IMG/VR virus record: IMGVR_UViG_3300028025_006074
Span: 1-41,562 of that record
Strand: one strand, 5' to 3'
DNA from: a virus
DNA: 41,562 nt
Made by a program: the position numbers and the translations under genes
In this document: positions 1 to 41,562 of the stretch, in pieces
Layout of the letters: the number at the start of each line of letters is the position of its first letter
Numbering within the stretch: the stretch's first letter is position 1
Notes under the pieces: model-generated
What the model was told of the DNA's origin: nothing
Seen by the model: the letters and a program-made list of their open reading frames with translations, nothing else
The model's database searches: none

Positions 1-646
1 TATAATACCCAACATTGTTTATTGAAATTAATTCCCACTCAACTAAATTGTCTAGTAACCATTCTTTACTAAAAAAAGTTACTTTTATAATAGAATTAGG
101 ATTCCAATTGTCAAAATCTGTGTCAATATAATTGTCGTGATTAGTATCATTTATACTTTGATTTATCATTCCATCATACATTGTAAAAATACAACCACTA
201 TTGGCAATTTGTGCTAAATTTGAAAATACTGCCGATTTGAATTGTGCTGGAATATGAGGTAAAACCGCATTGGTAAACATATAGTCAAATTTAATTGGAA
301 ACTTATCTTCAAAACTTTCCGTCAAATCTGACTGAACAAATCTTAAGTTGTCGTTTTCATATTTCTTAGCGTAATTGATTCTATTGTCAGATAAATCTAT
401 TCCATAAGTGTTTTTGAATTCACCTGATAATATCCGAGTAAAGTATCCAAACGCACATCCCACATCTAAACAATTTTTTTCTTTCAAGTTTGTAACGTTA
501 TTTTTAATTCTTGGTATTAAATTTTCCGTCATCCAATTAACATCTCTTTCAGGATATCCGGTTTCATGACCTGGAGTTCCCTGAGGATTAATTAAACTTT
601 CGTTTTCGAAATATTCTTTCAAATGGGATTTAATATTTTCTATCAT
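1..646 (-). CDS. Class I SAM-dependent methyltransferase (partial, C-terminus beyond window edge)
   Basis: An open frame of about 215 codons starts at the ATG complementary to 644-646 and runs out of the window at base 1. The protein shows the Rossmann-type SAM-binding motif I (LDVGCAFGYFT, residues 60-70), an acidic end of strand 2 (YGIDLS, 81-86), a motif II-like RFVQSDLTE (102-110) and a post-motif FDYMFTNAVLPHI (120-132). It resembles the Methyltransf_23/25 group often found in polysaccharide clusters. The start lies one base past the stop of the DUF6165-like gene, so it is the distal visible gene of the sugar operon. Its substrate is unknown; a sugar or glycan O-methyl transfer is inferred from context only. 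Confidence 0.8.
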   Translation of the reverse strand, partial: MIENIKSHLKEYFENESLINPQGTPGHETGYPERDVNWMTENLIPRIKNNVTNLKEKNCLDVGCAFGYFTRILSGEFKNTYGIDLSDNRINYAKKYENDNLRFVQSDLTESFEDKFPIKFDYMFTNAVLPHIPAQFKSAVFSNLAQIANSGCIFTMYDGMINQSINDTNHDNYIDTDFDNWNPNSIIKVTFFSKEWLLDNLVEWELISINNVGYY

Positions 647-647
647 T

Positions 648-1031
648 TCAATCGTATTTTACATATTCTTTTACCTCTCGTATTTCAGAATCGGTAATTA
701 GGTTTATTTCATTTTTTAATCTGAATCTTTCATCGTTAGTGAAATATACTTTTCTTGCGAGTTCTATGAAATCAGACTCAAATGATTTTTTAGTTTCTAA
801 TATTCTTAATTCATCTTCAACATCCCAAAGTTTTTCATTCACTTCACATAGTTGATGATATAAGGTTTCGATTTCATTCGAATCCAAATAGACTGAGGAT
901 AAATTATATAGTAGTTCGAATTCTTTATTAACTAATGTTAATTTTTCTTCGTTACTTATTTTATTTTTTTTCACTTGTAGGATTGATAATTTATCAATCA
1001 ATTCTCCGACACTAACTGGTATGTAAATCAT
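648..1031 (-). CDS. DUF6165-like small protein
   Basis: This 127-aa protein opens with IYIPVSVGELIDKLSILQVK, continues with a Leu-rich helical stretch containing VNEKLWDVEDELRILE, and has FIELARKVYFTNDERFRLK near the end. That order of blocks matches my memory of the DUF6165 family, a small helical family of unknown function commonly found beside lipopolysaccharide glycosyltransferases. No catalytic residues can be named and there is no signal peptide or membrane segment. Its ATG overlaps the stop of the upstream GT9-like gene in an ATGA arrangement, so the two are probably translationally coupled. The role is unknown; an accessory to glycan transfer is an inference from neighbours. Confidence 0.7.
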   Translation of the reverse strand: MIYIPVSVGELIDKLSILQVKKNKISNEEKLTLVNKEFELLYNLSSVYLDSNEIETLYHQLCEVNEKLWDVEDELRILETKKSFESDFIELARKVYFTNDERFRLKNEINLITDSEIREVKEYVKYD

Positions 1032-1732
1032 TTTATGTATGTTAAATCTTTATCGAACATGTGTTCTACTTGATGGAAACTAGGTGGATTATGTCTGGAA
1101 TATACTGTCACATTTTTCAAACCTAATTTATTGATAATGTATAATATTGAGGTTTCTACAGTGTAGATATGTTTAGCCTTCAATAACAAACCAATCCAAT
1201 CAAAAAGGTTATCCCATCCAAGATAAGTCATTTCGATTGAATTTTCATATTCTCCCATATGTGGACATGGTTTTGAATCTGGTGGAGAACCGAACATTCT
1301 ATTTACTAATACAAATTCTCTATCATTTGCGTCAAAATGGTCGATTAACTTTTGTTCTCTCTCTAAGTTTCTTTCAAAAGAAAAGTGTTCTATCCAATCT
1401 TCAAAATCCAAGTCCAATAATTTATACTTGGCATGCATAATAGGCCCATTATAATGTCTATCAAAATGCTGAATTGGTAGATAAACATCATCTAAGTTAA
1501 TGAGAATTGGTTTAGAATATCCCTCCCTATATATGTTTTTATGTTGGAAATCTTCATTTTCATTAACAAAGATTAGATTATCAACTTTGATATAATCCTT
1601 TATAAATTCAAATTGTGGAATCACTGGCCATATAACAGTATAACCTTTAGATATGTAATACTTGGCAATTTTCTGAGTAAAAAAAATATCACCAATTCCT
1701 GCCGGTTGTCGTATTAAACAAATTTTAGACAT
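1028..1732 (-). CDS. GT-B glycosyltransferase, GT9 (heptosyltransferase)-like
   Basis: The N-terminus (KICLIRQPAGIGDIFFTQKI) resembles the conserved start of GT9 heptosyltransferase-type GT-B enzymes, in which a Gly-rich loop and an Asp follow the first strand. The C-terminal block VETSILYIINKLGLKNVTVY is the sort of segment that contacts the nucleotide sugar. At about 234 aa it is shorter than typical GT9 enzymes of 320-350 aa, so it may be a minimal version. I chose the ATG at 1732, which overlaps the previous stop by 8 bases; an in-frame TTG at 1738 would add two residues. The sugar donor and acceptor cannot be told from sequence. It sits in the glycan operon between the GT10-like and DUF6165-like genes. 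Confidence 0.6.
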   Translation of the reverse strand: MSKICLIRQPAGIGDIFFTQKIAKYYISKGYTVIWPVIPQFEFIKDYIKVDNLIFVNENEDFQHKNIYREGYSKPILINLDDVYLPIQHFDRHYNGPIMHAKYKLLDLDFEDWIEHFSFERNLEREQKLIDHFDANDREFVLVNRMFGSPPDSKPCPHMGEYENSIEMTYLGWDNLFDWIGLLLKAKHIYTVETSILYIINKLGLKNVTVYSRHNPPSFHQVEHMFDKDLTYIK

Positions 1733-2543
1733 ATTCAATTAAATAGTTTTCAAAAATCCAATCGTCCAAAACACTATATTTCTGAACTCTTTCATAATTG
1801 TCTTTAATTGCCTCCATTTTTGATTGATATAATTCTTCTGTGAGTAATGATAAGTCAAAATTACCATCAAAGAATATTATTCCATCTGGGTTGAAATACT
1901 CAACAACCTTTTTAGTACCCATATAAACTGGTATAGTTCCTGTAGCAAAACAATCTAATATTTTTTCTGTGAAATAAGTGTCATATGTGTCATTCTCGAC
2001 TGCGAATGAAAACATATAATCTTTCAATCCTATTTCTTTGTTTGGTATTTCTTGGATACCCCTACCAAATACATCAATCTTATCCATGTTATTCATGGCA
2101 AAGTCATGTCTTATTTCATGTTGACGAGTCCATCTCTTATTGGATGTAATCATTGATGCCATCTTTGTTTTTGGATGTATACCAAATTCTTTAATATAAC
2201 TTCCGTATGCTGGTGTCCACTTAAATTTTGGATGTAACGCAAGTAAATCATCGTTGTGAGTCCAAATTTGTTCAAATGTATTAAGGACATCATCCAAGTT
2301 CGATTTTATATTATCGATTGCCCCACCATCAAATTTTCTAGATTCAATAACCCAAAGAAACTTTTTCTTGGTACCATTATCAACTTTGTGGTCTTCGATA
2401 CCTTTGAATAAGTCATTATCCAAATAAACTGAGATTGGATTGTCATAACTGTTAAAGCACCATTCAATTAACTGTGGAGCTTTGTTTGCGGTAGATCCTT
2501 TGTCATGGGCAAAGTTTCTTGATAACATATTTAATTTAACCAT
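1725..2543 (-). CDS. GT10 family fucosyltransferase-like glycosyltransferase
   Basis: A 272-aa protein with the family-defining C-terminal block YMFSFAVENDTYDTYFTEKI followed by GTIPVYMG (residues 176-209). This matches the alpha-1,3/1,4-fucosyltransferase motif that binds GDP-fucose. The N-terminal half (FLWVIESRKFDGG, residues 62-74) looks like the acceptor-side domain of the same fold. Family members transfer fucose to GlcNAc or glucose residues of glycans; the specific linkage here is inferred. No transmembrane anchor is seen, consistent with a soluble bacterial-type enzyme. It overlaps both neighbours by a few bases, and the next gene upstream is a second, unrelated fucosyltransferase type (GT11). 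Confidence 0.8.
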   Translation of the reverse strand: MVKLNMLSRNFAHDKGSTANKAPQLIEWCFNSYDNPISVYLDNDLFKGIEDHKVDNGTKKKFLWVIESRKFDGGAIDNIKSNLDDVLNTFEQIWTHNDDLLALHPKFKWTPAYGSYIKEFGIHPKTKMASMITSNKRWTRQHEIRHDFAMNNMDKIDVFGRGIQEIPNKEIGLKDYMFSFAVENDTYDTYFTEKILDCFATGTIPVYMGTKKVVEYFNPDGIIFFDGNFDLSLLTEELYQSKMEAIKDNYERVQKYSVLDDWIFENYLIEYV

Positions 2544-3340
2544 CCGTCTTCGTATTTTACTTCAATTACTGTCCAATATGGTTCATAAATATCTTTATAA
2601 TTTCTAGGTCCTCTTGGACCGAACCAAATTGATGGAGCGACTATTTTTTTATTTGGATTTTTATTCAAGAAACTACCCCACCAAGAAAAAGTAGAATTTA
2701 CAATAATGTTATTTTTACATAAAGACATTAACCACATTTCTCTGTAATCTTCATCTTCAACGTAAGTTACATTTTCGAACTTGAGATTTTCTTTCACCCA
2801 ATTCTTATCATCACTAAAAACAAAAACGTGAGAATATTCACCAATTTCTTTCAATGCTTTCTCAATATATTTTTCAGTTGCGATAGGGTGGATGTCAGGA
2901 TTCATAAAGCAATCACCTCTTCGGATGTGAACTGACAAGGTGTTTTCTTGTTTTAATTCAGGATGTTTATCCATCATTTCAGTTACGAATTCTTCAGTTG
3001 GAGAGAAAATGTTTCTAATTCTGTCATCATGTCCAAAAAAGTTTTTAGAACTTTGAAAGTATCCATCAAATACTGTGTCATGATTTTTCACGAACACTTC
3101 ACTAAACTCCCAAGGTCCTTCCATTACTTTTTCGAATCCATCTATATTGTCAACGAATTTCAAATTACGAAAAATATTATTAAGATAGTTTTCGGTTTGT
3201 CTACCCTGCATCGGAGTCCAAGATCTAGGTACAAAAACTACTTCTCGATTATGTGTAATTCCTTGGGCGATAGCATGTGCCGCTTGAAAAATTTGATTTC
3301 CCAATCCACCCATCAAATTACATGATATTAAATTACTCAT
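2531..3340 (-). CDS. GT11 family alpha-1,2-fucosyltransferase-like protein
   Basis: The 269-aa sequence carries the hallmarks of GT11. It starts with LMGGLGNQIFQAAHAIA (residues 9-25), has the GDP-fucose-binding HIRRGD (138-143), FVFSDD (173-178) and the C-terminal NSTFSWWGSFL (215-225). Length and motif order match bacterial alpha-1,2-fucosyltransferases such as WbsJ/FutC. The catalytic basic pair of the HxRRGD motif is intact, so activity is plausible. It overlaps the GT10-like gene by 13 bases and the GT2 gene by 4, implying a single transcript. Whether GDP-fucose comes from the host or from phage genes outside this window cannot be seen here. Confidence 0.88.
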   Translation of the reverse strand: MSNLISCNLMGGLGNQIFQAAHAIAQGITHNREVVFVPRSWTPMQGRQTENYLNNIFRNLKFVDNIDGFEKVMEGPWEFSEVFVKNHDTVFDGYFQSSKNFFGHDDRIRNIFSPTEEFVTEMMDKHPELKQENTLSVHIRRGDCFMNPDIHPIATEKYIEKALKEIGEYSHVFVFSDDKNWVKENLKFENVTYVEDEDYREMWLMSLCKNNIIVNSTFSWWGSFLNKNPNKKIVAPSIWFGPRGPRNYKDIYEPYWTVIEVKYEDGWLN

Positions 3341-4065
3341 CTAATTAATTTATTTAATTTTGGTTTATTACGTATTATGTTTGAACATCTTTCTTGTTCG
3401 GGGAGTCCACCACCAGTGGCACTTCCTGGTTTATGGTCATTGTATGGTGACTGCTCATTATAAACGTAATATAATTTAGGCAAAAATCTATAATTTTCTT
3501 CACCTGCCAATTCAAGCAGAGAGAAAGTATATGCCACGTCCGCTGCAGATTTGAAATATTCTCCATTATCATCTGTAAGATAATTTTTTGGAATTGATTT
3601 CCACAAAAAGGTTTTCCATGTTCTTAGGTGTGAAAATCTGAAAACATCCTTACGGACTGTTTCAGGATTACATTTACTTGAAAAACCTGGATTACCATTG
3701 GAATACATAAAAGACCCATTAGTCAACCAAACTTTACCATCGGAATAAATTTTACGGATATCAGAAACAACATCTGTGTTGAGTAAAAAATCATCTCCAT
3801 CTAGCTCGATAACAATATCATCATCATCGAAATTGGTAATTAACTCATCTAAATTTTTAAGTTTGAATTTTTTTTCAGAGTTGACTATCAATTCAAATCG
3901 ATTGTCATTTTCGATTAACTTTTTAGTGATTTCGACTGTACCATCTGTCGAAACGTCATCAATGATAAAAACTTTGAAATCCATATCTTTTTGGGACTTC
4001 AAAGTTTTTATACAATTACTAATATATTTTTCAGCGTTCCAAACGCAAACTACGAATTTTATCAT
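3337..4065 (-). CDS. GT2 family glycosyltransferase
   Basis: A GT-A fold inverting glycosyltransferase of 242 aa. The N-terminus FVVCVWNAEKYISNCIKTL and IIDDVSTDGT (residues 34-43) form the nucleotide-binding half. ELDGDDFL (87-94) supplies the DxD-like metal site. The C-terminal part is short, with HKPGSATGGGLPEQERCS near the end, suggesting a small acceptor loop. There is no membrane anchor. The stop and start overlap neighbouring genes by four bases on each side (ATGA-type coupling). The sugar transferred cannot be predicted. Confidence 0.85.
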   Translation of the reverse strand: MIKFVVCVWNAEKYISNCIKTLKSQKDMDFKVFIIDDVSTDGTVEITKKLIENDNRFELIVNSEKKFKLKNLDELITNFDDDDIVIELDGDDFLLNTDVVSDIRKIYSDGKVWLTNGSFMYSNGNPGFSSKCNPETVRKDVFRFSHLRTWKTFLWKSIPKNYLTDDNGEYFKSAADVAYTFSLLELAGEENYRFLPKLYYVYNEQSPYNDHKPGSATGGGLPEQERCSNIIRNKPKLNKLIR

Positions 4066-5222
4066 TGTAGGTTAATTACGAACCCTTCTGGTGTTGTTCC
4101 TGGTTTATAAAATTTTAATCTGTTATTATATTGTTCACTCAAATCTGATAGTTGTTTAATAACGGGGTCGATTTCAATTACGTTAACATAATACCCTTCT
4201 TCCAATAAGTCCAAACATAATTTGAATTGTTGTGACTCTTCTAATATATCAGTTCCTCTTTTATATGTTACGTAATTCATAACAAAAGGTATCGTTTTGT
4301 CAGGATTTTGTTTGATGAAAAAATTCTTAATAAACTCAGCGTGTTCTTTATTAAACTCATCCACTGTAAGTGGAAGATTCAACTTCAATCCAAGTTCGTT
4401 GGCATAGTGACCCAAAGCTCTATTATCTCTTGGCAAACATGGCCCTCCAAATCCGAATCCATATTTCATGTATTTTTTTCCAACACGAGTATCACCACCT
4501 ATAGCATTCAAAACAACATCGATTTCGTTACCTAAATTTGATTTTGTTAAAATATCTCCCATCATGTTGGCATAACTAATTTTGGTAGTCAAAAAACAAT
4601 TTATACCAATCTTAGTAATTTCCGCAGCTTTAGGGGACATTATGTGGGCGTGTACCGGAGTAGTTTGTATTTTATTGTATATCTGAACTAATTCATTCGC
4701 CAATTCTTGATACTCAGTTCCAATCAAAACTATATCTGATTGTTCGAGACCTTTAACAATTTCTCCTTGAGCAATGAACTCAGGATTGTATGCGACTTGA
4801 ATACTAAACATTGAAAGTTTATTTTGAATTTGTTCAACATCACCGGGATTTGTAGTACAACCAACAATAAATTTTTTATTGAAAATGGAAATTTCCATCT
4901 TTGATGCCGTGAAAAAGTCATTTGCCACTTCGAAAACCGCAGAGGTGTCATAACTTCCGTCAGTTGTGGATGGAGTTGCCACAAAGGTAAATATAATATC
5001 TGTGTTTTCAATTATTTCGACGTTACTTGTTGTAGCACTGAAATTGTTAACTTCAAATAACATTTTTTGAATCAATGGTTCGTTTGTGTCACAAATCCCA
5101 TGATTCAAGTTATAGACATAATCTTCACGTTTATCAGATACTATAACTTCATATCCCGCTTTTTCACATAGTAGAGCAAATGTAAGACCTAATCTTCCAG
5201 CTCCTATGATACCTATTTTCAT
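4062..5222 (-). CDS. UDP-glucose/GDP-mannose 6-dehydrogenase family protein
   Basis: This enzyme family oxidises a nucleotide sugar at C6 twice, using two NAD+, to give a uronic acid nucleotide. The N-terminal NAD-binding motif GIIGAGRLG (residues 4-12) is present. TPSTTDGSYDTS (83-94), YNPEFIAQG (145-153), the EITKIGINCF block with its conserved Lys and Asn (201-210) and the catalytic Cys262 in FGGPCLPRD are all intact. At 386 aa it is slightly short for the family (about 390-450). The C-terminal UDP-binding domain looks divergent, so UDP-glucose versus UDP-GlcNAc, ManNAc or GDP-mannose cannot be decided. It uses two NAD+ per turnover, and the adjacent upstream gene is an NAD+ synthase. Confidence 0.87.
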   Translation of the reverse strand: MKIGIIGAGRLGLTFALLCEKAGYEVIVSDKREDYVYNLNHGICDTNEPLIQKMLFEVNNFSATTSNVEIIENTDIIFTFVATPSTTDGSYDTSAVFEVANDFFTASKMEISIFNKKFIVGCTTNPGDVEQIQNKLSMFSIQVAYNPEFIAQGEIVKGLEQSDIVLIGTEYQELANELVQIYNKIQTTPVHAHIMSPKAAEITKIGINCFLTTKISYANMMGDILTKSNLGNEIDVVLNAIGGDTRVGKKYMKYGFGFGGPCLPRDNRALGHYANELGLKLNLPLTVDEFNKEHAEFIKNFFIKQNPDKTIPFVMNYVTYKRGTDILEESQQFKLCLDLLEEGYYVNVIEIDPVIKQLSDLSEQYNNRLKFYKPGTTPEGFVINLQ

Positions 5223-6010
5223 ATAATTTCGTTTTCTTTCAAATCAAAAATTGGTATGGAAACCATTTTATGTTTATTTTTTCTGTTAAAGTTTAGAAAA
5301 GTTTCAATAATTTTGTATTCTTTCTCACTATAATTTTGTTTACTAATACCTTTCTCCATTGCCCATTCTAGTTCCTCATACGTTGCCCCAATTTGGTCTT
5401 CATCTACTCTATTATCTTCCCATAATCCATCAGTAGGTTCTGCGTTAATAATTTCCTCAATTACTCCCAAATGACGACCTAAATTTCTAACTTCTGTTTT
5501 ATATAAATCTGCGATTGGAGAAATATCAACACCACCATCACCGTATTTTGTGTAAAATCCGACTCCAAAATCTTCTACTTTATTTCCAGTTCCTACAACA
5601 ATACCATTTCTTGACGCTGCGATTTGATATAAAGTTATCATACGTAATCTTGACTTAGTATTTGCGAATCCCAATTCGGAGTTGAATTCTTTTTCAAACA
5701 GTACATTAGATTTGAATTCCTGAAAAGTTTTGGACAAATCGATAGTATAACCATTTACGTTACTATATTTTGATTTCAAAAAGTCAATTTGTTTGTTCGA
5801 CAATTCCGTGTTACACTCAGCTGAGTTTAATGGCATACCAATTACTAAAGTCGGTAGTCCTGTTTCAGCACACAAAGTTGAAACAACCGCCGAATCGATA
5901 CCACCTGAAACCCCTACAACTAAAGTAGTGATTTTGTTTTTTACTGTGTAAGATAAAATCCATTCTTTGATTTTATCTGACAGATTTTCATAATCAATAA
6001 TTCTATTCAT
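5219..6010 (-). CDS. nadE: Ammonia-dependent NAD+ synthase (NadE-like)
   Basis: A 263-aa N-type ATP pyrophosphatase. The ATP-binding P-loop SGGIDS is at residues 35-40. GTGNKVED (140-147), the long YTKYGDGGVDISPIADLY block (153-170) and PTDGLW (192-197) are the NAD synthase signatures. There is no N-terminal nitrilase domain, so it should use ammonia. The reaction is deamido-NAD+ plus ATP plus NH3 to NAD+. Length is normal for bacterial NadE (about 245-275). The neighbouring dehydrogenase consumes NAD+, and phages also carry NAD genes that can counter NAD-depleting defences; which role applies is not visible. The ATG overlaps the upstream gene's stop by one base. Confidence 0.88.
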   Translation of the reverse strand: MNRIIDYENLSDKIKEWILSYTVKNKITTLVVGVSGGIDSAVVSTLCAETGLPTLVIGMPLNSAECNTELSNKQIDFLKSKYSNVNGYTIDLSKTFQEFKSNVLFEKEFNSELGFANTKSRLRMITLYQIAASRNGIVVGTGNKVEDFGVGFYTKYGDGGVDISPIADLYKTEVRNLGRHLGVIEEIINAEPTDGLWEDNRVDEDQIGATYEELEWAMEKGISKQNYSEKEYKIIETFLNFNRKNKHKMVSIPIFDLKENEII

Positions 6011-7635
6011 TATAATATTTTTTTATACTCCTCTTTTATTTGTGATGTAACATTAGACGCATAATATTTTTCAATATCGGATGGAGGGTTGAATTTTTCT
6101 TTAGACAAAATGAATCCACCTGAATCTACTTTGTATATCCAACTTGGTTTTCCACACATCCATCCTTCGATTGTCGTACGCCCTAATTGAATACCTGCTG
6201 TCTCGGAACATTTTTGAACATAAGGTTCAACGTTCCATGTAGGAGGAAAATGTTTTACATGTGAATTTGTTAATATTGCTGGTAAGTAATTTGATTTGTC
6301 TTCTCCAACTATCCAAAGTTCTTTTCCTATTTCCGAAGTATAGTCAATTAAATCCATTATTGCCTCTTTTCTTAGATAATCTATGGTTCCAACAAATAGT
6401 ATATAGTTTTCTTCTTTAATTGATTTGGACTTGAATTTTTCATTATCTATAGGGTTATAGATAACTTCAATCAAGTTTTCATCTATTTCGAATTTATTTA
6501 TAATATAATCTTTTATCTCAGGTCTTATTGCGATATACTTTTTAATTGATTCGTGTTTGATTGGATCCTCTAATTCAATTACTTCAGAATGGATTGAATA
6601 TATTTTATCTATTTCAGGATAAAACTGTATCATTCTTTCTGCAACTGGTTTATGTTGCATGTGTATTACATCAAAGTTTACTTCTCCAACACGATACATG
6701 ACATTTGGTTGAGACGGTTGAAATCCATTTTCAGTAGTAAATCCCCACTTACCATCTCCTAATTTGAATCCTGGAGATTGTTCAAATGGTAAACATTTGA
6801 TTCCTTGTTTTTTAGCTAACTCAGTAAGTGGTCCTCCTATTTGGGACAATACTGTCACATCACAATTTTGTTTTATTAAATTTTTTGCCAATTCATAAAC
6901 ATATAATTCCGAACCTGTGAATGTTCTGAAAAAAAGACAACTAATTAATACTTTGATTTTTTTGTTTGAATCGAAGGGTAATTTAATAGGAAGATGAGAT
7001 TTGTATTTCTCAACGAATAATTTTCGGTTATCTTCCCATTGTTGATTAGTTTGACCAATCGATTTATGAGTCATTCTAATGTTTGTAATGACACCTACTT
7101 TAACTCCTTCCAAATGATTCTCTAAACAAAAAGGGATATCATAGAAATGGAACCCCTTAAAATCTTCATTAAATTGTTTTTTAATTCTCTTCTTATGAAC
7201 TGCGATAAATAATCCATCTACAACTACAGTTTCATGTACAGTATTACCTACTGCGTCGGCATACTTTGATTCCCACTTTTTTCCATCTTTTTCATGATTG
7301 ACAATTCCAACCATCTTTTTTCGATTTTCCCACCACATTCCAGTATCGGGCATAATTGTAGTACCCGCCATTCCGATAATACCAAAATCAGTTTTTTCAA
7401 AATGTTTAAGAAGTTTAGGATACCAAGCGGGGGTATCAAAATATATGTCATCATGGCAAAGTAAAACTATATCAGTTTTTGCCTCTGATAATATTTCATT
7501 GTAAACTTGAGATAATGATTTTCCACCGTTATTAACTTTTTCAATAACTTCAAGTTTTTTGAATCCTGAACTTTTTTTAAGATACTCAATAAACTCAGGT
7601 TTACTTTCTCTTGTTGAATAACCTACTGTAATCAT
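6010..7635 (-). CDS. Two-domain glycosyltransferase: StrF-like GT-A domain fused to GT4-like GT-B domain
   Basis: Residues 1-215 form a GT-A-like domain of the StrF (Glyco_tranf_2_5) type. It begins MITVGYSTRE, with LLCHDDIYFD (58-67) as the metal-binding acidic cluster, GIIGMAGTT (85-93), DGLFIAVHKK (140-149) and FHFYDIPFCL (162-171). Residues 226-541 form a second complete GT-B domain, starting VLISCLFFRTFTGSELYVYE and containing a GT4-like YILFVGTIDYLRKEA segment and GRTTIEGWMCGKPSW in the donor-binding half. A linker of about ten residues separates them. Fusion of an inverting-type and a retaining-type fold suggests two successive sugar additions, which is inference. It overlaps dut by four bases. 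Confidence 0.8.
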   Translation of the reverse strand: MITVGYSTRESKPEFIEYLKKSSGFKKLEVIEKVNNGGKSLSQVYNEILSEAKTDIVLLCHDDIYFDTPAWYPKLLKHFEKTDFGIIGMAGTTIMPDTGMWWENRKKMVGIVNHEKDGKKWESKYADAVGNTVHETVVVDGLFIAVHKKRIKKQFNEDFKGFHFYDIPFCLENHLEGVKVGVITNIRMTHKSIGQTNQQWEDNRKLFVEKYKSHLPIKLPFDSNKKIKVLISCLFFRTFTGSELYVYELAKNLIKQNCDVTVLSQIGGPLTELAKKQGIKCLPFEQSPGFKLGDGKWGFTTENGFQPSQPNVMYRVGEVNFDVIHMQHKPVAERMIQFYPEIDKIYSIHSEVIELEDPIKHESIKKYIAIRPEIKDYIINKFEIDENLIEVIYNPIDNEKFKSKSIKEENYILFVGTIDYLRKEAIMDLIDYTSEIGKELWIVGEDKSNYLPAILTNSHVKHFPPTWNVEPYVQKCSETAGIQLGRTTIEGWMCGKPSWIYKVDSGGFILSKEKFNPPSDIEKYYASNVTSQIKEEYKKIL

Positions 7636-8249
7636 AATCCTGTACTTCCAAAACCATTACTACCTCTATCTTTATCATCAACTTTATTAGTTAATTCGAA
7701 TGAAACATATCTTCCGCACATCACAGGACACAAAACCGCTTGAGCAATTTTCATTCCTTTTGAGATTGTAACAGTTTCATTATTAGTGTTAAACAAAATA
7801 ACTTTAATCTCACCAACGTATCCTGAATCAACTGTGCCAGGAGTATTTAATACGGTTATCCCTTGATTGAGAGCTAATCCACTTTTAGGTCTTATTTGTA
7901 TTTCATATTCTTCAGGAATAGACAATACTAAACCAGTTGGCACTAAAGCTCTTCCGAATGGGGGGATGTTAATTTCTATTGTTGAACGTAAATCAAATCC
8001 AGAATCAGAAGCATAAGCATATGATGGTATTTTTGCGTCATCATGAACTAGTTGGACACCAATCGATCTGGTTTTCAACATTTCCATATGACTTTCGTTC
8101 ATTTCATCAACTGACATTCCCAATAGGTCCTCCAATTCTTTAATATAATTTTCTTCAGGTTCAACTCCTGTATCTTCTTTTATTTGATTGAATGTTTCTT
8201 GAATTTGTTTCCAAATATCTTGGTCGAAGTTATTATTTGATTTCTCCAT
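7632..8249 (-). CDS. dut: dUTP diphosphatase (dUTPase) with N-terminal extension
   Basis: All five trimeric dUTPase motifs are visible: SDSGFDL (residues 81-87), RPKSGLA (120-126), GTVDSGYVGE (138-147), KGMKIAQAVL (164-173) and the C-terminal RGSNGFGSTG arm (195-204). The enzyme hydrolyses dUTP to dUMP and PPi, keeping uracil out of phage DNA and feeding dTMP synthesis. The first 60 or so residues are acidic, helical and not part of the catalytic fold, making the protein longer (205 aa) than the usual 140-155. An internal start at one of the Met residues near 45-57 would give the standard length, but the ATG at 8249 is well placed, overlapping the upstream stop. Confidence 0.92.
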   Translation of the reverse strand: MEKSNNNFDQDIWKQIQETFNQIKEDTGVEPEENYIKELEDLLGMSVDEMNESHMEMLKTRSIGVQLVHDDAKIPSYAYASDSGFDLRSTIEINIPPFGRALVPTGLVLSIPEEYEIQIRPKSGLALNQGITVLNTPGTVDSGYVGEIKVILFNTNNETVTISKGMKIAQAVLCPVMCGRYVSFELTNKVDDKDRGSNGFGSTGL

Positions 8250-8950
8250 TATACTAAAGTTGTAATTTTTTTTATAACATCAATTAATACTAATACATCT
8301 TTTTCACAGTATTCTACGATACCTTTGATGTCTTTATTTGTCCAATATGCTTCATGAACTTTATTTCCTGTAATCTCCATATTTTTTGAAGATTCAACTC
8401 CCATAGAAACACACATCAATTCCAAAGACGCAATTGTTCCGTATCCACCATATTGCCACAATTCTTTCGTATCTAACGCCTTAATCTCCCATGGTTTTGT
8501 ATCATGGCCAGGTAATATCTTTGGCGGTAACAAACCGTTGATAATCATTCGTTTTGCTAACATTGGAATATCAAATCCCTTGACGTTATGCCCACACAAG
8601 AAAAATCCTAATTCACCAACTCTACGTAATAGTTTTTGAACATCTTGTAACAAATCTTTCTCATTTTCGTTACTGAATGATTGCACCTTTGTTTCACCCT
8701 TATCGGTTACAAAGGCAACACTCACACAAGCGATTCTTGCAAACTCAGGAACTAATGCCGCTCTATTGACAAACATTTGCCCAACGGGTTTATCTGCGTC
8801 CTCAGGGAATCTTTTTTGAAACCAATCGATATAATTTTCAAACACAAAAGAAAGTTCAAGATTGGATTTCTTTAATGACTCCCAATCAGGTTGTATTCCT
8901 ACGGTTTCAATATCAATAAAAAGTAATTTTTCTAATGGAATGTTAATCAT
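8249..8950 (-). CDS. DEDDy-type 3'-5' exonuclease (PolB-like/RNase H-like fold)
   Basis: The 233-aa protein has the three exonuclease motifs. Exo I is LLFIDIETVG (residues 9-18, catalytic Asp13 and Glu15), Exo II is CGHNVKGFDIPML (119-131, Asp127) and Exo III is EYCEKDV (213-219, Tyr214 and Asp218), so it is of the DEDDy class. It resembles the predicted 3'-5' exonucleases related to the PolB proofreading domain. No polymerase module is attached, and the DNA polymerase at 27780 carries its own Exo motifs, so this is a separate nuclease. It lies between dut and a GT4-like gene and overlaps both by one to four bases. A role in DNA repair or host DNA degradation is inferred. Confidence 0.8.
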   Translation of the reverse strand: MINIPLEKLLFIDIETVGIQPDWESLKKSNLELSFVFENYIDWFQKRFPEDADKPVGQMFVNRAALVPEFARIACVSVAFVTDKGETKVQSFSNENEKDLLQDVQKLLRRVGELGFFLCGHNVKGFDIPMLAKRMIINGLLPPKILPGHDTKPWEIKALDTKELWQYGGYGTIASLELMCVSMGVESSKNMEITGNKVHEAYWTNKDIKGIVEYCEKDVLVLIDVIKKITTLV

Positions 8951-10167
8951 GATTTATTCGCAATATCTATATAAAATTGTCTTCTATCGTTTGTAACATT
9001 CTTCAAGTCATACTTGTCTTTAACTGTTTCATATAACCTTTCACCCATATCTTTAATAAGATTTGGATTTTTAACTAATTTCTCAATGAACTTAGCCCAG
9101 TCTGCGTGGTTTCTTGATTCGTTAACTAAAATTGCATTTCCGTCAACAAAATTTCCATTGTCTAAACAATGTTTCAAATCGATAGTATAAGGACCAATGT
9201 TAGATGCGATGATTGCCTTTTTATAGAAACCAGCCTCAATTACCTTCAACTGAGATTTCATTCTATTAAACATTGTGTTTTTAATTGGGGACAAAGAAAT
9301 ATCAAACTTGGAGTAATTTTTAGCATAACCTGTAACAGGTTTTGTCCATACTCTGAGATATGATTCATCTTTACCCTCAGAATATTCTTCTTGAGTATAT
9401 TTTAGTAGATGATTTTTGTAACCTTCAGAAACTATTTTATAGTTTTGAGTGAATATCTTTTCATATTGTGCCCATACGGTTTCTGCAGGTAGAATATTTC
9501 TTTTGGTTTGTTCACCTGTTTGAGCATTTATTTCAGTTACGGAACCTCTTGTATCGAATCCACACAATACATATTGTACTTTATCTTTAAGGGGTAAGAT
9601 TTTTGAAAATCCTGAATCAAGTAATTGAAGATCGTGTAGGTGGGATGAACCACCTAGCCAACCAACTCTTACTTTATCTGATTCTTCAGTTTTTTCTTTG
9701 AATTGAGGTTCATTTGGATTAATCGCATTTGGAAATACAATTACATTTTTATTGTATTTACGGATTTCGTCCGCAAATATTTCCGTAGTTGTGGTTACGA
9801 ATTTGGCAACCTTAAGGTTATCAACAATCTTTTCATTAATTTTATTGACACGAATAATATCGTGGATAGGGTGCTCTTTACCTGGCATCCAATAGTCATC
9901 AATATCGCAAACTGTGACAACTCCTAATGAGTTCAACATTTGGATTAGTCTATTTGCTCTATCGAAATCAGGGCCAATACTTCTGTGAAATGCCACTATT
10001 TGGTATTGTGTCCAAAAATTAATATCATCATATGGTGTATCATAGACGATATCAACGTGAAATTCATCAGGATATTGATTTTGAAGAAAAATGTGAGGGT
10101 CAACCGAACGGAATTTACCAACACCAGATCGGTCTGAAGGGACTACTAAAACTTTAACTTTTGACAT
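8947..10167 (-). CDS. GT4-like glycosyltransferase (GT-B fold)
   Basis: A 406-aa GT-B protein. The N-terminal half starts VKVLVVPSDRSGVGKFR and includes VVTVCDIDDYW (residues 83-93), typical of phage and bacterial GT4-like proteins. The C-terminal half begins near VRVGWLGGSSHLHD, and QLKVIEAGFYKKAIIASNIG is the nucleotide-sugar-binding E-x7-type segment of retaining GT-B enzymes. It appears to be the first gene of the 1-10167 run: 53 bases separate it from the next gene upstream. I saw no clear promoter in that gap, so it could be read through from 12804. Substrate unknown. Confidence 0.72.
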   Translation of the reverse strand: MSKVKVLVVPSDRSGVGKFRSVDPHIFLQNQYPDEFHVDIVYDTPYDDINFWTQYQIVAFHRSIGPDFDRANRLIQMLNSLGVVTVCDIDDYWMPGKEHPIHDIIRVNKINEKIVDNLKVAKFVTTTTEIFADEIRKYNKNVIVFPNAINPNEPQFKEKTEESDKVRVGWLGGSSHLHDLQLLDSGFSKILPLKDKVQYVLCGFDTRGSVTEINAQTGEQTKRNILPAETVWAQYEKIFTQNYKIVSEGYKNHLLKYTQEEYSEGKDESYLRVWTKPVTGYAKNYSKFDISLSPIKNTMFNRMKSQLKVIEAGFYKKAIIASNIGPYTIDLKHCLDNGNFVDGNAILVNESRNHADWAKFIEKLVKNPNLIKDMGERLYETVKDKYDLKNVTNDRRQFYIDIANKS

Positions 10168-10220
10168 AAATTTAGAATATACTTCAAAGTATAAGTTTTA
10201 ATCTCTAATAAGAAAAGTGG

Positions 10221-10847
10221 TTAAGATAACTTTTTAATCTTCGTTACTTTACCTTCAAATATGTGTTTACCAACTTTGAAACTGAATAACTCATTTGTTT
10301 TGTCGGTAGATTCAACTAACAATCCGTTTTCTTTTAATGCGCCATTAACCGCCTCATTAATCATTTTCTGTAACAATTTATAGTCAATATTTGTTACCGG
10401 AGAAGGTTGAGTAGATTGTGTTTGTGGTTTGGATTTTGCTGACTCAGGCACATAGCTTCCAGGATTTTCTTTCATTAATCTTGAAGCACGTTCTACTAAA
10501 TCGTTTGATAATGTTGGGTTAGCCTGTTGAGGTTGAGAAATTGGATGCTCCATCATGAGTTTCTTAATCTCATCTGGAAGCCTTGAATTTTTAATAGCAT
10601 CTATAGTAGGGACACCAACCGGCTTAGTATTTTCAACAGGTAAAGATGATAAATACGGCTGACTCATTTGTTGAGATGGTTGTTCCTGCAGGTATTCTTG
10701 AGGAATATTGTATTTTGCTTGTGGCATATTAAATGATTCCACCATATTTGATGGAGAATTCATCTCTCTATTATCGATTCTTTTGATACCATCGGTCTTA
10801 TCCATGATGGCTTTAGAAATCATAAGTTTTTGCATTAATTGGTCCAT
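10221..10847 (-). CDS. Hypothetical Pro/Gln-rich protein
   Basis: Not recognised. The 208-aa product has a charged N-terminal helix (MDQLMQKLMISKAIMDKTDG), a low-complexity Pro/Gln/Ser-rich middle (roughly residues 45-155, including QEQPSQQMSQPYL) and a compact C-terminal segment. The latter starts at VTNIDYKLLQKMINEAVNGAL and ends in a beta-rich FSFKVGKHIFEGKVTKIKKL. The middle looks intrinsically disordered. No signal peptide or membrane segment is seen. It is the last gene of the 10221-12804 run, two bases after the WYL-like gene. A structural or scaffold-type role would be guesswork. Confidence 0.65.
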   Translation of the reverse strand: MDQLMQKLMISKAIMDKTDGIKRIDNREMNSPSNMVESFNMPQAKYNIPQEYLQEQPSQQMSQPYLSSLPVENTKPVGVPTIDAIKNSRLPDEIKKLMMEHPISQPQQANPTLSNDLVERASRLMKENPGSYVPESAKSKPQTQSTQPSPVTNIDYKLLQKMINEAVNGALKENGLLVESTDKTNELFSFKVGKHIFEGKVTKIKKLS

Positions 10848-10849
10848 AA

Positions 10850-11230
10850 TTAGAATTTTGCTATAATAATAATCGAAGTCATACTTTTGTCACCATTTGG
10901 ATTAAAATTAGGTCTCATTTCTGTAAAATTTTCTCCACTTGGTTTCAGGGATAGTAATTTATCTAATCTAAAAAGTCTCCACCCTGGTAAAGGTTGTTCT
11001 CCTTTGTAGGCTGTGTGAGATGAACCTTCTTCATCCCACGCTCGTAATACTTTATTTCCTGCTTTACTTGTACCTAAACACACAGGTTCAATTTGTCTAA
11101 GCCCTCTACCACCTGGCTCATCACCATCGTAATAGATAATCACTTTCTGTTTGTTTTTAATAGCGTTAACGACGCTATCGACAGAAGCGATTTCACAAAT
11201 TAAACCTTTAAGTGTTTCTTGTAATTTCAT
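10850..11230 (-). CDS. Small WYL-domain-like protein
   Basis: The 126-aa protein has a short N-terminal helix followed by a beta-rich region: KQKVIIYYDGDEPGGRGLRQ (residues 27-46), IEPVCLGTSKAGNKVLRAWD and GWRLFRLDKLLSL. The order (YY..., R.IEP, G...L.AW, R.FRLD.I) matches the SH3-like WYL domain, which binds nucleic acid or nucleotide ligands in regulators and some CRISPR and defence proteins. No DNA-binding HTH is attached. It overlaps its upstream neighbour by one base (TAATG). A regulatory or nucleic-acid-sensing role is inferred from the fold guess alone. Confidence 0.55.
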   Translation of the reverse strand: MKLQETLKGLICEIASVDSVVNAIKNKQKVIIYYDGDEPGGRGLRQIEPVCLGTSKAGNKVLRAWDEEGSSHTAYKGEQPLPGWRLFRLDKLLSLKPSGENFTEMRPNFNPNGDKSMTSIIIIAKF

Positions 11231-11523
11231 TAAAAGTTAGGGTAAGTTTTTGACGAATTGAATTTATTTATTTTTATTTCATTTTTTCTTTCAACTACAT
11301 CAGTAATTGTTCCTGCATTTACGTTGTAGACATCCAAGAATGTACCAGTACCTCTACCCATAGAATCACCATCAGCGATAGCATCTCTGTTAACGACAGA
11401 ATATTCGTTACCAACTGCGTTAAAATCATTTTTAGGTATTAGTTTTGCTCTTTCTACATCGCCAATTGCTGTCAACGCATTTGGGATATCTTGAGATAAA
11501 TCGATTGCGAGTTCGTTTCCCAT
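11230..11523 (-). CDS. Hypothetical small protein
   Basis: Not recognised. It is a 97-aa acidic-to-neutral protein beginning MGNELAIDLSQDIPNALTAI. The middle is rich in Asn, Asp and Gly (VVNRDAIADGDSMGRGTGTF) and the C-terminal third is basic (VVERKNEIKINKFNSSKTY). There is no signal peptide, transmembrane helix or cysteine. It sits in a compact run of small genes, two bases after the 158-aa gene and overlapping the WYL-like gene by one base, which supports that it is real and co-translated. Function unknown. Confidence 0.6.
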   Translation of the reverse strand: MGNELAIDLSQDIPNALTAIGDVERAKLIPKNDFNAVGNEYSVVNRDAIADGDSMGRGTGTFLDVYNVNAGTITDVVERKNEIKINKFNSSKTYPNF

Positions 11524-11525
11524 AA

Positions 11526-12002
11526 TTATAATTGTTTCATTATTTCGTTTATTCTTTTAAGACTTTCAGTTACGGACTCATCAAACCTTTCAACATTTTT
11601 AGTGTGTTGTTGAGATTGTCTAACATTGTTGAAATTCTTTTTTTCATGAGGTTTAATGAATTGATTCTGCATTCCTGCATTCATTTTATTTGTCTTGGTC
11701 ATTTTGGTATAGTCCCTCATTTTCCTTAACTCATTGTTAACCCAATTTTTCATTTCAACACCACCATTCAAAATGAATGACGGTTCTTTATGATTTCCGA
11801 TAAAATTATCAAAAAAGTTTTTTATTCTTTTTAATTGTTTGTACTCTATAAAATTTTTGTCTTGTAATTCTTTGTTTCTGTTAAATCCCTCAGTATTTTC
11901 ATCGGCATTTTTTACCATGTGGAAACATTTTTTCATATGGTCCCTCATAGTAGATGGAAATTCAATCTCACCTTTGGCCGAATTATATAAATCGTTATTC
12001 AC
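11526..12002 (-). CDS. Hypothetical basic helical protein (GTG start)
   Basis: Not recognised. A 158-aa, Lys/Asn/Met-rich, mostly helical protein. The only suitable start is GTG at 12002, giving MNNDLYNSAKGEIEF; it lies in the last codons of the upstream gene, an 8-base overlap that suggests translational coupling. The segment NFFDNFIGNHKEPSFILNGG and the C-terminal RFDESVTESLKRINEIMKQL are the best-structured parts. No cysteine pairs or membrane segments are seen. The high positive charge would suit binding to nucleic acid, but this is inference. Confidence 0.6.
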   Translation of the reverse strand: MNNDLYNSAKGEIEFPSTMRDHMKKCFHMVKNADENTEGFNRNKELQDKNFIEYKQLKRIKNFFDNFIGNHKEPSFILNGGVEMKNWVNNELRKMRDYTKMTKTNKMNAGMQNQFIKPHEKKNFNNVRQSQQHTKNVERFDESVTESLKRINEIMKQL

Positions 12003-12804
12003 CTTGAATTATTTTTATTAAATCTTTTTTTGAAAACCCGTGCTTTTGAGCTTGTTTAATTAATGACTGAAGATTTTTTTTCAAAACTGGAGATAAACTT
12101 TCAGTTTCTTTTTTTCCAACATCTGCCGAACCTGAATCTTTTTTCTTCGCCAACATATCTTCCACAACTTTGATTGCCTTTTGTTTTTGTATTTCGGAAA
12201 GAGTTGCTCTTGTTATAAAATTTGGATCGTCAGAATATTCTGACTTTTCATCTTTTTTACACGTCCAATCTTTACCTTGTTGTGATACTCGTTCTTTGGC
12301 ATCATCTTTTTCCATTCCTAATTCTTCTACAAAATATTTGTAAGTTTCACATCCATCCATATCTTTGGTTTCCTCATAACCAAATGCTCCTGACATATCT
12401 ATTTCTTTCACTTCTCCCTCACCATAATAAGTTCGGTATCCACGAGAAATTGGATCGTTTGTAATTCTAGACGCCGCTACTGTTTGGTCCATAGTTTTTC
12501 TTGGATGTAATCTTGGATCTAAAATTGGAATTTTAGAATTTGACATGCTTCCATCAGAATTTACCAATTCCTCTAAATCAGTTTTCAAAGTTTTTGTGTC
12601 TTTGATTTTCTTTTCTTTTGTAACTTTTTTCAAATGTTTTTTCACCTTATCACCCTTTTCTTTTGAGAAGTGAACGACCTCATCTTTTTTACGCGCTTCG
12701 GTCAAAGTATTCTCAACAGAGAAATATAAGGAATACTTATCTCCCTTATCTCTCATAAGAAAATAATAAGGTGATGAAAAAAATTCAGTATCTACAGGAA
12801 TCAT
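11995..12804 (-). CDS. Hypothetical Lys/Glu-rich protein, first gene of a five-gene run
   Basis: Not recognised. The 269-aa product starts MIPVDTEFFSSPYYFLMRDK and then has a strongly charged stretch (residues 45-75, rich in Lys). A moderately conserved-looking middle contains ILDPRLHPRKTMDQTVAASR. Around residues 135-185 it has two cysteines and GMEKDDAKERVSQQGKDW. The C-terminus is a Lys-rich helix ending SKKDLIKIIQGE. A TATTTAT element lies 16 bases upstream, divergent from the one serving the giant fibre gene. The five genes downstream of this promoter are all tightly packed, so this gene probably leads their transcript. Confidence 0.62.
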   Translation of the reverse strand: MIPVDTEFFSSPYYFLMRDKGDKYSLYFSVENTLTEARKKDEVVHFSKEKGDKVKKHLKKVTKEKKIKDTKTLKTDLEELVNSDGSMSNSKIPILDPRLHPRKTMDQTVAASRITNDPISRGYRTYYGEGEVKEIDMSGAFGYEETKDMDGCETYKYFVEELGMEKDDAKERVSQQGKDWTCKKDEKSEYSDDPNFITRATLSEIQKQKAIKVVEDMLAKKKDSGSADVGKKETESLSPVLKKNLQSLIKQAQKHGFSKKDLIKIIQGE

Positions 12805-12820
12805 ATCGCAGTTTTTATCT

Positions 12821-12827
12821 ATAAATA
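12821..12827 (-). promoter_or_regulatory. TATTTAT promoter-like element for the 12804 operon
   Basis: On the minus strand the sequence AGTATTTATAG ends 16 bases before the ATG at 12804. The same heptamer occurs before most other transcription units in this window. It may act as a late-promoter -10 element. Confidence 0.45.
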
Positions 12828-12840
12828 CTATGACATAAGG

Positions 12841-12847
12841 TATTTAT
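12841..12847 (+). promoter_or_regulatory. TATTTAT promoter-like element for the giant fibre gene
   Basis: GGTATTTATCATTAG lies nine bases before the ATG at 12857. It is only 13 bases from the divergent copy at 12821-12827, forming a compact two-way promoter region. The short gap would give a very short 5' leader, and no Shine-Dalgarno sequence is visible. Confidence 0.45.
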
Positions 12848-12856
12848 CATTAGTTT

Positions 12857-15800
12857 ATGGCATATCAAAATATTAATCAGTATAATTTTAGACGTTGGGG
12901 GATTAGACCTGTCAATGAAATTACCGATATCTGTTTAGCATCAGACGAGAAGGACTATGACCAGGAGGTAATTTTTTCACCATTATTAATAGGTGAAGAT
13001 GATGGAAATAGAATGCCATTCAAATTCGATTTCAATAGTACGGGTACAACGATATGCCAATCAGGTTCCTGTACTTTTGATAATGATGTAATTGTTTCTG
13101 AAAATTATTGGAATCCTGAGGACATCGATCCTAACTTTTGTCCAAAAGTAACTGACTTATGTGATGTAGGTTTGACGGGTATTGATAATGGTTTGGTTAA
13201 AAAAATGTCAGGAGAGACAATACAAATCACAACAGGACTTTATACAAACAACACAGACAAATATAGTAGATACAAATACGATAGGAGAATGAAACTTCAT
13301 CCTATAACAGGATTTACTACAACACAAAATAGATTGTGGAATGATAACTCGTATAGTTACGATTTGAATTACGCAACTGATGGTGGTACAGTTGGATATT
13401 TTGCCCGATTGGATGGAGGATTTTTTCAAGGGTTTTACAAAATACCAGGATATGACTATCAAATTTTCCCACAAAGAGTTCCGTTAGGATGGACTGCCGA
13501 GTTCATGTTAAGATACCGATGGACAGGAGATACAAGTGTCGGACTTAACAATCGATATCCGAATAATAAAGGTACATTCTTTTATATGGGTTCTCGGGCT
13601 GAAAACAAATTTTATCATTATGCCGATGGTGAACCAAAACAAGATACGGGATATACAAGAGTAACCTCAGGATTAACTTGTATGCATACTTGTGGATGTG
13701 CTAGTTCCGCTAATACCTCATCTGATTGTCTTGAAGTGTATCAGATTTCAGGTGGGACATCAAAAAATTGTTCGTGTGGATGTAGTTGTGAATGCCAAGT
13801 CAACGCACAATATCCTGAAAAAGATCCATTATATGATGGTGTATCAAATGGATTATCGATAAGGTTGAGTGGAGACACAGGTAACCCAAGAGTTTGTATC
13901 AAGACATATAGAATTACTGGTGGTTGTGAAACAAGTGGTACTTGTTTGACAGGACTAACATATCAAACAGGAACCTCAGTAACTGAATGGTGTTCAACTA
14001 GAGGTATTTTCGATGAATGTAAAAATACACCATATATTAATGTGGAACATTGGGTTCAAATTGATGCCGTGTTCCAAAGAAATCAGTGGTTGGACACATG
14101 TGACCTTTATGAAAAGGGAGGATTAGGTCTTCTTGTGGATACAATTTATACCGCCACACCTGCCAATAATAGTGTCAGTTTGATTGAACCACCTCTTACT
14201 CATGAATTACCTTACGATCCGGCAACAACTGAAATTGTAACATTCAATGACAATTGGACTGAAGAAAAGAAATATAGATTAGGGACACTAAAGATATTCG
14301 TTAACGGTAAACTATTCATGGTCGCCGAAAACTTTGAAGAAATCATACCAAGACTATTAGATGTTCAAAAAGAAAAACAAATTGGTGTTGGATACAATAT
14401 TTCTTTGGGTGGAGGAACTCAGGGGCTAAAAGATAATCTAACATTCTCGGGAGGGTGTCCTGAGTCTATTAGTGGAATTACTTATCAGCAAGACCCTGAA
14501 TGTTTAACAACTCATGATTTAGATAACACAATATATTCAGGATTAACTACACATATTAAGTTAGAAGAATATTTTGGTGGTAGTATGATTGGAGATATTA
14601 GTGCGTTCAGGATGTATGTTGAACCACTAAACGCTTCTCAGGTAAAACACAATTTTAGAATACTAAAAAATAAATATACATTATTAAATCCTGAATGTCC
14701 TGATTGTGCTATAATCGTTCCAAGTAATGATTTAACTTATGAATTGATTCAAGCCACACCTACTCCTACTCCAACACAAACTCCTACACCTACAGTTACA
14801 ACTACACCGACTGAGACTCAAACACAAACACCTACTGAGACTCCGACACAAACGGTGACTCCAACTAATACTTCTTCACAAACTCCTACTCCATCAACAA
14901 CTGCGACTGTAGGACTAACACCAACTGCCACAGAAACTCAAACTCCAACACCTACTGAAACTCCAACTAATACACCGACCAACACAGAAACGGCAACAAG
15001 TACTCCGACAAATACTCCAAGTGAAACACCTACTAACACTCCAACATCTACAGAAACGCCAACTGTAACTCCAACTTCAACTGTTACGGCTGGTTTGACA
15101 CCAACTCCAACAGAAACACAAACTCCAACACAAACATCAACTCCAACACCGACATTGCCGGACGAAGGGTTCTTATTACAAGAAGATTATTTTATGATTC
15201 TTCAAGAGGATGGGTTTGGGATTTATATTGAGGTTGGAAATCCGACTTCAACTCCTACACCAACGCCTACTCCAACACCAACTAATACCGAAACTCCAAC
15301 ACCAACTAACACATCAACACAAACTCCGACAAATACGGCGACCGGAACTCCGACACAAACAAGTACACCAACTAACACATCAACTCCAACTAATACTAAC
15401 ACCCCAACAACAACGCCAACATCAACACAACCTGCGGGGTTATTAATTAATCTTGATTCAGGAAATTTAACATCTTATCCTGGTACAGGTAGTACATGGT
15501 TTGATTTAGCGGGAACAGCAAATAATGCTACATTATTTAATTCACCAACATATTCATCTTCTTATGACGGAATATTACAATTTGATGATGTGTCTTTAGA
15601 ATATGGTACAATACCTGATATTGGAACTTTATCTAATTGGACTGTTGAGGCATGGTTTAGATTAACAACTTCATTGACAGGTAAAGTTTCGTCAATAGTT
15701 TCAAACCAATTTAACAACTCAGTTTTGAATTTTAGTATTGGTACGAATAACATGCCAACTAATTCTAATCTAGCAGTAGGATTTTATAATCTCAGTAATG

Positions 15801-18214
15801 GTGGATGGAAAACAACTTCAGGATTTGTTCCTGTTGTGGGTAGTTGGTACCAAGTTGTTGGTACATATGATGGTACGACAGTGAGACAATATGTTAATGG
15901 GGTGGCATCTGGTGGAACATTAACTACATCAGTGGCTTCACAATCAGGTGGTGAAATAAGACTGATGAGAAGATGGGATGAAACTTTAATCTCAAATAAT
16001 CTTGTTGATGGTGATTTGGCAATTGTAAAAATTTATAATACAGCATTATCATCATCGGACATTCTTCAAAGTTACAATGACACTTACACAAGATTTTTGG
16101 AACCGACACCAACACCAACAACAACAAGTACTCCAACTGTAACCCCTACTAACACGAATACACCGACCCCAACAAATACCGTAACACCAACTGTAACCCC
16201 AACAAATACTCCAACACCTACATCAGCGGCAACTAGTATCTTCACAGTATCAGTTTCTCAAGTAGGACCTGATGTTGTATGGAGTGGTTCAGGTAGTTTT
16301 AATTTAACGGCTCTATCTTTAGTTGGTAGTGGAAGTAATGGGTCAGCGTTTGCTGCACTTTCTGGCATTTGGGCAATCGGTCCAACCACGACAGTTCAGA
16401 GATATGGGGGTGCATCGTTAACAGGTTACTCAACCACTTTTGGAAGCAACCTTGTTGTTCCAACCCCAACATCTTCAGGTTCAACATTTGGTATTTTTCC
16501 TGGTGGTGTAAGTGGACGTTTAGTAATGGTCCCTTCAGGATATACATCAAATACAGTTATTAGTGGAACTGCAACCTATCCAGGAGCAACAATTGCAAGT
16601 ATGGGGCTAACACCTGGAACATACACATGGGCGTGGGGCTCAGGTGCAAATTCAAGTTCAATCGTAATGACAATTGAAGGGTCATCAGTATCACCTACTC
16701 CAACCGCAACAAATACCGCAACACCAACTGTAACTCCGACTAATACATCAACTCCGACTAATACTCCAACAGTAACTCCAACACCTAATATAGTAACTTC
16801 GGGGCTTATTATGCAATTAGATGCTAATAAAACCGATAGTTACCCTGGTTCAGGTACGACAATTTTTGATTTAACAGGATCATTCAATAATACTTTATCG
16901 GGTGGGGCAACTTTCACAACTCTAAACGGTATTAAATGTTTTGATTGTAGTACTGGTACTGAGTCAATTCAGGTTAGTAGTACAGGACCATCTCTACCAA
17001 CTACAGGGTATACATATGTAACTTGGGCAAGAATTATTCCAAGTTCAATTGGGTGGAGGTCTTTATTAAGAACAAACAATAATTTGCCAATTTTAGTAGA
17101 ACAAGGAACCGATAATTTAGGTTACTATAATACAGTATTCCGAGATTCAGGGTATGACGTTACATCGGTTGAAGAAGTGTGGGTACAATATGCTGTAGTC
17201 GGAGACAATACGTCAAGTATTTTCTATATTAATGGAACTCAAGTTGGAACGGTTGCTTTTGGTGCGGGTGGGGACACTCACGTAATGTGGGGTAATAACC
17301 TTCTTGCGGGGCAACCATTTGGATATTTAGCAAATTTATATTTCTACAATAGAAAATTAAGTTTCTCTGAGATAAATCAAATGTATAATTTTTTATCTCC
17401 AAATTTTGTGGAACCGACCTCAACACCAACAACAACAAGTACTCCAACGGTTACACCAACTAGGACAGCAACACCAACTGTAACTCCAACTAATACTAAT
17501 ACTCCAACACCATCCGCAACACCAAATATTGTATCTACCAACTTACAACTTTATTTACAACCAAGTAGTTACGTTGGGTCTGGTACTGTTTGGGATACTT
17601 CAGTTGGAACAACTGACGCAACACTATCAGGTAGTCCAACCTATAACGTATCAAGTGGATTCACATTCAACGGAACATCATCTTTCGGTAGAATACCGAG
17701 TGTTAATGGGGTGACAAACTTTACAAATTCTCAACAATATACTGTCGAGGTATGGTTCAACCCTGCTAACGGTCAACCAAACTCAGGTGAAGCTGAATTA
17801 TTAGAAAAATGGAACTTAAATAACGAAGCAAGATACCCTTATACTATTAGATTTAACGAAGGTGCGAGTAGTATGTTAGTTGCCGCTTTTGACGGAACTA
17901 ACTTCCCTCAAGTCAGTGTAACAGGTTTCCCTGTGAATACTTGGAGACAAATAGTTGCGGTATTCGATTTTGTTGGTAAAACTCTAACAGTTTATAGAAA
18001 TGGTGTATCTGGCGGAACTACAAGTTTAATTGGTGTTGGACAAGTAAGTAATACAAGTCCTGTTGGTATTGCAGGTAGAGTTGCGGCAGGTACTGGAGGA
18101 TTACAAGTTCCATTCAAAGGAACTGTTGGAATAATAAGAATGTATGATACATCATTAACCTCATCACAAGTATTACAAAACTTCAATGCAGATAAATCCA
18201 AATACGGACTATAA
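12857..18214 (+). CDS. Giant multi-domain adhesin/fibre protein with LamG-like domains and Pro-Thr linkers
   Basis: This 1785-aa protein is built of globular domains joined by mucin-like Pro-Thr linkers. Residues 1-633 are the N-terminal region, with a Cys-rich patch (about 273-390) and a LamG-like fold ([40 protein letters not shown]). Linkers lie at 634-768, 796-859, 1083-1122, 1279-1310 and 1520-1556. LamG/concanavalin-like domains lie at about 860-1082, 1311-1519 and 1557-1785, each ending in a strand pair like [19 protein letters not shown]. Residues 1123-1278 are a different beta domain with [14 protein letters not shown], like the region before PEP-CTERM tags. It is probably a virion-surface carbohydrate-binding fibre. 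No signal peptide is seen, as expected for a virion protein made in the cytoplasm. Confidence 0.75.
14756..15160 (+). repeat. Pro-Thr linker repeat 1 (giant fibre gene)
   Basis: About 135 residues made almost only of Thr and Pro with Asn, Gln, Glu and Ser, in units such as [19 protein letters not shown]. At DNA level it is a degenerate run of ACNCCN and ACTAAT-like hexamers, so most units vary in the third codon position. Confidence 0.9.
15242..15433 (+). repeat. Pro-Thr linker repeat 2 (giant fibre gene)
   Basis: About 64 residues of TPTPTNT-type repeat, separated from linker 1 by a 27-residue insert ([20 protein letters not shown]). It leads into the first internal LamG-like domain. Confidence 0.88.
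16103..16222 (+). repeat. Pro-Thr linker repeat 3 (giant fibre gene)
   Basis: About 40 residues of Pro-Thr repeat between the first internal LamG-like domain and the PEP-CTERM-associated-like beta domain. Confidence 0.88.
16693..16786 (+). repeat. Pro-Thr linker repeat 4 (giant fibre gene)
   Basis: About 31 residues of Pro-Thr repeat ([20 protein letters not shown]) joining the PEP-CTERM-associated-like domain to the next LamG-like domain. Confidence 0.88.
17414..17523 (+). repeat. Pro-Thr linker repeat 5 (giant fibre gene)
   Basis: About 37 residues of Pro-Thr repeat before the C-terminal LamG-like domain. Its start ([16 protein letters not shown]) closely resembles linker 3, suggesting internal duplication of linker-plus-domain units. 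Confidence 0.88.
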
Positions 18215-18217
18215 AAA
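18185..18217 (+). repeat. 3'-end module of the giant LamG gene (reference copy)
   Basis: The last ten codons of the giant gene read NADKSKYGL-stop and continue into AAAA. The 18 bases from 18200 to 18217 recur exactly at 19121-19138, and a weaker copy lies at 20028-20041. Confidence 0.7.
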
Positions 18218-18219
18218 CA

Positions 18220-18226
18220 TATTTAT
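18220..18226 (+). promoter_or_regulatory. TATTTAT promoter-like element before the collagen-like gene
   Basis: CATATTTATAAAATAAAAAG lies in the 26-base gap between two fibre genes, 14 bases before the ATG at 18241. It could allow separate expression of the second fibre gene. Confidence 0.4.
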
Positions 18227-18240
18227 AAAATAAAAAGAAA

Positions 18241-19107
18241 ATGCCAAATTTACCGATATCCCAATTACCATTAGCAACATCAGGACAACCAGAGTCTTGG
18301 ATGGCGATTGTTAATTATGATGTAGACCCATCAGGAATAACCAATAAAATATATTTTTCAGCCTTAACCGAGCAATTTTCAGGAGCAACAGGTACTAGCG
18401 GAACATCTGGTACGGATGGTACATCTGGAACTTCAGGTGTTTCAGGAACAAGTGGAACCTCTGGAGTGAGTGGTACCTCAGGAACTTCAGGAATCTCTGG
18501 TACAAGTGGAACTTCTGGTATAAACGGGACATCAGGAACATCAGGTATTTCTGGAACAAGTGGAATAAGTGGTGTTGACGGAACTGACGGAACAAGTGGA
18601 ACTTCTGGTATAAATGGAACAAGTGGTTCAAGCGGAACTTCTGGTATAAATGGAACTTCAGGTACATCTGGTTCTTCAGGTACGAGCGGTAGTTCAGGTT
18701 CTTCAGGAACAAATGGAACTTCGGGAATTTCAGGTTTATCTGGTTTTACAGGTAGTTGGACGGTGACACCAGGAACTAATAACTACAGTTTTACAGTTGC
18801 TGACAGAAACACATATAACTTATGGGTTCAGGGAAATATACCAAATGGTATAATAGTTTATAATGCTACAGTAAGTGTAAGTAATCTTAATGTACCCGTA
18901 ATCGGTGTTCAGTATGCATGGAATTATACTGGTGGGGGTAGTCCAATATTGTTTACAAGCATACCTGTACAGATTATAGGAACCGCAGGTGCAATATCCA
19001 CCGCTTCACCAGCTGTAGGTACAACAACTAATACATTTGTATTCGGTATTCAAAACAATACAGGTTCAAACGTTACGGTTGATTATGGATATTTGAAAAT
19101 ATCTTAA
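18241..19107 (+). CDS. Collagen-like GTS-repeat fibre protein
   Basis: The 288-aa protein has three parts. Residues 1-50 are a short N-terminal domain (MPNLPISQLPLATSGQPESW) of the kind that docks phage fibres. Residues 51-172 are about 40 Gly-X-Y triplets, mainly GTS, with GIS, GVS, GIN, GTD and GSS variants. Residues 175-288 are a beta-rich C-terminal knob (SWTVTPGTNNYSFTVADRNT, VQIIGTAGAIS). Gly-X-Y shafts form triple helices in bacterial and phage collagen-like proteins, but these triplets contain no proline. It probably makes a thin trimeric fibre ending in a beta-sandwich receptor-binding or capping head. It lies between the giant LamG protein and the short Pro-Thr cassettes. Confidence 0.75.
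   Translation: MPNLPISQLPLATSGQPESWMAIVNYDVDPSGITNKIYFSALTEQFSGATGTSGTSGTDGTSGTSGVSGTSGTSGVSGTSGTSGISGTSGTSGINGTSGTSGISGTSGISGVDGTDGTSGTSGINGTSGSSGTSGINGTSGTSGSSGTSGSSGSSGTNGTSGISGLSGFTGSWTVTPGTNNYSFTVADRNTYNLWVQGNIPNGIIVYNATVSVSNLNVPVIGVQYAWNYTGGGSPILFTSIPVQIIGTAGAISTASPAVGTTTNTFVFGIQNNTGSNVTVDYGYLKIS
18391..18756 (+). repeat. Gly-X-Y (GTSGTSG) repeat tract
   Basis: A tract of 9-base triplet codings (GGN ACN TCN and variants) repeated about 40 times. Runs such as GGAACATCAGG recur with synonymous changes. The tract encodes the shaft of the collagen-like protein and would be prone to length change. Confidence 0.9.
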
Positions 19108-19138
19108 CATAGACAAATCTAAATACGGACTATAAAAA
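19106..19138 (+). repeat. Orphan copy of the LamG gene 3' end (reads NIDKSKYGL-stop)
   Basis: Starting within the stop codon of the collagen-like gene, this stretch reads AAC ATA GAC AAA TCT AAA TAC GGA CTA TAA in a frame that belongs to no gene. It matches the end of the giant gene (NADKSKYGL-stop), including the final AAAAA, with 18 identical bases in a row. Most differences are synonymous (gac/gat, tct/tcc, aac/aat). It looks like the remnant of a second LamG fibre gene whose body was replaced by the collagen-like gene. Confidence 0.65.
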
Positions 19139-19705
19139 ATGAGTGCTTGTAATCAATATCGAATAACAAATTATAACAGCGTTGAAGACGGTTATTATAG
19201 ATTTACAGGATGTACTGGTATTATCAGTGTTTCAAGTATATCTCCATTAGACACTCAATATGTTTGTGCTCAAGAATTAGTAAAAGAAAGTTATAGTGGT
19301 CCATTGGATATTGTAAACATGGGATTGTGTCCAAGTACAACTCCAACTCCCACAGTAACTCCAACAGTAACTCCAACAGTAAGTTTATCGGCCACACCAA
19401 CGACCCAAACTCCAACTCCTACAAATACCGCAACCCCATCAAATACACCATCACCAATTTATGAAAGAAACTTAAGAGGCGGAGGTTGGTATCAAGATGT
19501 TTGTCAATCTGTTAATATGATTGCCAATCCTGCAAATGTTAAAATATTCACAACAAAGCCATTCGACACTTTGGAAGTTGGAGACCATGTTTATGGAAAT
19601 AGAGAATTGACAATACCTCCAGTCGGTGGTAAATTCACAATTTCAGATGGAGCGAAATTTGTACAACTAAGTGGTACTTTAATAATTAATACAGGAATAT
19701 GTTAA
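19139..19705 (+). CDS. Short Pro-Thr-linked fibre cassette with C-terminal beta domain
   Basis: Not recognised as a named family. Residues 1-64 are a small N-terminal domain with several cysteines (SACNQYRITNYNSVEDGYYR, VCAQELVKESYSG). Residues 65-107 are a Pro-Thr linker, and residues 108-188 are a second domain starting YERNLRGGGWYQDVCQSVNM and ending VQLSGTLIINTGIC. The head-linker-head architecture matches the other cassettes in this block, pointing to a virion-surface appendage. The ATG at 19139 follows immediately after the orphan LamG 3' end, in an A-rich leader with no Shine-Dalgarno sequence. Confidence 0.6.
   Translation: MSACNQYRITNYNSVEDGYYRFTGCTGIISVSSISPLDTQYVCAQELVKESYSGPLDIVNMGLCPSTTPTPTVTPTVTPTVSLSATPTTQTPTPTNTATPSNTPSPIYERNLRGGGWYQDVCQSVNMIANPANVKIFTTKPFDTLEVGDHVYGNRELTIPPVGGKFTISDGAKFVQLSGTLIINTGIC
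19331..19457 (+). repeat. Pro-Thr linker repeat in the 188-aa cassette
   Basis: About 42 residues, beginning with three near-identical copies of CCAACAGTAACT ([11 protein letters not shown]), linking two small domains. Confidence 0.85.
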
Positions 19706-19734
19706 TTGAATAATTTTTTTGGGGTATTTAAGAT

Positions 19735-20031
19735 ATGGCAATAGGTGTAAGAATATTGAGTCAAAATTTGAGTGGTCAAACAACAAATGTAACATTTCAT
19801 CCTGAATCAGGAGGAACTATTGATTTGGGTACTCAAGTATTTCCTTTCGAATATATTTCAGATTATTATTGGGGGACTTATAATTGTTATGTACCGACAT
19901 ATGCAACCAATTACCCCATAACTATTCCAGGGCCAACACCAACTCCGACAGTATCTCCAACAAATACTGCAACACCAACCCTTACTCCGACTGAGACTCC
20001 AACAAACACTCCAACGGTTACTCCTACCTAA
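19735..20031 (+). CDS. Short fibre cassette ending in a Pro-Thr tail
   Basis: Not recognised. The 98-aa product has a small N-terminal domain (residues 1-66, MAIGVRILSQNLSGQTTNVT through WGTYNCYVPTYATNY). It is followed by about 32 residues of Pro-Thr repeat, where the gene simply stops. Other cassettes continue into a C-terminal domain, so this one looks truncated after its linker. The stop codon lies in TACCTAAATATGG, inside a degenerate copy of the LamG 3'-end sequence, which suggests a recombination junction. The leader contains TATTTAA only three bases before the start. Confidence 0.55.
   Translation: MAIGVRILSQNLSGQTTNVTFHPESGGTIDLGTQVFPFEYISDYYWGTYNCYVPTYATNYPITIPGPTPTPTVSPTNTATPTLTPTETPTNTPTVTPT
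19933..20028 (+). repeat. Pro-Thr repeat at the 3' end of the 98-aa cassette
   Basis: About 32 residues (PTPTPTVSPTNTATPTLTPT and more) running straight to the stop codon, with no domain after it. Confidence 0.85.
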
Positions 20032-20041
20032 ATATGGATTA
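20028..20041 (+). repeat. Possible third, degenerate copy of the LamG 3' end
   Basis: CTAAATATGGATTA differs from the orphan copy CTAAATACGGACTA at two bases, both C-to-T. In one frame it still reads KYGL. The match is short and in AT-rich DNA, so it is only suggestive. Confidence 0.3.
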
Positions 20042-20087
20042 ATCTAAATTAATAAAAAATTAAAAAATAAAATGCGATAATTCGTGG

Positions 20088-20094
20088 TATTTAT
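20088..20094 (+). promoter_or_regulatory. TATTTAT promoter-like element before the 70-aa gene
   Basis: GTGGTATTTATTAATTAAAG lies 19 bases before the ATG at 20114, in an 82-base gap that otherwise holds only A/T-rich sequence. Confidence 0.42.
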
Positions 20095-20113
20095 TAATTA
20101 AAGAATAATAAAG

Positions 20114-20326
20114 ATGGCATGTAGTAAATATACTTTAACAAATACTGGATCGACAATAGTTAATTTCAGTTATCAACGATGCGACGACAATTTATGGGAT
20201 TATCAAGTTGAACTATCCCCGAATCAAACGAAAAATATTTGGGTATTAACCGGAACTTATACGGTGGCACCATCTTTCAAACAAAATATAAGTTTAACTG
20301 ACGATGGAGTATTTCCTCCATTATAA
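20114..20326 (+). CDS. Stand-alone copy of the cassette head domain
   Basis: A 70-aa protein ([20 protein letters not shown]..., ending DDGVFPPL) that is nearly identical to the first 70 residues of the 475-aa protein just downstream, with about 15 substitutions. It stops exactly where the longer paralogue begins its Pro-Thr linker. The fold is probably a small beta-sandwich with two cysteines (Cys3 and Cys23), but I do not recognise a named family. It may be a separate small virion component or the remnant of a cassette that lost its linker. It has its own TATTTAT element. Confidence 0.6.
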   Translation: MACSKYTLTNTGSTIVNFSYQRCDDNLWDYQVELSPNQTKNIWVLTGTYTVAPSFKQNISLTDDGVFPPL

Positions 20327-20328
20327 TC

Positions 20329-20335
20329 TATTTAT
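20329..20335 (+). promoter_or_regulatory. TATTTAT promoter-like element before the 475-aa cassette
   Basis: ATCTATTTATCAATATAAAA lies in the 30-base gap between the two paralogous cassettes, 21 bases before the ATG at 20357. Confidence 0.42.
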
Positions 20336-20356
20336 CAATATAAAATATTTCTAAAA

Positions 20357-21784
20357 ATGGCTTGTAGCAAATATACTTTAACGAACACGGGTTCAACAAT
20401 AGTTAACTTTAGTTATAGAAGATGTGATGATTCAATGTGGGATTATCAAGTTGAATTACTTCCAAACCAAACTAAAAACATTTGGGTTATTGGTGGAACC
20501 TATACTGTGGCACCCGCTTTCAAGTCATCAATATCTTTTATAGATGAGGGTCCATTTCCACCGATTTCGGCAACTAATACTCCGACTCCATCGCCAAGTT
20601 TAACCCCATCTCCAACTGTAACACCAACTAATACTGCCACTAACACTCCTACGCCAAGTGTAACTGCGACTAATACTGGAACTCCAACTCCAACACCAAG
20701 TGTGACGGCAACAGGAACTAATACTCCAACACCAACGCAAACTGTTACTCCAACTACAAGTGTGACGGCAACAAGCACAAATACTCCAACACCAACGGAA
20801 ACTGTTACTCCAACTACAAGTGTGACCGCAACAAGTACAAATACTCCAACACCAACGCATACTGCGACACCAAGTGTAACTCCAACGAACACTCCAACAA
20901 ACACATCAACTCCAACACCAAGTGTGACTGAGGGATTAACTCCAACACCAACTGAAACTAATACTCCAACACCAAGTGAAACTCCTACGAATACTCCTAC
21001 GAATACCGTGACTCCAACTAATACTGAAACTCCAACTAATACACCAACTCAAACAAACACATCAACTCCGACTAACACACCAACCCCAACTAATACTGAA
21101 ACTCCAACGAACACTCCAACAAATACTCAAACTCCTACAAATACTCAAACTCCTACAAATACTCAAACTCCTACAAACACTCCAACTCCAACTAATACAG
21201 AGACTCCAACAAATACTCCAACACCAACCAATACTCAAACTCCAACCAATACTCAAACTCCAACTAATACAGAAACTCCAACAAATACTCCAACACCAAC
21301 CAATACTCAAACTCCAACCAATACTCAAACTCCAACCAATACTGAAACACCAACTCAAACACCAACTCCAACACCAACGGAAACTAGAGTATATAACACA
21401 GTATTCGTAAACAATGCCATTGGAGGCGCACAAATAACAGGTTTTTCTGATATATCAGGACCTATCCCATTAACAAATGCTACGGGAAGCTTCCCTCTCA
21501 CTGGCGGTCAGGCCTTTTCAGCAGACCACGGAACTACTAACAACAATCCATCAGTAGCTGTCTCAGGTACAGGAAATATTGGTTTTACAGTTGTTCTAAA
21601 TGGATTTCTATTAAGTTCAAATCCATCAATCGGAATACCTTTAACAATTGGAGTAACTTCTGGAGCAGCCCCACTTTCATCAACAGATACTTTAGTAGTA
21701 ACAATAACAGATGCTGTAACTCCAACACCAACTCCAACAAATACAGAAACTCCGACAGCAACCCCTACTCCAACAGCTACTTAA
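20357..21784 (+). CDS. Fibre cassette with a very long Pro-Thr linker
   Basis: The 475-aa protein begins with the same head domain as its 70-aa neighbour ([20 protein letters not shown]). It then has about 272 residues of Pro-Thr repeat (residues 73-344). A beta-rich C-terminal domain (345-454, [20 protein letters not shown] ... [18 protein letters not shown]) follows, and the protein ends in another short Pro-Thr tail. The linker contains regular 60-base and 72-base DNA repeats. The C-terminal domain resembles small Ig- or BACON-like beta folds but is not assigned. It is probably a long, extended and heavily Thr-rich virion appendage. A strong terminator follows, and the GT60-type glycosyltransferase gene starts 79 bases further on. 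Confidence 0.62.
20572..21386 (+). repeat. Long Pro-Thr linker array with higher-order repeats
   Basis: About 272 residues of T-P-rich repeat. Three successive 60-base units start at 20701, 20761 and 20821. An 18-base unit (ACTCCTACAAATACTCAA) is repeated around 21121-21180. Two 72-base units, 21188-21259 and 21260-21331, differ at one base. The array therefore has recent duplications, unlike the more diverged linkers in the giant gene. Confidence 0.9.
21720..21782 (+). repeat. C-terminal Pro-Thr tail of the 475-aa cassette
   Basis: About 21 residues of Pro-Thr repeat ending at the stop codon. As in the 98-aa cassette, no domain follows. Confidence 0.8.
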
Positions 21785-21810
21785 AATTAAAAAAAAATTA
21801 TATATTCAAA

Positions 21811-21838
21811 AACCCTCCACTTTACGGAGGGTTTTTTT
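21811..21838 (+). terminator. Rho-independent terminator after the fibre block
   Basis: AACCCTCC, loop ACTTTAC, then GGAGGGTT followed by a run of T residues. The 7-8 bp stem and U-tract are classic and end the fibre transcription unit before the glycosyltransferase genes. Confidence 0.9.
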
Positions 21839-21863
21839 ATTTTATAGTAAAAATATAAATCAC

Positions 21864-23126
21864 ATGAAAATTTTTATTCAGATAGCATCTTACAGAGACC
21901 CACAGTTGGTTCCAACCCTTAAAGATATGATTGCGAACGCAAAAAAACCAAGCAACTTGGTATTTGGTATCGCAAGACAATATAGTGAATCAGACGGATT
22001 CGATAATTTAGATGAATTTAGAAAAGATAAAAGATTCAAAATCTTAGACATTCCATATCAAGAATCCAAAGGTGTTTGTTGGGCAAGAAATTTGACACAA
22101 CAACTTTATGGTGGAGAGGAATATACCATGCAAATCGACTCTCACATGAGATTCATTAAGGATTGGGATGATGTATTAATCAAGATGATTAAAGGATTAC
22201 AAAAAGATGGATATAAGAAACCTTTGTTAACAGGCTATGTTCCTTCATTTGACCCTGAAAACGATCCAGCAGGCCGAGCTCAAGACGCATGGAGAATGGC
22301 ATTCGATAGATTTATTCCTGAAGGAGCGGTATTCTTTTTACCTGAAACAATTCCAGGTTGGAGAGAAATGACAAAACCAGTTACCTCAAGATTCTATTCC
22401 GCACACTTCTGTTTTACACTCGGACAATTCTCAACTGAAGTACAACACAATCCTGAATACTATTTCCACGGGGAAGAAATTTCAATTGCTGCAAGAGCAT
22501 ATACATGGGGTTACGACTTGTTCCACCCTCATATTCCTGTTGTATACCATGAGTATACCCGTAAAGGTAGAACCAAGCAGTGGGATGACGATAAGACGTG
22601 GGGAGACAAAAACAAACATTCTCACTTAACAAATAGAAAACTATTTGGTATGGATGGTGAAACTCAAGAAGGACATGACGGTCCTTATGGGTTTGGTACA
22701 GTTAGAACACTCAGAGAATATGAAAAATATTCAGGTTTATTATTTGAAAAAAGAGCAGTTGACCAACATTGTTTAGACAAAAAATATCCGCCAAGTCCTC
22801 TGATTGAAGATGAGGAAGAATGGAAAAATAGTTTCTCAACTATCTATAAGCATTGTATTGATGTTGGATATTCAAGTGTTCCTGAAAAAGATTATGATTT
22901 TTGGGTTGTTGCCTTTCACGGACCAAATGATGAAACTATTTACCGAAAAGATGCCGACAAAAATGAAATTGCTGGATTTATGAGAGACCCTGATAAATAT
23001 TGTAAAGTATGGAGAGAATTTCCTACAACAGTGTTACCATCATACTGGGTCGTTTGGCCTCACTCAGAATCTAAAGGTTGGTGTGATAGATTAACAGGAC
23101 AATTAAATCACAATCACGTTAGTTAA
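21864..23126 (+). CDS. GT60-type polypeptide GlcNAc-transferase homologue (PF11397-like)
   Basis: The 420-aa protein carries the ordered motifs of the GlcNAc family that includes Skp1 hydroxyproline and trypanosome mucin-threonine GlcNAc-transferases: IQIASYRDP (residues 5-13), GVCWARNLTQ (70-79), MQIDSHMRFIKDWD (89-102, DxH metal site) and YFHGEEISIAARAYTWGYDL (200-219). It then has VVYHEYTRKGR (226-236). Residues 330-420 are an extra C-terminal segment not known to me. The family adds GlcNAc to protein hydroxyls, so the Thr-rich linkers encoded just upstream are candidate acceptors; this is inference. Bacterial homologues can sit in surface-glycan loci, so a glycan acceptor is also possible. 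It leads a four-gene run with overlapping ends. Confidence 0.82.
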   Translation: MKIFIQIASYRDPQLVPTLKDMIANAKKPSNLVFGIARQYSESDGFDNLDEFRKDKRFKILDIPYQESKGVCWARNLTQQLYGGEEYTMQIDSHMRFIKDWDDVLIKMIKGLQKDGYKKPLLTGYVPSFDPENDPAGRAQDAWRMAFDRFIPEGAVFFLPETIPGWREMTKPVTSRFYSAHFCFTLGQFSTEVQHNPEYYFHGEEISIAARAYTWGYDLFHPHIPVVYHEYTRKGRTKQWDDDKTWGDKNKHSHLTNRKLFGMDGETQEGHDGPYGFGTVRTLREYEKYSGLLFEKRAVDQHCLDKKYPPSPLIEDEEEWKNSFSTIYKHCIDVGYSSVPEKDYDFWVVAFHGPNDETIYRKDADKNEIAGFMRDPDKYCKVWREFPTTVLPSYWVVWPHSESKGWCDRLTGQLNHNHVS

Positions 23127-23872
23127 TGAAGTTTTCTGAAATACCAAAGTTTGTCATCAATTTGGATAGAAGACCCGACAGGATGGAATCCATTACAAAA
23201 GAAATGGAATATATTGGTTGGGATTTCGAGAGGTTTTCTGCAGTAGATACAAACTCATACATGGGTATTACCAAATCCACATTCGAAATTATTAAAATTG
23301 CTCAAGAAAGAAAATATCCAAGAGTGATGTTAATTGAAGATGACTGTGGGTTTATGCCATATGCGAAGGATTTATTGGAACAAATCGAAGGAACTTGTTC
23401 TGATTTGGAGTTCGCAATGTTTAATTTAGGTCCAACACAAAATAGACCCATAAATGTTAGTGGCAAATATGAGTTATTGTTTGACATGACGAATACTCCT
23501 GAAGCTCCGCCAGAATGTAGAGGGATTTACGGTGCTAACATGGTGATTTATGATGAGTCAATTTATGACAAAATTTTTGATATTTCGCAAACCGCGTTTA
23601 CTACAAGTGGAGAATATTACTTTGCTTTAGATGATTACACCTATCAGTTCATAGTTCAAAAACATCAAAGTTATTCACCAATATTACCAATTGCTCCACA
23701 GAAATCGAATTATTCTAATATATCGGAAGGTATGTACAACAATTGGTATATGCAAACATATAATTGGAACAGGTGGGCACCAAGAAAAATACCTAATGAA
23801 TTTATGGACCAGTATAAAGTCCAAGAAATGAAAGATAAAAACGAACATCATAAATTTTATTATGTCAGTTAA
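23126..23872 (+). CDS. GT25 family glycosyltransferase (LPS/LOS galactosyltransferase-like)
   Basis: A 248-aa protein starting KFVINLDRRPDRMESITKEM (residues 8-27), the GT25 hallmark. VMLIEDDCGF (67-76) gives the acidic metal-binding cluster, and YGANMVIYDESIYDKIF lies further on. GT25 enzymes add galactose or glucose to lipooligosaccharide, and collagen-type GT25 enzymes act on hydroxylysine of proteins. The sequence is closest in style to bacterial LOS enzymes. The start ATG overlaps the GT60 gene's stop by one base (TAATG). Length is normal for the family. Confidence 0.8.
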   Translation: MKFSEIPKFVINLDRRPDRMESITKEMEYIGWDFERFSAVDTNSYMGITKSTFEIIKIAQERKYPRVMLIEDDCGFMPYAKDLLEQIEGTCSDLEFAMFNLGPTQNRPINVSGKYELLFDMTNTPEAPPECRGIYGANMVIYDESIYDKIFDISQTAFTTSGEYYFALDDYTYQFIVQKHQSYSPILPIAPQKSNYSNISEGMYNNWYMQTYNWNRWAPRKIPNEFMDQYKVQEMKDKNEHHKFYYVS

Positions 23873-24743
23873 ATTTATAACTTCAATATATAGTGACTTA
23901 TATGGAACTGAGTTTGGTGGAAGAACAAACAGGGGAGGTCATTATAGATATAGTTTGTTATCATTACTTAAGATGACAGACGCAGATTTTTTGTGTTACA
24001 CTTCAGATAGAGAATTAGATTCACTAATTAAATTCTTTTATGAAGAAAATCAAATTTCCCCCGAAAAATTAAAATTTCAGACATTTGATATTTCACAAAC
24101 AAAATTCAGAGATTTAATTAATCAATATAAAAATATTGACGAAACCAAAAAGTCTGATAGATGTGTAGAAATTCAATATTCAAAATTTCATTGGTGGTGG
24201 AACGAAGATAAATCATACGACTATTATTATTGGATTGATGCTGGTTTATCTCACTGCGGTTTGATTCCATTAAAATATTTGACTCACGATGGTTTAGTTA
24301 GAAGATATTATGAAAGTTCCTTATTCAATAATGAATTTTTGAAAAATGTTATCGAAGAAACCAAAGATAAGTTTTTGATTATCGGAAAAGAAAACGATAG
24401 AAATTTTTGGTCAGGTACTGTAGACAGAAAATGGTATAAAGAATTCGATAGAGGATTACATATAATCGGAGGACTTTTTGGTGGTCACAAAAGTAAGTGG
24501 GACGAAATGGTTACTTTGTTTGAAAACTATATTCAAAACATTATATCTGAAGATAAGGGTATTCCACATGAAGAGAATGTCATGACCCTTATGTATTATA
24601 ATCATAAAGAACTTTTCGAAAGAAAACATTTTGACATTTGGTGGTGTAGAGATAACGCACCAAGAGGAACGTCGGAAGAATTATTCCAACAAAATAAAAG
24701 TTTTTATAAAATATTAGAAGAATTTAATAAAATATATGAGTAA
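23862..24743 (+). CDS. HtrL/YibB-family (WlaTC-like) putative glycosyltransferase
   Basis: The 293-aa protein has the layout of HtrL_YibB proteins: an N-terminal FITSIYSDLYGTEFGGRTN, then YYYWIDAGLSHCGLIP (residues 121-136), a GGLFGGHKSKWDEM segment and a C-terminal HEENVMTLMYYNHKELF. The family occurs in LPS core and capsule loci and is generally treated as a GT-A-like glycosyltransferase, but its reaction is poorly defined. It overlaps the GT25 gene by 11 bases and the next HtrL-type gene by 8 bases. The two neighbours share family motifs, so they are old paralogues. Confidence 0.7.
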   Translation: MSVKFITSIYSDLYGTEFGGRTNRGGHYRYSLLSLLKMTDADFLCYTSDRELDSLIKFFYEENQISPEKLKFQTFDISQTKFRDLINQYKNIDETKKSDRCVEIQYSKFHWWWNEDKSYDYYYWIDAGLSHCGLIPLKYLTHDGLVRRYYESSLFNNEFLKNVIEETKDKFLIIGKENDRNFWSGTVDRKWYKEFDRGLHIIGGLFGGHKSKWDEMVTLFENYIQNIISEDKGIPHEENVMTLMYYNHKELFERKHFDIWWCRDNAPRGTSEELFQQNKSFYKILEEFNKIYE

Positions 24744-26412
24744 TATAACTTTAGTCACAGGTATTTGGGACATTGGGAGAGGTGAATTAACTGAAGGTTG
24801 GAGCAGGTCATACCAACATTATTTAGATAAGTTTGAACAACTATTAAAGGTTGAAGAGAATTTAATTGTTTTCGGAGACGAAGAATTAAAATCATTTGTT
24901 TTTGAAAGAAGAAATTCTGAAAATACTCAATTTATTACCCGACCACTTAGTTGGTTTACTAACTCTGAATTTTTTCCGTTGATTCAAAAAATTAGAACAA
25001 ATCCTGAATGGTATAATTTATCAGGATGGTTAAAGGAATCTACACAAGGTCGATTGGAAAACTACAATCCTTTGGTCATGTCAAAAATGTTTTTGTTACA
25101 TGATGCCAAAATAATGGACCAGTTTAATTCTGAATATATGTTTTGGATTGATGGTGGATTAACTAATACCGTACATCCAGGATACTTCACTCATGATAAA
25201 GTTTTGAATAACTTGTCCAAATACATTTCAAAGTTTTCATTCATTTGTTTTCCTTATGATGCTGAAAGAGAAATTCATGGATTCGAATATAATAAGTTAA
25301 ATTCTATTGCTGGTTCCAAAGTTAATAAAGTTGCCCGAGGTGGTTTCTTTGGTGGCCCTAAACACACAATTGGTGATGTAAATGGAATCTATTATGGATT
25401 GTTAAAAAGTACTTTAGAAGAAGGATACATGGGAACTGAAGAGTCAATCTTTAGTATTATGTGCTATAAACATTCTGACTTATTTAATTACTTTGAAATC
25501 GAATCTAACGGATTGGTTGGTAAATTTTTTGAAGACCTTAAAAACGACACCTTAAAAGTTAAAAATGAAAGTTCCGTACAAGTAACCAATAATTTGGATA
25601 CAAATAAAGTAGGTTTATATGTAATCACATTTAATAGTCCAAAACAATTCAAGACGTTAATTGATTCTATGTTGGCGTATGATAAAGATTATATTAACAA
25701 AACAAGTAAATTTTTGTTAGATAATTCAAGCGACTTGTCAACTACTGAAGAATACTCAAAGATTTGCCAAGAATATGGATTTGAACATATTAAAAAAGAT
25801 AACTTAGGAATATGTGGAGGAAGACAATGGGTTGCGGAACATTTTCAAAATGAAACTGATTTAGATTATTATTTGTTTTTCGAAGATGATATGTTTTTCT
25901 TTCCAAATGAAGGAAAGGTTTGTAGAAATGGGTTCAATAGATATGTCCCTAACTTATACAGTAAATCTTTAGAAATTATTAAAAAAGAAAATTTAGATTT
26001 CTTAAAGTTAAATTACACTGAATTTTATGGTGATAATGGTGTGCAGTGGAGTTGGTATAATGTTCCGCAACATATTAGGACAGAATTTTGGCCAGGTAAA
26101 CCCAGGCTACCCGAAATTGGCCTAGACCCTAATGCCCCTAAGACAGAATTCCATGCGGTTTTATCTCATAAGGGATTACCATATGCCAAAGGAGAAATTT
26201 ATTACTGTAACTGGCCTCAGATTGTCAGTAGAATTGGAAACCAAAAGATGTTTTTAGATACTAAATTTCAATCGCCATTCGAGCAGACTTGGATGTCATT
26301 TATGTATCAAGAAACTAAAAAGGGAGTAATTAACCCTGGAATTTTATTGTTAACTCCAACCGAACACGATCGTTTTGAACATTACGAACGAGGTCTTAGA
26401 AAAGAATGTTAA
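24736..26412 (+). CDS. HtrL/YibB-family domain fused to a GT2-like domain
   Basis: Residues 1-270 are a clear HtrL_YibB domain: TLVTGIWDIGRGELTEGWSR (5-24), MFWIDGGLTNTVHPGYF (135-151), VARGGFFGGPKHTIGD (199-214) and GTEESIFSIMCYKHSDL (233-249). After a short linker, residues 291-558 are a second GT-A domain: VGLYVITFNSPKQFKTLIDS (292-311), DNLGICGGRQWVAEHF and YLFFEDDMFFFP (379-390). The fusion suggests two linked transfer steps. The 3' end overlaps the convergent HNH gene by four bases, so this is the last gene of the glycosyltransferase run. No terminator was found there. Confidence 0.75.
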   Translation: MSNITLVTGIWDIGRGELTEGWSRSYQHYLDKFEQLLKVEENLIVFGDEELKSFVFERRNSENTQFITRPLSWFTNSEFFPLIQKIRTNPEWYNLSGWLKESTQGRLENYNPLVMSKMFLLHDAKIMDQFNSEYMFWIDGGLTNTVHPGYFTHDKVLNNLSKYISKFSFICFPYDAEREIHGFEYNKLNSIAGSKVNKVARGGFFGGPKHTIGDVNGIYYGLLKSTLEEGYMGTEESIFSIMCYKHSDLFNYFEIESNGLVGKFFEDLKNDTLKVKNESSVQVTNNLDTNKVGLYVITFNSPKQFKTLIDSMLAYDKDYINKTSKFLLDNSSDLSTTEEYSKICQEYGFEHIKKDNLGICGGRQWVAEHFQNETDLDYYLFFEDDMFFFPNEGKVCRNGFNRYVPNLYSKSLEIIKKENLDFLKLNYTEFYGDNGVQWSWYNVPQHIRTEFWPGKPRLPEIGLDPNAPKTEFHAVLSHKGLPYAKGEIYYCNWPQIVSRIGNQKMFLDTKFQSPFEQTWMSFMYQETKKGVINPGILLLTPTEHDRFEHYERGLRKEC

Positions 26413-27089
26413 ATCAATATTCTACCATTCTTTTTTAGATTATCTTCAGCCCATAAGGGTTGAAGATTTGTGTAATGGAATAATTTGAGTAATTCATTTT
26501 CATCCTTTGCGGAACATAATGGTATTATGTGGTCAATATGCCAACCATAGATACCATAATTATCCCAATTCATTCCTTCTGTAAATTGCTTTTCTAAATG
26601 ATTTTTCAAATCATTTATTTCAATTCCGACAATATCATAAGTTTTATTTCTTTTTGTTATATTTTTTTGACTTAGGTATTGTTTAATTCTACCCCTTATG
26701 TTAAGTTCAATTCTAAATAAAGGATTTTTTTCTTTTTTAGTTTTAATGTAATCGTTAACTTTATCCCGATTATTTTTAGACCACAACTTTGACCGTTCTA
26801 ATACTAACTCTCTATTTTTTTGATAGTGATTTCTTTTTTGTTGAAGTGCTCGTTCTGAGTTTTTTAGATACCATTCTCTAGTTTTTTCATTCAAATTTTC
26901 TCTATTATTATCGTAATATATTTTTTTACGAGATTTAATTAAATCTGAATTATTCTCTCTGTATTTTTTACCATTTTCACAAATACACAATTTACATTGA
27001 CTTGTGTATTTAGATTTACGATTCTTTCTCGTATTAAATTCACAAACATCTTTTTCAACCTTACACTTAGTACAAATCTTTTTTTCCAT
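26409..27089 (-). CDS. HNH endonuclease with N-terminal zinc finger (free-standing, homing-type)
   Basis: The 226-aa protein opens with a treble-clef-like pair CTKCKVEKD (Cys6, Cys9) and CKLCI (Cys32, Cys35). A long basic helical region rich in Asn, Arg, Glu and Lys (40-120) follows, then the C-terminal HNH core: WHIDHIIPLCSA (183-194), LFHYTNLQPLWAEDNLKKNGR (203-223). This is the form of phage mobile HNH endonucleases, which nick or cut DNA and copy themselves into uncut relatives. It lies opposite in strand to its neighbours, between a glycosyltransferase run and the polymerase region, which suits a mobile insertion. Its codons look as AT-rich as its neighbours, so any transfer is not recent by that sign. 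Confidence 0.83.
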   Translation of the reverse strand: MEKKICTKCKVEKDVCEFNTRKNRKSKYTSQCKLCICENGKKYRENNSDLIKSRKKIYYDNNRENLNEKTREWYLKNSERALQQKRNHYQKNRELVLERSKLWSKNNRDKVNDYIKTKKEKNPLFRIELNIRGRIKQYLSQKNITKRNKTYDIVGIEINDLKNHLEKQFTEGMNWDNYGIYGWHIDHIIPLCSAKDENELLKLFHYTNLQPLWAEDNLKKNGRILI

Positions 27090-27225
27090 AATATTCTTTC
27101 AGTAATTTTTCGATTAAGGTGGATTTTTTTATTTTGTCATTAACCATCCGATTAAATATTTCGGGGTCTAAACTGATACCAAATTTAACTTTTCGGTCTT
27201 CTTCTAATTTTGTAGGTCTTGCCAT
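27067..27225 (-). CDS. Small ribbon-helix-helix-like protein
   Basis: A 52-aa frame starting at the ATG complementary to 27223-27225 reads MARPTKLEEDRKVKFGISLD, then PEIFNRMVNDKIKKSTLIEK and LLKEYYGKKDLY. The pattern of a basic N-terminal strand (KVKFGISLD), a first helix (PEIFNRMVND) and a second helix (KSTLIEKLLKEYY) is typical of ribbon-helix-helix DNA-binding proteins. It overlaps the start of the HNH gene by 23 bases, and a TATTTAT element lies five bases upstream. It may repress this short operon or the divergent gene at 27307. Confidence 0.6.
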   Translation of the reverse strand: MARPTKLEEDRKVKFGISLDPEIFNRMVNDKIKKSTLIEKLLKEYYGKKDLY

Positions 27226-27230
27226 ATTTT

Positions 27231-27237
27231 ATAAATA
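27231..27237 (-). promoter_or_regulatory. TATTTAT promoter-like element for the RHH-HNH unit
   Basis: On the minus strand AGATATTTATAAAAT precedes the ATG at 27225 by five bases. If it is a -10 element the transcript would be almost leaderless. Confidence 0.4.
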
Positions 27238-27284
27238 TCTGATGAATGATTAAAGTTTCACTTTTATTAAACAAATATACGATA

Positions 27285-27291
27285 TATTTAT
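27285..27291 (+). promoter_or_regulatory. TATTTAT promoter-like element before the 125-aa gene
   Basis: CGATATATTTATTAATAAAC lies 15 bases before the ATG at 27307. It overlaps a perfect 12-base palindrome (27287-27298, TTTATTAATAAA), a possible binding site for a dimeric regulator such as the divergent ribbon-helix-helix protein. Confidence 0.45.
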
Positions 27292-27306
27292 TAATAAACA
27301 AAAAGA

Positions 27307-27684
27307 ATGGAGTTCTACATCAAAAAAAATGCAACTTTGCCTGTTTTGAAAATGCAAGTGGTAAAGGATGGCAGATCAGGTTACCAACAACTCATGGAAG
27401 ACCTTGAGGTCTCAACAATATTTTTTACCATGATTGATGTGGAAACAGGCATTCCAAAGATTGTTTCAGCACCTTGTGAAATTGTTAATTTAATTTTACC
27501 TTTGGGAGCCGCTCCCGAATACTATATTTATTTCAAGTTCACCTCAAGAGACACAAATACTCCTGGAAGATATCAGGGTCAATTCCTAATCAGAAATGAC
27601 GAAGGTAGTTTGATTCTTCCAATCAGAGAAGAACTTTTTATTAATATACAAGACAGTTTTATTTCTGAAACTGCATGTTGCTAA
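27307..27684 (+). CDS. Hypothetical structural-type protein
   Basis: A 125-aa beta-rich protein: MEFYIKKNATLPVLKMQVVK, then TIFFTMIDVETGIPKIVSAP, YYIYFKFTSRDTNTPGRYQG and EGSLILPIREELFINIQDSF, ending in two cysteines. The alternating strands with a GRYQG turn recall the N-terminal domain of phage baseplate upper proteins (BppU-like), which links fibres to the baseplate, but similarity is only at the level of pattern. It is preceded by its own promoter-like element and followed by the polymerase leader. Function not established. Confidence 0.6.
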   Translation: MEFYIKKNATLPVLKMQVVKDGRSGYQQLMEDLEVSTIFFTMIDVETGIPKIVSAPCEIVNLILPLGAAPEYYIYFKFTSRDTNTPGRYQGQFLIRNDEGSLILPIREELFINIQDSFISETACC

Positions 27685-27709
27685 TTTGACAAGACACAAA
27701 TTTCCGTTA

Positions 27710-27716
27710 TATTTAT
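27710..27716 (+). promoter_or_regulatory. TATTTAT promoter-like element before the DNA polymerase leader
   Basis: CGTTATATTTATACTCGATG is 63 bases before the polymerase ATG, a much longer spacing than at the fibre genes. The leader it would create can fold (see the entry for 27722-27770). Confidence 0.42.
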
Positions 27717-27721
27717 ACTCG

Positions 27722-27770
27722 ATGAGTAAGGTAAACTTCACGTTAGTGTGAAAGCCAATAAACCACTCGT
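27722..27770 (+). promoter_or_regulatory. Foldable 5' leader of the DNA polymerase gene
   Basis: An outer stem pairs ATGAGT (27722-27727) with ACTCGT (27765-27770), with one G-U pair. An inner hairpin pairs TTCAC (27737-27741) with GTGAA (27748-27752) around a six-base loop, extended by GG/CC (27730-27731 with 27755-27756). An additional TATAC/GTATA pairing (27714-27718 with 27771-27775) would extend the outer stem if transcription starts earlier. In T4 and RB69 the polymerase binds a leader hairpin to repress its own translation, so an operator is a reasonable guess. It matches no riboswitch class I know. Confidence 0.45.
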
Positions 27771-27779
27771 GTATAGAAA

Positions 27780-30569
27780 ATGTTTACAGAAAAAGAAATT
27801 GAATCGTTCCTACACGGAAACGACCCCGAAGAATTTATAGTCGCCATTGAGTTCGACTACGCTTCCAACTCCATTTACAAAATCAAAGAAATTCCAGGCA
27901 AAGGTAAAGAAATCCGTAAGGATACGTTTACTCCATTTGCGTGGGTTGGTGACTTACGAGACATCAACTTTTATGGCGGTTCAAAAGCCGCTCAAAAGGA
28001 AGCCATGACCAAACATGGTATCATGATTGAAAAACTTGACACACACGGTAATGAAAGATTAGAAAGAGGTATGACCTTTATGGTTAAATCTCTGAAAGGA
28101 TATCGTGAACTTATTCAATTTTTCAGAGAAGGTGGATGTGATCCGTGGGGAGAAAAGACAAAAGAAAAAATAATGATTTTATCTCCTGTAGAACAATATC
28201 TTGTTTCGAAAGAAAAAAGATTGTTCAAAGGATTTGAAGATTATAATCAAGTAACCCGTTTGGTATTTGACTTGGAAACGACCGCTTTGGAACCTAAAGA
28301 CGGTCGTATATTCATGATTGGAATCAAAACCAACAAAGGATATCATAAAGTAATTGAATGTATTGATGAATCTCAAGAAAGAGGTGCCATCATAGAGTTT
28401 TTCAATATTATTAATGAATTGAAACCAAGTATTATTGGTGGATATAATTCCGCAAACTTCGACTGGCATTGGATATTCGAACGATGTAAAATCTTGAACA
28501 TTGACCCAAAGAAGATTTGTCGTTCATTACACCCCGACCACTCTTTCACAAGAAAAGAGGGCATGTTGAAGCTTGCTAACGAAGTTGAGTTGTATACTCA
28601 GACTTCCATTTGGGGATATAATGTAATTGATATTATTCATGCGGTAAGACGAGCACAAGCAATCAATTCAAGTATTAAGTCTGCGGGTTTGAAGTATATT
28701 ACCCAATATATTAACGCTGAGGCACCTGACCGAGTTTATATTGACCACTTGGACATCGGTCCGTTTTATGCTAAGAAAGAAGAGTTTTGGTTGAATACTC
28801 AAAATGGTAACTATCGCAAAGTTGGACAAGACCCCAAGATAGACAAGATTTGTGAGGATAGAACTGATGTTTATCTTAAAGTAACAGGAGACAACTTGGT
28901 AGAAAGATATCTTGACGATGACTTGGACGAAACCTTGAAAGTTGACCAAGAATTCAATCAAGGTTCATTCTTACTTGCTGCGATGATTCCAACAACATAT
29001 GAGAGAGTATCTACTATGGGTACTGCTACCTTATGGAAAATGTTGATGATGGCGTGGTCTTATAAGCATAATATTGCGATACCTGCTAAAGAATCAAAGA
29101 CTGACTTCGTTGGAGGTCTTTCACGACTACTTAAGGTAGGATACAGTAAAGACGTACTCAAACTTGACTTCTCGTCACTATACCCCTCCATTCAGTTGGT
29201 ACACGATGTATTTCCTGACTGTGATGTCACGGGTGCGATGAAAGGTATGTTGAAGTGGTTCCGAGATACTCGTATCAAATACAAGAACTTGGCGGAACAA
29301 TTTTATGAATCTGACCGTAAAAAGTCCGAGTCATATGGTAACAAACAATTGCCAATCAAAATCTTCATTAACTCCATGTTCGGTGCGTTATCCGCTCCTC
29401 AGGTTTATGCTTGGGGTGACATGTATATGGGTGAACAGATTACTTGTACAGGTAGACAATACCTACGTCAAATGATTAAGTTCTTCATGGCGAAGGGTTA
29501 TGTTCCACTGGTAATGGATACTGACGGGGTGAACTTTTCCACACCTGAAGATGCTAAAAATAGAGTTTATGTTGGACGTGGACTGAATTGGAAAGTAAAG
29601 TTGGGCAAAGAATATTATGGACCTGAAGCTGACGTTGCTGAGTACAATGACATATTCATGAGAGGTGAAATGGCGTTGGATACCGATGGTGTTTGGCCGT
29701 CATGTATTAACTTGGCTCGTAAAAACTATGCGGTTATGGATGCGAAGGGTAAAATCAAACTGACAGGTAATAGTATCAAATCAAAGAAACTTCCAATCTA
29801 TATCGAGGAGTTTTTGGATAAAGGAATTAAAATGTTGTTACAAGGAAATGGAAAAGAGTTTGTGGAATATTACTATGAATATCTCCAAAAGATTTACGAC
29901 AAAAAGATTCCACTATCCAAAATTGCTCAGAGAGCTAAAGTTAAGTTGAGTCTCGATGAATATAAGAAAAGATTAACAACCAAAACTAAAGCAGGCAATA
30001 GTATGTCTCGGATGGCACACATGGAACTTGCGATTCAAGAAAATTTGAATGTGAACTTGGGGGATGTAATCATGTATGTTAATAATGGTACGAAAGCCTC
30101 TCAGGGCGATGTACAAAAAATGACACCTAAACAAATCAAAGATACAAATGCTTTGAATGTATTTAATGACCCTAAAGCAAAACTTATTACTGATGGAGTT
30201 ATGATTAATTGTTATATGTTAGATAAGGATATTCTTAGTAATAACCCTGACCTAACTGGTGATTATAACATACCAAGAGCCATCGTTACATTCAACAAAA
30301 GAATTGAACCTTTGATGGTTGTATTTCAGGAAGAAGTTCGAAATGGTTTGATTGTTAATGAACCTGAAAAGAGGGGAATTTTTACTACATCACAATGTGA
30401 GTTGATTAACGGACAACCTTTAGCAGATGGAGACCAAGACAGATTGAAAGAAGATGTATTGGATATTACTGAAGCCGAATTAAAATATTGGGAAAGAAGA
30501 GGACTAAGTCCTTTCTACATGTATGATTTGGCTGAAGAAGGTTGGGAAGAAAAACTTACGACTGTTTAA
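27780..30569 (+). CDS. Family B DNA polymerase with 3'-5' proofreading exonuclease
   Basis: The replicative polymerase, 929 aa, close in length to T4 gp43 (898). The exonuclease domain has Exo I LVFDLETTAL (near residue 161), Exo II IIGGYNSANFDW (near 218) and a candidate Exo III ERYLDDDLDE (near 375). The polymerase domain has motif A LKLDFSSLYPSIQ (near 460), motif B KIFINSMFGALSA (near 527) and motif C VMDTDGVNF (near 578), all with catalytic residues intact. It copies phage DNA 5'-3' with a clamp and other replisome parts not seen in this window. The last 14 bases overlap a convergent gene. The C-terminal ends GWEEKLTTV, and no recognisable clamp-binding motif was noted. Confidence 0.95.
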   Translation: MFTEKEIESFLHGNDPEEFIVAIEFDYASNSIYKIKEIPGKGKEIRKDTFTPFAWVGDLRDINFYGGSKAAQKEAMTKHGIMIEKLDTHGNERLERGMTFMVKSLKGYRELIQFFREGGCDPWGEKTKEKIMILSPVEQYLVSKEKRLFKGFEDYNQVTRLVFDLETTALEPKDGRIFMIGIKTNKGYHKVIECIDESQERGAIIEFFNIINELKPSIIGGYNSANFDWHWIFERCKILNIDPKKICRSLHPDHSFTRKEGMLKLANEVELYTQTSIWGYNVIDIIHAVRRAQAINSSIKSAGLKYITQYINAEAPDRVYIDHLDIGPFYAKKEEFWLNTQNGNYRKVGQDPKIDKICEDRTDVYLKVTGDNLVERYLDDDLDETLKVDQEFNQGSFLLAAMIPTTYERVSTMGTATLWKMLMMAWSYKHNIAIPAKESKTDFVGGLSRLLKVGYSKDVLKLDFSSLYPSIQLVHDVFPDCDVTGAMKGMLKWFRDTRIKYKNLAEQFYESDRKKSESYGNKQLPIKIFINSMFGALSAPQVYAWGDMYMGEQITCTGRQYLRQMIKFFMAKGYVPLVMDTDGVNFSTPEDAKNRVYVGRGLNWKVKLGKEYYGPEADVAEYNDIFMRGEMALDTDGVWPSCINLARKNYAVMDAKGKIKLTGNSIKSKKLPIYIEEFLDKGIKMLLQGNGKEFVEYYYEYLQKIYDKKIPLSKIAQRAKVKLSLDEYKKRLTTKTKAGNSMSRMAHMELAIQENLNVNLGDVIMYVNNGTKASQGDVQKMTPKQIKDTNALNVFNDPKAKLITDGVMINCYMLDKDILSNNPDLTGDYNIPRAIVTFNKRIEPLMVVFQEEVRNGLIVNEPEKRGIFTTSQCELINGQPLADGDQDRLKEDVLDITEAELKYWERRGLSPFYMYDLAEEGWEEKLTTV

Positions 30570-30891
30570 GTCCGTCACTTGATAGGATATACCAGTTTCC
30601 ACCCACGAATCTAAATTCAATACAGGCAAATTTATCAACAATAACCTCATCGTATTCCTCATCGATTTTTCCAACATCGGGGAGTATGGTGAGGTTTGTC
30701 ATTGATTTTACAACCACGTGGTCAGTGTTAGATGAATCTAAAATGATTACCGATTGTAGAACACCTCTAACAATAATACAACTCTCACCATTAGTTTTGT
30801 AGCTAGATTCTGATACTACAGAAATCTCTGAAGCGTTAATAACTTCACCTCTAATTATTCTTTTGGATGATATAGATTTAATTATTGCCAT
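30556..30891 (-). CDS. Hypothetical small beta-rich protein
   Basis: Not recognised by name. The 111-aa product reads MAIIKSISSKRIIRGEVINA at the start, then alternating strands (ESCIIVRGVLQSVIIL, HVVVKSMTNLTILPD). It has an acidic loop KIDEEYDEVIVDKF and a Trp-containing end (FVGGNWYILSSDGLKQS). It resembles small conserved proteins near head and neck genes in marine T4-like phage genomes, from memory only. It is convergent with the polymerase gene, overlapping its end by 14 bases, and starts one base after the stop of the neck-like gene. Confidence 0.6.
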   Translation of the reverse strand: MAIIKSISSKRIIRGEVINASEISVVSESSYKTNGESCIIVRGVLQSVIILDSSNTDHVVVKSMTNLTILPDVGKIDEEYDEVIVDKFACIEFRFVGGNWYILSSDGLKQS

Positions 30892-30892
30892 A

Positions 30893-32020
30893 TTATATTA
30901 CGTAAATTTGCCGAGGCATTGCTCTGAACTTCATTTGTTTATTTAGATTTTCAGCGATAAGTGCTTCTCTTTCCATGACTTTGTCAGGTCTCATTCTTGT
31001 TAACCAACCTTCAGCCCCGATTAATTCCTCAATCAATTTAGTTTTCTCATCCTTAGCCTCTGTTAACAAACTTTGATAGTCCATGGTAAGTTCACTATCT
31101 GGAGTTTTAAGGTTTCCACTATATTTTCCTCTAACCCTTGCTAATGTTTCTTTACAGTATGCTGTAAACCATCTTCTAACCCATTGTTGCCCTGGTACGT
31201 TTATGTCCGTCCAAGTCAATTCTTCAATAGGTACATCGGTAGGAAGTTTAATAATATCAGGATTGTTTTTCAAACAATCTGCTCTACTATCTGGTTCAAC
31301 ATCGTAATACCAATACCATACCGCTTTACCGACATAAAGGTTATAGTTTAACCAATTGAATTTTCCACCAGGAGTATTATACAAATGAATAAGTTTTTTT
31401 CCATCAGGAAGACCTGTAATTCTGTAGGTTAAGGAACCTCCCAAGATTCTATTCAGGATATTTGCTTCTTGCATTCTAACCAAGTAGTCAAACCCTGACA
31501 TCATAAAGTAAGACCCTTGATAACCCATTTGAGCGTATCCCGCCTCACTTGCTCCTAATCCAACACCACCCATACCAAATCCACCAATTCCACCTAAACC
31601 AAATGCATTCCAAGCTTGGTTAGAGAACCATAATAATTCGTTTACTTCTCGTCCTGCCGGAATTTCATAAGTTTGTGTGTTAGCACTTAGAATGAAATAA
31701 TCTTTCTTTAGAACCCACGGACCTTCAGTCTGAAGACCAACAATTTTCGAATATGAATAACTAAATTGTTGTTCAAAATCCATAGTTCGAGTCACCAAAG
31801 CTCTGGCAACTGACCTTTCATTCATGTTTAAGTTGACGAGGTTCACCCACTGTGAATCAATTAGCCATTGTAAGATATATTCTTCATAATCTCCAATAGC
31901 TAATTCCATTAGTGAATCCATCATTTCATCTTCAAGTTCTACACTTCTAAGAGGAGCACCTAATTGGTGTTTAATTCTAGTGTATATCCTACTTCTTTCT
32001 GGTTCTGGTATTGCTGACAT
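30893..32020 (-). CDS. Putative neck/head-tail adaptor protein (structural)
   Basis: The 375-aa protein starts with a helical block, SRIYTRIKHQLGAPLRSVEL and then EMMDSLMELAIGDYEEYILQ. It has a Gly-rich flexible stretch around residues 140-160 (GLGGIGGFGMGGVG) and near the C-terminus QQWVRRWFTAYCKETLARVR followed by GKYSG. The last block is like the helices of head-tail connector proteins in which a Tyr/Trp-rich segment precedes GRIRGK. A gp13-like neck or adaptor role in a contractile phage is likely but not proven, because sequence similarity in this class is weak. A TATTTAT element lies five bases upstream. Confidence 0.5.
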   Translation of the reverse strand: MSAIPEPERSRIYTRIKHQLGAPLRSVELEDEMMDSLMELAIGDYEEYILQWLIDSQWVNLVNLNMNERSVARALVTRTMDFEQQFSYSYSKIVGLQTEGPWVLKKDYFILSANTQTYEIPAGREVNELLWFSNQAWNAFGLGGIGGFGMGGVGLGASEAGYAQMGYQGSYFMMSGFDYLVRMQEANILNRILGGSLTYRITGLPDGKKLIHLYNTPGGKFNWLNYNLYVGKAVWYWYYDVEPDSRADCLKNNPDIIKLPTDVPIEELTWTDINVPGQQWVRRWFTAYCKETLARVRGKYSGNLKTPDSELTMDYQSLLTEAKDEKTKLIEELIGAEGWLTRMRPDKVMEREALIAENLNKQMKFRAMPRQIYVI

Positions 32021-32025
32021 ATAAT

Positions 32026-32032
32026 ATAAATA
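32026..32032 (-). promoter_or_regulatory. TATTTAT promoter-like element for the neck-like gene
   Basis: On the minus strand GTGAATATTTATATTATATG places the heptamer five bases before the ATG at 32020, in the 24-base gap after the SOD-fusion gene. Confidence 0.42.
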
Positions 32033-32044
32033 TTCACAAAATGT

Positions 32045-33583
32045 TTATTCGATGTTTAACTTCAAACCATCGATTGGAAACACATAATTTCCATCAACAA
32101 TTTTTGGGTTTTTATTGAAAATCAAAACATTTCTGCCTTTTTGAAAAATCATTAAGTCGGTTGTGTACGGTTGGACCTGAGCAGTGCCAAGTAAAGTTAT
32201 CGTTCCATTTTCTTCATCAACTATTTTTTCTTGGAAGGGTTTTACTTGAGCAGTTTCAGTTCTATCCCCATATATTAGTTTAAGATCAATACCATCATAG
32301 GCATCCACTTCATGACCTAATTTGCCAATAAGTTCTATTTTTACTTGACCTTTGAAAAACCTCTTCAATATCGCAGCGACAATTTGCTCCCTTTTTTCAC
32401 CCGCATCATGTCTTCCTTGTAAAGTTTTCATGATGTTTACAAAAGTTGAACTTTTCAAATCAAATATTCTAAATTTGAAATGATTTAATGCCGCCACAAA
32501 TCTCTCAACTTCTTTTACTTGTTCTTCGGGAGTTTTCCCTACAAACGATATTGGTATTTTACCTTTCATTGTACGAATTACTTGGTTTACGTCATTAAGT
32601 AAAAGACAGAATGTAGTGTAGTTTGTGTTTAGTTTATTGATAACTGACCTTCCTTCGGATTCCAAACCAAAAATTCCTGTTAACTCACCTTCGGGTGGAT
32701 TACTTACATACAAATCACGAAAAACTTCCATTAATATTTTATCAATACCTTCTCTATATTTGTATTTAATTGTTTTATTAGTGTTAAATAAGTTTCTATA
32801 TATCTCGGTCTCTGTAAAACTACAAGCCTCTGACTTGGCTTCTGATAAAAGTTTTTTGAATTGTACGGATTCCAAAAGTTTTGTTTCAAGTTTCATTTCA
32901 TAAAGTTTAGAAACAAAGTCCCAATTCACTACTTTCCAAAAGTTAGATATGTATTCATCTCTTTTGTTTTTATATTTCAAATAGTATGCGTGTTCCCATA
33001 AATCTAATCCTAACAATGGAAAGCCTCCACCTTCTATAATGTTCATAAGAGGGTTGTCTTGGTTTGCGGTGGACATAATTTTCAATCTGTTTCTTCCTGT
33101 AAGGACTAACCATACCCAACCTGAACCAAATCTTTCCTTTGCGATTTCTTCGAATTTTTTCTTGAATGAAACAAAACTACCGAATTCTTTTACAATTTTT
33201 TTGTATAGATCACCTTTGAGTTTTTTTGGTTCGGGCGATAACATATTCCAAAATAATGCGTGATTAAATGCTCCACCCGCATTATTTCTAATTGTTTTGT
33301 CAAATCGACTTATGGTTTTGATTATTTGTTCTAATTCTAAATCCCCATACTTTTTCTTGGAGAGCGCATCGTTTAACTTATCGACATATCCCTTATAATG
33401 TTTATTATAATGGAAGTCCATTGTTTCGGGGTCAATAAATTGTTTGAGGGCTGAGTAGGAATAAGGTAGTTTTTCTATCCCAATTTTTTTCATTTCTGTG
33501 ATTAACAACTCTTTTTCTCTCGTCACTTTTTGTTCTACAATCTGTAATTCGAGTTGTTGAATCTTCTTTTCTGTTTTATTCAT
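32045..33583 (-). CDS. Fe/Mn superoxide dismutase fused to a C-terminal PD-(D/E)XK-like domain
   Basis: Residues 38-230 are a full Fe/Mn-SOD: LPYSYSALKQFIDPETMDFH (39-58, ligand His58), AGGAFNHALFWNML (102-115, ligand His108), FGSGWVWLV (152-160) and GLDLWEHAYYLKYKNKRDEY (192-211, ligands Asp194 and His198). All four metal ligands and the usual aromatic residues are present, so superoxide dismutation is plausible. A Lys/Glu-rich helix (1-37) precedes it. Residues 240-512 are unrelated to SOD. There, EKREQIVAAILKRF, GHEVDAYDGIDLKL (423-436) and ETAQVKPF (443-450) match the E, D and (D/E/Q)-x-K pattern of PD-(D/E)XK nucleases. The fusion is unusual. No stop or frameshift separates the halves. 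Confidence 0.8.
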   Translation of the reverse strand: MNKTEKKIQQLELQIVEQKVTREKELLITEMKKIGIEKLPYSYSALKQFIDPETMDFHYNKHYKGYVDKLNDALSKKKYGDLELEQIIKTISRFDKTIRNNAGGAFNHALFWNMLSPEPKKLKGDLYKKIVKEFGSFVSFKKKFEEIAKERFGSGWVWLVLTGRNRLKIMSTANQDNPLMNIIEGGGFPLLGLDLWEHAYYLKYKNKRDEYISNFWKVVNWDFVSKLYEMKLETKLLESVQFKKLLSEAKSEACSFTETEIYRNLFNTNKTIKYKYREGIDKILMEVFRDLYVSNPPEGELTGIFGLESEGRSVINKLNTNYTTFCLLLNDVNQVIRTMKGKIPISFVGKTPEEQVKEVERFVAALNHFKFRIFDLKSSTFVNIMKTLQGRHDAGEKREQIVAAILKRFFKGQVKIELIGKLGHEVDAYDGIDLKLIYGDRTETAQVKPFQEKIVDEENGTITLLGTAQVQPYTTDLMIFQKGRNVLIFNKNPKIVDGNYVFPIDGLKLNIE

Positions 33584-33601
33584 TGTTGGCTTTTATTTAC
33601 T

Positions 33602-33608
33602 ATAAATA
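33602..33608 (-). promoter_or_regulatory. TATTTAT promoter-like element for the SOD-fusion gene
   Basis: On the minus strand CGTATTATTTATAGTAAATA places the heptamer 18 bases before the ATG at 33583, in the gap after the helicase gene. Confidence 0.42.
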
Positions 33609-33621
33609 ATACGAAACCTCT

Positions 33622-35373
33622 TTATTTTCTGATTTCGTTTATTCTCTTCAAAATTTCTTCAGCCATATCGGAGGAATTTAGGTTGTCACCCATTACAGTT
33701 GCGATTACTTGTTTTTTGTTATTTAATATGTCATAGATAATTCCTTCGATTGTGTTTTCGAATATTGGATAATAAACCAAGACATTATTTTTTTGACCAT
33801 ATCTATATGCTCTGTCCTCCGCTTGAGCATGGTCTGATGGTAGAAATGATAGGTCATTCATTATTACTGCTTCACCTGCGGTCAATGTTAATCCAACACC
33901 TGCGGCTTTTATGTTCCCCACAAACACTTTAACCTTATCGTTTTCTTGGAAATTATCCACACTTTTTTGCCTTTCAGGTTTTGACATTGACCCATCAACT
34001 TTTACTGCCGTTTTTCCAAAGTGTTCACAAATCTTATTGAGTGAGTCAGTAAAATTACAGAAGATAATTACTTTCTTATCTTGTTCAATAATATTTTCTG
34101 CAAGTTCAATTGTTTGACTTATTTTTTCATCGGCAATGATTTGTCGTACTTTCGTGAGTTTGGTAAACTGAACGGTAAGTGATTTGGACTCTTCAGGATT
34201 TTTGTCGTACCAATCGTAATATTCCCCCATCACTTCTTCGTACGCCTTTGACTTCAATCTCAAGTAAACAGGGGTGATTATTTTCTCAGGTAAATCCAAC
34301 ACGTTTTCTTTGAGTCTTCGTAGGACAAGACCAGTTGTTCGGTCACGAAGTTCTTCTAAATTGGACGAACCTGTAACATTCCAAACTTTTCTTCCCCCCA
34401 CATTAAATTGATACCCACTACAATATCTAATTGCGTAAGCCATCCAATTTTTGGCGACAGGTGATTCTATTAGATGTAATAAGTTGAAATAGTCCATTGG
34501 TCTTGAGGTCATCGGAGTACCAGTCAATAACCATAATCTATCAACATTTTTGGCGATGTCATTTATTAGTTTTGTTCTTTGGGCCGTAGGATTCTTGATA
34601 TAGTGAGCTTCGTCAACGACCACCAAATCAAAATTGGCAGCAATAACTTGCGATTCATCTTTTTTCTTAGTGTCATGAAAGTTTTTGATAATGTCGTAGT
34701 TTATGATTACAAAATCATGTTCGGTACTAAAAGTTTTTCCTTCAGATATGAATATGGATCTGTCAGAGTAATTTTCTATTTCTCGTTTCCAGTTAATCTT
34801 AAGAGTTGCAGGACAGATGATAAGAATCTTCTTTGCCCCTGTCTCTAATGCTGCGATAATAGTGGAGGTAGTTTTTCCCAAACCCATGTCATCGGCAAGA
34901 ATAAACTTTTTATTCTCTACAAGTTTTTGAACTGCTTCTTTTTGATGTTGAAGTGGCGGTCTATGAGAATATTTGTCGTAATCAATTACAACATCCTTAA
35001 CTGAATTATCTTTGATGATTGCGGCTTTGGGTAACCAAAAATCGTGGAATTCTTCGTTTTCAAATACTTTACCCCAAATGTGGAATGCCTTTTCTGTGTC
35101 ACACAATAATTTTTCAACCCATACTTTATCGGGGATTACGGTATATAATTTATCGTCTGCTAACTTCTTTGCGAAGTACGCATCTAATATTACCCACTTT
35201 TTAGCAACCTTAGGTTGGGTGTTATGGTTATTGATAATGTAATCCGATTGGCTTCTTGTTGGATAGAACCTTTTATTTAATTGAGACTTCCTTTTTAGTT
35301 CAAGTAAATAATTGTTTCCTCCTTCATAGGATTCCAATAGGGATAATGCTTTTGATTCTAAACTTATATCCAT
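33622..35373 (-). CDS. SNF2-family DNA helicase/translocase (SF2)
   Basis: The 583-aa protein has motif I ADDMGLGKTTSTII (160-173), Ia CPATLKINW, motif II VVVDEAHYIKN (251-261) and motif III WLLTGTPMTSRP (281-292). The second lobe has IIFCNFTDSLNKI and GNIKAAGVGLTLT, and motif VI is QAEDRAYRYGQ. These mark the SWI2/SNF2 group, ATP-driven double-strand DNA translocases. The N-terminal 135 residues are an accessory domain that could bind branched DNA, as in SMARCAL1-like annealing helicases. In T4-like phages the related UvsW and gp41/Dda enzymes act in recombination and repair; this protein probably fills a similar slot. The N-terminal ATG is at the edge of a 94-base divergent region. Confidence 0.88.
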   Translation of the reverse strand: MDISLESKALSLLESYEGGNNYLLELKRKSQLNKRFYPTRSQSDYIINNHNTQPKVAKKWVILDAYFAKKLADDKLYTVIPDKVWVEKLLCDTEKAFHIWGKVFENEEFHDFWLPKAAIIKDNSVKDVVIDYDKYSHRPPLQHQKEAVQKLVENKKFILADDMGLGKTTSTIIAALETGAKKILIICPATLKINWKREIENYSDRSIFISEGKTFSTEHDFVIINYDIIKNFHDTKKKDESQVIAANFDLVVVDEAHYIKNPTAQRTKLINDIAKNVDRLWLLTGTPMTSRPMDYFNLLHLIESPVAKNWMAYAIRYCSGYQFNVGGRKVWNVTGSSNLEELRDRTTGLVLRRLKENVLDLPEKIITPVYLRLKSKAYEEVMGEYYDWYDKNPEESKSLTVQFTKLTKVRQIIADEKISQTIELAENIIEQDKKVIIFCNFTDSLNKICEHFGKTAVKVDGSMSKPERQKSVDNFQENDKVKVFVGNIKAAGVGLTLTAGEAVIMNDLSFLPSDHAQAEDRAYRYGQKNNVLVYYPIFENTIEGIIYDILNNKKQVIATVMGDNLNSSDMAEEILKRINEIRK

Positions 35374-35416
35374 CTATAAGAAAAAATATTTGGCTAAAAT
35401 ATAGTTATAAACTGAG

Positions 35417-35423
35417 TATTTAT
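35417..35423 (+). promoter_or_regulatory. TATTTAT promoter-like element for the neck/tail run
   Basis: TGAGTATTTATCAATATAGG lies 44 bases before the ATG at 35468, in the 94-base divergent gap (35374-35467). No equivalent element was found for the minus-strand helicase. Confidence 0.45.
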
Positions 35424-35467
35424 CAATATAGGATATATTACCCTTTTCATAATTAAACAAATATATA

Positions 35468-35983
35468 ATGGGAGAAAAGTTAGTTCCAATTACAAGATTA
35501 GGTAAATTTTTCGGAGCGGAGGATTATGCTTTGGACATTGGTATGGGTGAGGAGTGGTTAATTGGTGATATGAATTTCACTGTAATCCTTTATCGTGTTG
35601 ATAGAAGAAAAACAAAAACTGACGATGTTTATGGTGAGGTTTTGGAAAACGGGATTCAATTTCTTGCCCCTGTTGAATTGAAAGGTTTGGTACAAGTCAT
35701 GGCACCTACAAGTAAATTTCTTGGTAATACAAAAGTTGAACAGAAGGAACCTGGTAATATGAAGTTTAGTATTTACCAAAAAACTCTCGATGATATGGGT
35801 GTTGAAATCTTTATGGGGGACTATTTTGGGTATTATGAATCTGAAGACCGAGTAAGATATTATGTAGTGAGTGATGATGGATTTGTGAAATCAGATAATA
35901 AGCATACATATGGTGGTTATAAACCTTTCTATAGGACTGTAATGGCAACTTATGTAAGTGAAAATGAATTTAGAGGAATATAA
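35468..35983 (+). CDS. Hypothetical neck/tail-region structural protein
   Basis: Not firmly recognised. The 171-aa product has MGEKLVPITRLGKFFGAEDY at the start and beta-rich segments such as FTVILYRVDRRKTKTDDVYG, IQFLAPVELKGLVQVMAP and GVEIFMGDYFGYYES. It ends YRTVMATYVSENEFRGI. The position, directly before the gp15-like and sheath genes, is where T4-like phages keep gp14-type neck proteins, so a neck or head-completion role is a fair guess. The size is smaller than T4 gp14 (256 aa). Its stop overlaps the next gene's ATG by one base. Confidence 0.5.
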   Translation: MGEKLVPITRLGKFFGAEDYALDIGMGEEWLIGDMNFTVILYRVDRRKTKTDDVYGEVLENGIQFLAPVELKGLVQVMAPTSKFLGNTKVEQKEPGNMKFSIYQKTLDDMGVEIFMGDYFGYYESEDRVRYYVVSDDGFVKSDNKHTYGGYKPFYRTVMATYVSENEFRGI

Positions 35984-36156
35984 TGAGATACATAATAACT
36001 GAATCACAATTAAATAAAATTATCGAAGCCATTGTTGATGGTAAAGTTATTTGTGATAATTGTGGTTGGTCTTGGGAATTATCTGACGGAGGGAAAGACC
36101 CATATATGTGTCATAAATGTGGACACGATAACTCTGAAAACTTAGAAGAAAAATAA
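35983..36156 (+). CDS. Small zinc-ribbon protein
   Basis: A 57-aa frame begins at the ATG overlapping the previous stop (TAATG) and ends two bases before the gp15-like gene. The N-terminus MRYIITESQLNKIIEAI is a helical tag that I recall from several environmental T4-like phage proteins. It is followed by ICDNCGWSWEL and YMCHKCGHDN, two CxxC knuckles that make a zinc ribbon. It could bind nucleic acid or stabilise a protein complex; the function is unknown. Tight packing between two structural genes supports it being real. Confidence 0.7.
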   Translation: MRYIITESQLNKIIEAIVDGKVICDNCGWSWELSDGGKDPYMCHKCGHDNSENLEEK

Positions 36157-36157
36157 A

Positions 36158-37198
36158 ATGGCGTTACCAAAACAAGTAAAACCTACATTACCTTTAGTTC
36201 CAAAGAAGACTTTGTCTGCAAGAAGAGAACAACTTCTTGATTTTATAAATAAAGATGGGACTTATTTACCAAAGTCAGTATTACATGCTGATTTGGATAG
36301 GGGTATGCTTGATTTTGTTAAGGAAGATTTACAAGTTGTAACCGCAGGAAAAATCATTCCTATGATAGACATTATTATTACAACTCAAAATTGGACACAA
36401 TATACTGAAACTGCGTTATTTACAAATCTTGATTTCAATCCCGAACCTCCATTCATAACTGTAGTTAGACAACCTGAAGTAAAGTTTGGAACTAATCCTT
36501 CTTTACAATATACAATTCCAAATAGAAAACAATTTTATTATGCTTCGGTTCCAACTTGGAATGGTAATGAACAAGGCATGGACATATACACAATTCCACA
36601 ACCAGTACCTGTAGATATTAACTATAGTGTTAAAATTATTTGTAATAGAATGAGGGAGTTGAACCAACTTAATAAAGTTATCATGCAGAAGTTTTCATCA
36701 AGACAAGCATATACCTTTATTAAAGGACAGTACGTTCCAATTATTCTTAATAATATTTCCGACGAATCTCAAACAACTTTAGAAGCCAGAAAATATTTTA
36801 TTCAGAATTATGATTTTACTATGTTGGGTTATCTAATCGATGAAGAAGAATTCCAAGTCAAACCAGCAATAGCTAGAGTTGCTCAAATTATGGAATTGGA
36901 TACTACCGTATTAAAAAGAAGAAGACCAAAGTTTCCTGAAAACCCTGATGAGTTTTTATCTAACTTTTTATACATTGTAGGAAACGATAGTTTAAGTGAA
37001 GTTATTGATTTCACCGCCAACATGTCTTTGGTAGGAACTACAAACGTAGATAGTTTTGATGTGTTTATAAATGGTGATTATTTTGGAACCGATGTTTCAG
37101 AAATTCAAATCACCACAAATGATATTTTAAGGATTGATGTGGTTAAAACCAATAACACTTTAGAGTCAACAATTAAGTTCGAATCTCAATTGGTTTAA
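36158..37198 (+). CDS. gp15-like tail completion/sheath-stabilising protein (putative)
   Basis: A 346-aa protein immediately upstream of the sheath gene, in the order seen around T4 gene 15. Recognisable parts are KIIPMIDIIITTQNWTQYTE, the block PVPVDINYSVKIICNRMREL followed by NQLNKVIMQKF, and QAYTFIKGQYVPIILN. The middle block has the form of gp15-type tail terminators, in which a D.NY.v.i......LN.v...f motif is common. The last 75 residues (from NFLYIVGNDSLSEVIDF) look like a small beta domain appended to the core. Its role would be to cap the tail tube and sheath and join them to the neck. Overall similarity is modest, so the call is tentative. Confidence 0.55.
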   Translation: MALPKQVKPTLPLVPKKTLSARREQLLDFINKDGTYLPKSVLHADLDRGMLDFVKEDLQVVTAGKIIPMIDIIITTQNWTQYTETALFTNLDFNPEPPFITVVRQPEVKFGTNPSLQYTIPNRKQFYYASVPTWNGNEQGMDIYTIPQPVPVDINYSVKIICNRMRELNQLNKVIMQKFSSRQAYTFIKGQYVPIILNNISDESQTTLEARKYFIQNYDFTMLGYLIDEEEFQVKPAIARVAQIMELDTTVLKRRRPKFPENPDEFLSNFLYIVGNDSLSEVIDFTANMSLVGTTNVDSFDVFINGDYFGTDVSEIQITTNDILRIDVVKTNNTLESTIKFESQLV

Positions 37199-37356
37199 TC
37201 CTCTCCGTAGATATCTTTTTTTTCTTTACACTTCTCAACTATAAGATTTTCCAAAAACTTATATATTTTTATCCCACGCTTCTCACAGTACTTTTTTAAT
37301 ATCTCGTGTGCTTCAGGGGATATTTTAATATTCTTTATTTCTTTGGTTGTTTTCAT
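37195..37356 (-). CDS. Small ribbon-helix-helix-like protein, opposite the tail genes
   Basis: A 53-aa frame starts at the ATG complementary to 37354-37356 and ends in a stop overlapping the gp15-like gene by four bases. It reads MKTTKEIKNIKISPEAHEIL, then KKYCEKRGIKIYKFLENLIV and EKCKEKKDIYGED. A basic strand, a helix and a second helix after a Gly turn are the ribbon-helix-helix plan of small repressors. A perfect inverted repeat lies 63 bases upstream (37420-37435), beside the sheath promoter, and might be its target; that link is inference. Confidence 0.6.
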   Translation of the reverse strand: MKTTKEIKNIKISPEAHEILKKYCEKRGIKIYKFLENLIVEKCKEKKDIYGED

Positions 37357-37419
37357 AGGCAGAAAAAAGGTAGAATAAATTCATACTCCTTACAAATAGA
37401 TATTCAAAAGTCAAGTTTT

Positions 37420-37435
37420 TTCATATAGATATGAA
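37420..37435. promoter_or_regulatory. Perfect inverted repeat next to the sheath promoter (possible operator)
   Basis: TTCATAT, AG, ATATGAA is a perfect 7-bp inverted repeat. It abuts the TATTTAT element at 37436, so a dimeric repressor bound here would cover that promoter. Ribbon-helix-helix proteins, one of which is encoded at 37195-37356, bind such sites. Confidence 0.4.
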
Positions 37436-37442
37436 TATTTAT
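37436..37442 (+). promoter_or_regulatory. TATTTAT promoter-like element for the tail sheath gene
   Basis: GAATATTTATCATTAAAATA lies 35 bases before the sheath ATG. The following CATTA matches the element before the giant fibre gene (TATTTATCATTA), the two best copies of the motif. Confidence 0.48.
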
Positions 37443-37477
37443 CATTAAAATAAATTTGCTAACAATAATTTTGAACT

Positions 37478-40400
37478 ATGTTTTTTCAAGCAACACAAGT
37501 AAATCAAAAGGTATACGTATCACCTGGAGTATATACGTCTGAAACTGACTTATCATTTGTAGCTCAAAGTGTAGGTGTAACTACATTAGGTTTAGTGGGG
37601 GAAACAATTAAAGGCCCCGCTTTCGAACCTATCTTTATCACGAACTACGATGAGTTTCAAGCATTTTTTGGAGGTACTGAACCTACAAAATTTATAAACA
37701 CACAAATCCCAAAGTATGAGGCGGCTTACATTGCTAAGTCATATTTACAACAATCTAACCAACTTTTTGTTACAAGAATTTTGGGTCTTTCCGGTTACGA
37801 CGCAGGACCTTCTTGGAGTATCAAAGTTGTTGCAAATGTTGACCCATTAACAGTGGGTCTTAATCCTGTAACAGGAACAACATGGTCAGCAAACTTTTCA
37901 GGTTCTTCTTCAGGTAACACTGTAATCTTTACAGGTGGAGCATTACCTCCACAAGTTTTAGCAAATTTCAATACTCAATATAGACTATCAGATGGTAGTA
38001 CTTCTACTTTAGCATTGGATTTTACTAGTAATTTAGATTCTATAATGGATACTCCTTCATTATCTGCGAATACTGCAGTTGTTTATGGGGTTCTTCCTGA
38101 AAATGATTTTTATGATTTGACCGCCAATTATTCAAATTTGATTAATGAATATGGTTGTGATACCGTAAATATTGCTACAAACGACTTATCTTCAGACGAA
38201 AACGATCCTTGGTACTATGCCAACTTTGATATTACATCTGGAAATGCTTACTCGGGATATTCTTTCTTCTATTATGTTAGTTCATTAACATCTGGAGCGT
38301 CTTCAACATTTACGGGTACTATTTCAGGTACAGTTTACAACTACTCAGGTACTGCTTATTCAGATTACAACAACATGGTAGTGGCAACTTTACGTTCAAG
38401 AGGTATTTCTCTTTTCACTAACAGTGTGGACAGTGATAATCATGGTCCAATTTATGAAGTTAGTGGATTAACTGATTTACAGTTAGTTTGTACTGAACAA
38501 TATTCAGGGGTTACACAATCACCTTTTGAGTCATTCTTGATTTCAGGTGTAACTAAAGATGGTGACAACTTCTCGTTTGAAACATCAATGTCAGCATCTT
38601 CATCAAAATACATTACGAAAGTATTAGGTGTTGATAACTTTGGTAAATCAAGAAACGAAGTTCCTGTATTTGTTGAGGAAATTTATCCTAGTACCTTAAC
38701 TTACGCATATAATCAAGGATACATTCGTGGTTTGAATTGTAATTTGATTGCTCTTCCTGACGCTAGAAGTGAGGACCCAAGCTCAATTGCTTATAACGTA
38801 ACTCAATATAAATCACCAAGTACACCGTTTTTGGTATCTGAATTGAGAGGTAATAAAGTTTATAACCTATTCAAGTTCGTTTCAATTTCTGATGGTAACG
38901 CGGCAAACACTGAGGTTAAAGTTTCAATAAGTAATCTATCATTCAATAACATGACATTTGACGTGTTGGTTAGAAATTTCTTTGATACCGATGCTAATCC
39001 TGTTGTTATTGAGAAATTTACTAATTGTAACATGGACCCATTATCTAACAACTTCGTTGCTAAGAAAATCGGTTCTACTGATGGTGAGTACGCATTGATT
39101 TCAAGATACATAATGATTGAAATGGCGGACGAAGCTCCTGTTGATGCGATTCCTTGCGGATTCTACGGATATACTCAAAGAGAATATTCTTCTGTAACAA
39201 ACCCGTCACCAGTTCCAATTTTCAAAACTAAATATTATTTCCCTGGTGAGGTAATTTATAATCCTCCTTTTGGAGCACCAACTGATGTTGTTGAATCTTC
39301 AGGAGATATTGTTAGAAGAAGTTACTTAGGATTCTCAAGTCAATTTGGCGTTGATGATTCATTCTTACAATATAAAGGTACTCAAAATCCTTTGAATTGG
39401 GTGAATTCTCCACTACCTGTTGATGGTTCTGCTTGGAACTATTTGAGTAAAGGTTTCCACATGGACTCAGGTGCTACTGTTGTAACAATTGCTAACTCAT
39501 TTATGACAAGTGGTCAAACAGCATTCGAATGTGGTGTTGCTGACTTCACTAGAGACCCTGAAACTCAAGAAAACCCATACTACTTTATCTTCTCAAGAAA
39601 ATATACTGTATGTTTTGCGGGTGGATTTGATGGATGGGATATCTACAGAGAGTTTAGAACTAATCAAGATAGATTCCAATTAGGAGCAACAGGTTATTTG
39701 GCAGGTGCGGCACCTTCAACAAGATATCCAAACGCAACTGGAGATGGTTTATTCAAAAGAATTATTGTAGCTAACAATACTCAAGATTTTGCTAACACCG
39801 ATTACTACGCTTACTTACTTGGTATCTTGACATTCGCAAACCCTGAATCAACTAACATCAACGTATTCGCAACATCAAGTATTGATTATGTAAACAACTC
39901 TAACCTTGTAGAAGAAGCTATTGACATGGTACAATTCTCAAGAGCGGATTCAGTTTATATCGCAACTACTCCTGACTACAACATGTATACTCCTGATGCA
40001 AGTAATCCTCAGGATATCATTTACTCTCAAGAAGCAGTTGATAACTTGGATAACACAGGAATTGATTCTAACTACACAGCAACTTACTATCCTTGGATTC
40101 TTACAAGAGATACTGTTAACAATACACAAATCTACTTACCTGCAACAGGTGAAGTTTGTAGAAACTTAGCGTTGACAGATAACATCGCATTCCCTTGGTT
40201 CGCTTCAGCGGGTTACACAAGAGGTCTTGTAAATTCAATTAAGGCGAGAGTTAAGTTGACTCAAGAAGATAGAGATACACTTTATCAAGGTAGAATCAAC
40301 CCTATCGCAACTTTCTCTGATGTGGGAACAGTAATTTGGGGTAACAAAACTTTACAAGTTGCTGATACCGCACTTAATAGATTGAATGTAAGAAGATTGT

Positions 40401-40687
40401 TACTTCAAGCTAGAAAGTTAATTTCAGCAGTAGCGGTAAGATTGTTGTTCGAACAAAACGACCAAATCGTTAGACAACAATTCTTGGATAGTGTTAACCC
40501 TATCTTAGATTCAATTAGAAGAGATAGAGGTCTTTATGACTTCAGAGTAACAGTTTCTTCTACACCTGAAGACTTAGATAGAAATACATTAACAGGTAAG
40601 ATATACTTAAAACCAACGAAGGCATTAGAATTCATCGATATCGAATTCTTCATCACTCCAACAGGAGCTTCGTTCGAAAATATCTAA
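37478..40687 (+). CDS. Contractile tail sheath protein (gp18-like)
   Basis: The N-terminus has the canonical sheath start: QKVYVSPGVYTSETDLSFVA, then TLGLVGETIKGPAFEPIFIT and FQAFFGGTEPTKFINTQIPK. The C-terminal domain is also typical: FPWFASAGYTRGLVNSIKAR (from about residue 902), INPIATFSDVGTVIWGNKTL, LNRLNVRRLLLQARKLISAV and a last beta segment (TGKIYLKPTKALEFIDIEFF). The C-terminal strands are the handshake arms that weave neighbouring subunits together. At 1069 aa it is much longer than T4 gp18 (659), because the middle (roughly residues 110-870) holds extra surface domains. It forms the contracting outer tube and is made late. Preceded by a TATTTAT element and followed by a terminator. 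Confidence 0.95.
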   Translation: MFFQATQVNQKVYVSPGVYTSETDLSFVAQSVGVTTLGLVGETIKGPAFEPIFITNYDEFQAFFGGTEPTKFINTQIPKYEAAYIAKSYLQQSNQLFVTRILGLSGYDAGPSWSIKVVANVDPLTVGLNPVTGTTWSANFSGSSSGNTVIFTGGALPPQVLANFNTQYRLSDGSTSTLALDFTSNLDSIMDTPSLSANTAVVYGVLPENDFYDLTANYSNLINEYGCDTVNIATNDLSSDENDPWYYANFDITSGNAYSGYSFFYYVSSLTSGASSTFTGTISGTVYNYSGTAYSDYNNMVVATLRSRGISLFTNSVDSDNHGPIYEVSGLTDLQLVCTEQYSGVTQSPFESFLISGVTKDGDNFSFETSMSASSSKYITKVLGVDNFGKSRNEVPVFVEEIYPSTLTYAYNQGYIRGLNCNLIALPDARSEDPSSIAYNVTQYKSPSTPFLVSELRGNKVYNLFKFVSISDGNAANTEVKVSISNLSFNNMTFDVLVRNFFDTDANPVVIEKFTNCNMDPLSNNFVAKKIGSTDGEYALISRYIMIEMADEAPVDAIPCGFYGYTQREYSSVTNPSPVPIFKTKYYFPGEVIYNPPFGAPTDVVESSGDIVRRSYLGFSSQFGVDDSFLQYKGTQNPLNWVNSPLPVDGSAWNYLSKGFHMDSGATVVTIANSFMTSGQTAFECGVADFTRDPETQENPYYFIFSRKYTVCFAGGFDGWDIYREFRTNQDRFQLGATGYLAGAAPSTRYPNATGDGLFKRIIVANNTQDFANTDYYAYLLGILTFANPESTNINVFATSSIDYVNNSNLVEEAIDMVQFSRADSVYIATTPDYNMYTPDASNPQDIIYSQEAVDNLDNTGIDSNYTATYYPWILTRDTVNNTQIYLPATGEVCRNLALTDNIAFPWFASAGYTRGLVNSIKARVKLTQEDRDTLYQGRINPIATFSDVGTVIWGNKTLQVADTALNRLNVRRLLLQARKLISAVAVRLLFEQNDQIVRQQFLDSVNPILDSIRRDRGLYDFRVTVSSTPEDLDRNTLTGKIYLKPTKALEFIDIEFFITPTGASFENI

Positions 40688-40699
40688 TAAATTAAATAT

Positions 40700-40721
40700 G
40701 GGGGGATAATATCCCCCCTTT
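40700..40721 (+). terminator. Hairpin terminator after the sheath gene
   Basis: GGGGGGAT, AAT, ATCCCCCC is a perfect 8-bp stem with a three-base loop, followed by TTT. The T tract is short, but the very GC-rich stem in an AT-rich genome stands out. Confidence 0.75.
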
Positions 40722-40727
40722 AGCCAA

Positions 40728-41558
40728 ATGAGAAAAGAGTTTACAGAAGGATTCAAAAATGAGGGAACACCGGACCTCAAGTATTATGCGTTCGATTGGG
40801 ACGATAATATTGTTCACATGCCAACAAAAATTTTGGTTCAAGATGAAGATGGTAATGAAGTAGGGATGTCCACAGATGATTTCGCGGAGTTTAGACACAA
40901 GATTGGTCAAGAACCATTTACATATAAAGGTAATAAAATTGTCGGATATGCGAATTCACCATTCAGAAACTTTAGAACTGAAGGGGACAAAGATTTTTTG
41001 GTGGACTCTTTAAGGGCAAAAAAAGGACCGGCATTTGATGATTTTAGAGAAGCGATTAATAACGGTTCAATATTTGCGATAATAACTGCGAGAGGACACA
41101 ATCCTAACACTATAAAAGAAGCAATTTATAACTATATTATAGAAGGGTTCAACGGAATCAACAAAGATGAGTTAATCAAAAATCTAAAAAAATATAGGTC
41201 TTTTGTGGGTGAAGATGAAATGACGGACGAGGAACTTATAAAATCGTATTTAGAACTTAATAAGTATCATCCAGTATCTTTCGGAGATGACAAAGGGGCG
41301 GTAAATCCTGAAGAGGCTAAAGTATCAGCTATGGAAGATTTTGTAAGCTATATTAGAGGAATGGCAGCAGTACTTAATAAAAAAGCATTCTTAAAAAAGG
41401 ATATTGCTAATAAATTTAATCCAGAAAACTTATCAATAGGATTTAGTGACGACGATCCAAAAAATATAGAAGTAATGCATAAGCATTTCAAAAATAAACC
41501 AGATAATATTGTTAAAACTTATTCTACTGCCGGAGGCTATAAGAAAGAAGTAAATTAA
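40728..41558 (+). CDS. HAD-superfamily phosphatase-like protein
   Basis: The 276-aa protein has HAD motif I YYAFDWDDNIVHMPT (residues 19-33, nucleophile Asp23 and acid/base Asp25). Motif II is FAIITARGHNP (116-126, Thr120), and motif IV is IGFSDDDPKNIEVM (237-250, metal-binding Asp residues). A large helical cap is inserted between motif II and motif IV. Some phage proteins of this fold are the phosphatase half of polynucleotide kinase-phosphatase enzymes that repair tRNA or RNA ends; no kinase is attached here. It follows the sheath gene after a terminator, where T4 would have the tail tube gene. The substrate is unknown. Confidence 0.7.
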   Translation: MRKEFTEGFKNEGTPDLKYYAFDWDDNIVHMPTKILVQDEDGNEVGMSTDDFAEFRHKIGQEPFTYKGNKIVGYANSPFRNFRTEGDKDFLVDSLRAKKGPAFDDFREAINNGSIFAIITARGHNPNTIKEAIYNYIIEGFNGINKDELIKNLKKYRSFVGEDEMTDEELIKSYLELNKYHPVSFGDDKGAVNPEEAKVSAMEDFVSYIRGMAAVLNKKAFLKKDIANKFNPENLSIGFSDDDPKNIEVMHKHFKNKPDNIVKTYSTAGGYKKEVN

Positions 41559-41562
41559 GAAT

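Follow-up and report, generated by a model that had tools for sequence, protein, structure and literature searches.

Does a phage that encodes long threonine arrays next to a GT60-type glycosyltransferase use the enzyme to glycosylate the arrays? The question is raised by the window, which here means the whole stretch of DNA analysed, a 41.6-kb linear virus fragment of 34% G+C that also carries genes for a tail sheath and a family B DNA polymerase (PolB). An earlier note on this DNA had proposed that the phage carries out mucin-type O-glycosylation of its own fibres. The features that bear on this proposal are listed in Table 1.

Table 1. Features of the window considered in the analysis, with positions numbered from its first nucleotide.
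Feature	Position	Strand	Remarks
GT10/GT11/GT2 cluster and nucleotide-sugar dehydrogenase	1725-7635		Typical of surface polysaccharides
Laminin_G_3 array protein	12857-18214	+	1785 aa; candidate fibre and acceptor
Collagen-like Gly-Thr-Ser fibre	18241-19107		Thr-rich Gly-Thr-Ser repeats
Array protein	19139-19705	+	188 aa; (Thr-X)n array 19304-19471; candidate acceptor
Array protein	19735-20031	+	98 aa; C-terminal (Thr-X)n array 19885-20028; candidate acceptor
Array protein	20357-21784	+	475 aa, 160 Thr, 75 Pro; candidate main acceptor
Intrinsic-terminator-like hairpin and T-run	21808-21836	+	In the 79-nt gap between array gene and GT60 gene
GT60-type glycosyltransferase (PF11397)	21864-23126	+	420 aa; proposed initiating enzyme
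GT25-like protein	23126-23872	+	PF01755, E=1.3e-6, partial, 29 bits; possible extension enzyme
293-aa protein	23862-24743	+	Remote similarity to HtrL domain of next gene
Dual-domain HtrL_YibB protein	24736-26412	+	558 aa; PF09612, E=1.9e-21; proposed extension enzyme

The arrays of the four window proteins (12857-21784) add up to 887 residues with 338 Thr and 163 Pro. Thr stands at every second residue (lag-2 recurrence 85%, lag-1 4%, Thr parity 315:23). Their first description as Pro-Thr linkers was right in that the Thr/Pro arrays are real, but (Thr-X)n is the better term, X being Pro only about a third of the time and the remainder varying by lineage (P, S, N, Q and E in the window lineage versus P, V, S and A in the phage isolate XacN1). 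The arrays are strict (Thr-X)n repeats, not random Pro-Thr mixtures or loose linkers, and they form dense Pro/Thr/Ser domains of the kind expected of acceptors in a mucin-type O-glycosylation system. In the longest protein, three Laminin_G_3 (concanavalin-like lectin) domains (PF13385, E=5.5e-38, 3 stretches) are joined by five arrays, at 14705-15187, 15206-15469, 16049-16273, 16652-16834 and 17372-17560, with Thr parities of 62:3, 31:1, 24:1, 15:3 and 18:1, respectively. The 188-aa protein has a weak phrog_15511 match. The protein next to the GT60 gene consists of a head of ~70 aa, a 291-residue array (20558-21430; 128 Thr, parity 125:3) and, further on, a 44-residue array (21650-21781). The succession of array gene, terminator and GT60 homologue 79 bases on was confirmed, and the observation as a whole is stronger than first put. 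Of 50 distinct intergenic sequences from relatives, 44 contain a hairpin with a T-run.

The same regularity was observed across 173 array ORFs of relatives, comprising 34,387 array residues (Thr parity 12269:1041, lag-2 recurrence 0.83, lag-1 0.05). All four ACN codons for Thr are used in the window arrays, and the Thr codon differences in seven alignable pairs comprised 62 silent and 12 replacement changes. Because silent differences outnumber replacements and all four codons are used, the array protein sequence, and not only a DNA repeat, is kept; Pro and other X codons are also conserved in those pairs, and the count does not single out Thr. N-glycosylation of the arrays was considered and dropped, since Asn in the dominant T-N-T-P/E/Q units lacks a following x-Ser/Thr when the arrays are read by eye.

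The protein encoded at 21864-23126 matched PF11397 (GT60) with E=5e-67 and 227 bits against a cut-off of 21. The match falls in two stretches, the better of which aligns residues 54-295 with profile positions 95-351, over the catalytic domain. It also matched phrog_24687, annotated as glycosyltransferase (E=3e-163). Residues D92, S93, H94, G203, E205, H229 and E230 are invariant in an alignment of 34 homologues, and D92-S93-H94 we take to be the metal site from its likeness to the Asp-x-His metal motif of GT27. PDB sequence searches with the enzyme or its profile returned no solved relative. The AlphaFold model (pLDDT 91.4) was compared with solved folds using VIA-align 2, and the best 29 entries were all polypeptide GalNAc-transferases of family GT27 (Z 19.2-22.2, rmsd 3.3-4.0 Å over 252-279 residues; the next entry had Z 17.8). 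An extra C-terminal beta-rich region, residues ~325-415, was barely covered by these matches. The predicted GT-A fold is thus closest to the initiators of mucin-type O-glycosylation, and this modelled likeness lends independent support to the glycosylation reading. GT60 has been described as the protist counterpart of the animal polypeptide GalNAc-transferases, without their ricin-like domain (PMC8724618), and its members transfer GlcNAc onto hydroxyl groups of proteins (PMC6939170, PMC8724618).

Eighty close relatives (85-98% identity) were compared with the window. In 75 of them GT60 is preceded by an array ORF, usually less than 100 nt away, and in the remaining five the GT60 gene starts no more than 740 nt from the contig end. 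Among loci picked by their polymerase, GT60 was carried by all 46 usable ones, a locus being usable if it extends sufficiently far upstream or if GT60 is already visible in it. Thr-Pro arrays are present in every one of the 25 GT60-bearing records tested whole, the isolates XacN1 and RAS14 among them (first set 12/12, further set 13/13); the further set held 14 records, and the one lacking GT60 is broken off near the expected gene position. The co-occurrence of the two genes across related phages was therefore borne out. The opposite case named by the earlier note, relatives with GT60 and no Thr-Pro repeats, was found in none of the GT60-bearing records of the window lineage and XacN1 group tested whole. 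Of 99 GT60 phage loci, 78 held a clear array, versus 3 of 78 control loci. The phage records are not independent of each other, as most belong to one lineage.

Searching the phage records with the array gene by blastn gave no matches, probably through repeat filtering; arrays were sought by a TPTxTPT DNA pattern, with the reversed pattern as control. The GT60 enzyme of XacN1 (ORF334) is 46.6% identical to that of the window, and that of a second isolate, RAS14, 44%. The pattern has 51 matches in XacN1 and 22 in RAS14, and the reversed pattern none in either. XacN1 has at least 8 array ORFs, among them ORFs 174, 180, 190, 350, 369, 370, 372 and 384, and three array ORFs lie near its tail sheath gene; its arrays and GT60 are not adjacent, yet both are present. 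Ten T4-like or jumbo phage records (Atu_ph07, SCTP-2, 121Q, GAP32, PA5oct, CBB, Mel-JY01, LR756508, S-BM1 and Hallingskeid) contained no GT60, and nine had no TPTxTPT match while one had a single match.

When contigs were picked by the array pattern alone, PF11397 was present in 14 of 27 contigs of at least 80 kb and in 6 of 50 of 15-80 kb, together 20/77, compared with 1 of 45 contigs picked by the reversed pattern, and that one also bears an array. The size-matched comparison at 15-80 kb alone (6/50 versus 1/45) was not significant (p about 0.11). About half of the array-picked contigs of at least 80 kb lack GT60, which counts against the link. One contig of 202 kb (G017) has the lineage's polymerase and a long array with no PF11397, either through incompleteness or through real absence. 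Absence of one particular gene is often to be expected when a contig covers 50 kb of a 320-kb genome. Contig G025 was dropped as an array-bearing GT60 contig, its match being antisense and the neighbouring protein Val-Gly rich, and the joint count then becomes 19/77.

With most records in one lineage and the order GT60 - polymerase conserved across most of them, arrays and GT60 might simply be old parts of a jumbo lineage that travel together and are functionally unlinked. The arrays would then be plain flexible linkers, and GT60 would modify host LPS or capsule, excluding other phages or altering the receptor. The GT10, GT11 and GT2 genes and the nucleotide-sugar dehydrogenase of the window, typical of surface polysaccharides, agree with such a role, as does the finding that most bacterial GT60 genes lack arrays. 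The GT60 tree argues otherwise. Phage enzymes occupy at least three branches, with arrays in all three. One holds the window's group, another the XacN1 group, close to enzymes of Burkholderiales, and a third L100/L147, close to Verrucomicrobia. The phage label requires 4 changes, at least 3 of them forced by well-supported branches, on a tree made by a quick method with many weak branches. L147 pairs a window-type polymerase (60%) with a GT60 that belongs to a different branch, which looks like replacement of the function and not its loss. Unlinked descent also accounts poorly for XacN1, which keeps both parts at a distance, for an enzyme model nearer to polypeptide transferases than to polysaccharide synthases, and for the recurrence of the pair in bacterial chromosomes, and we consider it unlikely.

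One bacterial case is Jiulongibacter sediminis, where a (Thr-X)n protein lies between two GT60 genes, followed by carbamoyltransferase and FkbM-HtrL genes, on a bacterial chromosome with no phage genes nearby. An array protein also adjoins GT60 in a Bacteroidia MAG, a Vicinamibacterales MAG and a Prosthecobacter MAG. Twin-arginine-like (Tat-like) N-termini were seen in 3 of these 4 array proteins and in one more from a Mycobacteriaceae MAG, 2 kb from GT60; such N-termini would suit glycosylation in the cytosol before export. Re-screening of bacterial array loci by an alternation score reduced them from 13 to 8, as high-GC frame artefacts can mimic Thr-Pro. A clear array was found in only 9 of 80 bacterial GT60 loci, and because most of these loci are without arrays, the GT60 family must also do other work. 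Tentatively, and at somewhat less than even odds, jumbo phages and bacteria might share a mobile, cytosolic, nucleotide-sugar-dependent cassette for mucin-type O-glycosylation, made up of GT60 and an HtrL-type dual glycosyltransferase, often with a carbamoyltransferase or FkbM methyltransferase. Such a cassette would equip virions with glycosylated (Thr-X)n bristles; in bacteria it would do so for proteins with Tat-like N-termini, which could be glycosylated in the cytosol before their export.

In some Burkholderiales and a Neisseriaceae genome, GT60 comes after one gene for a fimbrial protein and one for type VI secretion. This neighbourhood, which also suits the explanation by unlinked descent, raises the question of whether GT60 acts on other virion proteins or residues, such as the Gly-Thr-Ser fibre, whose repeats are Thr rich as well, or the lectin domains, with the arrays as bystanders. 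The virion glycoproteins reported for XacN1, unnamed in the main text of that paper, would be compatible with such targets. The direct neighbour of GT60 is a (Thr-X)n protein in almost every phage locus and in the bacterial examples given above, which makes this account improbable.

The dual-domain HtrL_YibB protein is the most conserved partner of GT60, its gene following in 79/79 close relatives, 15/17 XacN1-like loci and 13/64 bacterial loci. The window protein is 41.5% identical to XacN1 ORF330 over its length. Its model (pLDDT 90, pTM 0.64) has two glycosyltransferase-like domains, with Foldseek matches to LH3, LARGE1 and K4CP, the full-length match being weak. The GT25-like gene was found in 71 of 79 close relatives and is largely limited to the window's group, being absent from XacN1-like phages; a carbamoyltransferase takes its place in XacN1. 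Of the further glycosyltransferases expected from the earlier note, the GT25 (a weak, partial match), one clear HtrL_YibB, and the GT10, GT11 and GT2 were recovered. The supposed second HtrL-type protein, encoded at 23862-24743, has no Pfam match; it shows 22% identity over 133 residues to the 24736-26412 protein and has a homologue in XacN1 (ORF332, 29%). Conserved pairing is seen for GT60 and the dual-domain protein; the distant GT10/GT11/GT2 cluster would be a possible further participant.

The reading that we favour, with a probability of roughly 0.68, is that the locus is a phage O-glycosylation kit in which a cytosolic GT60 enzyme would start glycans on Thr arrays of virion proteins and the conserved dual-domain enzyme would extend them. 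The data show the arrays, the family and predicted fold of the enzyme, its co-occurrence and adjacency with the arrays, and the conservation of the second enzyme; from them we infer which molecule is the acceptor, which sugar is used, how the steps are ordered, that the proteins sit on the virion and what benefit follows. The (Thr-X)n virion proteins would be made in the cytosol during infection, and since phage proteins are made and assembled there, a soluble nucleotide-sugar enzyme could reach them directly. The GT60-type enzyme would attach a single UDP-derived sugar, probably GlcNAc in alpha linkage or a different HexNAc, to many Thr hydroxyls, at every second residue of an extended chain. 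The dual-domain HtrL_YibB enzyme, joined in this lineage by the GT25-like enzyme, would then lengthen this first sugar. Tail or fibre proteins would in this way carry glycosylated linkers or bristles that are stiff and resist proteases. The original proposal of mucin-type O-glycosylation of the phage's own fibres is partly supported, by the co-occurrence, the fold and the virion glycoproteins described in the main text of the XacN1 paper (PMC5852040); in it the arrays would be the acceptor, GlcNAc the sugar and virion fibres the location.

In gene content as described, the window may belong to the moraphages, jumbo phages of aquatic habitats whose core genes include PolB, sheath, dUTPase and UvsW as well as four groups of glycosyltransferases (PMC12619734). 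PolB and sheath are present in the window, with ORFs that resemble dUTPase and UvsW by eye only, and its longest close relatives are contigs of 317-326 kb. Modification of DNA is the first role put forward for these core glycosyltransferases, and modification of the virion is discussed as well (PMC12619734). Several phage glycosyltransferases do act on DNA, and GT60 and its partners might glycosylate hypermodified bases in the manner of the T4 glucosyltransferases. Given that GT60 adjoins virion-type array genes, that no base-modifying partner was recognised in the window, that the best structural matches are polypeptide transferases, and that the cassette also occurs on a bacterial chromosome with no phage genes nearby, we regard this as very improbable.

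If the O-glycosylation reading is right, many uncultured jumbo phages build their own mucin-like surfaces, with effects on adsorption to mucus or biofilm, on protease resistance and on immune recognition. It would also assign a function to a large group of repeat proteins that are annotated as unknown, and provide a compact cytosolic enzyme for producing mucin-like polymers. With XacN1 and RAS14, two isolates exist in which the question can be tested directly.

Glycosylation of phage virions is already known, though from few cases, and a GT60-type start on dense (Thr-X)n arrays appears to be undescribed in the literature searched. The protist alpha-GlcNAc transferases of GT60 (Dictyostelium and Toxoplasma Gnt1 and the Trypanosoma cruzi mucin enzyme) belong to the same PF11397 family as the phage enzyme, which differs in being phage-encoded, in its extra C-terminal beta-rich region and in being known here from sequence and model. 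The GT27 polypeptide GalNAc-transferases offer the closest solved fold (Z up to 22.2), and their Asp-x-His resembles the invariant Asp-Ser-His of the phage enzyme; identity is ~10-16%, the phage enzyme does not match the GT27 Pfam profile, and use of UDP-GalNAc is not implied. Alternating Thr-Pro linkers like the phage arrays occur in CelA of C. bescii, where deletion of GT39 causes the secreted enzymes to lose glycosylation and CelA to be cleaved more, so that glycosylation protects it from cleavage (PMC6151902). Unlike the phage proposal, CelA depends on GT39, a membrane enzyme that acts outside the cytosol and probably draws on a lipid-linked donor. Mycobacteriophage capsid and tail-tube proteins are glycosylated at sites in their C-termini, as cited in PMC12619734, which matches the glycosylation of virion proteins proposed here; no (Thr-X)n arrays are named in that citing text. 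A further case is XacN1. Electron microscopy of this phage reportedly showed no tail fibres, which counts against the fibre reading, and the main text of the paper does not link its glycoproteins to Thr arrays or to GT60 chemistry (PMC5852040). It does report at least two virion glycoproteins from proteomic analysis, not named there, which according to its authors may be made by the glycosyltransferases ORF328 and ORF334 (PMC5852040). ORF334 is the homologue of the window GT60 (46.6%), and XacN1 shares with the window phage the HtrL enzyme (41.5%) and the arrays, in at least 8 ORFs.

The head of the candidate main acceptor (475 aa, 20357-21784, +), some 70 aa long and followed by a strict (Thr-X)n array, occurs a second time in the window as a near copy. 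The additional ORF stops at the point where the array would start in the longer protein and is a tandem duplicate of the head without the array. The gene for a collagen-like protein with Gly-Thr-Ser-type triplets is also situated among the array genes; this protein is rich in Thr, but its period is three.

Among contigs picked by array pattern, G017 (202 kb, the contig of locus L143) bears a 431-residue array and encodes a polymerase with 56% identity to that of the window. PF11397, the GT60 domain, was not found in this 202-kb contig, possibly representing a true loss or an incomplete contig. In G023, the GT60 domain and a second glycosyltransferase-like domain appear to form a single fusion protein.

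The window's nucleotide-sugar dehydrogenase could be a source of UDP-glucuronate-type donors. The 23862-24743 (+) product matched the AcrID1 anti-CRISPR family (NCBIfam) at a sub-threshold 22.9 bits (cut-off 30), probably by chance, because the protein resembles HtrL enzymes.

Coordinates of features in the window and in compared loci.
Feature	Location	Strand	Remarks
Nucleotide-sugar dehydrogenase	window 4062-5222	-	TIGR03026, 208 bits
Collagen-like protein	window 18241-19107	+	PF01391 and tail-fibre phrogs matches
70-aa ORF	window 20114-20326	+	near copy of 20357-21784 head
GT60 domain in 820-aa open frame	L317 (G023), ORF 1-2340	-	domain at frame start
Jiulongibacter sediminis cassette	L488 7945-15142		GT60, array protein, GT60, carbamoyltransferase, FkbM-HtrL
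Bacterial GT60 loci with TssA and fimbrial genes or genes for VgrG-type proteins	L515 7722-18964, L512 15078-17564, L497 7524-11350		

UDP-glucose-dehydrogenase-like and epimerase-like genes lie upstream of the bacterial cassette in J. sediminis. In Trinickia terrae and one Neisseriaceae genome, GT60 comes after two genes, one for the type VI secretion protein TssA and one of fimbrial type. Spike proteins of the VgrG type (an identity checked against Pfam for the Trinickia protein only) that carry (Thr-Pro)n tails are encoded 4-5.5 kb downstream in T. terrae and Paraburkholderia ferrariae.
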